The notes under the pieces were generated by a model. The model had not been told where the DNA came from. It searched no databases and was given only the letters and a program-made list of their open reading frames with translations. Shown piece after piece: positions 1-64,000 of a stretch of 64,000 nucleotides of DNA; the first letter of the stretch is position 1, and each line of letters begins with the position of its first letter. The position numbers were made by a program, and so were the translations under genes. Source of the stretch: Sialis fuliginosa. Lineage: Eukaryota > Arthropoda > Insecta > Megaloptera > Sialidae. The stretch is from assembly GCA_961205875.1 (NCBI GenBank), contig OY540821.1:8618001-8682000 (forward strand), read 5' to 3'.

Positions 1-567
1 GGGGATATGGAAAAAAAATTATAGCTGTTTTAATTTTGATATGATAAATTACTATGTATCATATTTTCACTTATAATTAACCGTTTTTTACTTGGACATT
101 TACATATTGTGTATCTCTGTATAGCATGTACATTATGAACAATTGAATTATGATCATTTTGATAGAAAATTTTGATTTTTAAATCAAACGGTTGTTAAGA
201 TATAAATTTATTTGTTTAATTCGATTTTATAAAAGTATATTTTGTTATGTATTTTATACCTGTTTACAGATACGCTTATAACATTTCTTTCGGGGTATCA
301 ATTAATGGGGATTTTCAAACAAGCGTAGTAGATACATTAGTGAGTGCATCTGAAAAAGTCCCCATACATTGAAGCCATAGGACAAAAGTTACAGCTGTTT
401 TATAATTACGGTGTGGTAAATTGATATCTATGTAATGTGTTAAATTATGTAAATTATGTAATTATGGGTGATTCTCTCAAAAATTGAAACTGAATTTTAT
501 TCCTATTTGATCAATGTTATCGTTCTTATTGAAAGTAGTAACCATTTTTTTTAATTTCCCATCGGGA
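1..567. repeat. diverged dispersed repeat left of the satellite
   Basis: AT-rich DNA without a gene. Two diverged direct copies of one motif are visible: 'TATAGCTGTTTTAATTTTGA' near 21 and 'TACAGCTGTTTTATAATTAC' near 391. The block around 350-400, with AAAAAGTCCCCATAC, recurs in reverse complement near 3690-3735. This suggests that the satellite and hAT relic lie between two old, inverted copies of one dispersed repeat. The family is not recognised. Confidence 0.45.
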
Positions 568-2500
568 CGTATGAGTTTTAATTTATTTTTTTAGTTTTAA
601 CTTGTTTTTAAAAAGGGAAGGAGCACGCGAAGGTCTTTAAGTGCGTGATGCTCTTAAAGATAATAGTGTAAGCTACATTTTAAAAAAAAACTGGAGTCTC
701 TTCGATCGCGCCAAGCTGAGATATTAACTATTCAATTTACTTCTTTGTTAGCGTATGAGTTTTAATTTGTTTTTTTAGTTTTAACTTGTTTTTAAAAAGG
801 GAAGGAGCACGCGAAGGTCTTTAAGTGCGTGATGCTCTTAAAGATAATAGTGTAAGCTACATTTAAAAAAAAAACTGGAGTCTCTTCGATCGCGCCAAGC
901 TGAGATATTAACTATTCAATTTACTTCTTTGTTAGCGTATGAGTTTTAATTTGTTTTTTTAGTTTTAACTTGTTTTTAAAAAGGGAAGGAGCACGCGAAG
1001 GTCTTTAAGTGCGTGATGCTCTTAAAGATAATAGTGTAAGCTACATTTTAATAAAAAACTGGAGTCTCTTCGATCGCGCCAAGCTGAGATATTAACTATT
1101 CAATTTACTTCTTTGTTAGCGTATGAGTTTTAATTTGTTTTTTTAGTTTTAACTTGTTTTTAAAAAGGGAAGGAGCACGCGAAGGTCTTTAAGTGCGTGA
1201 TGCTCTTAAAGATAATAGTGTAAGCTACATTTTAAAAAAAAACTGGAATCTCTTCGATCGCGCCAAGCTGAGATATTAACTATTCAATTTACTTCTTTGT
1301 TAGCGTATGAGTTTTAATTTGTTTTTTTTAGTTTTAACTTGTTTTTAAAAAGGGAAGGAGCACGCGAAGGTCTTTAAGTGCGTGATGCTCTTAAAGATAA
1401 TAGTGTAAGCTACATTTTAAAAAAAAACTGGAGTCTCTTCGATCGCGCCAAGCTGAGATATTAACTATTCAATTTACTTCTTTGTTAGCGTATGAGTTTT
1501 AATTTGTTTTTTTAGTTTTAACTTGTTTTTAAAAAGGGAAGGAGCACGCGAAGGTCTTTAAGTGCGTGATGCTCTTAAAGATAATAGTGTAAGCTACATT
1601 TTAAAAAAAAACTGGAGTCTCTTCGATCGCGCCAAGCTGAGATATTAACTATTCAATTTACTTCTTTGTTAGCGTATGAGTTTTAATTTGTTTTTTTAGT
1701 TTTAACTTGTTTTTAAAAAGGGAAGGAGCACGCGAAGGTCTTTAAGTGCGTGATGCTCTTAAAGATAATAGTGTAAGCTACATTTTAATAAAAAACTGGA
1801 GTCTCTTCGATCGCGCCAAGCTGAGATATTAACTATTCAATTTACTTCTTTGTTAGCGTATGAGTTTTAATTTGTTTTTTTAGTTTTAACTTGTTTTTAA
1901 AAAGAGAAGGAGCACGCGAAGGTCTTTAAGTGCGTGATGCTCTTAAAGATAATAGTGTAAGCTACATTTAAAAAAAAAACTGGAGTCTCTTCGATCGCGC
2001 CAAGCTGAGATATTAACTATTCAATTTACTTCTTTGTTAGCGTATGAGTTTTAATTTGTTTTTTTAGTTTTAACTTGTTTTTAAAATGGGAAGGAGCACG
2101 CGAAGGTCTTTAAGTGCGTGATGCTCTTAAAGATAATAGTGTAAGCTACATTTAAAAAAAAAACTGGAGTCTCTTCGATCGCGCCAAGCTGAGATATTAA
2201 CTATTCAATTTACTTCTTTGTTAGCGTATGAGTTTTAATTTGTTTTTTTTTAGTTTTAACTTGTTTTTAAAAAGGGAAGGAGTACGCGAAGGTCTTTAAG
2301 TGCGTGATGCTCTTAAAGATAATAGTGTAAGCTACATTTTAAAAAAAAACTGGAGTCTCCTCGATCGCACCAAGCTGAGATATTAACTATTCAATTTACT
2401 TCTTTGTTAGCGTATGAGTTTTTATTTGTTTTTTTAGTTTTAACTTGTTTTTAAAAAGGGAAGTAGCACGCGAAGGTCTTTAAGTGCGTGATGCTCTTAA
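568..2500 (+). repeat. 184-bp satellite array, about 10.5 copies
   Basis: The landmark CGTATGAG recurs at 568, 752, 936, 1120, 1304, 1489, 1673, 1857, 2041, 2225 and 2411. The period is 184 bp, with 185 or 186 where a homopolymer grew. Units differ by only a few substitutions and by A/T-run length, so the array is young or homogenised. Each unit has a poly-T part, a GC-richer core (GGAGCACGCGAAGGTC, then CTTCGATCGCGCCAAGC) and ends in TTACTTCTTTGTTAG. Within a unit, two near-identical segments of about 19 bp lie back to back (TTTTAATTTGTTTTTTTAG and TTTTAACTTGTTTTTAAAA). The array stops abruptly at 2500. There is no open frame. A diverged inverted copy lies at 33979-34236. Confidence 0.95.
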
Positions 2501-3269
2501 CCCTTAATTGCATCTTGTTAACATTCGTGAACAATGTTTTCAGAGGTATCTATTAGCAAAAATGTACAATATTTTTTAGCCTTTGCGATTCTGGCGCCCC
2601 AGGCGAGATTTCTTTTGACGCCCCCCTCCCCCCTTTCCACCGCCACAGTGACGATCATTAAAAATTATCCGCACAAAAAAAAAAAAAAGCGTGAGAAAAT
2701 TATCTTGTTATTAATTCATTAGTGTAATATAATAATATAATATAACATATAATTGATAAATAATATATAATATAACTAAAATTATATAAAAGATTTCTTC
2801 CTGGCTTTCATATCTGCAAAATTATCGATTGCTGTCTCAAAATTGAGGTTTGCTACAACCTTATTTTCAATTGAAAGAATAGCCAAATTATTCAACCTAT
2901 CTTCTATCATAGCCGATTGCAAATAAGTTTTTATGAATTATTTTAATTTACTAAAACTTCTTTCACCACTAGCTACACTAACCGGAATTGTTACAAGAAT
3001 TAGCAAAGCCACCCACAGATTTGGCACTGTGCTTTTCAAGTTTTGTAAAAAAATGTTTAATAAATAATTTATTTTTGATATTAAGCATTTTATTAAGTAA
3101 AATGAATTATTTTGCAGAAAAAATCAAAACTATTATTCAAAAAATATATATAGCTTAAATTTGGCGCCCTAGAACAGAACATAGAAAAAAAGTTTAAAAT
3201 AATTGGCGCCCCCACGAAATTAGCGCCCCAGGCTGTCGCCTGGGTCGCCTGGCCGTTCGGCCGGCCCTG
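2501..3269 (-). mobile_element. degraded hAT-like DNA transposon
   Basis: The segment holds a hAT transposase relic (separate entry) and GC-rich ends unlike the surroundings, with repeated GGCGCCC motifs at about 2592, 3166, 3203 and 3221. Read on the minus strand it begins at 3269 with CAGGGCCGG, a terminus typical of hAT-superfamily elements, followed by a GC-rich stretch that can fold on itself. A matching terminus on the far side, near 2500, and an 8-bp target duplication are not visible, so the 3' end is lost or was cut by the satellite boundary. Assignment rests mainly on the encoded dimerisation domain. Confidence 0.7.
2791..3045 (-). pseudogene. hAT transposase C-terminal dimerisation domain, broken
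   Basis: Read on the minus strand, the frame begins TVPNLWVALLILVTIPVSVA, continues SGERSFSKLK, has an in-frame TAA, resumes FIKTYLQSAMIEDRLNNLAI, and then runs LSIENKVVANLNFETAIDNF to a basic tail. The order 'PN-W-AL-IL-TIPV-VAS-ERSFSKLK', then 'R--M-EDRLN-LAILSIE', is the signature of the hAT C-terminal dimerisation domain, at the end of transposases that cut and paste DNA. Only this last part of about 85 codons remains; no BED finger or catalytic core is visible. With the stop after FSKLK and no start, the copy cannot be active. The fit is very strong for the superfamily; the subfamily is open. Confidence 0.88.
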
Positions 3270-5138
3270 CCAATATGTTATTTTCTTATGTAATGCTAAT
3301 TTTCATAGCATGCTATTTATACGATTTTATAAATTAAAATTTGTTTTTTTGACTTTTTAAAATAGAAATATCTAACAAAAATTTACACATCGAATGTTGT
3401 ACCTTACAAAAAAAATTGTAAAATTTTATTCTCTACAACTTTTATAGAGGACATTTGTCTCGATTATCAGTTTTAAGATCTTAAAAATCCATTTAAACAT
3501 ATTTTTTTGATTAAACGCACTTAGTTTTCAGATTCACGGCGATTTTTCAGCAATCTATGTAGATACGTTGGAGAAAATTTTGAAATAAAGTTGTAAAGCA
3601 AATATTTTTGAAAATTTTAATGTAAGGCACGTCTCGGTATCTTTATTTGTCTTGAAGTTATTCAATAAAAACTAAATTAAATTTCAAACGGCTGTAATTT
3701 TTTTTCCACAAGGCCTATGGATGGGGACTTTTGTGTACAGACGTACTATTATGTATACTATATGGGTACCAAATTTCATTCCACTCCGAATTTGTTCCAA
3801 AAACAGGGCAATTTTTCCCTTCATTGCCTGTACTATTAAACGCAATTTGTAAAATCAAATTAATCTTCAATTTACATACATTAATTCTAACCACTATAAC
3901 AATGTAAAACCCATTAAAAACAAATACCCACAATGGGAATAAGTATTTACCTAACATGTCAAATATTATACAAATAACATAGCTTTTCAGTTAAAGTTGT
4001 AAATATTTAATGGTGCTGAGGGTATAATGAAATCAACCTAAATAAATGTACTCCGTTGGTATCGGCTTGTAGAAATACATAGTCCAGTAACTACTTTCGT
4101 ATTTCTACACAGGGCCGTAGTTTTCATTTTTTTAACCTTAGCAAATATACAGCCGAACAAATGTTTAAATTATTTTAATAATTCATAATTGTTTTATTAC
4201 TCCGTTACAAATAAATAAAATTTTAATCTCTTTTCGCAATTTTTACTTCAATTTTTGTCGTAATAAACACACATCTTTATAATAAAATTCCTATACAGTG
4301 ATCGTCAGAATCCTATATAAATTTTCTAAGTTTGACATACATTCATGTAAAATTTGATAGACTAATTAATATTTGCTTAAATATCTGACAATTAATTGAA
4401 ACATGTTATGGCTTATATAAGGTGGTTAAATTCTATTATAATATCTGCGTGAAGAGTTACGACGTGTTATAATGAAGTATATTAATGTTTGTAATAAAGG
4501 GTATACGAGAGAGAGGGGTGGGGGGGAGCATATATATGAAAGGAAGGATTCTCTATATGTGTATATACATTTTAATATATGTAATATAACAAGGGTTTCA
4601 AAACTTTATTTTTTAATTAATCGTACAGTAGAACCTTACGACCCCTCATTAATATTTCCCCTCTTCCTCACTTACTTAGATTTAAAATAATTATTAAAAA
4701 AATAAAAGTTATGTCAAATTTTACAATACCTTTAATATACATATATACCGCCATTTTGTCATATATATGTATATGTACAAATCACACACTTTATTAAATA
4801 TGTTTATTCAAATAACTAATAGTAGATACCTATTTAAAAGTAATTAATAGTTGAATAACATTACACATCTAATTATTAAAAAATAGTATTTAGTATATTC
4901 ACATATAATCATATAATAGTATATTATAACATTATTTTTTATAAACTAATTAAAAACACGCACTACCGATTTTAGTTTTGACAGAACTACAAGTAATCAT
5001 GCTGTGAATAGATGAGATACAAATATTTTTTTAAGATATAATTATAGTGTCCGATATTACCGACTTTTTTTAAATGTATTTAATTAATGCAAATCTGGTT
5101 GCATTTAGAACAAATAATATGTTATGGTTCATTTAATA
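3270..5138. other. AT-rich DNA, no gene seen
   Basis: No coding signal. 3690-3735 is an inverted, diverged copy of the repeat at 350-400 (GGCCTATGGATGGGGACTTT). CAGGGCCGTAG at 4110-4120 resembles a hAT-type tip, but no partner was found. A short GAGAGAGG/GGGG tract lies near 4506-4528. The remainder is AT-rich and featureless. Confidence 0.5.
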
Positions 5139-5590
5139 AGGTACTGGCACCAGTCTTGGCCGCTTTAAGACAAAGGTAAGTATACTTTTTTGGGATTGAT
5201 GGTGTTTTTTTTTGTAATTCTTATCAACTCATGTTACTAATAAAAGAAATACGTCTTTATTAAATTAATTTAATTATCAAAATCCGCAAATATAGTTTTT
5301 TAAATTGTAGTTTTTTATTTTGTTTATGTTTTTTCTCCAGTGATGCATTACAAAATGATAAGTACAAAAATACAAAAGTTATAAAATAAAGAATCGTTTA
5401 TACACATTGTAAAACAGATGCTATGATAATATATATAATAATTAATAAATAGATAACATTAATAATTAGTTTAAAAATCCATCATTTAAGCTATTTTAGA
5501 GTTAAGTGTCTATTACTGTCTATAGATTATAATTTAGTAATGGCAGTTATCAATTATCAACATAATATATTTCTAATTAAACAAGTGTAA
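5139..5590 (+). mobile_element. MITE, AGGTACTGGCACC family, right end lost
   Basis: It starts at AGGTACTGGCACCAGTCTTGG directly after a TA (5137-5138). It then follows the family order: GGGATTGATGG, TTTGTAATTCT, AATCCGCAAATATAG, TTTTTTCTCCAG, ACAAAATGATAAGTAC, AATGGCAGTTATCAA. The terminal inverted repeat expected at the right end is missing; similarity fades after about 5590. It is non-coding and non-autonomous. See 37840-38361 for an intact copy. Confidence 0.8.
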
Positions 5591-7479
5591 AACTCGAAAA
5601 AAAAATTTGCGAAAAATCGAAAAAATTGAAAGGGGTTAGGTTATTATTATTTTTGACCAAATTTTTGTCGGATTTTAAAGTATTATACATTTCATTATAT
5701 AGATTTTGACACGCTGATTTCAAATCCGTCAACTAAAATTAATTCCGACTACCCATTCAAAAGTTATGGCCTTTTTTCTCCAAAAATTTAAAAAAACTAA
5801 AACTTTGAGAGGCTATATCTAGAGAACGGTTTGAGATATAGATCTGCGGTTTAAAAATTTCAATATTTCACATCATTTTCTATACAATAAACATACTTTT
5901 AACGAAATCAAAAATTCGAATACAAGGAAACAAGACGTAGAATCATTTAGTTACTATATAAATATATAAGAATTTATTTAAAAAAGTAAAAGCTTAAATT
6001 TAAGGTGTTTCATAACTTGTTTTTGTTAATAGGAGGGAGAGGATTGACAAAATATGCTTTCCTTATTAAAAATTTCACGCCTCGCCACTGGTGGCCTCCA
6101 TAACATTCATAAAACAATTATTTTATTTCTTTGGTAGTTACATTTCCCTAGAGAGTAATTGTTGAACATACGAAATAATATAACAATAAATATTGTCAAG
6201 AAACAAAAGTATTTAATTTAATATAAAAAAAGGTAAATAAGATTTTGTTGAAATGTCGTTGGTTTTTATATATTATGTATATATTTTTTCTGTATCTATT
6301 TGTTTTGTCATTATCAAACTAAAACAGTATTGTGTTACTTTAGACGACTTCAGTTTATGTTTAGATATGTAAGAATGGTTTTTTGTGTCAATAAAAGAAA
6401 ATGTTTTTTGTTTGGGTAGTCATTTAAAAGTTTCCAGAAGTTTACTTGTTTTTTTTTTTTTATTAATACATATAATTGGATACATATGTTTTTATTTTAT
6501 TTTGTAATTTGATTTCTCGAACAGGGTGATTCAAAATATAATGAAGAAAGTGTAACCAAGAACGCATTTTACAGTAGGGATGGGGACATATAGTTTTCCT
6601 TTTTTTTACATAACAAAAAATCTAGACTCAATTTTGTTCTAAATAGAACCTTATAATTTTTGCCTGGTACCCCCTAACGCAGGTAGTAGAGGCGACTGAG
6701 ATGAAGATTTAAAAAATATATTTTACTGTGCCAGGCTTATTCATGGTTTAGATTTTGCCAAGGCGTTAAAACTAGATTATCTACAGTTTTTCTATATTTC
6801 TGTTGATTCAAATATGAAGATAATTAATTATATTATTTACTTAACAATATTCAATCTTTACCAATTGCATTTTACCAAAATAACATAACAAAACAAAAAA
6901 AGTATACTATGTATTTTGTATAGCAATTTTCTATCCAACCAAAACTTATTTAAATTCTAATTACAATTTAGTTAGTTCTAGAAAGTCATTCGATCTAGCT
7001 TCTTTAACTTCAATATGGCTTTAATAATAAGTTTTTTCGCATGGAATAAAAACGGGTTCTTTCTGGATTCGAGTCAGAAATAAGAAAATATGAACAGATT
7101 AATCACAGCAGAGATTTAAACGCCCCAGAAGTTGGTACTTTTTTCAACTAATCATGTGACAGTATCAGAACTAAAGAAAATCAACATTTACTACACTTGC
7201 TTTCATTGCGATAAATTACAAATTCATCTCAAAAGATAACGCCTTTGTTCTTTATAACACTGGCCAACAAATATAGTAATACCTATGATCTAAAAAATTC
7301 ATAATCACGCCAAGATTTTCAAAAAACCTATTTTAAAAAAAGTGTTTTTCAATTTATTTACAATCAATGACACTAAACTTAAAAAAAGTTAAGTTAAGAC
7401 CCACTATTTTATAGTTATATTTAATAGTTCCTCTATTAGAAAATAGATAATACAATAAACAATAAATTTAATAATTTTG
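5591..7479. other. AT-rich DNA, no gene seen
   Basis: No credible ORF or exon. At 6524, CAGGGTGATTCAAAA looks like the tip of a TA-flanked MITE related to the one at 17669, but no opposite end was found. Otherwise it holds homopolymer runs and short AT repeats. Confidence 0.4.
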
Positions 7480-7790
7480 AATTAGTTTTGAAAAAGTTTT
7501 TTTCATTATTACTTTCAGAAATACATAAATATTTTAACGATTTTTTTGAAAATTTGTAAAACAAAAATCTTAAAACTAACATATTCAAAATCTTTGAATT
7601 GTCAGCTTTCATTTGATACCCCACTAGTTTGGATTTAAATAATGGTAACCCATATGCCCCTATTATTTTTTATAACTCAGGACTATTATTGGTCTACAAT
7701 TTATTCTAATTATGTCAAATCTCAGCTTCTTTTCGAAATAAAATGGTTCAGTAACTAGAAGGATGTGACAGACAGACCAATAGACAGTGT
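7480..7790 (+). repeat. dispersed repeat, copy 1 (pair with 46270)
   Basis: Shares ordered motifs with 46270-46590 in the same orientation: an ACTTTCAGA block, TTGTCAGCTTTC, then a TACCCCACT motif, later AACTCA-ACTATTAT and AAATCTCAGCTT, then a GACAGACAGACC-type tail. The copies are diverged. The tail of tandem GACAGA resembles that of several insect retroposons, but the family is not identified. Confidence 0.6.
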
Positions 7791-8323
7791 TAATTTTATT
7801 AATTAATTCCGAAAAATGAGTGAAATAAGTAATTCAATAAATTTTTTATGTCTTCAGTGGCATATTCATAAAAAATCGAAATTAGAACGAGAAATTTTAA
7901 TGTTTTAAAAAAATATATAATTCTCGTGCATAAGGTTATAAATTTTATCATTTTAATATTCTACATTTTTATGTACTCTCTTTAAATTGGAAGACTCTTA
8001 AGATCCATTCTTGCAGTAACAATTTTAATAATCCTATAAAACAAATAATATAAGAGATATATTTTTTGATTGATGTGACAAAACCGAAAAGCATTTTCAT
8101 GTAAAAATTTTCAAGTAACCTCAGTTTTTTTTATATATTTGTAATAATTGCTCTTTTCCAGATTTGTTTTATACAAAGTAGGAATAAAATTTGCAATATA
8201 AAATATGAGGAAAGTTTTTACTCATATATTAATAATTATTTTGCATATGAAATGTTCTAATAAAAGTTTGTACAAACTAATATAAAAAATTAATTGAGTT
8301 TGAAATGGTATATGTATATTTTT
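7791..8323. other. AT-rich DNA, no gene seen
   Basis: Low-complexity AT-rich sequence; no frame, splice site cluster or repeat boundary that I can support. Confidence 0.4.
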
Positions 8324-8790
8324 AACCGACTTCATAAACGGAGGAGGTTCTCAGTTCGACAATATATATTTTGCTTCCTCGCAATATCGAAGATACGAGT
8401 ACCTTTGTGATCGTTTCAGATTGAGACAAAAAAAATGTTCTCCGATTTCAAAATTTTAAATTTATCTTTCCGTTTCACGTCAAGACAAACACTTTTTGTT
8501 CCGTGTCTGTCCGTTCGTCCGTCCACCTTTCCCCTGAATCCTTGTCACACGCATAACTCATGAACCACTCAACCGATATTATTGAAATTTGGTCGGATGG
8601 TTGGGTCTGGATTGAGGACGGTCCCATTTCAAAATCATCAATATCGTGTGTAAATGTACAAAATAATTAAATTTAACGGTTTTTGAAGTCGGTGCCAAGC
8701 CAATAAAAAACTGCTTTTAAATTATATATTATACTTTTCAGTATTTTTAGTATTTATTTTTTTTAAGTCGGTTTTATTTATTTTCTTATT
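8324..8790 (+). repeat. dispersed 'AACCGACTTC' repeat, long copy
   Basis: Begins AACCGACTTCATAAACGGAG, then GAGGTTCTCAGTTCGACAA, and ends with TTTTGAAGTCGGTGCCAAG followed by a second 'AAGTCGGTTTTATT' end. Its two ends are inverted (CCGACTTC against GAAGTCGG). This is the longest of several copies in the window: about 28790-29105, 29441-29490, 31531-31921 and 59231-59500, with a middle part in reverse at 16340-16515. The middle has TCCGTTCGTCCGTCC, a CCTTGTCACACGCATAACTC block and GGATTGAGGACGGTCC. Similar sequences are common in insect genomes; the class is unresolved. Confidence 0.75.
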
Positions 8791-9241
8791 TTAATACTAG
8801 AACAAAATTTACAGTTAATTGAACTGTTTTAAACCTCGAGACTTTCTTATTAAATTTTGAAAACACTATATACATGTTATTTTTATTTTATTTTGTCACG
8901 ACACGTTTCGCGACAGTAATTTCACAGGTTTCTACCCAAAGATTAACTTTGAACAAAAACAAAGATGTAAGTAATATAAGCTTTTTCTATGTAGGTGTTC
9001 TTGTATAAACTTACTTGAACAAGTTGTACAACTAAGTAATTGTAGAAGTAGATTTCAAATTACCATTACAGAAATTAAATACTTACTACAAAATAATATA
9101 GGGTTATTTATAATTGCACTAAATATTTGATAAAGTTATGCACATTGTACACTCGAACATAAATTTTAATAATTTGTACTAAATTTTAACTTGCATTGAA
9201 GAATATGCCGGTATGACGTCACAATTGTCAATTCATATATA
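8791..9241. other. AT-rich DNA, no gene seen
   Basis: Nothing recognisable. A TA (9240-9241) at its end is the left target site of the next element. Confidence 0.4.
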
Positions 9242-10040
9242 CAGTGAATTCCAAGTTGATTAAGACATAGGAAATTTAACATGGGGACAATTAGAAGTGT
9301 TGTAGTAACCTTTGGTCAAATTTAACGATGTGTGATTGGTGCATTTTGAAATGCCGCCACAAAATTTAATAAAATAGTAATTAGTATTTTGTTTTCGAAT
9401 TTATATCTGCCAAAAAATATTATTATAATTTTATCTAGGATGCTTACTTTAATTTCATTAATGTATTTTAATCTTTATTAAAGTTGAAAACAAAATACTG
9501 TTGATTAATTTAAAATTTATCAGTTAGTTTCGAGGCGGTATTTCAAAATGCACCAATCACACATCGTTAAATTTGACCAAAGGTTACTACAACATTTCTA
9601 ATTGTCCCCATGTTAAATTTCCTATGTCTTAAGCGTCAATTACATTGAGCGAGTTTACAAGCTAACAAGCCAGCTTGTTAGCTTGTTAGCTTGTAAACTT
9701 GCTCAGTGTAATCATGTTCACAAGCTAACAAGCTGCTACAAAAGTTGAAAGCCGGGCTACTTTACTCGCTGGCTTGTAGGCTTGTTAGCTTGTTAGCTTC
9801 TTAGCTTGTAAACTAGCCGGGTGTCATCATAGTAACTAGTTCGCTAGCTACCAGTATCTCGGTGATTCCTGGTTTCAGTGTCTATAAAATGTATTCACAA
9901 CACGTGGTTTACTCGCTAGCTAGTTGGCTACTGAGCGAGTGGAAAGTTTTGTGTGTCATCATCACTATCTTACAAGCTAACAAGCCAGCTTGTAAACTCA
10001 GTTAATGTAATCGACCCTTTAATCAACTTGGAATTCATTG
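9242..10040. mobile_element. TA-flanked foldback MITE with a nested insertion
   Basis: The left end CAGTGAATTCCAAGTTGATT (9242) is matched by the right end AATCAACTTGGAATTCATTG (ends 10040), and both abut TA. The inverted arms extend inward through CATGGGGACAATTAGAA, CGATGTGTGATTGGTGCATT and ATGCCGCC (left 9242-9358; right 9534-9632 plus 10021-10040). They continue, more diverged, almost to the centre at about 9440. TA duplication and a CAGTG tip fit a Tc1/mariner-type non-autonomous element. The right arm is split by the insertion at 9633-10018. There is no coding sequence. Confidence 0.9.
9633..10018. mobile_element. 386-bp element nested at TTAA, GCTTGTTAGCTTG-rich
   Basis: It sits between TTAA (9629-9632) and TTAA (10019-10022). 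Left end GCGTCAATTACATTGAGCGA and right end TAATGTAATCGACCCT form imperfect terminal inverted repeats. The interior is made of many copies, in both orientations, of ACAAGCTAACAAGC / GCTTGTTAGCTTG, with a GC content well above the surroundings. The intact left arm of the host element reads GATTAAGAC, the same target with one TTAA. That supports a TTAA duplication (piggyBac-like), though a 3-bp TTA duplication (Harbinger-like) with one chance base cannot be excluded. Non-coding. Confidence 0.85.
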
Positions 10041-10141
10041 TATAGTTATTCATTTTTTTATGAATACAAAGACAAACTATATGTAGACTTGACTGTTATG
10101 ACTTATGTATATCAATAAAGATTTAAAAATATATAACTCAC

Positions 10142-10321
10142 CCCAAGATCCAGATAAGTGATGTATATTGGGTAGGGAAGAACGATACACAGGGCTAGAA
10201 GCCAAGTGCCCATCGCGCACACGAAGGCCGGTAGACGGGGCCTCATTGGGTCCCTCATCAACCTGTATCGATCGATGGCGATCAGCAGGTAGCTTAACAT
10301 GCTCACATGCAGAGGAATGTC
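10142..10321 (-). CDS. internal exon of a class A (rhodopsin-like) GPCR
   Basis: Exactly 60 codons, phase 0 at both ends. A polypyrimidine acceptor (TTTTATTTTTTCAG) precedes GAC ATT CCT, and the donor GTGAGT follows CTT GGG. The first residues are the end of TM3, with Asp-Arg-Tyr at exon residues 17-19 (context LLIAIDRYR), the G-protein-coupling motif. Residues 20-32 (LMRDPMRPRLPAF) are the second intracellular loop, rich in Arg and Pro. Residues 33-55 are TM4 with the family's conserved Trp at 40 (AMGTWLLAL) and Pro at 49 and 51. Codons are GC-rich compared with the AT-rich flanks, as expected of a constrained exon. The receptor sits in the plasma membrane; the ligand is unknown. TM1-2 exons should lie at higher coordinates and TM5-7 at lower ones; none is recognisable in the window, implying very long introns. 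Confidence 0.9.
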
Positions 10322-11826
10322 CTGAAAAAATAAAAATAAAATACTGTATCAATAGAGTTTACTGAAAATATTATAATAATTACATATTTTTGGACGATGA
10401 AAACGAATTTGATAATAAAAAGCTCGTGGTTTCCTCAAATTATTATTGTCTTCAAAATATATAGAGAAAAAATATTTTTTTATCCAATTTTAATAAATTT
10501 TTTCTCTTCATTTTTCTCTGTCCGAACATTTTTGACCGAGTTATTTGCGATCAAAGTAAAAACCACACTTTTAACTTTAAACAAATGATCGTAAAAATAT
10601 GCCAAAGGCAGATTTGGAAAGCTGAGAGTATTTTCTTTATAACTCGGTCAAAAATGATTGTACAACGATACAACAAAAAACAAATAAAGAGAAAATTTTG
10701 ATCTACACAATTCATTTATTAGATTTAGTTTTAAAAAAAATATCACGGCCCATGGAGGCTCTCAAATTTGTTATAAATTTTCTATTTTTTTTTGCTATTT
10801 TTGACGAGCTTTTTTATTGTCAAATTCGTTTTCAGTGCCCATTAGGCAGTGGAACACCCATCTGGGGTTTTTAAGTGGCTAAACCCCTTCTTCTAATTTG
10901 TCAATATATATAGATTATTTAATTTAACAATTATTAAAATTTAACAGATTTTTTTCTGGGTGCAGCTCTGCCATTAGGTATATATATTAGTCATTATAAG
11001 CCTCATTTAGAACTACATATGTACATATAAACCACTCAGTTATCAATATGGCTAAGTCCAAAATACTATATCTAAAAAAAATCTTATATAATAACTAGAG
11101 ATTGGAAAAATAGTTTTTCAACTATTGCGTACAAATGCATTTATTGTAATTTTTATTACATATCTCCACCGTTTTCAGAAAACTGGTTTGATTGAACACG
11201 ATTTGAAATCAACTATTTGCAACTACCTTTCCAACTATTTTAAAACTATTTGCGAGACTTTTTACTGCTTCGTTTGCACTAATTTTTATCAAATCATAAA
11301 AAAAAACAATTTACCAACTATTTTCCGAAAAAAAAATTCAACTAGTAACTATTTCATTGAAAATAACAACTATTTTTCCAATCTCTAATAATAACCTTCT
11401 GGTAAACCGGGTATGGATTATAGTACATAGGATACATCGCATCAAGTAAACAAATCTAAATTGGGTTCTGTTGGAGTCAACAGGTAACCCAACGTATCCC
11501 AGAAATGCAAACACACATGCAGTGATGATAGAAGCACACGCTGATCTAAAGGTTTTATTTAATTAAACACTTGTTTGCATAGTTTCTCTTAAAATTAATT
11601 TTGGCGTGTGCAGATAGATATAGTGTTTATTAAATGAAATATTACTGAAGACCGTTTTGAGGTTGGTCATTAATTACGTACGCATGTCAGGGGTAAGGGA
11701 GTAGAGCTCAACATGACAATGGTAAAAAAAACTTTTAAAAACCTAAAAAATACTGATAGGTATATTAATAATAATAAATAGAATTTAACAGTTTTTGAAA
11801 TCGGTTTTCTTTATTTTTCTTTTTCT
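10322..11826. repeat. intron DNA with a dispersed repeat copy (about 10480-10810)
   Basis: 10480-10810 shares motifs in order with 18640-18970 (GACCGAGTTATTTGCGA, an ACCACACTTT block, ATAACTCGGTCAA, TTGTACAACG, GGAGGCTCTCAAA). The GAGTTATTTGCGA and ATAACTCGGTCAA parts are inverted to each other, so the repeat is partly palindromic. 11779-11826 carries the terminal part of the AACCGACTTC repeat (TTTTTGAAATCGGTTTTC). Nothing coding is seen. Confidence 0.55.
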
Positions 11827-12345
11827 TAAATAGTTTTTACTTCCATGTTCTGAAAGAAATGGAAGTATTGTAATAAAAATCGTGTACGAGATAATGATAG
11901 ATTCTGATTGTACTAACTTCAAAACTTAAAGAAAAGTTAATTTTCGCATGGCGGCTGTGCGTGTGTTTGGATGTAGAATTTTCTTTCGTTCACGATAACT
12001 AATGTAAAAATGCACCGATCTGAATTCTTTTTAGGGAAAATGTTTTTCTCAGTCAGTAATACAGACCTATTGATTTTGGTGTTAATCGGAGAAGGGATTT
12101 TAGAAATATTCGAAATTTTGTAACTATTTTCGTCTAAAAAGTGAATTGCGAGTATTATCTCACTAATTTTGATTAGACTTGGTACATTTGTAGTTCAATT
12201 GAACCTTAGGGACATTTATTATTTGTACGTGTCTAAACAGCTATTGAAGGGGTAAGAACTACCCTCAAAATTTGAATTTTAAATACAAATTAATATGTCA
12301 TTAATTTATGTTGCCTTGGAAACAAATGTAACCAGTGTTTTTAGG
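11827..12345 (+). repeat. dispersed 520-bp repeat, plus copy
   Basis: Runs from TTTACTTCCATGTTCTGAAA through GTGTACGAGATAATG, GCGGCTGTGCGTGTG, ATTGCGAGTATTATCTCACT and TAGGGACATTTATTATT to GAAACAAATGT. The whole order is present in reverse complement at 21210-21745 at about 85-90 percent identity by eye. A more diverged plus-strand relative starts at about 12350 (AACTTCCCAACTGGAAGTTA) and another at 13250-13740. The tip carries its own small palindrome (ACTTCCAT...ATGGAAGT). No ORF. Confidence 0.75.
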
Positions 12346-14862
12346 GTTTTTTAACTTCCCAACTGGAAGTTATTGTAATCAGTCCGAAAATCAAAATAAT
12401 AAATTTCAACATAATTGTATGTTTTAAGGTCACTATAGTGTATTTACACTATTTTCAGAAAGATGTCTGTGTGTATGTGTATTTATGTACGTATATAATT
12501 ATTAAATTATTTAGAAAAGAAAATCCATTGGGACTGCAAACTGTAAGTTTATTGTTAGAGGGTTAATATAAATTATTTTCCTGGAAATATATGTCATTGT
12601 AATTAGTTTAATTAATTCTTTGAAAAATCGTAGCAAAATAATTCGTCGAATTTTTCATAAAAATATCTACTTGAATACGAAATGTATTTTAATTGTAAAA
12701 TAAATTAATTAAATATATTTCTCAGAACTGAAATTATATACAATGATATAAAAATGTTTAAATATTTATACGCTTTCATAAATAATTAATTTGTTTTTTT
12801 TAAATGTTTTCTGTTATATTTCTTAGGCTTTGTACCACCTCTTTACAATATTAAATATTTATTACTTGCTTTGTTTAACATTTGTAAAGCAATATTCCAT
12901 ACAGACTATATTTCATGATTATTTTATTCAGGGTTTTAACGATTAAACTTTGAGACGATAGCTTATTAATGTTAAAAGCTCAGATATAAACACAGATGAA
13001 TCTCTAACAGAATATTCAATGGTACAATTCCCCAACTTCCAGACAAACTAATGGTTAAAATCTTTTATCTATAAAAAAATAAGTACCAATGTCAGAAACG
13101 AACAAAACAAACCTTTGAGGTCCACACAACTAACTTCCCAGCATAGTATGACTATCAATTCTTGAATACTGATTATTTCTTGTTTCCATGTAGTTTATGT
13201 GATTTTTTTTTAATATCTATATGAAAAATTTTAATGGAATTTGTTATAGAAATGTATTATAAATATTAGTTTTCTAATATCCTAATGTCAATAATATATT
13301 TAATTGCATTTGTTTCCAAGGCAATTACAATTTTGAGGGTGGTTTTCACCCCTTATGGTTGTTAAGGCAAGTATAAAAAATACTGAAATACGTGTTTCAT
13401 TATTTGTATTGTAGAATATTTATGCTAAGTTTCAAGTAAATCCGACAAAAAAATATTTTTACCCAAAACACATACTACAACATGCCCTTTTACCCCCGTA
13501 GTGGTTGAATTTCGAAAAATCTATTCTTTCAGATCATATTCACGTCAAGACGCTTCGATTGGCAGTCAAACGAAGTCAATAACATTTTTATTTGCAAGAT
13601 TTCGTGCAGGAATAAAATGGCACACATACACCTACATATTTTTGAAAATAGTGTAAATATACTGTAGTGATATTGAAACATAAAAATATGTTTAAATTTT
13701 TTATTTCGATTTTTTTCGGAAGTAAAAATATACATAAGTAACTTAATAGGTAAATTTCCTCTTATTTAAAAATAGGTAAGCATAGGTAATATTTTTTCCG
13801 TGTTTGTTACTTATTATTTTTTTTCAGCCACTTCCTATGAAGTCTGCATGTAAATCGATAAATAGATTTGCTTATAAAAGACATAAATAAATTCTGAATA
13901 TGTTTATAAACACTAAAGTTCGAAAAAACAACATGAATGTCATGATTCATGATATTAGATATAGTTTGAAAGCATTGGCACGATAATAAAAACAAAATAC
14001 AAGATGCATTAAAACTTTGGTAGAAGGATTTACATCAAAATATAAAGCATAATAAATAATGTTCTTATATATGCGTACAACATTTATGAAATATTTGATA
14101 TTTTAAAAATATTTTAACAAAGAAAATCTCAAATTCAGTAAATATTGCGTGGATACAAACCACGTCAGTTGGGTTATTGTATCGGCCAACGTTTCATCGT
14201 ACATTGTAAGGCTCTAATGATTGTGCAAGAAGCGAGTATAATCTTGCTTAAGACATTACTTAAAGTTAGTTTATAAAATTGTTTAATTAATTAAAATTCA
14301 ATGGGTGTCTTCTTTTAATAACGTAAGTACTCCTTAAGGTATTTTTCGGTATTCAACCCCCCGGTGGGGGGGGGGGGGGGTAGGTTGTATAACTGCAGGT
14401 GAATTTCAGGAAAAATACTCTTCTCTTGAAACGGGTAAAAAATTGTTTCAGACTAACAGTAAATTATGTAAATGATTATAAAAACTTATACATTGCAGAC
14501 GAAGCCACTGTTAAGTCGTTAGTACGTAAATTTATATTATTATAAAATAGTTTTTCACCACGCTTAACTTTATATAAAATAAAATACAAATGCAGTATTA
14601 GAAAATACTTCTATTAACGTTTAATATACATTTTAATTGTTAATTCTTGTTTCTTGAAGTTTTCAGTCTAGTCAGTTTCTTGCAGTTTTTGTTAGATTCA
14701 TTGCAGCATCCGTGCACACATCTCTTTGTCAGTATTTCGCATTTGTCAAACATCTGTCATCTCAGACAGTTCAGTCTGGCTATTTTGATAAGTATATTAT
14801 TTCATATGGACAGTTATATTCACATCTCACAGTTAATATGATTTATTGTTTATACATATTAG
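12346..14862. other. AT-rich DNA with degraded repeats
   Basis: 13250-13740 holds a degraded relative of the 520-bp repeat (GTTTTCTAATATCCTAATGTC, TTGTTTCCAAGGCAA). 14177-14215 contains TCGGCCAACGTTTCATCG, matching the hairpin insertion at 59985-60214. 14357-14380 is C6 followed by a 15-base G run. No gene seen. Confidence 0.45.
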
Positions 14863-15640
14863 TAACTAGCTGGGCCCGCGCGGCTTCACCCGAGTGGACT
14901 ACGGAATTATTGTTTAGGATTTAAAAAATATATAGTTGAATTAAGTACAAACACGATTGGTTATTATTGTAATAAAAACCAAACAACACTTAAATTACCT
15001 ACCTAACAAAAAGTAAAAATAATTTTCGTTCTATTTAAATTTAAAAGTTAATTATTGAAAATAAAATAAATAATTGACAATCAAAAGATTACCGGTCTGT
15101 GATCATTCCCTCTGCCCTGCGACTACTCGGCACGCTCCATCCTTACCGCACGCCGCGACGCGGGTTCCCATCGCTCGAATAATATGTAAGTATGTTCCCG
15201 TATCTATTTTTCAAGATATTTTCTGAACTATACGACCAAATTGGATGCTGTAAAGGGCAAATTATATCTACATTAAGTACTTATGATGAATATAATTTAT
15301 TTCGATAAGGATTAATGTTTTGCAGGTCAGAAATCCACGTAAGCAAAACCCAAATATTTTAAATTTTCTTTGTAACATAAAAGCAGTCATTGTGGCTTAA
15401 ATATAAAAGTTAGACATATGGTGTTGCTGACTTTATTGTAGATCTTTTGATTCTACTGTTTAGTTGTTATGTTACCTAACGTAACAAAATATAGCCTATA
15501 GCCTGGTCAGAGAACGTACCTATGAATTAAAAAAGAAACCACGTAAATCGGATAAGTGGTTGTCGAGTGATAAGCGCACTAACGGACACACACACAGACA
15601 GACAGAGCCACGTTGAGCTTTATATATACATATATAGATG
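14863..15640 (+). mobile_element. retroposon copy, 'TAACTAGCTGGGCCCGCG' family
   Basis: Starts TAACTAGCTGGGCCCGCG, CGGCTTCACCCG and ends in GCACTAACGGACACACAC, a CAGACAGACAGAGCCACG stretch and GTTGAGCTTTATATATA, a tail common to insect retroposons and related short elements. 15206-15640 matches 48031-48548 in the same orientation, including ACCAAATTGGATGCTGTAAA and GGATTAATGTTTTGCAGGTC. A GC-rich insert at 15100-15175 is absent from the other copy. No open frame survives. Superfamily unsure (RTE-like or a SINE derivative). Confidence 0.7.
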
Positions 15641-16881
15641 CTTTTATTATATTAAAATCTTACAAAAGTTTTCTTTGTCATGGCCCCCATAAATAAACAA
15701 GCTTTTTTTGTCGTCGTAAAAAATATTTCTTAGCAAGAGGGGGGCAGCCAAAAATCCTGGTCTGGAGACTTGTGATCTGCATGAAGCATTATCCCCCCGA
15801 CCCCTAAAATTGTCTGAAAAGTTTTTCATTTCGAAATAAAAATATTTTTAAATGTTTTATTTTGAGCACGCTGTACATTCAAGGTCCGTTTGGTTACTAT
15901 TTGTCCTTTGACGTCTTTTTACCCATTTTTATTTCGAATTTACCCTTGAATCTCATGTAGCACAAATAACAAATGAGAAATACGATACAGAAAGATTATT
16001 TTCAAAGAACTGCAATACATTTTTGCATTGTATTGATATTTTATTCGACAGTAAACATCAAAAAGATTAGGACGCAGTGGGTGGGGAGGGGGTATATACA
16101 AAGGACATTCTTTACCAGCTGCGTACTTTCTAATAAATAACAAATTTACTTATTTAAATATCGTTTATTATATCAAATACCGTCTATTTGTCTGTTCAAA
16201 AACTAGGAATTTTAAACTTGTATACTTTTGTCTACTTATAATATAGAAAATTGAATGCTTTACAAAAAAGATTCTATAAAATTTTTACGTAACATGTATC
16301 GTTCTTGAGATATCTTGAAAAAATAAATATTTTGGGATGTTACCCCTCCCCTTTACACACGATTTTGATGGTTTTGAAATGTGATCGTCCTCAATCCAGA
16401 GTCAACCAACCAACCAAGTTTTATTAATATCGGTCTAGTGGTTCATCTGTTATGTATGTGACAAGGATTCAGGAGACAGACAGACAGACACGATACGAAA
16501 AGTATTTGTCTTGACCTGAAACGGATTAAGAATTATACTATTTATATCAATTATAATATTTTATAATTAATTTAAGAAACAGTTAATTTAAGTACATAAA
16601 CATTTTGGGAATCAAAGTTGGTACAATTTTATATGCAAACATACGTCAAAATGTAAATTAATAAAGTATTATTAAAATTAATAAGTGCAGTGTAATCATG
16701 ACTTATATATATATATATATCCAACAAATAAATAACAGATCATTACGAAGTCTATATTTCATTCAAAATTAATTAAAATACAAAAAAATATAATATTTCC
16801 ATTGTATAATATTTGAATTTAGCGCTCTCAATATTTGCCGACTGCGCTTTGAATAGTTCCTCCGTGCGCCGACGTGAAGTA
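15641..16881. other. AT-rich DNA with a reversed repeat segment
   Basis: 16340-16515 is the reverse complement of the middle of the repeat at 8324-8790 (GTGATCGTCCTCAATCCAGA, TGACAAGGATTCAGGAGACA). 16707-16724 is an AT dinucleotide run. A GC-richer patch begins at about 16810, next to the ORF at 16882. Confidence 0.5.
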
Positions 16882-17079
16882 ATGGCGTTTTTACAATTGC
16901 TCCATTATTTACAAGTTTTATTAATGCTTTCGGGTTTAATTTGCGATTCAAATGTTATATTTACAAACTATAATGATATTTGTTTATTATTAATACACAT
17001 TAGGATTTGTGAAATGTTTTATTTGCGAATAATTTACAAAAATAAAAATGGTGGTGACAGGTGTGTACTTTTGCATTAG
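16882..17079 (+). CDS. candidate small ORF or first exon with signal-like N-terminus
   Basis: ATG in a fair context (GTAATGG) opens a 65-codon frame starting MAFLQLLHYLQVLLMLSGLI, followed by CDSN. It has a short polar start, a Leu-rich hydrophobic core and a small-residue/Cys boundary, as in a signal peptide. The preceding 70 bases are unusually GC-rich for the window and the frame stays open upstream to 16813. From about residue 28 the sequence turns intron-like and AT-rich. A usable donor CAG|GTGTGT lies at 17060, so it could be a first coding exon. I recognise no family; a chance ORF is a real possibility. Confidence 0.25.
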   Translation: MAFLQLLHYLQVLLMLSGLICDSNVIFTNYNDICLLLIHIRICEMFYLRIIYKNKNGGDRCVLLH

Positions 17080-17668
17080 TTAATAACATTATCTTAATTA
17101 TTTTATTGAAATTACTTTGTCTGTTGAATCAACTGACTCAAATAAGTTAAATATATGTACATTAAGTTGTTTTGAACTTATTTATATGTGCAGTGAATTA
17201 ATATATTTTTCTAAATTAATATGAACGATACTTTACTTCACCTGTTCTATGCTATTGTAAAACTTTGATTAATTAATTTATTATATTACGTAGTATAATG
17301 TATGTGTGTGTGTGTGGAACATTCTTCATTTATCCAAAGAAAAAGAAATTAAACTAGACCTGGAGTTAAAAATGGTTAGTTTTATTTTATTTTTATTTTT
17401 TTAAATTTGGTTCATCAACATTTATATGTAGTACCTAGAACTGGAAAATTATGCCAATCAATAATCGAAGGATTTCTTTCTCGAGGACGTGTGGAAGCCA
17501 TATTTATCATAAAAAAAATTCAATTTGTTGACTGATAAATAAAAACATATCCCAAGTTTGATATGAATTAAATCAAAAATATTAAATGAAATATTTTTAT
17601 TATTCTTCAAGTTCACTTGAAACTGGTAAAATGTCTAAAAATACGTACTGGCTATTGATTTATTTATA
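17080..17668. other. AT-rich DNA, no gene seen
   Basis: A TG dinucleotide run (about 7 repeats) lies at 17303-17316. Nothing else recognised. A TA at 17667-17668 is the left target site of the next element. Confidence 0.4.
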
Positions 17669-18161
17669 CAGGATGATTAACAACTGGTGTAAAAAAATTT
17701 AACAGTAGATCGAGGATGTAATTCTGAACAAAAAACTTTATGTAAATCTGTGTCCGGAAATCCTTCGTGAGGGAGCTACAGCCCTCCAAAAATTAGTGTT
17801 AAATTAAAATCTAGGGAACCCATTGTGATACAGTTTTACTTGTTTTTTGTTCATTTATCATAAGATCAACCGTTTTCGAGAAATATTTAAAAAAATTAAG
17901 TACTACAGAAATTTACTTATTACGGATGCTTCAAATTATACAAAATAAGTTTAAATTATTGTTCTATAATTAAAAATAAGATAAAAGATAATATAAATAT
18001 ATGGGTTCTCTAGATAAAAAAATAAACACTAATTTTTTGCAAAAAGGCTGTAGCTGCTTCACGAAGAATTTCCGGACACAGGCTTACATAAAGTTTTTTG
18101 TTTAGAATTACATCCTCGATCTACTGTAAATTTTTTTTAACACTAGTTGTAAATCATCCTG
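17669..18161. mobile_element. 493-bp foldback MITE, CAGGATGATT ends, TA flanks
   Basis: Left end CAGGATGATTAACAACTGGT, right end ACTAGTTGTAAATCATCCTG, each next to TA. The inverted arms run about 140 bp: CAGTAGATCGAGGATGTAA against TTACATCCTCGATCTACTG, GTGTCCGGAAATCCTTCG against CGAAGAATTTCCGGACAC, and a CTACAGCC block. TA duplication and a CAGG tip suggest a Tc1/mariner-type non-autonomous element. The arms could form a long hairpin RNA if transcribed. A half copy lies at 38377-38532. Confidence 0.9.
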
Positions 18162-18427
18162 TACATAGGTTTGATTTGAACTTTCTTTAATATTATAAGG
18201 AGAACTGGCGTCGCGACGTGTTTTATCAAAGAAATTAAAATGTTCTACATTTCCTAATCAATTATATAAGTATGTAAGGCAGCTGTCGGCGTTGGCGGGA
18301 TTCGGGGAGGGGGTGCTATAGACTCTTGAAGTTAAATTAAATTAACGACATTCCACGGGTTCTCTGCAATTTGTTTTGTCCAATTGGAAATTTCATTTAA
18401 TTCATGTTTAATTTTTATAATCATTTT
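18162..18427. other. unassigned AT-rich DNA
   Basis: A small GC-richer patch, GGCAGCTGTCGGCGTTGGCG and GGATTCGGGGAGGGGG, lies at 18280-18313 without an open frame or repeat partner in the window. Confidence 0.35.
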
Positions 18428-18970
18428 TTGTATTTATATTTCGATCTATTTGCACATTTGGTTGTATTGCTGGACCCCTATCTCAAAAAAAAATAAAAAA
18501 AACAATAGTATAAGAACTTTGAGAGCCACCATGGGCATTTTCTCGTATTTATATTTCGATCTAACAATTTGCACGTTTGGTTGTATCGCTGGACCCCTAT
18601 CTCCAAAAAAATGTAAAAAAAAAATAATAGTATAAAAACTTTCAGAGCCATGATAATTTCTTTCGAATTAAATCTAATGAATGACTTGTAGATTAGACTT
18701 TTCTCTTCAATTTGCTTTTTTTGTATCGCTGTACGACCATTTTTGATTGAGTTATTTGCGACCACACTTTACTTTGAAAGTAATAAAAATTTCAAATTGT
18801 AAATTTAGAAAACTGAAAGTCTTTTCTTCAGAACTCGGTCAATAACAGTTGTACAACGGAACAAAAGTAAGTAAATTGAAGAGAAAAATCGTATCTATAA
18901 AAGGCATTAATTAGATTTGGCCAAAAAAATTTATCATGAAAAATGAAGGCTCTCAAAATTAATAAAAAAA
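18428..18970. repeat. dispersed repeat with a 115-bp tandem duplication
   Basis: 18428-18542 and 18543-18657 are direct copies (TATTTATATTTCGATCTA, a GCACATTTGGTTGTATTGC-type block, CTGGACCCCTATCT, then ACTTTGAGAGCCA). 18640-18970 matches 10480-10810 (GAGTTATTTGCGACC, AACTCGGTCAATAAC, TTGTACAACGGAAC, GAAGGCTCTCAAA). A DNA-transposon relic is likely; no coding capacity. Confidence 0.6.
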
Positions 18971-21209
18971 ATTCAATTTTTAAGAAATGAGACTTAATAA
19001 TCCCTACTAAATACAGTTGCATGTAAACTAATTTTTAATTAAGTTGATGTAATTATTTTTGGTTCATTTTGTCGACATATTCTTCTATAAATAAACTATT
19101 TTGACTTTTATACAAGGCAATATACAATCTTAACTTATATGTTCTATTATACTCGATGCGTAAATTATCACTATATGGATTTTCAAAACCGTGGCAGTAA
19201 ATCATAAAAAAAAACTATTACTTTATCATTTTTCTACCACCGTAAAATATCAACTTGTGTGGAAATTTATTTATTTATTTTTTTACAATTTATTAGCACT
19301 GTATTTTTATTTACGTCAGATCACGACCGTAAAGGTCGAAAAACTTAGAGATACTCTAGTATGAGTTATGACAGCGTCGCCATTTTTAGCCAAACCAAAT
19401 TTATTAAAAAAATCATTTGTGTATTATTTTTAGCAAACATAATTGATATACTATTATTTATAAACGTTGAATAAGTTTTATAGAAGAAGGGGTTGGGGGG
19501 AGGGGGTACAGTGGAACAAGTAGCTATATAATTTTGCAATTTAAAGCAAAAAATTAAATAATTTTTGTCGTATTTTTTTTAAATAAAAAAAAAATGGTAG
19601 TTATATCGAATAATTTTCATATAAACTTGTTTTCTTATTTACAATTAGAAAAACTTCCTTGCTCCAATTTTTTATACAATAGTTTACTTACTTACTTTTT
19701 GTTCAGCTAGAGTATTTTGTAATTAATGTTATTGTGGACATTAATATTACGTCAAAATAAATGTACAAATACATATATGAACACTTGATTAATATTTCTT
19801 AGTAATGTATTTTACTTCATTTATTAAAAATGACTTGAATCCATTCGAACATACATGTTATACATCATAGCTACAAGCTTTGTTTTTACACATAAACTAT
19901 GGTACATGATAAATTCTAATGATCTTAAAACTTTCTGTTAAAAACCGAAACATATAAAAAGTTTAATAAAAAACAAAGATTTTTTTAAATGAACTATAAG
20001 TCGTATATTTATAACGTAGCAGGGCCGGATTGAGATGTTTTTTTTTAAATTATATAACAGTAGAGCACTAATTAGGGATCCATTTAAACAGAATTCATAA
20101 AACTACAATAAAATAGTTTCGATTTCACAAAAAGTCCTCATCAGGAGCTTAAAAATTTTACACTAAAACAGGTGTTGAGTAACTGATATAACATATAGAA
20201 AATAAATTCTCTACTTTTATTCTAAATATTTTTTCTGTTATACAGTTAGTACGTTTTTGAAGGGACTTTTTAAAGAAAAACGAGGTTAAAAAATCGATTA
20301 TTTCCTGAAATTTTTTGTGTAAAAAATGAATAGGACATTAATTAAGTAGAGATTATAATATTCTTTACAACTTTAACCCTAAACATTTTATTCCAATTTA
20401 CACCGTTCAAAAATAATTCGAAAAATTCAAAAATAGATCCTAAATATAAAATTTCATTCTATGTCGTTTTTGATATTTTCATAAAAATCTGAAATTTTAA
20501 TAAAATTACTGTACTAGACTTTCTTATACTAAAAATAATATGACGGTATAAGAAAATAAAACTTATATCCATTATTTTCATTTTTTGTACGTCTAATCTT
20601 TCCACAAAAGTAAATTAACCTTTTAAAATAGTAGACGAATCCATTTGGAGATTAACTTGAAAGTAATGGAATTTTGTATTTAAATGTAAATCTTACTTTA
20701 TTGTATTCTGTGACATATTTAAATAAAGTTAAAATTTAATTAAAATATTCCATGATACTGTAAGTATAAAGTAGATTTATTTTAAAACTTGTTTCTGAAG
20801 ATTGTTTTATATTGGAGAGTGTAAAGCGAAGATAGTCGATACAAAATAATATATGTCATATACAATTTCAATAAGATAATGAAAAGTTTGAGATGTGTTA
20901 AAAGAAAATTATATTTGTCTAATCAATTTTATTAATTGAACATAAAAATACAAATAAATAAATAAAATATCGGTATGGAGAACCATACATGACTTCCATG
21001 TTCTTTATATCTTTTTAAATAATTTTTAAATATACATTTTTTTAAATATTTTATTTATATAACCTACTACTATGTATATACATATATCGTAATACATAAA
21101 AAAACATATATACTTACAACGGTTACAGCTGTTATTGCCATTTGTATATAAATATTAGTTTTCTAATGTCCTAATGTCAAAAATATAATACACATTCGTA
21201 GAACAACTA
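18971..21209. other. AT-rich DNA, no gene seen
   Basis: CAGGGCCGGATTGAGAT at 20020-20036 resembles a hAT terminus, but no partner end or duplication was found. 20400-20520 contains a weak relative of the family at 43160-43430 (TAAATATAAAATTTCA). No gene. Confidence 0.4.
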
Positions 21210-21745
21210 ATTTGACAATTTGAATTTAGTTGCATTTGTTTCCATGGCAACATGATTTAATAACGTATTAATTAGTATTTAAAATTCAAATTTTAAGTGT
21301 GTTTTTCACCCCTTTAATGACTGTTTGGGCACGTACAAATAATAAATGTCCCTTAGATTCAATTGAACTGCAAATGTACCAAATCTTATCAAAATTAGTG
21401 AGATAATACTCGCAATGTTCACTTTTTAGACGAAAAAAGTTACAAAATTTCGAATATTTCCAAAACCCCTAATCCGATTAGCACCTAAATCAATAGAGCT
21501 GGAGTACTCACTGAGTCAAACATTTTCCCCAAAAATAATTCAGATCGGTACATTTTTACAGTAGTTATCGTTAACGAAAAAAAATTCTACATCCAGACAC
21601 ACAGACACACGCACAGCCGCGATACGGAAATTAACTTTTCTTTACGTTTTGAAGTTAGTACAATCAGAATCTGTCATTATCTCGGACACGATTTTTCGAT
21701 GGTATTACAATACTTCCATTTCCTTCGGAACATGGAAGTAAAATG
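21210..21745 (-). repeat. dispersed 520-bp repeat, minus copy
   Basis: Reverse complement of 11827-12345: ATTAGTATTTAAAATTCAAA, ATAATAAATGTCCCTTAG, GTGAGATAATACTCGCAA, CACACGCACAGCCGC, TTATCTCGGACACGAT, and it ends TTCCGAACATGGAAGT-like at about 21737. With the plus copy it forms a 9-kb-spaced inverted pair. No ORF. Confidence 0.75.
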
Positions 21746-24700
21746 TCTCGTGTTTGGTGACATAGTACTCTATAACTATAAATCACACATACTTCAAATT
21801 GGTCGTAAAATGTTCGTTATATAGTCTACTTTTACCCATTAAAATTTCAAATTATTTCAACACTTTGTTTAAAAGTTACAGCCCATAAAGTAAAGTACAT
21901 AAAAAAACATCTATTTTAAAATGTAAGGTACCTGCGGCAAATAAGGCCCGGTATAATAAGGCCCATGTAAAAAAAACAAAAACATTTGCAATAGTTGGAT
22001 CGGTCAAAGCTAACTACACACCGACTAGTCTCTCGCCGCGCTAACTTTTCGGTACCTCTGAGTTTGTTGCGAGAGATGGTGACGAATGCTCAATTTTATA
22101 AAAACAACCAACAAATAATCTTAATTTTTGTTAAAATTATTTATGTACTTTAATCAAGGTTGGTGGATGGGGGTAGGGGGTGTGTATGTGGAATATATTA
22201 TATTGATAAATCATGGATGTCAAAAAAAATTATTACGTCCCTGTTATAGGGTAAACATAACATACGAAGCATATTAATTTTATATATGTAGATGGAACAT
22301 ACAATGTCAATCGCTAATTTGGTTTTGAATGGATTGAAATGAGCTTATTGATCCAGTTTTAACACAACTGTATGTTGTGTGGTGTTTGTTTTAAACTTTC
22401 ATGGTACATAAACATAATCCAATAATTTTTATTTAATTATTGCTGGATATTATCTCCCAAACGTTTTATCGTGAAATAAAAGCAAATATTTTTGCCCAAA
22501 CTTATCATCTATATTTTTTTATTACTGGGTGTAGAAATATGGTTTATATATTATATGAATGTATATTTTTAAAATCGTAATTTTTATTTTACATTACTTT
22601 CAGATTAACCGAAAATTTTTTTTAAAGAAGGATTAGGAGTACTTTTGAAAATATTATCATTTAATTTGAAATTTTGTGGAATGAAAGATATATCAAACAT
22701 ATATCAAATGTTCACTGTCAAAATTTTAGATTGATTGTCCACACCGTTTTTGAGGAATTAATTTTCAAAAATTTCTCTTATACACGGACGTAAATGAGGC
22801 AATATTTTTGAAAGATTGTTAGATCTATAAAAATAAAATATTATTTATATTTTATTTATTATTTAAAATATTATATTATTTATTTAAATATATATTGGAA
22901 ATGATCTAGTATACATTTTATCACTTGTATACTTTTTATTGCCACTTTAACTTTATTTTTTTGCTGTAATGGTTTAAAACAGTAATGGTCATATAATTTT
23001 AACCTCTTTAATATACCTAATTCTGACGTTTAAAAACGTCAACTACACTAACGTTAGGCGCTATTACCACATAGTTTACAAATTTTAAATATAATATTTT
23101 TTAGATATAATATGTTAAATATTACAAAGTATTTTTTAACTGCTTTTTCATGAAGAAATAAGTATTAATTAAAAAATGTTTTAATATTGTACTAATTATA
23201 CATTAAATCAACATTTTATTATTACTAAAATTTAATGGATAAAGAAATTTCTTTAAATCCCCTAAAAAGATAAGTGTTCCCATTCCTCCTTAAATAGAAA
23301 TGTGTATTTTTTATTATGTTTTCTATTTTAACTCGTCATAAAAATGAATCTGTATTAAAATTTATAAATTAAGGTGTATTATTTACACCATAATACGTCT
23401 TTTTAAATAAAATACATGATTTAAAAAAAGTTTATAAGAAAATGTCCCCCCCCCCCCCCTCACTGTACCACACAGTTTAAGAACTACTGATTGTTAGTAC
23501 CAATTTTATATAGACTATATGTTAACAGTATCCCATTTTATTTTATACGACAACATCAAACTTTTATTATCGAATGTATCCTTAACTCTATAATACGGTT
23601 ATATTTTTAGTTGTATTTTTATTTCAGGTCTGAAAATATCTGATTGGTATTATGTCATTTTATTGTCCTGTGCTTTATTGCAAAGAGGTTTAATTGAAAA
23701 TAAACTTTGAATTTAATGTTTATTCCAATAATATTACTTTGCAAATCGATGGGTATTCAATAATTTTATTATATATATTAAATAACTAGCTGGATCTGCG
23801 CGGCTTCGCTTTAAATCAACTATGCAAGCCTTGAAACAATTAGGTAAATAACACAAATACGATATTTAATCTTATCAATAATAGAATGGAAAAAAAGTTG
23901 CCATTTTTTAAATTCAATTAAAAAATAATGCAGCTAAAAATTATTCAGACACCTCTGGTTATTTGTAATTTGAGGAGTACAGGGAAACAAAACTAAATGG
24001 GAAGTTGCTAATGGGTCGAGCAGGTGATTGCAGAAGTTATATTTTAAATTATATAAGTATATACAATATTTAGGTATTTAATAAAAGCAAAATGAATACG
24101 ATTTTTTTGTAGTATATTAAGAAAGGCATTAGGTATAAAGAACTTTTCTTTAGATTAAAAATTCATAAAAATTTGTATATCAAAGAAATTTTCAAGTATT
24201 TTGTATGTTTATGCATTTCTTTGATATCTTTAAAAGAGTCTACCTCATTGTCAGCGGTTCTCAACCAGTGTTACGCATTTGAATCTAAAAAATATAAAGT
24301 TTTAAAATTGTTTAATGTTTATGAATTATCAAAAATATCAAAATTTGAAAGTAAATTATTAAAATTCTATAACTCGATATGTTAAGTGATTTTTTCGTAT
24401 GAAGTAAATAAAGATGATTTTCGTGAAGTATTTTGCCCCCTAGCTGATTGCAGAAATATGTATTTTTCAATTTTTTTCTAAGAATAAGAACAAAAAATTC
24501 AAAATACATTGTAAAATAACTAGATATATTTAAGTACAAGTTTTAAAAAGTTTAAGAACTGCTACGACATCCAAAAAAAATGTTGAATTCCTTTTGCTTT
24601 TTTATAAAATCTGTTAATATGTATAGCATTGAAATCTTTTAAGATTAAAGTAAAAATTTTATTTAAAATACCTAGTACACAAAATATAAAAAATCAAGAT

Positions 24701-27315
24701 GAAACAGAAAATAAATGTTTCAATCTTATTCTAAAAGCTGGCTAAATAATATTTGGGGTTTTGTATAAGAATATTGGTACCCCGTTTAACGTTGATGATG
24801 GGTTCCTAAAAAAATTAAGGGGTAATTTTTTACAATATTTAATCAGATATACAAAAAACTATCTAGTGTCTTAAAGACACCGAAAATTATAGCGTTGCTA
24901 TTTAAAATATATGTTGATATTTATGATAAAAACCTGTACCCTCTTAGCCCACCTGTCCGAATCCTTCCACCTTTATGATTATATGTATGTATGTATAATA
25001 ATTTTTCGAATAAATAATAAGGTTATTTTTCCTGACACGTGTAAACTAAAATATAATACTGTGATGATTTACATCTTATTGAATTTAATTTGATAAAATA
25101 TAACTTATCGTCGATAAATAAAGGTCGCTGATCTTTAAGGGGGTGGTGTGTACATAACAAACAAACAAGGTACTTATTTTCGTCGAATGAAAATTAAATA
25201 TTAATAAATCAAGTTTAAAAATCGCTTCGGAAACTTTGAAAATTCTTAAAACAAATATCCTGATATATTATGTAAAATAAATTTTCGTGAAAAAAATATG
25301 AATTTTATTTATTATTTTTCCACGTAACATTAAAATTAAACCGTTTTAATTTTTTATATTTACTTGGTAATTTAATTTATTATAAAAAAAAGTTTTTTTT
25401 CATATTATTATTATTCATTAAATATTGCTGCAATTAAATTAAGAACATGACGTGTATCAACGTACAAAAAATTTTGTATGTACATTTATAGGATGTGTTA
25501 TTACGCAGAGAATTACATTTCTGGGAAATCATTAAAAAGTATGTAGGTATATAAAAATTATTTTAAAAAGTATTAAATGTTTTATAATATTTTTCATATC
25601 ATATTTCTCGAAATTTTAAAGAAATGGAAAAAATGGTATAATAAAGAATTTATTTATGACGCCATAACTTTGTATAAGTTTGGCGTTATATAAAAAATTT
25701 AATGGCCAATTAATTAATAACAAATAATTACCCAAGAGAAATATATAAAAAATGTTTGAGATTTAGTATAAATTTTAAAATATTTATAAATATATTTTAC
25801 AGATATAATTGTTATTATTCCACCACGTGTATATTGAAGAAAAAACATATTGAATATCTGATCAAATATGATGATTTTATAAAACGAAAGAATAATTTCA
25901 ATGGAATGTTTTATAGAAATCTAAATATAGTTTACATTCAAAGATAAAAAGGCCTTTGATTATGAAACTTAAAAGAACTTTTACAAATGTAGTTGAAATC
26001 TGTGAAGTACATTAAAAAATTTATAATGTAAAATTATTTTTTTTAATTTCAATATAAATGAATCACAAAAGAGAAAAGATTTTAATATTTTTTTATGTAG
26101 AAATTTACTTCATCACGTACTATTGAAAATAAATATTTTTTTTTAAATCTTCACATGAAAAAATATCTGTCGTGTACATTGACAAAGACAAATAAGTGGG
26201 ATATACAGGTGAATAAAAATTATACAGTATTGATTTCATAGCTAAATTTTAACTTTATAATTTTTTTTCGAAATTTTGATGGAAATATCCATTTTGACCT
26301 TCCTTAAATCCATTCTAACTATTTTCATTTCTGTCGGTCAGTTTTTAGATGCTGTAATTAAAAAATGACGCACTTGGTTGCTAATTAAAATGAAAGTAAT
26401 TGAAATATACCATATTGTTAACATTCATTTGAATATTATAAAATATAAAAACATAAGTTTTAAAGTATACATTTTCATGGTTGAAAATACCACAATTCAA
26501 GGTTTCATAAACTTTAAAAATTTTATAACAAATAAAGGAGTAGAGTTACGTGTAAGAGTGTAAGATATTTTTTATGCGAAAATGCCTAAAGATGATTCAA
26601 ACAAATTTTTGATTTCAAAAAATATTTTTTATGTAAGGCCTTTTTGCAGTTTCAACAATACCCGACCGAAGTACCGACTGGCACCTTGCACTTTAATAAT
26701 CGGGCCTAACCTAACCTTCCCAATAAGATAAAAACAAAAACTTCAATCGCAATAATTTTCCGAACGACTGTGCTACTATATTTTGGTATATTTGTTATAA
26801 TTTATGTATTATCATGAGGGGGGGGGGGTCTGACTGGACTAGTATAGAACCTGTGTTTAAGGGGGGTCTAAATATAAAAAATAATAAATAATAAAAATAA
26901 AAATTTCTAATTAAAAAACCTAAAAAAGGTCATTCAGAAAAAAGGGGGGGGCCCGTGATAGGATATGGGGCCATGCTGTTCACTTTCAGTAATAATGAAA
27001 GGGGACAGTGTACGTGTTTTAATATAGGTTTATTATGTTTATAAGGAATATACTTTAACAGATGTTGTACTATATAAGTTTAAAACATTTAAATAACAAA
27101 TATCTGTATGTCAGACAATGGTCCATCAATCATTAGAAAAGTAATATCTCTTGTACAATAAGATATCATATAAATCAAAACTTAAAATCTTAACAACAGA
27201 TGCTGCAGTAGAATTATGTATATATGTATGTCATGTAACTGAAATATCATGAAAACCGAATGGTTTAGTAGATATAGTTGTGCATTTTAATAAAAACAAA
27301 CTTCGCTACGTAGTA
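21746..27315. other. AT-rich DNA, no gene seen
   Basis: 22010-22085 is a GC-rich patch (CGACTAGTCTCTCGCCGCG, CGGTACCTCTGAGTTTG) open in two frames but with no splice context. 21940-21966 repeats AATAAGGCCC. 23446-23459 is a 14-base C run and 26818-26828 an 11-base G run. 23783-23830 starts like the retroposon at 14863 (AACTAGCTGGATCTGCGCG). 26240-26360 is a reversed relative of the 43160-43430 family (CATTTTGACCTTCCTTAAAT). Confidence 0.45.
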
Positions 27316-28438
27316 CAAGGCTGTTTTTTTTAACCTGAAACTTTCAAATATCTCGCAAAATAGGCACTCTACGGAAAAATATCAATAATCAAAATTTAAT
27401 CATTCCGCGAGAGAAATACATTAGTGTAAAAAATAGCCCCCCACATCCCTCTTTATAGGTTGGGTAGGGGGTAACTTTGAATCTTAAATAGGAACCTCAA
27501 TTTTTTATTGCAGATACGGATTCTACGGTTAAAAGTATGTACGATTTGACTGAAATATTTTGTTTGATTCTTGGTAGATGGCGCTGTAATCGACGAAATT
27601 CAAGTTATAATACAACATAAAAAACCGAAAAAAAAATCGATCGCACCTGATGTATTAGTTTTCAACTGAATTGGTGCATAAGTTAAGCGAATTTACAAAG
27701 CAATTTCATAATTTTTTTCTCGGTTGTTTCCAGCCAACCGGCTTAGTGTGTAGGTTTGTCTATGCCACTACTACAACCTTATTTTTTTTAAACAAATTGG
27801 CGCATCTGATATCTGGTTGTCCCTTTGTTAGTAGAAAAAATCGAAAAAAAATTGAATTTCGTCGATTACATCATCTATCATAAATCAATAAAATATTTCA
27901 GTCAAATCGTACGTACTACAAAAATATTGAGGTTCCTATTTAAGATTCAAAGTTACACCCACCCCAACCTACAAAGAGGGGGGTGGGAGACTATTTTTTT
28001 TTACACTAATGTATTTCCCCCGCGAAATGAATAAATTTTGGTTATTGCCATTTTTTCCGTAGAGTGCCTATTTTTATCGAGATATTTGAAAGTTTCATGT
28101 CCGGTATTATAAAGGAGCTAGCAAATTTGCTAGCTAGTAAGCACTTTCAAATGAGATATCAAACAGTTCTTTTAGAGTTTGTTGAAGACTGACAAGTTTC
28201 GCGCACGCGTTGTAGGTAAATACCAACAGTATTAAAACAGTGGTGATATTAGGAAAATTATTTTGTACGGTGAAAGATGCCAACTGTGTTACAATTAGTT
28301 AAAGTGTCACTGCTCTAAATTCCATAGCTAATCCATAGATACTAGTACAGAATTAATACCCCATTTGAAAGTGCTTGCTAGCTAGCAAATTTTGCTATCT
28401 TCTTTATAATACCGGACTAAGGTTAAAAAAACACCCGG
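27316..28438. mobile_element. foldback MITE, TA flanks, with a nested MITE
   Basis: Left end CAAGGCTGTTTTTTTTAACC after TA (27314-27315); right end GGTTAAAAAAACACCCGG before TA (28439-28440). The arms pair across about 280 bp: CTGAAACTTTCAAATATCTC, AGGCACTCTACGG, GAAATACATTAGTGTAA, the G/C tract, CTTAAATAGGAACCTCAA, and a CGACGAAATTCAA block at 27592-27604 against 27851-27864. The loop, about 27605-27850, has no convincing coding potential. TA duplication suggests Tc1/mariner type. The right arm is interrupted at about 28098-28416. Confidence 0.88.
28098..28416. mobile_element. MITE, TGTCCGGTATTATAAAG family, nested copy
   Basis: Left end TGTCCGGTATTATAAAGGAG then CTAGCAAATTTGCTAGCTAG; right end inverted, CTTCTTTATAATACCGGAC. 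The inverted termini extend about 60 bp, to CACTTTCAAATGAGATAT against a GGTATT-CATTTGAAAGTG arm. The flanks look TA-like (CA on the left, TA on the right), so a decayed TA duplication is possible. Other copies: 44165-44410, 59785-60258 (reversed, interrupted), and tips at 47948-47977 and 60520-60592. Non-coding. Confidence 0.85.
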
Positions 28439-29106
28439 TATTGTTATATGTGTATTGATTTTTATATTACATTTTTCATTCTTGGGAAGAAAAAAGAACA
28501 TATACCTACTTATAAATATTTTATTATATATTATATACGACAGGGAGCAACGACCTGGAAAATCTTGTGAGACTTGAAACGGTATTGCAATTGTACTTTA
28601 TATATAAAATTGGAAAATATTAATTATTATTCAACGGAGATATAGAAGGAAATGATCGAGATAAAGTAAATCGAATTTCAGGTAATGAAAAACTTGGAGG
28701 AATATATATTGGAAAATAATAGAGGGCTGGATGTAACCATATTTTTCTCAAGAATAAGATGGGATTGCCAACTATTTAACCTACGATTTTAACTGACTTC
28801 AAAAAAAGGAGGAGTTCTCAATTCAGTCAATATATTTTTTTTATGTATGTTCGGGCATAACTCTGACAAATATGCACCGATTTGGTTTATTTTTTGTTTG
28901 TTTGAAAGAGTATACTTTCAAGGTGGTCCCATATAAATTTTATCAGAATCTGATTATGGACTTCAAATGGGAAAAATAAAAAACCGACTTAAAAAAAAAT
29001 CACTGAAAAGTATACAGTTTTTGAAGTCGATGCCAAGTCAACAAAAAGCTTGATAAGAAATAAAAAATGAAACCGACTTCAAAAACTGTTAAATTTAATT
29101 ATTATA
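28439..29106 (+). repeat. AACCGACTTC repeat copy plus AT-rich DNA
   Basis: 28439-28790 is unassigned. 28791-29106 is a copy of the repeat at 8324: AACTGACTTC, GAGGAGTTCTCAATTC, GTTCGGGCATAACTC, GGTGGTCCCATATAAATTTT, GAAGTCGATGCCAAGTCAA, ending ACCGACTTCAAAAACTGTTA. Its final part appears to resume at 29441. Confidence 0.65.
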
Positions 29107-29440
29107 TATAGAGGTAAACATTTGGTGCCAGCGTGGAATTCCCCGGTTCGGCCGATACCAGACGACAGTAGGCGCCGCGATTCTAATAGCAAACACACTT
29201 TTACACTTTTATTCTATTACCGTGTACGCGAGCAGCCTATTGTGTGTGTGAAATTGTTTCCGAGTTAGTTTTCGTTTTGTTTTTAAGAAAAATAAAAAGG
29301 TATGATTATATTTTTTATTTTATTTAACCTTATATCGTCCATTATATTTGTGTTCATTTTACGCTGATTTTTTTATGCCGGTGTCTCTCGTAACGGAACC
29401 CCGGCGTAAAACGACGTTTACCTATTCTTTTCAGTATATT
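29107..29440. other. GC-richer insert inside the AACCGACTTC repeat
   Basis: Between two parts of one repeat (ends at about 29106, resumes at 29441 TTTTTGAAATCGGTTTTA) lies a block absent from the copy at 31531. It starts near TTTGGTGCCAGCGTGGAATT and holds CGGTTCGGCCGATACC, GTAGGCGCCGCGATTC and AACGGAACCCCGGCG. An AAAAAG|GTATGA donor-like and a TTCTTTTCAG acceptor-like site lie at about 29300 and 29434. TGGTGCCAGCGTGG resembles the region after an LTR (primer-binding site-like), but no LTRs are visible. Confidence 0.4.
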
Positions 29441-30246
29441 CAGGTTTTTTTGAAATCGGTTTTATTTATTTTTTTCTTAAAAAGTTTTTTCAGAGGATCA
29501 ATTCACGCGGGTAGAAATCAGTATAAAACAAAGTCGAAGAAACAATAGTTGCGAGAATGATTGATGATTTGTGGTGTCAGTTACTAACGTACCTAACATT
29601 CTTTGGAATTTAATATGAACGCATATATATTTGAAACTGTTTACTTTATATAAATTTGTAGAGAAAATTGACTTAAATGTAACATTTTTATTCTTGGAGT
29701 TTAACAAGTTTAACCCGGTTTTTATTTTTCATTTTAAACTTTTCCTTCAGGAGTGAAACATGTGTGCTAATATAATTTTATTAAACACTGTCAGTTAGCG
29801 TTAACATTTTACAAAATTCATTGTTTTTCCGAGATAATGGTAGCTTTTTACTTGTTTTTAGTCGCCTAATACATTAATCACATTAGGGACTTTACCACTG
29901 ATCGCAAAGTACCCTAACTTCGGATTTTACCTCCATAGTATTCTTCTTTTGTTGGCGTTCTTTTTTCTTAGTAATACAGCCAAATAAGTATTTCATATCT
30001 TGAATGACTTGAGCGTTAATTTATTAATTTCGTTTTTTTAAATTATATATTTATTATTAATTTTGCTGTGTTTTCTAAAGTTTTATATAATTTTTTTAAC
30101 TATTATATTACTTATATTTTACTATGATGTTTTTTGTTTTGAATTCTTATATCTATACATAAAACGGGGACACAAATTTAAGGGCAGGAAATAACAAACA
30201 GTACGGCAAGAAGTTGACTGGAAAATTAAATGATTATACAGTAGGG
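29441..30246. other. repeat end and AT-rich DNA
   Basis: 29441-29490 is the end of the AACCGACTTC repeat. The rest has no gene. CAGTAGGG at 30239-30246 is the left target duplication of the next element. Confidence 0.45.
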
Positions 30247-30636
30247 CAGGGGTGGCCAAACCATGGCGCATGCGTCAAACGTGGCGCATTGAATGATTAC
30301 AAGTGGCGCATTGCATCCTTGCGCCTACTTATTCTTTTGAAGTATACGCCATAACGCCATAACTGCCTTTTTTACAGCCTTCTTACTAATCAATTCGTCC
30401 TATTTTTTGACAGTTTTATAGCTAACTATTATTTCTAAGCTATGCTTACAGTTTGGCAGAGCAAGAGCATTAAACAGACGAGAATTCAGAGAATACTGTG
30501 AATTGTTAGATTTGAAATGAGAGAAAATTTGCAAAAAGTTATAACCATGAACGTAAGAAGGTAGAAAAAGTGCTTGAGTTACATGGCGCATCTGAAAAAA
30601 AATGGTGCATGATATGCAAAACGTTGGTCACCCCTG
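30247..30636. mobile_element. 390-bp non-autonomous hAT element with perfect 8-bp duplications
   Basis: Termini CAGGGGTGGCCAAAC (30247) and GTTGGTCACCCCTG (ends 30636) are inverted repeats of the hAT type, and CAGTAGGG flanks both sides exactly (30239-30246 and 30637-30644). The subterminal regions repeat GTGGCGCATTG / CATGGCGCATCTG. A weak coding trace is visible (plus-strand FGRARALNRREFREYCELL), so it may derive from the transposase gene by internal deletion, but stops break the frame. The perfect duplication suggests a fairly young insertion. Confidence 0.92.
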
Positions 30637-31530
30637 CAGTAGGGCATCAATTTATGGGGATTTGAAGTTACGCGGTGCGATTTTTCATGCAAATTTCATG
30701 CAAGATTTCCCCGTTTCTATGAGCGGGATATCAAGGAATTTAAATATGTAAAAAAATATTGTTTTTTATATGCGGTTTTCTGTGGAACGCTTGTACCGCG
30801 AAAAAAGAGACCCTACTGAATATATAATAAGTTGAATTGAAACAAAATCAAGAGGTGTTTTTTTTTTTCACCCATTCGGTTCACAATATTAAATATGTAT
30901 TTTATCAGTAGTTAGGTATATATGTAAGTTTGTAGAAGAGCTTGAATATTACATTTTAAATTTATTCATAGCTTTTAAACATAAAACACATCTTCAAAAT
31001 CATTTTTCTATAGAATATTTTATCGCACATATAAGAATATATCCTTTAAAAGATATACGAATGCATATTTTATACCTATATTAAACAAAATATAGGCCAT
31101 AATAAATATTAATAAATAATATAAATACAACTTTAAAGAAAGGACAAATTTTTAAATTAAAAAGAAATATTTTTAATCAGTTTAGATGGGCCTTAACTGC
31201 GAGAAAGCCTGACACCATAAAACCAATTAATAATGATTACTCGTAAATTATTGCTGAGCCGATTTTAATTAGGTTTTCATTGTTGAACAGTACACAGTGA
31301 CAAGGAAATGAGTTTAGAGCAGCTTCTCGTGCGGGAATTCACGTGTTAATGAAGTAGTGTTTTAATAAAATAATATGACCTTATTTTGTGTACAAAATTC
31401 ATTACCTAAAAACGACCGCCTCTTATTTAAATTATTTTAAATTGTCTTTCATGAATTGCTTGAACAAAACATGGAGCCTTTTAATATCATGGGTGGAATA
31501 TATTAATTTTCAAGGACACAGTTTTATTTT
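30637..31530. other. AT-rich DNA, no gene seen
   Basis: After the duplication CAGTAGGG nothing recognised; long AT-rich stretches and homopolymers. Confidence 0.4.
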
Positions 31531-31921
31531 TAAACGACTTCATAAAAGAACGAGGTTCTCAATTCGAAAATATATAATTTTTGTGGATGTACAGACGTAA
31601 CTCTGGCAAATGCACCCACTTGGACGATTTTTTGTTTATTCGGAAAAATATACTCTCGAGATGGTCTTATATAAATTTTATTAGAATTTGACCATGAATT
31701 TTAAAAATACGTTAATGAAAAGGGAAAAATAAAAACGTTTTAAAAAAACACTACTTTAAAAAACCCTTAACACTAAAATAATTAAATATAACAGTTTTTG
31801 AAGTTCGTGCGAAGCCAATAAAAAATAAAATCGACTTCAAAAACTGTTAAATTTAATTATTATAGGTTTTTCAGTTTTTTAGGGTTTTTTTAAGTCGTTT
31901 TTTTTCTTAAAAAGTTTTTTA
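31531..31921 (+). repeat. AACCGACTTC repeat copy
   Basis: Starts AAACGACTTCATAAAAGAAC, with AGGTTCTCAATTCG, GATGGTCTTATATAAATTTT, GAAGTTCGTGCGAAGCCAA, CGACTTCAAAAACTGTTA and end TTTTTTTAAGTCGTTTTT. Serves as the uninterrupted reference for the split copy at 28791-29490. Confidence 0.7.
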
Positions 31922-32580
31922 TTAAGTATCACGGAAAAATATCTCTTCAAAAATAAATATATAGAAATAATTATTAAAAGCAATATTCAATAAACTGAAT
32001 GGAATACATATAAAATAATTTTAAATTTTATAAATCAAGGTATATTTTTCTTTTTATATGTTTTCTTGAAAGGTTCCATGGGGGCGATTCCTCCTCCCTT
32101 CCCTTTCTGATCCCCGCCTATGCTTTTTCATGAATTACTTCCACCAAACAAGAGATGTGGCGACGGTAAACATTATCAAGGAACAACACTCTGTTGAGCT
32201 AAATTTAGGTATTTTCAACCTTGAATCCTTGAAGTGTTTTCACCTTTAGTCATTTAATAATATTTTAATTAATTAATTAAAATTCTAAAGTTCGTAACCT
32301 CTCATAAATGAAAATGTTTACAATATAATATAAATATAATTAATTTAAGTCTGTAACTGTGCGGATTTTATTTATTTATTAACCCTGAAGCAGTGGCGCC
32401 ATGTATCACATAAGTGGAATATGCTAAACACGTGTTGTTCTCAGTAAATGTGTATTTTATAATACTCGAGTCGATTTATTCTAAATAACCGATTGAATTT
32501 CTTTTTTTTTGGTAACCCATTTTCCCTCTCTTCAAAAAATTCTAAAGCCTTAATTTAATTGATATTAAATGAATAGTATA
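31922..32580. other. AT-rich DNA, no gene seen
   Basis: No coding signal. AATCATTCCCT-type motifs begin only in the next element. Confidence 0.4.
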
Positions 32581-33341
32581 TGGCTGATTCTCAAAAAAAA
32601 TCTAAATTGTTGTCCTTTCTGATTTCTATAAAACGAGATCGAAAATTAAAGTTAAGGAGAATCTCTTATGAAACTACATCACTAGGTGTACCAAATTGTA
32701 TATTAATTTTATTTCAGTTATTATAAATTGTAAAAATATATTAAAATTTATACCTCAAAAATCATTCCCTCACTGTGTCCCAACCACCAAATTTAAATAC
32801 ATTTCTAATTTGTTTCGAAAAGTTTTCTAGAATGTGTTTAATAACTTATTATTTATTCATTTATAACAATATTCTCTATTTAAACAAACAGAAAATAAAT
32901 TTACAAGTATGTCCTTAAAAAACGAATCATTCCCTCACAATTTCTGTAACAGTAAAATTAGACCGTAATTTTAAATCTATCTGAACGCAGTGTTATTGTT
33001 TTTATAATGTGGCAATACTGACATTAAAAAATAAATATGGCGAAAGGGCTGAGTGTTGAAGTGTATTGTTGAAATTGTTTTAAAGTATTATTATCCAAAT
33101 TTACATTTTCGCTCGTCATTCCCTCACTAAGTGATCATTCCCTCACTAATACACTAAGCTATCATATACTCACTTTTGAATTTTTGTTTTAACCCTCTTT
33201 AAAGTCAACAATATTGGGGACCACTATAACCCTTCAGAAAATTACCCTATGTTTTATTATATTTACGAAAGAAATTGTACATTATTAAAAAAAAAAACAC
33301 TATAACAAAATCATTTTTCTACTTTTTTTGAGAATCAGCCA
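32581..33341. mobile_element. 761-bp element with TGGCTGATTCTCAAAAAAA ends
   Basis: Left end TGGCTGATTCTCAAAAAAA and right end TTTTTTTGAGAATCAGCCA are inverted repeats of about 19 bp, each bordered by TA. Inside, the 13-mer ATCATTCCCTCAC (or GTCATTCCCTCAC) occurs at 32761, 32926, 33115 and 33134, all in the same orientation. No frame of useful length. TA duplication suggests Tc1/mariner type, but the repeated internal motif is unusual for a simple MITE. Confidence 0.85.
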
Positions 33342-33978
33342 TATGCTTATATGTATATAGTATATTCTTAATTTAACTGGCTCTAGAATCAATGATATTA
33401 CAGATGCTTAGATTTTCAATTGCAACTTATTGAAGCAGTGAAGTAATTATCTCACCCAAGCTTTAATTAAAAGGGATAATTAATAATTATAATGTACACT
33501 TCATGTTTCACTGATCGCTCAACTATTATATCAATTAAATTATTACATACATGTTAATTATTATACACAGATCGTATATGCGGAGAATGAACAATAATTG
33601 TATCTAATGACGTACAAGGAATGAAGGTCAAAGCCGACAAATTTTTACTCAAAGAGATTATTTCGTAGAAGCTAATAGTCCGAGAGGTGAGCTACAAAAT
33701 ATTGCAACACTTTATAAAGGCTGATTTTATTATATTACTTCACATTTGTGGTGTAGAGATACAGCCTGCCGTCAGTCAGCTAGTTTCGTTAGCGTTTGGC
33801 GCGGAGGCGGCTTTATTTTTGTAAAAAAAACGTCATAAAATAAAGACATCTCTTAAATTTCACGTTTTTAGGTTCAAAGAAAAAAGATTTTTCGGACATT
33901 TCGACATATGAGAGTAAAAGCGGTAAAAAATGGTAAAATTTGAATGGCTATATCACAGCCAATTTTCATCAAAAAAAC
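33342..33978. other. unassigned DNA with a small GC-rich patch
   Basis: 33765-33815 (CAGCCTGCCGTCAGTCAG, TTAGCGTTTGGCGCGGAG) is GC-rich and looks like a transposon subterminal region. No partner in the window and no frame. Confidence 0.4.
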
Positions 33979-34240
33979 TCCTTCCTTTTTTAAAAACAAA
34001 TTAAAACTCATAAACTAACAAAGAAGTAAATTGAATAGTTAATATCTCAGCTTGGCGCGATCCTACAGACTCAAATTTTTTTTTTTAAATGTAGCTTACA
34101 CTATTATCTTTAAGAATATTATGCACTTAAAGACCCTCGCGACCTCATTCCCATTTTAAAAACAAATTAAAACTCATAAACTAACAAAGTAGTAAATTGA
34201 ATAGTTAATATCTCAGCTTGGCTCGATCCTACAGACTTTT
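33979..34240 (-). repeat. inverted relatives of the 184-bp satellite, 166-bp spacing
   Basis: About 1.5 units in reverse complement: ACAAATTAAAACTCATAAAC, GTAAATTGAATAGTTAATAT, CTCAGCTTGGCGCGATC, AAATGTAGCTTACACTATTA, CTTAAAGACC-CGCGACC. The landmark TTAAAACTCA recurs at 34001 and 34167, 166 bp apart. The difference from 184 is the loss (or original absence) of one of the two near-identical 19-bp segments inside the satellite unit. Substitutions are far more frequent than within the array at 568-2500. Confidence 0.9.
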
Positions 34241-35265
34241 ATTTCAAACTTTTTCATTATAAATCATTATAATCATTTTTCTGTTTAAAAAAAAATGTTG
34301 TTTTGTCAATGGGTTTTATATCTTTAATATTTCAACAGTTTAACACGTTTTATTGTTAGATATTACTATTTCTATACATCTATTTAATTGGCAGTTGTAA
34401 TAATAAATGCTTTTATTTTCAAAGATAACTAGATTATTCATATTATTAAAATTATTTTTAAATAAAACCTAAAATTATTGTTTTTTGGTCAATTCATAAA
34501 AGATACAAAAAAAGAATAGGACATAAATTATATAAAATAACGTTCTCTACAAGATAATCATTGAACTGCATGCTTCAACAAAAGCGACCCCCTGTTACCG
34601 CTCGTCTGTTAAAGACTGTAACCAATTAACCATCAAATATAAACAAAATTCTAACTTTATGGAGACATATATTTTATTTAGTTTTATAATTATAAAGTAA
34701 TACCTGAATGCTTTCGGATAATAACTATTCAATATTTAATTAAGACACGATCCAGACCGATAAATATTCTACCGATTACATCTATGGTATTAACCTGAAC
34801 TGAATTCATAGATAATTAAGAGTTTCTCGATTACAGTAAATTAAATATTAGTGAACGCTTTAGACTTAACATACTAGTTGTTTCGTCGTTCACTTCAAGT
34901 ACTGTTAAATTATTCAACAATGTATAGACGAGTATTGCGTACCTACTAGAGTTCAGAAAGGTGCTGGAAGAAATAGAGTATAGGATGTACCAGAATGTTC
35001 CCATGTCTACATTCTGTGTTTCAGGGACGTAGCTTAAAGGGGAGGGTCCTGCTATAATGCGAATTTTGAGGGAATTTTAAAGAATTTTTTTGAAAAATAA
35101 TAAACGGTGGATTGTGTTTTGAAAGTTCTCTGTTATAATTTAATTAAAAAAATTTAATTAAAAATTTTTGAATTGGAAAAGGGTGTTTTTAAATTTTATC
35201 TGCATAATTTTTTATATTATAAAGATGAATTTCAGAGAAAATACTCTTCTATTTATACAAAAATA
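34241..35265. other. AT-rich DNA, no gene seen
   Basis: No coding or repeat signal that I can support. Confidence 0.4.
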
Positions 35266-35816
35266 AGGTACTGACACCAGTCTTGGCCGCTTCAAGAGTT
35301 TCTGTTTCTTGGGATTGATGGGCTTTTTTTGTAATTCTCGTAAACTCAAGTGACTAATAAAACATCTACCTCTTTATTAAATCAATTTAATTACTAAAAT
35401 CCGCAAATATAGTTTGGTTTTTAAATTATAGCTTTTTATTTTGTTTACGTTTTTTCTCTGGCAATGGATAAAGTAATACCAGTAATGGACTCTTGCTAAA
35501 GATTACAAAATGATAAGTACAAAGTCACAAAAGTTATAAAATAAATAATCGTAAAATTGTAAATAATGTAAAGGAGATGCTACAATAATATAATAATTAA
35601 TAAATAGATTGCACTAATATTTAGTTTAAATGTCCACCATTTTGACAGCCATTGGTCAATTGTCATCAAATTAAGCTGTTTTAGAGTTAAGTGTCTAAAG
35701 ATTATGATTGAGTAATGGTAGTTATCAAATATCAACAAATATTTATAATTTTGTACATTTATTTAAACAAGAGTCCAACACTGGGGTATTATTCAAGACT
35801 GGTGCCTCTAGTACTT
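35266..35816 (+). mobile_element. MITE, AGGTACTGGCACC family, 551 bp
   Basis: Left end AGGTACTGACACCAGTCTTG after TA; right end CAAGACTGGTGCCTCTAGTACTT before TA. Internal order as in the family: GGGATTGATGGGC, AATCCGCAAATATAG, TTTTTTCTCTGGCAATGG, GATTACAAAATGATAAGTAC, AATGTCCACCATTTTGACAG, AATGGTAGTTATCAAATATC. Non-coding. The right flank is an ACGTATAAGAAAGT repeat (35825 onward). Confidence 0.9.
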
Positions 35817-36657
35817 TATACATATCTTTGATACGTATAAGAAAGTACCGTGAAATCCAATGGTACATTTTTAACTGGTACTTTTTTTTAATTCGCTTCC
35901 CGGAGTAAATTCAGATTTTTCCGGCTATATTTTAATTAATATATAATCTTGATTAAAAACCAAATAATTCACTGAAAATACTTTTTTTTGTATACGCTCA
36001 TGGTTTCAATGTCTTTGTACATTTCACCCTCTCTGTTTTATTAAATTTTATTTCCTACCCATTTCCTTCACTTTACGGAAAATCAAAATTGAATGGATGT
36101 TTTTTTTATTCATGCAAGGATTTTTGGGGGTTTTATCTTCAAGTTGTTTCTATTAGTCTCTCTCTCTCTCTCTCTCACACACACACCGTTCAGATATCTT
36201 GAATCGTGACGTTTATTACAAAAATCAGAGTCGTAAATACGTCAATCATATCAAACATACTTTTCTTGTATTATTTTTTATGAAATAAAATCTATTTTTA
36301 CGTCCGGTTGTCTTTGAAAGTTTTTTGAAAGAAGGTTTAATATTAGAAATTGACACTCTAGGCTTTTTTTCTATATTTATCTGAAAGTTATTGTATGAGG
36401 GAAAGGGTTGATAAACACTGCATTAAGGGGACCTATATTATAGAATTAAATTTAATTAATTCTATTATGATAGAAATGAGAGCTAGGAAAGTCTCGTGAC
36501 GTGCCATCTCGTACCTGTCTCGTGTCGTTAAAAAATAAATCTGAACTAGTAATCTTCATACTGATGATATCATAAATACAGATGCTCCTTGTCAGATATG
36601 AATGTTTCGTTGGTAAGAATTTCAGCAAGAATGAAATTTACCGTTTTTTTTCTTTAG
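35817..36657. other. AT-rich DNA with a compound microsatellite
   Basis: 35825-35865 carries ATACGTATAAGAAAGTACCG of the 42930 family. 36157-36176 is (TC)10 followed directly by (AC)5 to 36186. A polypyrimidine tract and TAG at 36643-36657 precede the candidate exon. Confidence 0.5.
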
Positions 36658-36759
36658 AACGAATCCAGAGGTCGCTATATAGAATTGTTCGCATTCCACA
36701 AGTTAATGCTCGACCTCCGGACCCTCCGGTATTCTAATAGCCTGTCAAGTCCACCTTAA
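36658..36759 (+). CDS. candidate 3'-terminal coding exon, 33 codons
   Basis: A strong acceptor (GTTTTTTTTCTTTAG) is followed by an open frame NESRGRYIELFAFHKLMLDL, then RTLRYSNSLSSPP, and TAA at 36757-36759. An AATAAA lies at 36800-36805, 41 bases after the stop. The exon is clearly GC-richer than its flanks (GACCTCCGGACCCTCCGG), with balanced codon use, as in the receptor exon. Acceptor, stop and polyadenylation signal together fit the last exon of a plus-strand gene whose other exons I cannot find. I do not recognise the protein. A minus-strand frame is also open for about 20 codons but lacks matching splice sites. A transposon fragment is the main alternative. Confidence 0.4.
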   Translation, partial: NESRGRYIELFAFHKLMLDLRTLRYSNSLSSPP

Positions 36760-37180
36760 TGCAAACATAAAAATACTTGATCCCTATTCAGTATTTAATA
36801 ATAAAAAAAGATACCTATTTTTTAAATTAAATTGAAATGTTGAAAATCTTATTCGTATTAGATTCTGAATGATAATCTGTTATCTGTAGATATATGGAAC
36901 TTATATTTCATTCCTTTTAGAAAGCTTAAAAAGCTTTTTACTGCGCTACGCATGTATGTATAAGATTTCAAATCCAAAAACTTCTGCAAAGTTATGTTTA
37001 TTAAGAAAGTATTTCCTGTAGATTTTAAGCAATAAGTTTGTTTGTGATATTATGAAACAAATACAAATTAATAAAATATACATTTCAGAACAAAATATGT
37101 ACTTCATACTAATTCCATAATTAATGATATAATTCAAATCGATAGTTTTAGTAGTAATTTTTCCTGATACTAAGTTTTTA
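36760..37180. other. 3' flank of the candidate exon
   Basis: AATAAA at 36800-36805. Otherwise AT-rich without features; TA at 37179-37180 borders the next element. Confidence 0.4.
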
Positions 37181-37723
37181 GTCCTCGTTCCCGTGTTTAA
37201 ATTTTGAAATAAAAAATACTCCTCTGAAACTTCGTGAGTGGATTCATTTTGGCGTAACCTACAACTTTTTTATCTTCGAAAATTCTGAGAATTGGGGCGT
37301 TTTTGATGTGGCATGCATCAAACATGTTTAGGGCGTAGGTCAAGGCAAAAGTCCCTAGATTTTTGTAGGTCAGTATAACCATAACATTTTACTATTATTT
37401 ATCTAGCAATTGTGCAAAAATCAACCGGTTATTTGTAAATTACATAACATCATGAATTTGACATGTTGAGGGTGTAGGTCTCGCTAAATGCCCCAATATT
37501 TTTGTAGGTCAATATATTTGCATTATAAAATCTTGTAATTCAAGTAAAAAAGAAAGGGTTATTCGTAAATTTCCTATAACTAACGTTAAATTGACATGTT
37601 TGACGCATGCCACATCAAAAATGCCCCAATTCTCAAAATTTTCGAAGATAAAAAAGTTGAACCCACTCTCGATGTTTCAGAGGAGTATTTTCTATTTCAA
37701 AATTTAAAGCCGGGACCGAGAAA
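37181..37723. mobile_element. 543-bp foldback MITE, TA flanks
   Basis: Left arm CTCGTTCCCGTGTTTAAATT, GAAATAAAAAATACTCCTC, AACTTTTTTATCTTCGAAAA, TGGGGCGTTTTTGATGTGGC; the right arm is the same in reverse (GCCACATCAAAAATGCCCC, TTTTCGAAGATAAAAAAGTT, GAGGAGTATTTTCTATTTC, AAAGCCGGGACCGAG). Arms about 145 bp, bordered by TA. The loop repeats ATTTTTGTAGGTCA twice. Non-coding. Confidence 0.85.
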
Positions 37724-37839
37724 TAAATGCTAAAATTATATTTGAAAATGTAAAAACTACAGCCCCCTAACTTCCTCAATACAGACCTGATCTTAATTTA
37801 TTGGTTGTTATTGGAAATCGATGGCACTTTTTAATATTA

Positions 37840-38361
37840 AGGTACTGGCACCAGTCTTGAACAACACCCCAGTGATTAACGTTTTAAAATTAAATGTACT
37901 ACATTAGAAATACTTGTTGATATTTGATTACTGCCATTATTGGGTATTAATCTATATGGATTTATCTGACTTACAGAGTGATTTGATGACAATTGATCAT
38001 TTTGCACGAAGGAGCTGTCTGAAAAGGCCAATCCAGCAGACATAAATGGATGAAGAAGATGAAGAAGAAGATCATTTTGTTTAAAAATAGTGGACAAATA
38101 AACATCGCGGTTACTATCTTATTTTATAACTTTTGTGTCGTAATACTTATCATTTTGTAATCTTCTTAAGTGTCCATCACTGGGTGTTTTACGTTGTTCA
38201 TTATCGGAGAAAAAACATACTTTAGTAATTAAATTGACTTAATAAAGAGGTATAGTTGTTTTATTAGTAACATGTGTTGATGAGAATTACAAAAAAGAAA
38301 CCCATAAATCCCGAAACACAATATACTTTGATTAAAGCGTTCAAGACTGGTGCCAGTACCT
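37840..38361 (-). mobile_element. MITE, AGGTACTGGCACC family, intact 522-bp copy
   Basis: Both termini are perfect for at least 21 bp (AGGTACTGGCACCAGTCTTG and its complement CAAGACTGGTGCCAGTACCT), and both abut TA. It is the best copy for defining the family and is reversed relative to 35266. It carries an extra segment at about 37999-38068 with GAAGATGAAGAAGAAGATC, bounded by a repeated GATCATTTTG-like sequence (37995 and 38069). No ORF survives comparison between copies. Confidence 0.93.
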
Positions 38362-38376
38362 TAATTAATTATCAAA

Positions 38377-38532
38377 TTTCATAACTGTATCACAATGGGT
38401 TCACCAGACATTAAATAAAAACTAATCATTTCTTAGAGGTTCTAGCTTCATTTTTCATAAAATGTTTTTGCTTAAAATAACATTCTCGATTCACTGTTGA
38501 AGTTTTTTTACATTCGTTGTAAATCATCCTGT
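38377..38532 (-). mobile_element. half copy of the CAGGATGATT foldback MITE
   Basis: CTGTATCACAATGGGTTC matches the reverse complement of 17813-17834, and the end CATTCGTTGTAAATCATCCTG followed by TA matches the right end at 18161. Only one arm remains. Confidence 0.7.
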
Positions 38533-39427
38533 ATAATAAGTATTAATAAATATAAGACTTCAACAATAGGTGCCTATATCTTATTGTAAAGTTCTAAGAA
38601 CAAAAATTTCATATCCGCTTTAGTTATTTTTCTCAATTCATTCTTATTTAATATTATTTGAAAGAAACACAATTTTCGAAATGTAGTTTCAAATAATACC
38701 CGTCCATTTCTTGTTATATATAATATACAACATTTGATAGCATTATATTTTTCTTGTAAAATAAATTTAAAGGTAATTCAGTATATGTATGTCAAAAGGT
38801 GTATACCTACGCTTTTCGAACTTCAAGATATAGGTATAGAAAATGATATAAAAACTGCAATTTTTTAAAGGGAAATGAATATTGATGATAGAGAAAGCAT
38901 CAGAAAGTCAATTTTTTTAGCACCGAAGTTCTTGTTTTTATGTTTCTTTAGTGAAATACATTTTGGTATACAAATTAATTAATTTAACAATATAGGTTGA
39001 GTGCGATATTAGGCATACTTCCTCTACCTGTATTGTAATCATGGAATAATTGGAAATCGAGATATTAATGGAAAATATTTTTATATACAATTTTTAAATT
39101 AATTAAATAATTCGTTCTAAAAAAATCTAATTTTTTTTTATAATTTAAACACAGTACAAAAACAAACCGATTAGTTTTTACTGAATGAAGGCATTCATAA
39201 TATTTCGTTATTTATAAAACAAAATGCTTTTTGTAGCTAAACGAGAAAATAATTAGAACAATATTCAACGAAATTGTTTTCTTGTTCCTTCAGAAAGATT
39301 TAAATTCCAATTTTATAATAAGTTTTACTGTCATTTACATGACATTAAATTAAATGTATAACTATGGTTAAATTTAGAACTGAAAAATGTTTTTGAAACG
39401 TAAAATTATTGAGTCTACTATAATTAA
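38533..39427. other. AT-rich DNA, no gene seen
   Basis: No supported feature. Confidence 0.4.
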
Positions 39428-39701
39428 ATGGACTGTGTCATTCGCTAATGTATCAACCTCACATTTCGAGATAGCTATGTTTTTGATGCCCGCAAAGAAA
39501 TATATTTGTGAGTTTGTTACATTACATTATTGGAAAAAAAGTAATTTGACATTTAAATTCTGAAAAAATATTTTTTTTATAACGATCATTTCTTTAACCT
39601 AACTGCAACTTTTGTTGAATTATAATTTAAATAAAATTTGTATAGCTATGAGTTGTAAGCTATATTTTGAACTCAATACATGAGTGCATGACACAGTCCA
39701 T
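39428..39701. mobile_element. 274-bp MITE, ATGGACTGTGTCAT ends, TAA flanks
   Basis: Left end ATGGACTGTGTCATTCGCTA (after TAA 39425-39427), right end GAGTGCATGACACAGTCCAT (before TAA 39702-39704). Inverted termini are about 28 bp. A 3-bp TAA duplication fits PIF/Harbinger-type non-autonomous elements, though TTAA with offset ends is possible. A solitary tip occurs at 48789-48817 (AGTGCATAACACAGTCCAT). Confidence 0.8.
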
Positions 39702-40499
39702 TAATTCTTGTTATAATAAATAAGTTTTAATAATGGAGTGAAAATTCCGCTTACGTGTAACTTGAAATTATAATATAATTTTAAGTTTGTACTTTATATA
39801 TACAAATATATGTTGTTTGTTGTCAACTTATATCAGCATTGCGATGAATTATCTGAAAATGAAATAGATGAGAAATAAAATACAGGGGTGTATCCAGTTT
39901 TGTTTTTTATTTAAAAACGTCGAATTTTCTGGTAAATGTTGTACACTAGTATAGACTAGAATAATTGTTCTTAAATACATAATGTGGAAAAAGTTTCAGC
40001 CCTCTATCTTAAAAAATGGCCATTACCAGAGGGGGGGGGGGGGGGTTATTTTCCCATTTAAAATACACGTGTTTTTTCGATTTTTCAAAAGCCTGCGTAA
40101 AAATCTAGAATACTCATGATAGCATTCCTGGTACTCATATTCCATATCTTGATGGATAAAGTAAACTTCTGATTCAACGTTGGCAGTTGTATGGGTCATT
40201 TGGTTATTTCATCAAGAGAAAATTAAAAAAAAAATTGTATAATTTCTGGATAATTTTGTCAGAAAAACGTTTGACAATGAAAAAATATATCTTGAAATAA
40301 AAAATTTTGATTCTAAAAAAAATCATGTGTGTATGTTACGTTAAGGCAGGTAAAATATTGGTCAAATTTCGACTATAGGCGATACTAGTTCGTATTAATA
40401 ATATTATTGGTTAGAACTGTCAGTGGGCTTATCTTTTGCTTCGGAGAAAATTATCTACAATAGCAGACATTTGTGAAAAATTATTTGAACGAAATTTAT
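39702..40499. other. AT-rich DNA with a 15-base G run
   Basis: G run at 40031-40045. No gene or repeat boundary seen. Confidence 0.4.
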
Positions 40500-40900
40500 T
40501 TTACTTTTTAACTGAGATATAATTTAAATTAAAAATATGAGACAATATGGTAGATACACAAATACTATATTCAAACTAATGTATCTCGATGATAAAAAAT
40601 CATACAGTTAAAAATTAAAAGTCATTTTATAGAAGAAAGATAGTACTATTTGTTAACGTGAATGGAATCTTGAAAAGAAAACATTGCTTACTTGGGAATA
40701 TATTCATAAAAATAACCATTTCTGTTCTTTTAAGTTAGGATATCTTTAAATAGAAAATGTTATTTTTATTAATATATTCCCAAGTAGGCATTTTTTCACA
40801 GTTACAAATACTACTGTATGATTTTTTTTCACTGAGATATACTAGTTTTGAAGATATTGTTAAAAATATCATATCTTGGTGAAAAAATAAAATTTTCATT
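40500..40900. repeat. imperfect long palindrome
   Basis: GCTTACTTGGGAATATATTC (40688) pairs with AATATATTCCCAAGTAGGC (40772-40790). Outward, AAATCATACAGT pairs with a CTGTATGATTTTTT segment, then ATGTATCTCGATGA with TCACTGAGATATAC. Arms reach about 40500 and 40900, with an extra 60 bp in the left arm. It is probably a decayed foldback transposon; terminal sequence and target duplication are not clear. Confidence 0.6.
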
Positions 40901-41796
40901 AAAAAAAAAACCTGACGTGATAGAGCATTTTGGGTAACGAATTCGGATTAATATTAAAAACACAAAAAAACCTCCGGGATGATAACAATAATTTAATTTA
41001 ATCGAATTGTATAATTTAGTTAATATTTTATTAGTACGCCACTGACGAAGCGAGAAGTTTTAGTTAGAGTTAAGAGAGAAATATATAGAGAGCAGTGTTG
41101 TGTGAGTTATCATCGCAGCTTGTTATTTAAATATATCCGCATTGTGATAAAGATTGAGTTTAAATAGAGTTGGAATTTATGCAGATGTATAATATATGAC
41201 AAAACATGTAGATATTATATGTATATCATATACAATATAATAATCATTATTATATCTGAACATTGCGTCGAAATACTTGTATAAGTAGTTCAATCAGATA
41301 ACGTTGGGAATAATGTTTGAATGTATCCACAGGGTGTGGGGGGGTCGCAGAAAAGTTTGCAAGGAGGGGTAGAGCTTGTAAGCAAATAATCAATTCTTTC
41401 ACATGTATAAAATATTAAATTTACTCGATTCTAGAATGGGAGGTTTCCCTGTTTTGCCTCCCTTTTTTGACGCCCTTGATAATTACAAAAGTTAATTTAA
41501 TACATTTTTTATATTGTTTATATAAAATATGAAGTTTTCTTTCCAAACATATATTGATCCTAAATATAAACGTTCACAGACATACAGACATCATAACAAA
41601 ATCAGCCAGAATGGATTCAGGGAAGGTCAAAATGGATATTTCCATTTTAATCTCAGCTTTCCTTATACTTTATATTTTTCAATATATAAGAAAGTTAGAA
41701 AATAATTTTTTCGGACATTGAATAACATATTTTGTTAATAATTAATAATTAATTTATATTTTTAAAATAATCTTCATAAGGTAGATAGAATACTGT
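40901..41796. other. AT-rich DNA, no gene seen
   Basis: 41560-41700 has a relative of the 43160-43430 family (CATCATAACAAAATCAGCCA, GGTCAAAATGGATATTTCC). Otherwise nothing supported. Confidence 0.45.
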
Positions 41797-42238
41797 TTTT
41801 TGGGATTGATGGGCTTATTTTTTATAATCATGAATTCATATTAATTTTTTAAATCAATTTACTTACTAACGTTCACAAATACACTTTTTTTTTAATTATA
41901 GCCACTTATTTATAGTAAAACCAGTTATGGGTACCCAATGATGAACACTTGTTAATGATTACAAAATGATAAGTACTAAGACACAAAAGTTATAAAATAA
42001 AGAATCGTAAAATTGTAAACAATGTAAAGCAGATGCTATAATAATATAATAATTAATAAATAGATTATACTAATAATTAGTTTAAATGTCCACATTTTTG
42101 ACAGTCATTGGCCGATTGTCTACAAATTAAGCTTTTTTACTGTCTATAGATTATGTTTCAGTAATGGCAGTATGTAATCAAATATCAACTAAAATATTTG
42201 TAATTCAGTACATTTAATTTGACAAGTCCAACACGGGT
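41797..42238 (+). mobile_element. MITE, AGGTACTGGCACC family, both tips eroded
   Basis: Recognised by internal order: TTTTGGGATTGATGGGC, AACCAGTTATGGGTACCCA, GATTACAAAATGATAAGTAC, AATGTCCACATTTTTGACAG, AATGGCAGTATGTAATCAAA, TCCAACACGGGTATGATCC. The terminal inverted repeats are unrecognisable. Confidence 0.8.
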
Positions 42239-42929
42239 ATGATCCTAGTTACAAATATATAGAAATAATAATATGAAAGAACCTGAATATGTTATATGTG
42301 TATACCTTTTATATTTCTATATATAACTGTTTTAATATGTAATATGAGTATAGAAATCTCTTTAATCTAAATAATCCTTAATAATCCTTTTAAAGTAAAC
42401 ATAGACATTGTTCCCATATTATATATCCTTACATTTTATTATTACTTATATATGTATATTAGGTACTGTACATGTAATTTTATTTACTTACTCATATTTA
42501 ATAAAGAAATAATCTTTTCATATATAATTAGTTTATTATATTAAATGAATAGACATATTATTTAATTATCAACAATAGAAAATAGATATATTGAACATTT
42601 TACTTTGTATATAGTCCTTAGTCATTTGTATTAAATTTCAGATCAAAGGAATACAATGTACATATAAAATATTGTTTTGTTGTTAATTTTAATGTTATAT
42701 ATTTAAGTAAGTCTATTTTTAAAAGTATGTACTATAAGAACATTAAACATAGTATATTCAATATATGTATCTACCATGGCATGACGAGTAATTTGGTACC
42801 TGTAACATATTTTTATATTTCTTCCCCAGGTCGCTATCAAGGTCCAAAAAATAGGCTAAAAAACAGCCACTCTTTGATTTATGATTTAGCCAGAATTTTT
42901 TTTTTTCATAGGAAATCACCCACAATGTT
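42239..42929. other. AT-rich DNA, no gene seen
   Basis: No supported feature; many TATATA tracts. Confidence 0.4.
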
Positions 42930-43435
42930 CACTCTGTGTATTACGTATAAGAAATTCCAATGATACCTATATAGCAAACACGTACACTGTTAGTACTCTG
43001 TAATACGTATAAGAAAGACCCATAACACTTATGGCAGATATTTCTTCTCTCTTATGAACCATTTGAAATGTTTTATTTTTTCAATTTTTTTTTTTAAATG
43101 AAAAGAACATAAATTATAGATAATAAATGTTACCTACAAATTTAAGTTTCAGCACTGTCTCAAAAATGATTCAAAAAATTTAAAAATCAACATCAATAAA
43201 CATTCGTATCCGGTTGAAATAGGAGGTTTTCTTCCCAGACAAAAATTAATCTTAAATATAAAATTTCACCCTTCTACGATTTGTCGTATTTGAGTTACAG
43301 CGCTTACAGATAGACATAATGGCGAAAATAATCAGAATGGATTAAAGGAAGTTCAAAATGGATAATTCAATCAAAATCCGGATTTCGAAAAAAATGGGTT
43401 TTACAATTCTTACTTATACGTATAAGAAAGTAAAA
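42930..43435 (+). repeat. ACGTATAAGAAAGT dispersed repeat
   Basis: Contains TTACGTATAAGAAATTCC, ACACGTACACTGTTAGTAC, ATACGTATAAGAAAGACCC, GGCAGATATTTC, then CCGGTTGAAATAGGAGGT, AATATAAAATTTCACCCTTC, GATAGACATAATGGCGAAAA, GGAAGTTCAAAATGGATAAT and ends TTATACGTATAAGAAAGTA. 54040-54540 carries the same blocks, the second group reversed. The tip CTTATACGTATAAG is itself palindromic. An old DNA transposon is likely; the class is unknown. Confidence 0.65.
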
Positions 43436-44164
43436 AATACTTGAGTGTAGCAGTTTTGTGTTACTTTAATAAATAAGTTAAGTACTTTCTTTTTATTAAA
43501 AATAGTGCTTGAGAGAAAATACGATTTTTGTTCATAACAGTAACAATTCATTTATTAAATTCGTCTGCCATCAAATGTTCAAATATGAAATCAACAAATT
43601 CCAATTTTGCACCGGTACGATTTTTTCTAACATTCTATAAATCGATTACAAATAAAATACGTGTATATAGTAATATTTTCATTAAATTCAATGTGAACAG
43701 AACAGTAGAAATGGAAAAAAGTGTCGAAAAGAAAGTTTTAAATAAATTAACTTTTTTTTAATTTTCTGTGACATAACAGCATTTTAATTAAAATGATTTG
43801 TTCAAAACAGTCTTAAGTCCATTTATTGAATATTCGAAAAAATATTTATAAATATATAGGTAATATTTTTCAATTTATTGACAAATATAGTGAACGATTT
43901 TCCTGGAATTTTTTCACTAATCAAAGTACTTTGAACGTAAAATTAGCACAAATCTATAATTGAAGGTCAGTGGTCTTCAAACTTTGTCGACTCACGGAAC
44001 TCTTAGAACTATTGTATAAGGTTTTTTCGACGAATACCTTCCCACGTTTAGAAAAATATATCTTAAAATAATATTCAAAGAAAATCAATATTGGTTATAG
44101 GTTCTTTTTGACGAACTAATTAAATGCATTAATTTTTCAAATATGTATAACTAATTTTAAGTAT
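43436..44164. other. AT-rich DNA, no gene seen
   Basis: A 77-codon frame at 43528-43761 is AT-driven and has no splice or family signal. ACTTTGTCGACTCACGGAAC at 43978 and TTGACTCACGGAACCCCCAG at 44450 form a direct repeat around the next MITE copy. Confidence 0.4.
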
Positions 44165-44410
44165 TATCAACGAGCTAACATAATTTGTAAGCTTGCAAGT
44201 ACTTTCAAATGAGGTTTCAAACCTAACTGACAGTTCTCTTGAAGTTTCATGAAGCGTTTGTCAATTTTCACACACACGTGGTAAATAAACACCAACGGTA
44301 TTAAAACAGTAATGATATTATGAAAATTATTTTGTACGGTCAGAGTCGCCATAAGTATAATTAATACCCCATTTGAAGCTAGTTTTGTTAAAAATATAAT
44401 ATCGGACATA
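44165..44410 (+). mobile_element. MITE, TGTCCGGTATTATAAAG family, left tip lost
   Basis: Same order as 28098-28416: CACTTTC-AAATGAG, CACGTGGTAAATAAACACCA, GGTATTAAAACAGTAATGAT, AAAATTATTTTGTACGGTC, AATTAATACCCCATTTGAAG, ending ATATAATATCGGACATA. The first 20 or so bases of the left terminus are missing. Confidence 0.8.
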
Positions 44411-45929
44411 AATGTATCTATTTATATTTATATTATATTCAAATTTTTTTTTGACTCACGGAACCCCCAGTTTAAGGACCACTACTTTAGGCCATACACA
44501 TGCATGTTCTGCTCACACCGCTTCTAACCGTGTAAAAAAATAATAGGGCATTAATTATTCGTTCGATTAACTAATACATATTTCCTTTTGCAGTTTGGAA
44601 AAATCAAATGTATTGGTGAAGTGAGTACAATATATACACAAATACATTAGAAAAAAAATAGACGAGTAGTAAACAAAATCATCTAGTGGTGTGTTAAAAT
44701 ATAGAGAGAAAATGTATTGCAAATTATATTTTGATAAAATTTTATATAATCAATAAAAGTTGTTGTCAACCTTCTCTAAAATCATTTCATATGTACATTT
44801 ATATTAAAAATTAAAAAGTTGATGATCCACTTAATTTACTCTTTGACTTGTTTTAATTAAAAAATTATATAAAATATTAAATTTCTTGTCGAAGCTCTTT
44901 ACACATAATTAGCTAACGGGAACTTAATAAATAGTTAAATAGTTTTAAATTGGCTTTCGCTTTTTAAAGGACAAAAATTTCCAAAAATTAATTACCTAAA
45001 TTATTTTCCAATTAAAGTTTGCAAATTAATTAGAAATAAAATAAAAATATAAATGTCGTAATTTTTTTTTGTTCATCAGTCAAGAATTTCTCAGAGAAGA
45101 CATTTTAAAATTAACTTAATATAATAATATTTATTATATTTTATTTAAATTTAAATGGGTAGTTTTTGTTTGAATTTATATATGATATAAATATAGTAAT
45201 ACATCGATTAATACAGGGTGGGGAGGGGGGGGTAATTGAGTTTGAAGTTTTTAAAAATGAAATCTAATTAGATTCAGTTTGAACTACATATCTACTAAAT
45301 TGTGATGCATCATGTATCAGTAATTTTGCCAATTTCAATGAATACAAAGGGAGTTTGACAATTTGTGAAAATGACAGTCATGCATCATCACAGCAATACC
45401 TGCTTTTAGAGAACTAAATTCAATGGTAACAGATAATTATAATTTCTATGTGGGAAAACAAATCTATAGTTTGAAAAGACTAGTTGACAAAAAAAAGTAT
45501 TTGGCTTTTAAATTCAAAGCTCTGTATTTGTGGTGAAAATGGCGGTAGATAAATCAATAAAAAAGTATTTAAAATATTTAAATCTCTATACCTTTTAGTG
45601 TTTTTTACAAATTTAATTTTTATTGATTTTTCAGAAAGTTATAGGAAAGTTATAAGGAAAATTAGTTTTTTTTTTGTAACAAAAATTGTCAAGTGCGAGT
45701 CAAACCTCGTGTACTAGTATCCCGTTCTGTATAGTTTTTCAATTTATTCGCTTATTGTAACTCAATCTTTACAGATTTTCCAAGTATTAGTAAAGTTAAA
45801 ACCACTTTTATTCATTAGTTAAGTTATTAGAACATATATGGCACTAAATATACTATAGTTAAATAATTTTGAATTATAATAGAAAAAAATGACAACTTTT
45901 TTGTGATTTCAGCATCATTTATATAGTAT
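44411..45929. other. AT-rich DNA, no gene seen
   Basis: CAAGTGCGAGTCAAACCTCG at 45689 resembles a dispersed motif frequent in insect transposons. Short G runs lie at 45222-45231. No gene. Confidence 0.4.
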
Positions 45930-46269
45930 ACCTATTATAAAACGCAACGTCTCTCTGTCTATTTGTGTGTCCGTTTAGGCGCTTATCACTCGAGAAACAC
46001 GTTTTTTTTTAATTGATAGATATGTTTTTTGGCTGGGTTTTAGTATTTATTTTGTTACGTTAGGTAACATAAAGAATAATCAGTAACGAAAATCGTAGAT
46101 CAAGTTGGAAAAATTCGAAAATATCTTGGCTCCTATGCGAGATAGGAGGTTGTTGTTTTTTCCCCTAATTCTCCCACCCCATTGTATTATTTTCGCCGAA
46201 TTTAATGAATTTAATTATAACCCACAAGGGGTGAAATATTAACTTCCGTTACATATTTTTAATAAAGAT
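45930..46269 (-). mobile_element. retroposon 3' fragment, reversed
   Basis: TATAAAACGCAACGTCTCTC, TGTCCGTTTAGGCGCTTATC and ACTCGAGAAACACG mirror the tails at 15550-15640 and 48470-48548. GTTACGTTAGGTAACATAA mirrors 15470. Only the 3' 150 bases or so are present; the rest to 46269 is unassigned. Confidence 0.6.
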
Positions 46270-46590
46270 TTATTTCGCTACTTTCAGAGATGGGAAGAGC
46301 TGACAATATATTTTTACGATTTATTTGGAAATTTGTTAAACGAAGGCGTTAATAATAACAAAACGTTTGCATATTTAAATTCCTTGATTTGTCAGCTTTC
46401 CCTCGGTACCCCACTTGCCGATAGTAAACAATCGAGTTTTTTTAAGGGGGGGGGGAGGACTTCAAACACTTATAATTTTGTTTTGATAACTCAAAACTAT
46501 TATAAGTCCACCATTTACTATATTTATGCTAAATCTCAGCTTTCTAGGTCAAACGATTTAGTATCTAAAAGTCTGCGACCGACATAAATA
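46270..46590 (+). repeat. dispersed repeat, copy 2 (pair with 7480)
   Basis: See 7480-7790. Conserved order ACTTTCAGAGATG, GATTTGTCAGCTTTCC, GGTACCCCACTTG, an interposed 9-base G run (46447), AACTCAAAACTATTATAAG, AAATCTCAGCTTTCTAGG. No coding meaning. Confidence 0.6.
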
Positions 46591-47101
46591 ACTATTAAAA
46601 AAATTAATTTCAATTTGCAAAAATACAGACATTTTCCATATTGTCCTCTTTTTTTAGCAATATTTCGTTCTCTGAATTGTTTTGACATTTAACACAAACT
46701 GCCTTTGGTTGTATTATTAATTGAAATTTATCTAAACATAACAAAATAATGTTGAAATACGAGGGAATTTAAAAATGTAAATCCGGACGCTGAAAGATTT
46801 GACTTTTGAAAGCAACAGTTTAATAGGAGGGTGTGAGGCTTTTATTAAAACGTAGCATCGACTTATAAAAGTCAATCCTGGTGACGAGCGAGCAATGCAA
46901 AAATAAATATATCCTCGTATATAATAATATTTCAGCAAACGTCAACATTTTATTGCACAAAATTTTTCGTGACTGAATTGTATAATAATAATTTATTGTT
47001 ATTGAAATATGATGGTATAGAAATAGTCATTGATTACTTTGTGGGACAGTTATTAGTGTGCCCCATTGTCTCTAACTTAATTTATAATAAGTATGTATAT
47101 A
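46591..47101. other. AT-rich DNA, no gene seen
   Basis: No supported feature; TA at 47100-47101 is the target of the next MITE. Confidence 0.4.
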
Positions 47102-47592
47102 AGGTACTGGCACCAGTTATGGCCGGTATAAGAACAAGATTTACTGTTTTTGTTCTTTTTTGTAATTCTCCTGAACTCATGTTACTAATACAACAAGTAA
47201 CTCTTTATTTAATCAATTTAATTACCAAAGTCCGCAAATATAGTATGTTTTTTAAATAATAGCCTTTTTATTTTGTTTATGTTTTTCTCCAGTAATGGAT
47301 AAAGTAAAACCAGTAATGAGCACGCAGTGATGGACACTTGCTAATGATTACAAAAAGTACTACGACACAAAAGATATAAAAGAAAGAATCGTCAAATTTG
47401 AAACAATGTAAAGCAGTTGCTATGATAATATAATAATTATACTAATAATTAGTTTAAATGTCCACCATTTTGACACCTATTGGCCGATTATCATCAAATC
47501 ATGCTGTAAGACAGTTAAATGTATATCGATTAATATTCAGAAATGGTAGTAATCAAATATCAACAAATATATCTAATTCAGTACATTTTAAA
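47102..47592 (+). mobile_element. MITE, AGGTACTGGCACC family, right tip lost
   Basis: Left end AGGTACTGGCACCAGTTATG after TA. Internal order AAGTCCGCAAATATAG, TTTTTCTCCAGTAATGG, GATAAAGTAAAACCAGTAAT, AATGTCCACCATTTTGACAC, AATGGTAGTAATCAAATATC, ending at about 47592 without the right inverted repeat. Confidence 0.85.
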
Positions 47593-48030
47593 ATAGGTAA
47601 TTTTAACTTCGGTTTTATGAATTGTGGTTCTTATGATTTCAAGTATCAAATCAATTTATATTTTAAATGAGTCCAGCGAGTCTTTAAACGAGGATTTCAA
47701 TGATTCTTGCCAGGACGATCCTTCGATATTAAGATCATTGTTAAGAGGAAATATTTTGGCTTGAAGATTTTTCTTTAAATTGAAAAGTTTTTACCCCCAA
47801 CATATTATGGATGACCGCATCGGGAAAATTACTTTAAAGCAAACATGGGCGCCATCGGGATATTTTTGGGGGTATAATGGATACTTTAAATAATAACTTT
47901 TAAAAATTTGAACTGTTTTACTTGGTCGTATTTATCCGATATTGTAATGTACGGTATTATAAAGGAGCTAACAAATTAAATTTTTTTAGCAAACAAAGAT
48001 TTTCAACATAAAAATTTTAAAAAAAATTAA
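47593..48030. other. AT-rich DNA with a MITE tip
   Basis: 47948-47977 (ACGGTATTATAAAGGAGCTA then ACAAAT) is a solitary terminus of the TGTCCGGTATTATAAAG family. Nothing else. Confidence 0.5.
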
Positions 48031-48548
48031 TTTCAAGATATTTCCTAAACTATAAGACCAAATTGGATGCTGTAAAGGGCAAATGATATCAATATTAAGT
48101 ACTTATGGCGATGAAATCATTTATTTCGATAAGGATTAATGTTTTGCAGGTCGTAAGTCCACGTAAACAAAACCCAAATATTTTTAATTTTCTTTGTAAC
48201 ATAAAAGCAGTAACTGTGGCTTAGATATAAAAGTTAGATATATGGGGTCGCGGACTTTATATTAGATATTTTGATTCTATACAATTCTTTACTACATTAT
48301 TTTGTTCAATATTGAACGATTTAGGCAGCGTATTGCAAAATAGCGCGCTGATGGCAAACTTTTTTCCATCTTGATTTACTATTATCGTCACTGCTTATTC
48401 CTTATGTTACCTACCGAAACAAAATATAGCCAGAGAATATATCTATGAATTAAAAGAAAAACACGTAAAATCGATAAGTTGTTCTCGAGTTTTTATAAGC
48501 GCACTAACGGATAGACAGACAGAGAGACGTTGAGTTATATATATATAG
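48031..48548 (+). mobile_element. retroposon copy, same family as 14863-15640
   Basis: Matches 15206-15640: CAAGATATTTCCTAAACTAT, CCAAATTGGATGCTGTAAAG, GATAAGGATTAATGTTTTGC, CACGTAAACAAAACCC, GCGCACTAACGGATAGACAG, AGACGTTGAGTTATATATAT. An extra 100 bp or so at 48290-48400 (AGCGTATTGCAAAATAGCGC) is absent from the other copy. No ORF. Confidence 0.7.
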
Positions 48549-49275
48549 GTATTGAGAGACATGTTTTTTTAAAACTGTTCCATATTTACTGTCAGTTGAA
48601 AAAGGAACATTACGATTTTTTTTTCTTACGGCAAATGTTATTCAGTTTGTGGGGTGAGGGGGTGATTGGGTAGGTAATATCACAGGTTTTTTTGTTTGTG
48701 ATGTGTTTTTTATTGGTAGCTGTTTTTATTAAATGAAACTTTCTTTATCAAAATATTTTATTGTAAAGACGATATTTGTGTGGGTACTTGATACACCAGT
48801 GCATAACACAGTCCATTTATGAGTGCAGACATAAAACACTATCGGTTAATTTCTGGCCGAGATTCTAAGAGAAATAACAAAAAGTTATAATATCTATAGA
48901 GACGAGAGTGCATAATATGTGAACATTTGCAATAAAACTATATGTTCCATGATCCGTAACTGAATGTTGTCATTGTTGTTACGTGACGTACACTTTCAAG
49001 TACACACAACTTTATCGGTACATGTGGTGGATGTTTACGCTTTTGTTATCGCCACAAAGTTTGGTTTCAACTTTGAAATTTATCGGTTTTATTTTTAAAT
49101 GTATATTGTATGCACGAGGCAGATGTCAAGGATACTTTTTCACATTCAGGCCAAATTTTAAACCAAATAAAAAGTATATCGTCACCCGTTAATTTTCCGT
49201 CAGAATCATAGTTATAAATTTTCATATTCACAATACTTTTTACTTTCTTATACCCATGTATATGAAATATACATA
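48549..49275. other. AT-rich DNA with a MITE tip
   Basis: 48789-48817 is the solitary end of the ATGGACTGTGTCAT element. GAGAGACATGTTTTTTTAAA at 48554 has a weak relative at 60361. No gene. Confidence 0.45.
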
Positions 49276-49489
49276 CACTGAGAAAAATATTTCGTGTAGT
49301 CAAAGAATATTTCTTTCAGTCAATTAAATAATTTCATCGAATAGCATCCATAAAATTATTTGATGAACTTAATGAAATAGTTTATTTAAAAGAAAGATTT
49401 AAGAAATTATTAATACAATAAATAATTCATTACATGGAACAAAGTTTTTTTCAAATGGATATCAAATTTATAATTTCAATTAATAATTA

Positions 49490-50070
49490 CATACAACTTA
49501 TGAATCAAATAATTCGAATTATTTTTTCAATGAAATATTTTTTAAATCGAAAAAAATATTTTATGAAACTTAATATTTGTGTTATAACTTGTATGTCAAA
49601 TTTCTTAAAAATTATAAAATATTTGTTCAACTGCAATAAACAATTTATAAATCAAATAAGTCGGATTCTTTTTTCAATAAAATATTTTTTAAATAGAAAA
49701 AAATATTTTATGAAACCTAATATTTGTGTTATAACTTGTATGTCAAATTTCTTAAAAATTATAAAATATTTGTTCAACTGCAATAAACAATTTATGAATC
49801 AAATAAGTCGGATTCTTTTTTCAATGAAATATTTTTTAAATGGAAAAAAATATTTTATGAAACTTAATATCTATGTTATAACTTGTATGTAAAATTTCTT
49901 TAAAATTATAAAATATTTGTTCAACTGAAATAAACAACATATGAATCAAATGAATCGGATTAATTTTTCAATGAAATATTCTTTAAATTAAAAAAAATAT
50001 TTTATGAAAATAAATAACTATGTATTAATTGTTCTGTCAAATTTCATTAAAATTATAAAATAATTGTTTG
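49490..50070 (+). repeat. 147-bp tandem repeat, about 3.9 copies
   Basis: The landmark ATCAAAT occurs at 49504, 49651, 49798 and 49945, exactly 147 bp apart. Each unit has TTTTTTCAATGAAATATTTT, AAAAAATATTTTATGAAAC, TTATAACTTGTATGTCAAAT and AAAATATTTGTTCAACTG. As 147 is divisible by three, one frame (49434-49892) stays open for three units, encoding a Lys/Phe/Ile-rich repeat (NQISRILFS, KKYFMK, NICVITCMSNF). Substitutions do not favour silent sites and the fourth unit has stops, so I do not treat it as a gene. Confidence 0.9.
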
Positions 50071-50340
50071 ATTTAAACAATTATATAATTCATTTATTGA
50101 TTTAGTTCTTTCATTTCATAAAATGTTTAATGGCTCACATTATTCACATAATCTTCTCTAATAAACATTTCTTTATGAGGATTAAAGGAGTTATAGGATA
50201 AATATAGGGGTTCTTGTAAATTAAGAAGTATTTCTTTCAAATAAATAATACTTTATTGACATTAAAAATATAATTTCTTTGGCTAAAGAGCATAGTTAAT
50301 GCATTTCAAGAACTGGTTTATTTAATTTGAATAGATATAT

Positions 50341-52849
50341 ATACTTGTTGCCCTAAAATTACTTGGTGCCGTAAAATTACTTGGTGCCGTAAAATTACTT
50401 GGTGCCGTAAAATTACTTGGTGCAGTGAAATTACTTGGTGCCGTGAAATTACTTGGTGCCGTGAAATTACTTAGTGCCGTAAAATTACTTGGTGCCGTGA
50501 AATTACTTGGTGCCGTAAAATAACTTGGTGCCGTAAAATTACTTGGTGCCGTAAAATTACTTGGTGCCGTGAAATTACTTGGTGCCGTGAAATTACTTGG
50601 TGCCGTGAAATAACTTGGTGCCGTGAAATAACTTGGTGCCGTGAAATTACTTGGTGCCGTGAAATTACTTGGTGCCGTGAAATTACTTGGTGCCGTGAAA
50701 TTACTTGGTGCCGTGAAATTACTTGGTGCCGTGAAATTACTTGGTGCCGTAAAATTACTTGGTGCCGTAAAATTACTTGGTGCCGTGAAATTACTTGGTG
50801 CCGTGAAATTACTTGGTGCCGTAAAATTACTTGGTGCCGTGAAATTACTTGGTGCCGTGAAATTACTTGGTGCCGTAAAATTACTTGGTGCCGTAAAATT
50901 ACTTGGTGCCGTGAAATTACTTGGTGCCGTGAAATTACTTGGTGCCGTAAAATTACTTGGTGCCGTGAAATTACTTGGTGCCGTGAAATTACTTGGTGCC
51001 GTAAAATAACTTGGTGCCCTAAAATTACTTGGTGCCGTGAAATTACTTGGTGCCGTAAAATTACTTGGTGCCGTGAAATTACTTGGTGCCGTGAAATTAC
51101 TTGGTGCCGTAAAATTACTTGGTGCCGTGAAATTACTTGGTGCCGTGAAATTACTTGGTGCCGTGAAATTACTTGGTGCCGTAAAATTACTTGGTGCCGT
51201 AAAATTACTTGGTGCCGTGAAATTACTTGGTGCCGTGAAATTACTTGGTGCCGTAAAATTACTTGGTGCCGTGAAATTACTTGGTGCCGTGAAATTACTT
51301 GGTGCCGTAAAATTACTTGGTGCCGTAAAATTACTTGGTGCCGTGAAATTACTTGGTGCCGTGAAATTACTTGGTGCCGTAAAATTACTTGGTGCCGTGA
51401 AATTATTTGGTGCCGTGAAAATACTTGGTGCCGTAAAATTACTTGGTGCCGTGAAATTACTTGGTGCCGTGAAATTACTTGGTGCCGTAAAATTACTTGG
51501 TGCCGTGAAAATACTTGGTGCCGTGAAATTACTTGGTGCCGTGAAATTACTAGGTGCCGTAAAATTACTTGGTGCCGTAAAATTACTTGGTGCCGTGAAA
51601 TTACTTGGTGCCGTAAAATTACTTGGTGCCGTAAAATTACTTGGTGCCGTGAAATTACTTGGTGCCGTGAAATTACTTGGTGCCGTGAAATTACTTGGTG
51701 CCGTATAATTACTTGGTGCCGTAAAATTACTAGGTGCCGTGAAATTACTTGGTGCCGTGAAATTACTTGGTGCCGTGAAATTACTTGGTGCCGTGAAATT
51801 ACTTGGTGCCGTGAAATTACTTGGTGCCGTAAAATTACTTGGTGCCGTAAAATTACTTGGTGCCCTAAAATTACTTGGTGCCGTGAAATTACTTGGTGCC
51901 GTGAAATTACTTGGTGCCGTAAAATTACTTGGTGCCGTGAAATTACTTGGTGCCGTTAAATTACTTGGTGCCGTGAAATTACTTGGTGCCGTGAAATTAC
52001 TTGGTGCCGTGAAATTACTTGGTGCCGTGAAATTACTTGGTTCCGTGAAATTACTTGGTGCCGTGAAATTACTTGGTGCCGTGAAATTACTTGGTGCCGT
52101 GAAATCACTTGGTGCCGCAAAATTACTTGGTGCCGTGAAATTACTTGGTGCCGTAAAATTACTTGGTGCCCTAAAATTACTTGGTGCCGTAAAATTACTT
52201 GGTGCCGTAAAATTACTAGGTGCCGTAAAATTACTTGGTGCCGTGAAATTACTTGGTGCCGTAAAATTACTTGGTGCCGTGAAATAACTTGGTGCCGTTA
52301 AATTACTTGGTGCCGTAAAATTACTTGGTGCCGTGAAATTACTTGGTGCCGTGAAATTACTTGGTGCCGTGAAATTACTAGGTGCCGTAAAATTACTTGG
52401 TGCCGTGAAATTATTTGGTGCCGTGAAATTACTTGGTGCCGTGAAATTACTTGGTGCCGTGAAATTACTTGGTGCCGTGAAATTACTTGGTGCCGTGAAA
52501 TTACTTGGTGCCGTGAAATTGCTTGGTGCCGTGAAATTACTTGGTGCCGTGAAATTACTTGGTGCCGTGAAATTACTTGGTGCCGTGAAATTACTTGGTG
52601 CCGTGAAATTACTTGGTGCCCTAAAATTATTTGGTGCCCTAAAATTACTTGGTGCCCTAAAATTACTTGGTGCCGTAAAATTACTTGGTGCCGTAAAATT
52701 ACTTGGTGCCCTAAAATTACTTGGTGCCGTAAAATTACTAGGTGCCGTTAAATTACTTGGTGCCGTTAAATTACTTGGTGCCGTAAAATTACTTGGTGCC
52801 GTAAAATTACTTGGTGCCCTAAAATTACTTGGTGCCCTAAAATTACTTG
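50341..52849. repeat. 18-bp minisatellite, about 139 copies
   Basis: Consensus TTACTTGGTGCCGTRAAA, 18 bp, uninterrupted in phase for 2509 bp. Variation is mostly two-state at one base (GTGAAA or GTAAAA), with a third class CCCTAAAA concentrated at the right end (52620-52849) and once at each of 50352 and 51019. Rare changes are ACTAGG, ATTTGG and TAACTTGG. The plus frame reads KLLGAV repeats with several TAA stops and no ATG. The minus frame reads FTAPSN repeats and is stop-free from 52853 down to 50325 but also has no ATG. A seven-unit higher-order pattern is visible in places. I call it a minisatellite, not a gene. Confidence 0.97.
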
Positions 52850-53539
52850 GATACTATATTTCATTGTATCTTATATTTTTTTTTTTTTAAGAAACACATT
52901 TCATCGGAATTATGAAACATTTCATTGGTTTGAATAATTGTCTATTACATATAACGAAATATATTATTGAATTAAATTGTGATTTTTAAAACTCTATTAT
53001 TTCATTTTATTATATCAAAACAATCATTTTTTTGGAATGAATAAAGTTGTATTATATTCAAAGACATGTAAAATCTAACTAATTTTAAGTATTTTAAATG
53101 AATGAAAGGATTATTTCATCGTATAATTTGTATTTTATTACTTTAAAAAAATGCATTTCATTGGATTTATAAAATATTTCATTGGTTTAACAATTTATAA
53201 CTTTAGATTTCTTCAAATAATGATTTTGATTTTTGTTTAAAATATAATGTAATTGATCTGAAAAATTATTTTATAGATAGTTGAGTTGGGTGTTTAATGA
53301 AATGAGAATTCTGAATTGAAATATATGAGATTATTAACTAAAAGAATTAGGCATTGTATCGATTAAAAAATGTATTGGTTCAAAGAAATCAGATTGGATT
53401 AAATTATTTTTTTAACGCAATAATATATTTCTTTTGCTGTATGAAATCACAATTGCTCTGATGAATTTATCATTAATACAATAAAATCAAAATTCTATGA
53501 AATGAAATTCATTGATTCAATGACTTTTTTTTCTCAGTG
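52850..53539. repeat. right subterminal region with a 257-bp duplication
   Basis: ACACATTTCATCGGAATTAT...ACATTTCATTGGTTT (52895) and ATGCATTTCATTGGATTTAT...ATATTTCATTGGTTT (53152) are direct repeats about 257 bp apart. ATTTCATT / AATGAAAT occurs many more times up to the terminus. Dispersed identical motifs next to a short terminal repeat could be transposase-binding sites (inference). Confidence 0.65.
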
Positions 53540-53543
53540 TATA

Positions 53544-54039
53544 ATACAGTCTTGGATATGATCCTAGTAATGGCTATTTTTTAATTAAATGTACAGAATT
53601 ATAAATGTTAGTTGATATTTGATTACTACCATTTCTGAATATTAATCTACATACATTTAACTGTCTTACTGCGTGATTTGATGGCAATCGACCGATGGGT
53701 GTCAAAATGGTGGATATTTAAACTAATTATTAGTATGATTTATTTATTAATTATTATACTATCATAGCAACTGCATTACATTGTTTTAAAGACGATTCTT
53801 TCTTTTATTGCTCATTACTGGTTTTACTTTATTTATTACTGGAGAAAAAAATAAACAAAATATAAGGTTATAATTTAAAAAATAAACTATATTTGCGGAA
53901 TTTGGTATTTAAATTGATTAAATAAAGAGTTATTTGTTTTATTATTAACATGAATTCATGAGAATTACAAAAAAGAAGCCCGTCAGTCGCAAAACAGTAA
54001 ACCTTGCTCTTATAGCGGCCATAACTGGTGCCAGTACCT
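53544..54039 (-). mobile_element. MITE, AGGTACTGGCACC family, reversed
   Basis: Right end CATAACTGGTGCCAGTACCT before TA (54040-54041). Left end is degraded: TAATACAGTCTTGGATATG lacks about ten bases of the terminus, and is only a few bases from the end of the 4.26-kb element. Internal order reversed: TTGATTACTACCATTTCTG, CAAAATGGTGGATATTTAAA, TTACTGGAGAAAAAA, ATATTTGCGGAATTTGG. Confidence 0.85.
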
Positions 54040-54560
54040 TAGTATAAGTAAGTATCGTAAAGCCGATTTTTTTCGAACTTCGGATTTTGATGGAATTATC
54101 CATTTTGACCTTCCCTGAATCTATTCTGACTATTTTCGCCATGATGTCTGTCTGTCTGTCGGTCTGCAGACGCTGTAACTCAATTACGACAAATTGTAGA
54201 AGGGTGAAATTTTATATTTAAGATTAATTTTTGTCTGGGAAGAAAATCTCATATTTTTGAAAACGATCTTTCAACCAAATACGGATGTTCACTGATAATT
54301 TTTTTTAATTTTTCAAATTACCTTGAAACAGTGTGAATTAGAGAAAAATGGCCAAGTTAAAAATTGTAGGTAATATTATTATCTATAATTTATGAGCCAT
54401 TTATTTTATTCGTTTGAAATATTTTTCAATAAAATTAGAAACACGTACACTGTTCACTGTCAGTGTTACGTATAAGAAAGTCCCGTGGTTTCCACGGCAG
54501 ATATTTTTATACTTTTAACGTACAAGAAATTCATGTATTCCAAATATTTTATTTTACGAG
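54040..54560 (-). repeat. ACGTATAAGAAAGT dispersed repeat, rearranged copy
   Basis: 54060-54300 is the reverse complement of 43160-43430 (TTTGATGGAATTATCCATTT, CCATGATGTCTGTCTGTCTG, GAAGGGTGAAATTTTATATT). 54445-54520 carries ACACGTACACTGTTCACTG and TTACGTATAAGAAAGTCCC in the same orientation as at 42990, so the two blocks are inverted relative to each other here. Confidence 0.6.
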
Positions 54561-55253
54561 GTTTGTTGATTCATAAAATCAAGCAACAATATTTAACATT
54601 TTCTTATCATTTTCTTCATTCACAAAATGTGACAAAGCTGTATATATAAATAGTAACTTTGACGAAATCTACAAAATAACATAGTACATAGTAACAAATT
54701 CGTAAGCTTAACTGGGATGGGGGGGTGTATAAGAAGCTTAACAAACTTCTCTCAATTTTGTATACATCGTTCTATAAGATTAATTCTCGGTATTGAAATA
54801 ACTAAATGTATAATATGTGCATTTCTCAAGTCTTAATTTTGACGTGTGTTTGTATGAAGCTATTCAGTGCTAGATCGTATTGTATTTAATGTCGTACAAA
54901 TGGTAAATTAAATCTTATTTTATCCAAGATACTAATGTTTACATGGGTTATTTACATACATATATTTGATACTCTTTGGTAGATATGCGGAAACAAATAA
55001 TAAACAGAATCTAATAAATACATATGTATTAATTAACTCAAGTGTTTTTTTCACAAGTGTACTTAAGTACACTTTTGTAAAAAGTACTTGTTTTAATTTA
55101 AATAATTTTTATTGGCAATGCACTCGTACTGTATTCTACCTACTTAAATACAATTTTAGGCAAAATTAAATATACCTACTTGTTCTTAAGTATATTTTTT
55201 AATTGTAACTCAATTTTTGTTGATATTTTTATTATAAATTGAATTTAATTATA
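54561..55253. other. AT-rich DNA, no gene seen
   Basis: Short G run at 54715-54725. A 67-codon AT-rich frame at 54966 has no coding support. Confidence 0.4.
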
Positions 55254-55770
55254 AGGTACTGCCATCAGTCTTGAAAAATACCCCAATGTTGAACATTTTT
55301 GAGTTAAATGTACTGAGTTAAAAATATTTTTTGATATTTAATTACTGCCATTACTGGATACATTTAACTATTTAGTAGCGTTATTTGATGAAAATTGACC
55401 ATTTTGTTTAAAAACAGTGGACAAATAATTATCGCGGTACGGCATACTATCAATAAAAGTTAAAAAAATGTAAATGCTTTACATAAATAAATCTTATGAC
55501 TTTTTATTTTATAACGTTTGTATCTTTGTAATCTTTAGAAAGGGTTCATTACTGGGTTTACTTTGTCCATTACTGGAGAAAAAACATATAAAATAGAAAA
55601 CTATTTAAAAAAAAACTATTTTCGAATTTTGATAACTAACTTTATTTAATAAAGCGGTTCTTGTTTTATAAGTAACATGAGTTCATGAGAATTAAAAAAA
55701 AGTAGCCCATCAATCCAAAAAAAAAACAAAGACTTTGCTCTTAAAGCGTACAAGACTGGTGCGAGTACTT
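55254..55770 (-). mobile_element. MITE, AGGTACTGGCACC family, 517 bp
   Basis: Left end AGGTACTGCCATCAGTCTTG after TA; right end CAAGACTGGTGCGAGTACTT before TA. Same orientation as 37840: ATTACTGCCATTACTGG, CATTACTGGAGAAAAAACAT, ATCAATCC-reversed GGGATTGAT, with slightly decayed tips. Confidence 0.9.
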
Positions 55771-56932
55771 TAGTAGAATCACGATATAATTAACGCCATT
55801 TTAACAGACAAAAATCATTGGTGCATTTTTCAAAATGTTTGTTATTTAAATACGAAAAAAATTGAAAATTTCGGATATACAATACAACTTTTCAGGTATA
55901 GTTTTAATTAAAAAGAATTGATCAAGTACGGAATATAGGGAAATCAATGATATTTTTGATGCATGCAAATATTTGGCGTGCTGTTAATATTTACAAAAAA
56001 ATACATTTTTTTCATTCAATTTGATACTTTTTCCAATAGTTTTAAATTTCTTTTTCTTTGGTATTAAATATCAAAATCGGTTGTAGAGTTTTTTTTTTGA
56101 GAATTAGATAAATCTGAAATATAAAAATTCATAATTATTGCTTAGAGAAAATCTCATTAAATTTAAATTAAGTTACAAAATTTAAATTATGTTTAATCCA
56201 ATATCTTGAAAAGCGAAACGGCGTATTTTTTATTAGAGGACATTCAAGAAAATCAATATACAGAATAGATTTTAAAAATGTCCAAACTTTAGCAATTCAA
56301 ACTTTTTCTCGTTTTCAATAAATATCAAAGTTACCAAATAAGGCTTGTTTTTTTAAATAAGTTTTTTTTTTTTATCAGGTGATCATTCAAGTAACCTCAT
56401 TCTTCAAATTTATGTACGTCGTATTCAAAACGAATTTATAATTCATATTTCAATTTAAAAAATACATATTTTTTATTTATTTGTTTTTTAATTAAAAGAA
56501 AACTCACATTTATTTGTTTTTGTATAGAATTTCTTATTGTGCATTTCTGGAAATCTAAATATATATTATCTTCTTTACATATTATTATCATAAATAATCC
56601 ACTTTTTATTAGAGAAGATGAAAACAATTTTTAGTTTTTTTTTTTTTAACATTAATATTTAAAAAAAGTCGAAATTTAATTATCATTTTTTGTACGGCTA
56701 AATAAATAAATATACATAATTGAGTATTGTAAAGCCATAGAAATTTAGTAGAATTCAAGATGTTGATGGAAATATCATTATACCTTTCCCTGTATTTTCA
56801 TTGCGTCTGTATGTATATAATTTTCGTCTGGGGAAAAGATCTTACAACCGGAAATAGATGTTTATACTTGTGAAAGTTGTAGAGAATATTATTATCTATA
56901 TGATGAATTTTAAGGAAGTAATTTTTAAATAA
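55771..56932. other. AT-rich DNA, no gene seen
   Basis: 56750-56830 is a weak relative of the 43160 family (GATGTTGATGGAAATATC). Nothing else supported. Confidence 0.4.
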
Positions 56933-57995
56933 GGGTAGGGTAGTGCAGGAGTGCACACTTTCGCTGTTTCAGTCTATGGGACTAAAGAAAAAGATTTCAG
57001 AGAGGATGTTATAGTTTATTTATTATCTTAGGTAATCTAGCTACCCAAAAAAAACATATTAATTAATTTATAAGTTACGTTTTAGGAGCTATTAAAAATA
57101 TTGAAAGCCGCCTGAATGCGCACTCTTGCACTACTCATGAGGACAATAGTGCACATTACTTACAAACGTCATATTTGTAGTAACCACGCTGTGCATTTCT
57201 CATGCCATCAGTATCTGCAAGAAATACATTATATCCAGTTTTCTACGATTGGTTCCTTGAAGATTTCTGAGCAAGTTTCTAGCTTATGTAGTTTATGAGA
57301 TATTTTGCTTTGACTGAAAAGGACGTACGGACGGACGACAAAGTGAAATTAATAGGGTTTCTTCGGAACCCTTATAAGCAAAGTAAACTTACAAAACGAA
57401 ATGTTGGACAAGAGTGCGCGCGCACTCTTGCACTATTCTGACCATAGACATAGAGAATGGACCAGGCATCTGACTCCAACACAGAACCGTGTCAAAAGAA
57501 AGAGATAGAAACAGATTTGGAATAACTGTGTAACTCTATGTCTATGTTCCAAACTACACTGCATCTCTCTCTCCTTTTTTGAACAGATGTTACACCATTG
57601 AGTTAATACAGAATGCACTGTCCATTCTCTATGTCTATGATTCTGACCAAAAAACTTTGAAACGTCACTAGTGACATATATTGAAAGGGATGCTCAAATC
57701 ACTCGAACAACAATTAATTCGATAGTAAAATAAACAGGAAAAAGTAGCTTACCTTTCTAATCTTTAATACAATCCTGTTTATAAAAATTCTAAATATTAC
57801 ATCGTAGTGGTCAAAATCACTTTTTTTAAATTTAAATCTCTGTAAATGACTATAAAAACACATAGAAATTTTTTTCGGTGTACTTGTCATGACAGGAGAT
57901 TTGACAACTGAAGCTAGCCGTAAAACACTGCTTTGTGATTGGATAATGGCTCTGCGTACTCTTGTACACCGCGCATTCTTGCACCACCCTACCCT
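56933..57995. mobile_element. composite element with GGGTAGGGTRGTGCA ends
   Basis: Left end GGGTAGGGTAGTGCAGGAGT, right end ATTCTTGCACCACCCTACCC, inverted repeats of about 20 bp. Inside, the motif GTGCAAGAGTGCGC recurs in both orientations: GCGCACTCTTGCACTA at about 57117 and 57419, and reversed at 57409. Outer flanks are TA-rich (AATAA; TATATC), so TA duplication is likely but not certain. It contains the nested 197-bp insertion at 57443-57639. No reliable ORF: a frame at 57714-58022 (minus) crosses the terminus. Confidence 0.75.
57443..57639. mobile_element. 197-bp nested element, 8-bp target duplication
   Basis: Ends CATAGACATAGAGAATGGAC and GTCCATTCTCTATGTCTATG are perfect 20-bp inverted repeats. 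ATTCTGAC precedes it (57435-57442) and follows it (57640-57647) exactly. A third copy of the tip, CTCTATGTCTATG, lies inside at 57534. An 8-bp duplication points to hAT- or P-type integration. It is far too small for a gene. Confidence 0.93.
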
Positions 57996-58975
57996 ATATC
58001 TTGGTTCATAACAAAAACCCAATTAATTTTTACTAAATTCAAAAAAAATTATTTTTTATTCATTTCTTTATATTTCATTTCACCATTATTTTCATATATT
58101 TTTTTTAAATTAACACTTACTAGGTACAATAAAAAAACGAAAAGAAAATTTGAGCAAATACGTATATTTATATAATTTATTCACCGACCAAAATTAATTA
58201 ATTTTTTCCATCTTCTTTATTTCTCAATCAGGTGGAAATGAAATGCGATAATTATTTGATTCAAAAAGGTTTTTTTTTTAAAGGGTATTATTTTTTTTTG
58301 TTTCACTAGAATAAAATTCAATCAAATAATGGTCTTTTAAAACACGTTTTACAGCAAAACAATTTAATCACAAAGTCTACCTCAAATTGATCACAGTTCA
58401 CTGTTTTATTTCTCAGACCATAGGCGGCGCTGTTTCTTTTAGATAGAGGATATATTTTAAATTTCCTAACTGTTCTTATTCTTCATAATTATTATTATGT
58501 TCATAAGATTGTCTATTTATTTTTATTTATGTTTTTAATACAAATTCTAAGACGAGATTTGGTGTTTCCTGGGAGTTTGAAAATATAATTTTACACGATT
58601 TTCACAATAATTACTGAACGGATTTTATTTCGCTTTTCACTTATGGATAGGTTTATGTATATAATATTTTGTGTAAATTTCACGAAGTCAGAAAAAAAAT
58701 TCGTGTGTTTTGGGCATGTTGGGTGGGCGTGTCGGGTGATCATTGAATATTTTAGGTGACTATGGTTTTAAGATATTAATCCGGGTAACACTGGGTCCAA
58801 TACGCTAGTCGTTAATATATTTGATCTCACATTGGATTACGTCTTAAATCTATAAATTAACTGCCGCACAGTTGACCTATGGCGATCGGCGCCACTGTAT
58901 CAAACAGATGGCACGCGGGCCATAAAAAAACACTCACGTTTGAAAATCTTGAATCACGTTTACGTCTCACGCGCT
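57996..58975. other. AT-rich DNA, then GC-richer flank of a candidate exon
   Basis: 58550-58812 looks like a retroposon end: TTACTGAACGGATTTTATTT, GGTGGGCGTGTCGGGTGATC, CCGGGTAACACTGGGTCCAA, TACGCTAGT. 58865-58925 is GC-rich with AGATGGCACGCGGGCCAT and CCATAAAAAAAC, possibly promoter or 5' leader of the next exon. Confidence 0.45.
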
Positions 58976-59059
58976 ATGGGAACTGTAGAATGTGTTGTAG
59001 TAGTAGAGGAGACGTGGGAAATGTTCGACAAGGCTAAATGGACTTGGCTGATAATGCAG
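58976..59059 (+). CDS. candidate first coding exon, 28 codons to a GT donor
   Basis: From ATG 58976 the frame reads MGTVECVVVVEETWEMFDKA, then KWTWLIMQ, and meets CAG|GTGCGG at 59059/59060 in phase 0. After this the frame continues only through poly-T intron-like DNA. Codons are GC-balanced (GTGTTGTAGTAGTAGAGGAG, GACGTGGGAAATGTTCG) in sharp contrast to the downstream side. The frame is open upstream to 58940 (ILNHVYVSRA), so an internal exon without its own ATG is possible. I do not recognise the protein: acidic, Trp-rich, hydrophobic start. Exon-like composition plus donor make it better than chance, but no homology supports it. Confidence 0.35.
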
Positions 59060-59230
59060 GTGCGGTTTTTTTGTATTCTTCTGGATTTTTTTTTTAAATG
59101 TTATTCAATCTGGACAAGTGTTTCGATATATTGGTTCTTGAAAACTATGTTGCAGATCCTTTTACACAAATAAAATTTAATCAATTATAAGGTATTGGAA
59201 TTTATTTACTTTTTTGTTTGAATTCGTATT
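59060..59230. other. possible start of an intron
   Basis: Begins GTGCGGTTTTTTTG after the candidate exon; AT-rich, no feature. Confidence 0.3.
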
Positions 59231-59500
59231 TTTAACAGTGGAGGTTCTCAATTCGACAATATATTTTTTTATGTATGTTCGGGCATAACTCCGACCAATA
59301 TATACCAATTTGGTCGATTTTTTGTTTGTTTGAAAGAGTATACTCCTGAGGTGGTCCCATATAAATTTATCAGAATCTGACCATGAACTAAACGACATAA
59401 AAGAAACCATAAAAATACTAAAAAGTGTATAATAATAATTAAAAACAGTTTTAGAAATCGGTTCCAAGTCAATAAAAAACGTTTTAAGAAATAAAAAAAT
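59231..59500 (+). repeat. AACCGACTTC repeat copy, 5' end lost
   Basis: AACAGTGGAGGTTCTCAATT, GTTCGGGCATAACTCC, GAGGTGGTCCCATATAAATT, GAAATCGGTTCCAAGTCAAT, AAAAAACGTTTTAAG. Matches 28791-29106 in order. Confidence 0.7.
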
Positions 59501-59784
59501 AAAAAGTTGTTTTATTTTGTTTGCTGAATGGACAGACAGGTAGACAAACGAACCAACATATATTTTAAATATTCTAAAGATCTTGAGACGCTAATGCAAC
59601 AAATTTGAAAAGTTTCTTTATACCTTTGTAAAGTTAACGAAGTTTTTGTATAATACAAAAAGACACTACAGTTCAAAAGATTATAGTTAAGTACAAGATA
59701 TAATTATTAAAATTAAGTTTTGTTCATTTGAAAATTTTATTCTTAAACTATTGTCCAGTAGCTAACAAAAATGTGTTTGTTAAC
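59501..59784. other. AT-rich DNA, no gene seen
   Basis: No supported feature. Confidence 0.35.
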
Positions 59785-60258
59785 AAACACTTTCAACGGG
59801 TTATTAATTCTATATTATCTATGGATTTGTTTTAGAATTTAGATCAGTGATACTTTAACTTATTATAACACAGTAGGTGACTCTAGCCGAACGAGATCAT
59901 TTTCATAATATCAGCACTGTTTAAATACTGTCGGTGTTTACTTACCGCGCGTGCGGTAAACTTGTCAAATACTTGAAAGTGCTTACACAAGGCTTCCGCG
60001 GTGATCTTGATATGGATCTTGGCTTCTGGGTGTAAGCCGCATCGATTTGGTCGTGTTATCGGCCAACGTTTTATCACACATTGCAGTTCGACATCTTCAG
60101 GGCTCTTCTAAGCACTTTTATAAGATCCCTGAAGATATCCACTGCAATTTGTGATGAAACGTTGGTCGATAACACGACCAAACCGACGCGGCTTGCACCC
60201 AGAAACCAAGATCCATACTTGAAAGTGCTTGTTAGCTCCTTTATAATACCGGACATAA
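59785..60258 (-). mobile_element. MITE, TGTCCGGTATTATAAAG family, interrupted by a hairpin insertion
   Basis: Reverse of 28098-28416: ACACTTTCAACGGGTTATTA, TATCTATGGATTTGTTTTAG, GATACTTTAACTTATTATAA, ACTGTCGGTGTTTACTTAC, GTGCGGTAAACTTGTCAA, then, after the insertion, TGAAAGTGCTTGTTAGCTCC and TTTATAATACCGGACA. The far (left) tip is eroded. It is split at 59985-60214. Confidence 0.85.
59985..60214. mobile_element. 230-bp hairpin insertion with 16-bp target duplication
   Basis: It is flanked by identical ATACTTGAAAGTGCTT at 59969-59984 and 60215-60230, both part of the host MITE. Two arms of about 95 bp are inverted: GGATCTTGGCTTCTGGGTG, TTTGGTCGTGTTATCGGCC and AACGTTTTATCACACATTGC (60015-60108) against GCAATTTGTGATGAAACGTT, GGTCGATAACACGACCAAA and CACCCAGAAACCAAGATCC (60150-60214). 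A long duplication and inverted partial copies fit target-primed reverse transcription, e.g. a Penelope-like or LINE fragment. The minus frame RWPITRPNRCGLHPEAKIH looks like a coding trace but is too short to assign. Confidence 0.8.
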
Positions 60259-60519
60259 TTAAATGTAAATTTAATATTCTGGTGGAGGCGCTGGGTAATT
60301 TGTACTGTCTGAAAACATGTAATAAAATAAGTTAAGACCTTACAATTTACTGGTATTATATCGAGAGGCATGTTTTTAAAAGCTATTCCATCTGAATATA
60401 CAGAATGTTCAAATAGAAACATTACGAATTTTTTATTTTGTAAATTATGATGCTTACAAGAAAACTTTTAAGACAATAGTTACTTGTCAAACACTTTATG
60501 AAATTCCAATTATTTCATA
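60259..60519. other. unassigned DNA
   Basis: 60272-60330 has an acceptor-like GTTTTCAG on the minus strand before ACAGTACAAATTACCCAGCG, but no donor or continued frame. Probably repeat-derived. Confidence 0.3.
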
Positions 60520-60592
60520 TAGATTTGATACCCCATTTAAAAGTGTTCTTTAGCTAACAAATTAATTATTTATTTTGTAATACCAGACATTT
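60520..60592 (-). mobile_element. solitary terminus of the TGTCCGGTATTATAAAG family
   Basis: GATACCCCATTTAAAAGTG, TTCTTTAGCTAACAAATTAA, TTTGTAATACCAGACAT: one inverted-repeat arm without the body. Confidence 0.75.
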
Positions 60593-62364
60593 ACAGAAAT
60601 TTCCAGATGTTATGTTTTCAATTGGACACACAGTATATAAAGTAACAACTCTTACAATAATAAGCCTTCTCGTTCTCGGTCACGTGTGGTAAACGAAATC
60701 ACTTTTATTTTGATATACCAACCAATTTCCTATTAAAGAAAATATTTTTTTTTAAGTTAGAATGAATTAGTGCTTCGAGTTTTAAATAAAAAACGTTCTT
60801 ATTATAATATCATTTGCAAAATATCATGTTGCAAAGGTTGTAAAAGTTTGAATACCACTGAATTAGTCAATGATGTAGAATTTCGACACCTCCATTTAAT
60901 TTTTTTATTTAACATGAATTTTAGCTTCAAATTTTAAATAAACAATGTTCCTATTGTATTATTAGCTATAAGTATTGGCAAATGTTGCAAAAGATTTGAT
61001 ACCACTGGTATCAATCAATGAAGTAGCGTCTCTACACCTCAATTTAATTTTCTTTGTAAAACAAACTTATTTACAAGTAAATTACTTGAAAAATTGTGAG
61101 TAATCGTTTTCCGTCTACGAATTATTCACGACGTTTAAATTCTAATAAACTAAAATATGTTAATTTAAAATCTCGCAGCTTAAAACGGTAGTTAAAAGCT
61201 TATGTATAAAATAAACTTATTGCAGAAAATCAGTTAAAAAGCAGGGCTAGGTATTATTTATTTTATTTATTTTCATTTTGCAAGTTCCATACCTTGAAAT
61301 TTTTTTATTTGAATAGAAAAGTACTTCATTGTTAGAAAATGTTTTCAAACATGAATCACAGACGGAAAAAAGGATAATTCCATTTCGTTTAGTTTACCCC
61401 ACTCCACTCCCCCTTCGTAAATAACCAATTTTAATAATAGCTTGCAAGGGTATATAAAATATAAAGGATATATTTTTTTATAAAAGTAAATAAAAAATTT
61501 AAAAAGGTATTTAAGATCTTGAGTTTCTGTATGTTGTATCTTAACCTAAGAACTTTCCTATACAGATATAAATAAATCGTTATATCGTTAATTAATAATA
61601 ATTTATCAATTTTTACTTACATTTTAGAGATTAGCCATTATTTTTGAAGTGGTGTAGGTCCAATTTTGAAATAAATTTTATATTTTTTAAATTATGTGTC
61701 TGTTATATCAGTTTTTTACATAAAACTACGCGGTGTTAGGGGGTAACCTCGGGAGCACGAATGTAACGATATATGTCACACTTTGAAAGTTTATATCTCT
61801 AGAAATAATAATCGTAGAACAATAAATAAAATACGAATAGATACAATTAAAGTTTATAATAAACATTAACATTAAATAGAGTAGCTAGCATACAATAGTT
61901 AAAGTAATTTTCGTAGGATTTTGTACATATATATTATATATTCTATATAATAATAAAAATTGTCAATGTAGTTCTCCTTTATTAGCTAAGATATATTTGC
62001 TACTGAGTCTCTATACTACAATATTTTTTTATATTTTCTACCAATAATTCTTGACAGCATTTCTCATTACAAAATAAAAATATCCGCATGAAAAAGACGA
62101 CAGTAATGTCACTAGAATTAATAAACAAAAAAGCCAAGACCCTTGGGAAACTTTGAAGACAATGTACAAGTCAGCATTTGATGTAGAGGTGACTCAGTGG
62201 CGTAGATATAATATTTAAAACCGTATAAATTATAGTATATAAAAAAGTGCTGTTTATTTTCTAACTTTCTTATACGACCATATGTATAAAATACACAAAA
62301 AAAAATTGTATTGGGACAAGATAATCCTTGTTTATAGAATAAACTCTTAATCTAACTATATTAT
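60593..62364. other. AT-rich DNA, no gene seen
   Basis: 60770-60850 and 60915-61040 share a diverged direct repeat (AATAAAAAACGTTC / AATAAACAATGTTC, then GCAAA-GTTGCAAAAG, ATACCACTG). No coding signal. Confidence 0.4.
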
Positions 62365-62717
62365 TGGGAGCGTTTACGTCTGACCAAAAAACGGAACAAC
62401 GAGCTTTGATTGGTTGATTCATGGAATTTCTGGTGGAATGTACCAGAAATTAAAATAATTTCATTTTTTAAGCGTGTAAGGAAGTGAGGAAGAAGTAGCT
62501 AGAAAGAGATAGAAACTAGTGACCAGGCTAACCAAAGAACTTTTATGTTCACTTCATGTTGAGCGTTTCTGTCAGAACACTAGTTTCTATCTCTTTCTGG
62601 TTACTTCTTTCTCACTTCCTTACACGCTTAAAAAATGGTACATTCCACCAGAAATTCCATGAATCAACTAATCAAAACTCGTTATTCACTGTTTTTGATC
62701 AGTCGTGAACGTGACCA
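62365..62717. mobile_element. 350-bp foldback element
   Basis: Left arm TGGGAGCGTTTACGTCTGAC, GAGCTTTGATTGGTTGATTC, ATGGAATTTCTGGTGGAATG, TTTTTTAAGCGTGTAAGGAA, AGAAAGAGATAGAAACTAGT; right arm the exact reverse order, ACTAGTTTCTATCTCTTTCT to GTCGTGAACGTGACCA. Arms are about 150 bp with a loop of about 60 bp (62520-62580). The target duplication is unclear (TTA or ATT possible). No gene. Confidence 0.88.
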
Positions 62718-63382
62718 TTACTTCTCTTTAAAACAATATTGTCATGAGAAAAAAAACAAATTACCTATTTGTTTTGAACAATATTTGATATTTGCGCGGC
62801 TCAGAAAATAAAATATTGATAACGATAGTTACCTAGAGGTAACTATTGGTAGTATCGGCCCAGATAAAACGAAAAATCGCCGAGGTTTATACCCAGAACC
62901 CAGTATTTATATCAGTAAAAGTTTATTAAAAATCTTGAACTTAAATTTGTTATCGCAAATAAATATCAGATCTAATAATTCAAAATTATCGAAATAAAAA
63001 AATTACCAGAAGTTAAAACAGTTCAAAATATATTAGTTGGAGGTAACTTTAAATCCTTGGAGACTGTTTTTTAATGAAATTGCGGGTAAAAGATCAAAAA
63101 AATACTTTTTTTTATAAGTCAGAAGAAATTTATTGATTTTTTATTAGCTTCTTAGCTACCTACGCCACTGACGCTGGTACGAGGTAACACGTAGATGATG
63201 TAATTGAATAAAAACACTTTTCTAAAGTAAATTTAATTATTGGCGTACTTCGCAAATGTATGCATATAATTTTATTTTTAAATATTCTGTGAGGTTAACC
63301 GCAAAATGATAGGAAATTTCAGATACACTAAGAAATGAGATTATTTGTAGTAACATGATTTGGTTATAGTTAACAATATATA
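62718..63382. other. AT-rich DNA, no gene seen
   Basis: CCTAGAGGTAACTATTGG near 62832 is a small palindromic patch. No other feature. Confidence 0.35.
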
Positions 63383-63633
63383 AGGTACTGGATCGTACTC
63401 CAGTGTTGGATTCTTGTTTAATTAAACGTACTAAATTAGCTATTACTGAATCATATAATAGACACTTAACAGCTTAATTTGATGACAATCAGTCAATGGG
63501 TGTTAAAATGGTGGACATTTAAATTAATTATTAGTGTAATCTTTTTATTAATTATTATATTATCATAGCATCTGTTTTAAATTGTTTACAATTTTACGAT
63601 TCTTTATTTTATAACTTGTGTGTCTTTGTATAT
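63383..63633 (-). mobile_element. MITE, AGGTACTGGCACC family, left half only
   Basis: AGGTACTGGATCGTACTCCA after TA, then AGACACTTAACAGCTTAATT, GATGACAATCAGTCAATGGG, AAAATGGTGGACATTTAAAT, TTACGATTCTTTATTTTATA, ending at about 63633 (GTGTGTCTTTGTA). The rest of the element is absent. Confidence 0.8.
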
Positions 63634-64000
63634 TGGAGTCATATAACCGGAATTTTTTATTGAATAAAACAATCTCTCCCTACAGCGATTTTATGATTTT
63701 AAAATGTTTTAGGGATCAAGTGAGTTTGTGGAAAAATATATTTACGGCAACAATCCGAAAAAGCAAAAATCAGTCCAGAAAAATCTTAATCACTTTTTTG
63801 TTTCAATATATATGGGAAGTATATATATACAAACAATTAAAAGGACATTAAATACCCTACAATTTGAGATAAACAAAATTGCTCTACGATGGTTTGGCCA
63901 AAGATGGCACGTCAATCAATTTTTTTTTAAATATAAGTTTTGACGGTAATTTTGAATATTTTTATACAAATTTATTTCATAAAGACATACAAAGATACAT
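63634..64000. other. AT-rich DNA to the window end
   Basis: A 71-77 codon frame at 63618-63943 (LFRDQ..., RWFGQRW) is AT-biased and overlaps a second frame of similar length. No family resemblance that I can support. Confidence 0.3.

Follow-up and report, generated by a model that had tools for sequence, protein, structure and literature searches.

The element at positions 49276-53539 of the window (the whole 64,000-nucleotide stretch of Sialis fuliginosa DNA that was analysed) is a real unit of 4264 bp flanked by TA on both sides, and is very probably a non-autonomous form that arose by internal deletion from a cut-and-paste DNA transposon of 15-17 kb. The features ascribed to this parent are CACTG...CAGTG ends, 2-bp target-site duplications with a preference for TA, and a CMC/CACTA-like transposase candidate. 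The 18-bp minisatellite within the element travels with it and then turns over quickly. Judging from the sequences, this transposon lineage is recently active.

Structure of the window element

A preliminary description, made from the window alone, had given the element 13-bp inverted ends but spelled out 12 letters; the inverted repeat was perfect and 12 bp long, and the TA dinucleotides lie outside both repeats. The exact 12-mer occurred twice in the whole window, at the two element ends. The 147-bp array (3.9 units) and the 139-copy minisatellite (139.4 units) were confirmed (Table 1), as was the abundance of subterminal motifs: ATTTCAT was counted 11 times in the right arm and 7 times in the left, with 3 or fewer in any stretch of the same length elsewhere in the window. 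The 257-bp duplication was absent; what recurs at a spacing of 257 is about 85 bp, 79% identical. This repeat is probably a relic of a 257-bp unit that forms a true tandem array in the long relatives.

Table 1. Features of the window element and locations of its long copies
Feature	Position	Strand	Remark
Left target-site duplication TA	49274..49275	.	Matches right TA
Left terminal inverted repeat CACTGAGAAAAA, 12 bp	49276..49287	+	Exact 12-mer unique on + strand of window
Left terminal arm	49276..49492	+	BLAST against other copies and alignment of 20 left ends
147-bp tandem array, 3.9 units	49493..50068	+	Long copies have more units
Segment common to array-bearing and long copies	50069..50341	+	BLAST between copies
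18-bp minisatellite, 139.4 units, consensus TACTTGGTGCCGTGAAAT	50342..52850	+	
Right arm with ATTTCATT subterminal motifs	52851..53539	+	Motif counts and genome-wide matches
~85-bp repeat, copy 1	52857..52939	+	
~85-bp repeat, copy 2	53112..53195	+	~257 spacing from copy 1
Right terminal inverted repeat, 12 bp	53528..53539	-	Perfect match to left
Right target-site duplication TA	53540..53541	.	
Long copy	C10:3681025-3696994		Shares both ends and interior frame
Long copy	C6:2863353-2880258		Shares both ends and interior frame
Long copy	C4:18102630-18117821		Shares both ends and interior frame
Long copy	C5:31883659-31898493		Shares both ends and interior frame

The first minisatellite unit is TACTTGTTGCCCTAAAAT, and the final two complete units are of the CCCTAAAAT type. 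Alignment of 20 left ends showed that the left arm of the window copy lacks 18 bp that are present in the 19 others, while the right arm had at least 19 near full-length matches across the genome, the window copy included. The segment between the two arrays was 98-100% identical in the copies that have it, except in L018 (94%), and was missing in L030.

The window copy had no transposase frame, as the preliminary description stated; its long open frames derive from repeats, and the open candidate sits in the long relatives. An 843-aa minus-strand frame running through the array was considered as a gene and set aside as uninformative, because 18 bp make six codons and the consensus unit, when inspected, had no position at which a single change would create a stop in that frame. 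No tRNA or tmRNA was found by ARAGORN with bacterial settings, Rfam gave no match at gathering scores, and the array pattern was missing from the viral_contigs and genome_contigs collections.

Copies, target-site duplications and empty sites

The genome (392 Mb in 20 contigs) was screened for further copies. At least 20 left ends were counted, every one beginning CACTGAGAAAAATATT. Among the 19 right-end loci, 17 finished plainly in TCAGTG, one had an irregular end (L041) and one was mutated (L049). These copy counts are lower bounds, because the DNA searches score the best candidates only. Left and right ends could be paired in 17 copies, and all 17 had a matching 2-bp target-site duplication: 14 TA, 2 TG, and 1 CA. 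Thirteen of the paired copies were short (about 2.3 to 7.5 kb from their coordinates) and four were long (14.8-16.9 kb). Empty sites were found for one insertion. The flanks of one long copy, joined into a 160-bp sequence, matched five places over the full length without interruption (100, 100, 99, 98, and 94% identity), and the occupied locus gave two half matches.

Long copies and a candidate transposase

An open 816-aa frame was present in all four long copies, with nucleotide identities of 99.8-99.96%. Its motif order was DD (299-300), D (393), C(2)C (413-416), H(3-4)H (614-619), and E (639), with no further C..C or H(3-4)H from 393 to 639; the acidic residues were chosen by eye. The description of the CMCT group places C(2)C and H(3-4)H between the second D and E (PMC12730594). 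The frame had no Pfam match above the curated cut-off, Transposase_21 included, and its core had none at E up to 10; weak Pfam matches were of zinc-finger type at residues 6-33 and to FOXP. A search of solved structures gave a zinc finger as its sole match (E 0.6). Two frames of a long copy had no match in PHROGs, a short peptide pattern from the transposase candidate matched four stretches in viral_contigs with no relative among them, and a Tc1-type transposase was not recognised in the one long copy that was read. Since Pfam gave no transposase match, the 816-aa protein is considered a candidate transposase with CMC/CACTA-type motifs on the basis of those motifs (partly chosen by eye), its position between the ends, and its conservation.

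In En/Spm elements, subterminal repeats lie near both ends in opposite orientation. The same was seen in the C10 long copy, the one examined: 6 of 7 ATTTCAT[TC] motifs in the first kilobase were on one strand, and 24 of 26 in the last 2 kb were on the other. The 18-bp unit was not found in this copy, which was examined without bases 3693301-3694809, nor within 1.5 kb of right ends L044-L048. Because the long copies have the 816-aa frame and the 18-bp unit was not found in the one that was checked, the window element is read as internally deleted and non-autonomous. A possible seed of the 18-bp unit in a long copy, at L007:2734-2746, matched the left array edge over 13 bp in inverted orientation (E 0.01 in a small search) and was rejected as too weak.

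These data bear on two other accounts of the element. It could be a stationary minisatellite in AT-rich DNA, bounded by inverted ends that arose by chance, with no mobile unit. When about 59 kb of the window was shuffled 60 times, 6 of the shuffles contained a TA-flanked 12-bp inverted pair (at least four G/C, 300-6000 bp apart), so the ends are only moderately unlikely and a single copy by itself is only suggestive. Similarity of the arms just inside the ends was also at chance level (its observed value was reached in 211 of 1000 shuffles at positions 12-40, and in 146 at 15-40). Over wider spans it was reached less often: in none of 1000 shuffles at positions 0-150, in 4 without the terminal 12 bp (12-150), and in 17 at 40-300. 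The inner arms contribute little beyond the 12-bp terminal repeats. Against a stationary array, further copies that share both ends as well as the interior occur on many contigs, their 2-bp duplications match throughout, and empty sites exist; second copies and empty sites rule out chance ends and leave this account a negligible probability. The element is one mobile unit, as first proposed.

A Tc1/mariner-type (Stowaway-like) MITE with an expanded array would explain the TA on both sides of most paired copies. However, a strict TA target does not fit, since TG or CA was duplicated at 3 of the 17 insertions; on this ground the assignment was rejected, and the long-copy protein, without any Pfam transposase match, has a CMC-like motif order. 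Size also speaks against a MITE in the strict sense: a review puts typical MITE length at about 400 bp, the preliminary description put most TA-type MITEs at under 1 kb, and the window copy, like the other short copies, is measured in kilobases and is kin to a 15-17 kb element. A Tc1/mariner origin is thus very improbable.

Carriage and turnover of the minisatellite

Five complete arrays of the window type were compared, of 19, 139 (the window), 148, 158, and 158 units. Array edges were conserved between copies and interiors mostly were not; the order of units was largely scrambled, while the ends of the elements were 99-100% identical. In 4 of the 10 array pairs the unit order was closer than the best of 30 shuffles, which indicates that turnover is fast but incomplete. 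The preliminary description had offered two possibilities, that a mobile element spreads the minisatellite or that the array grew once the element had inserted. Each seems to be true: arrays are carried with the element and then remodelled, their units being reshuffled between near-identical copies. Its suggestion that the element is a seed of satellite DNA is possible. Among five sister short copies, four carried the minisatellite as an inverted pair.

A history of deletion can be proposed on parsimony. The protein of the long copies would move the short copies by binding the common ends and the repeated subterminal motifs. The coding middle may have been lost, with the 18-bp array born or captured at that spot. 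The array would have been an inverted pair at first; after a later deletion only one array, in forward orientation, would have remained, as in the window type. Whole 18-bp steps may then be gained and lost through slippage or unequal exchange, and gap repair after excision could boost such changes in length. L018, which has an inverted pair, fits this history poorly, as its left end is 98-99% identical to most window-type copies and 95-96% identical to the long copies.

Other origins of the array and of its length differences were weighed. Capture of a ready-made array from a genomic repeat locus, which the element then merely dispersed, is possible but doubtful. The long copy yielded no seed of the 18-bp unit, a capture model has been described for miDNA4 (PMC12628747), and one dimer match (C14:11469975) lies outside the known copies. 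However, 41 of 42 genome-wide dimer matches, among the matches listed, were inside known copies, and of 1063 28-mer matches 759 fell within the loci of 13 copies; the other matches were not located individually. The short direct repeat TACTTG also stands at both array edges, as expected under the slippage-birth model outlined in PMC6947457. On balance unlikely is a separate, recently active 15-17 kb lineage within or beside the CMC group, with CACTG ends, 2-bp TA/TG/CA duplications, an unassigned transposase and further frames. In its non-autonomous form the genes would have been traded for a minisatellite, and every transposition would remake this array during the event or shortly afterwards, for example by template switching in gap repair. 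If so, the transposon would be an engine of both dispersal and mutation for a VNTR, inverted-pair arrays included. That the length differences are assembly errors is quite improbable. When near-identical units extend over 2.5 kb or more, assembly is difficult, and the arrays here were read from the assembly; on the other side, the order of units differs throughout, each array contains 6 to 22 distinct units, the length of every one of the five complete arrays is an exact multiple of 18 bp, and the 19-unit array on C9 is short and easy to assemble.

The origin and dispersal of minisatellites are mostly deduced from copies that are old and decayed. The present genome contains long copies whose frame is intact, together with deletion derivatives, empty sites, and a series of near-identical copies that differ mainly in their arrays, so the birth, dispersal, and turnover of an array can be compared side by side. 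Whether transposition itself remodels the array is directly testable in this system. The element that has taken the array to many chromosomes has probably lost its gene-bearing middle and has a long, fast-changing array in its place.

Relationship to known elements

As a probable derivative of a CMC-like transposon, the element resembles the CMC/CMCT (CACTA/EnSpm-like) group in its CA...TG termini and in a target-site duplication within the 2-5 bp range of that group. The motif order D-D-C(2)C-H(3-4)H-E of the long-copy protein, with its acidic residues chosen by eye, agrees with the description of the group. The element differs in the preference of its 2-bp duplication for TA, with occasional TG or CA, and in the lack of a Pfam transposase match. 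CACTA elements proper and TRC elements have the Pfam Transposase_21 domain, which was not found in the 816-aa frame. SmTRC1 and the other TRC elements, which belong to the CACTA superfamily, are described as having animal hosts (PMC1636069) and 2-bp duplications (PMC1636069; PMC4298943); their ends, by contrast, are described as starting CCC, with a 54-bp inverted repeat in SmTRC1 and a Transposase_21 protein (PMC1636069), which were not found here.

The preliminary description had also proposed a candidate new element class. Transposon-borne tandem repeats are already known from reviews (PMC9659126, PMC6947457, PMC12628747), and the present element is a variant rather than a new class. miDNA4 of Xenopus and other tandem-repeat MITEs are described as non-autonomous DNA transposons with an internal array of variable length (PMC9659126, PMC6947457, PMC12628747), and here too an array of variable unit number lies inside a transposon. 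However, miDNA4 is by description a Tc1/mariner MITE, whereas the present element is probably derived from a CMC-like element of 15-17 kb, and the arrays here reach kilobases and sometimes form inverted pairs. The Tetris foldback element of Drosophila virilis is likewise described as having internal tandem repeats, no transposase, and repeat numbers that vary between near-identical copies, but its repeats are of about 220 bp within long inverted repeats and its duplications are 8-10 bp (PMC4079207); here the minisatellite is central. A foldback element was rejected, as the inverted ends are 12 bp and similarity beyond them was not significant at 12-40. A MITE of Porphyromonas gingivalis, reported to have a minisatellite within an inverted-repeat element, is bacterial (PMC4596501). 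Among the listed titles and abstract openings of open-licence papers, no CACTA/EnSpm element with a minisatellite or satellite array was found. The 12-bp terminal sequence occurred in one paper in the literature, by its title a gene-expression study of dolphins.

Copies of the element and their target sites

The window corresponds to C13:8618001-8682000 of a 392-Mb genome in 20 contigs. Searching this genome with the two arms of the window element gave 41 matches to the left arm and 82 to the right arm, many of them lone tandem units or fragments of the same copy that overlapped one another. Twenty left ends retained the start of the element and all 20 began with CACTGAGAAAAATATT, preceded by TA in 17, TG in two and CA in one. 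Ten belonged to copies of the window type, in which the 18-bp array runs forward behind the shared segment (the copy at C6:13.40 Mb, among these ten, was broken), five to other short copies and four to long copies; the last, locus L006, had a different and apparently truncated interior. Pairing by place and strand joined 17 left ends with a right end, giving 13 short copies (about 2.3 to 7.5 kb, computed from coordinates) and the four long ones. The unpaired left ends were L006, L010 on C11, where the array stops abruptly, and L029 in the broken C6 copy, where the right arm was found as distant pieces only. Two right ends, L047 and L049, were also unpaired.

The two bases outside both ends agreed in all 17 paired copies (TA in 14, TG in two, CA in one; the right end of the C1 copy, L041, is irregular, and its outermost CAGTG was taken as the end). 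Because three non-TA sites exist, the dinucleotide is a duplication rather than a piece of the ends themselves. Empty sites outside the copy loci were sought for one of the 17 insertions, that of the long copy on C10: its flanks, joined with one TG, matched along their full 160 bases at five other places (100, 100, 99, 98 and 94%), and at C10 itself the match splits around the element.

In the window copy, the inverted ends of the preliminary description were borne out, perfect over 12 bp with TA outside both. The 147-bp and 18-bp arrays were both present inside the element as claimed, and the numerous ATTTCAT motifs corresponded to a marked excess in both arms. What had been described as a 257-bp duplication was instead a repeat of about 85 bp, 79% identical, with a spacing of about 257. 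A TA-flanked inverted pair of such kind was present in 6 of 60 shuffles, so the ends of the window copy alone were only moderately unlikely.

Long copies and a transposase candidate

In the interior of the C10 long copy (locus L061), one open frame encoded 816 aa, and shorter ones lay on that strand too. The 816-aa frame was open in all four long copies, with 99.8 to 99.96% identity to L061, which suggests that the long element was recently active. The start of the frame was zinc-finger-like, and its Pfam hits were weak and below cut-off. Its motifs follow the order DD, D, C(2)C, H(3-4)H, E, which is described for the CMCT group in a portion of PMC12730594. Because this order fits that description, yet there was no Pfam transposase match, the protein is best called a transposase candidate with CMC-like motifs, short of a proven CACTA member. 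In the C10 long copy, ATTTCAT[TC] clustered near both ends in opposite directions, as expected of subterminal binding sites, and these are putative sites.

Further frames lie behind the transposase candidate in L061, perhaps forming one gene with a part that is SAM-like by eye; these frames had no Pfam match above cut-off.

Conservation and turnover of the 18-bp array

Eight of the nine window-type left edges listed opened with the same three unit types. The eight include L003, whose first unit is a one-base variant coded alike; the exception was the window copy, which differs in its second unit. At the right edges the last two units were the same in seven of eight, with C7 differing. The five complete arrays contained 139 (window), 19, 158, 158 and 148 units, and the length of each was an exact multiple of 18. 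Unit order among them was close to shuffled, although in 4 of 10 pairs the orders were more alike than in any of 30 shuffles, and in the same copies the outermost 247 bases at the left end and 330 at the right end were 99-100% identical (rounded). Conserved edges, near-shuffled unit orders and near-identical ends together indicate that the array arrived with the element and was then remodelled more quickly than point changes accumulated in the ends.

Four of the five other short copies had a reversed and then a forward array, and the fifth (L017/L039) a forward array only. Part of the right arm recurred inside the array in the C2 and C12:12.1 Mb copies, as did the shared segment in C8.

Proposed origin of the array and order of the copy types

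On the most probable reading, the parent would be a 15-17 kb element with the transposase candidate. Its middle would have been lost and the 18-bp array would appear in its place, taking the form of an inverted pair in one group of short copies. With additional loss, the forward-only window type would result. Short copies would be spread by the parent's transposase, and array length would change in whole units. We infer the order long, inverted-pair, forward-only. The left ends of L015, L016, L017 and L030 agree with it, sharing 98% identity with the long copies, 97-98% with most copies of the window type and 96% with the window copy; most window-type left ends were 96% identical to long copies, and the window copy 94%. 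L018 is at odds with this order (95-96% to long copies, 98-99% to most window-type copies and 97% to the window copy).

TACTTG stands at both array edges, which fits birth of the array by slippage between short direct repeats, a model presented in part of PMC6947457. The array may instead have been captured from elsewhere, which is somewhat less likely.

The 18-bp unit was not found in the C10 long copy (the sequence searched leaves out 3693301-3694809, inside its 257-bp array), and the 1.5 kb next to each of the right ends L044-L048 lacked it too. An array 28-mer had 1063 places in the genome (reversed control, 0), at least 759 of them within the loci of 13 copies, from which the central parts of the longest arrays are excluded. 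A rarer array dimer, listed completely, had 42 places, 41 in 13 known copies, and the lone place outside, on C14, may be a free array or an element remnant. The dimer misses two of the 15 known arrays (C7 and C11), and a free array lacking it might be overlooked in the same way.

An inverted match between the long-copy interior (L007, a piece of the C10 copy) and the left array edge of the window type could reflect a breakpoint or have arisen by chance.

DNA transposons carrying or seeding tandem repeats, including miDNA4, Xstir, Tetris and the En/Spm-like source of the Arabidopsis ENSAT1 satellite, are described in sections of PMC9659126, PMC6947457 and PMC12628747. The present case adds a new variant to these: a CMC-like deletion derivative whose minisatellite can reach kilobases, beside long relatives with an intact frame.

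Other features of the window

The window sequence was repeat-rich and AT-rich, with few long frames. One exon-like frame resembled a 7-transmembrane receptor, and its best solved-structure matches were peptide receptors. The receptor-like frame and the sequence composition together suggest an animal genome, perhaps that of an arthropod.

Coordinates of features in the window and at related genome loci
Location	Strand	Feature	Details
Window 568-2500		184-bp tandem array	10.5 copies with 98% matches; apparently an independent satellite
Window 5131-5578, 35264-35801, 37838-38366, 41793-42243, 47096-47588, 53547-54046, 55250-55775, 63439-63630		Dispersed repeat family	At least 8 places; member at 37838 has inverted ends TAAGGTACTGGCACC; one member begins 8 bp from the element's right end
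Window 9261-9631, 11096-11387, 17706-18123, 27333-28100, 37177-37727		Further inverted-repeat stretches	TA at or near ends; hairpin-MITE-like
Window 10115-10348	minus	Exon-like frame	Pfam 7tm_1, E 7.8e-07, 29.3 bits against a cut-off of 30.5
C6:13400000-13416600		Broken copy (L027-L029)	Left arm interrupted within the 147-bp array; duplicated pieces in inverted orientation; arrays running both ways; right arm split into two distant pieces
C14:11469975-11470005		Lone array-dimer place	
L007:2734-2746		13-bp inverted match	TATATATACTTGT
L061:3329-5901	minus	Further frames	
L061:3329-3730		Weak Thioredoxin_4 hit	E 0.019
L061:5094-5402		Weak, chance-like hit	E 0.02
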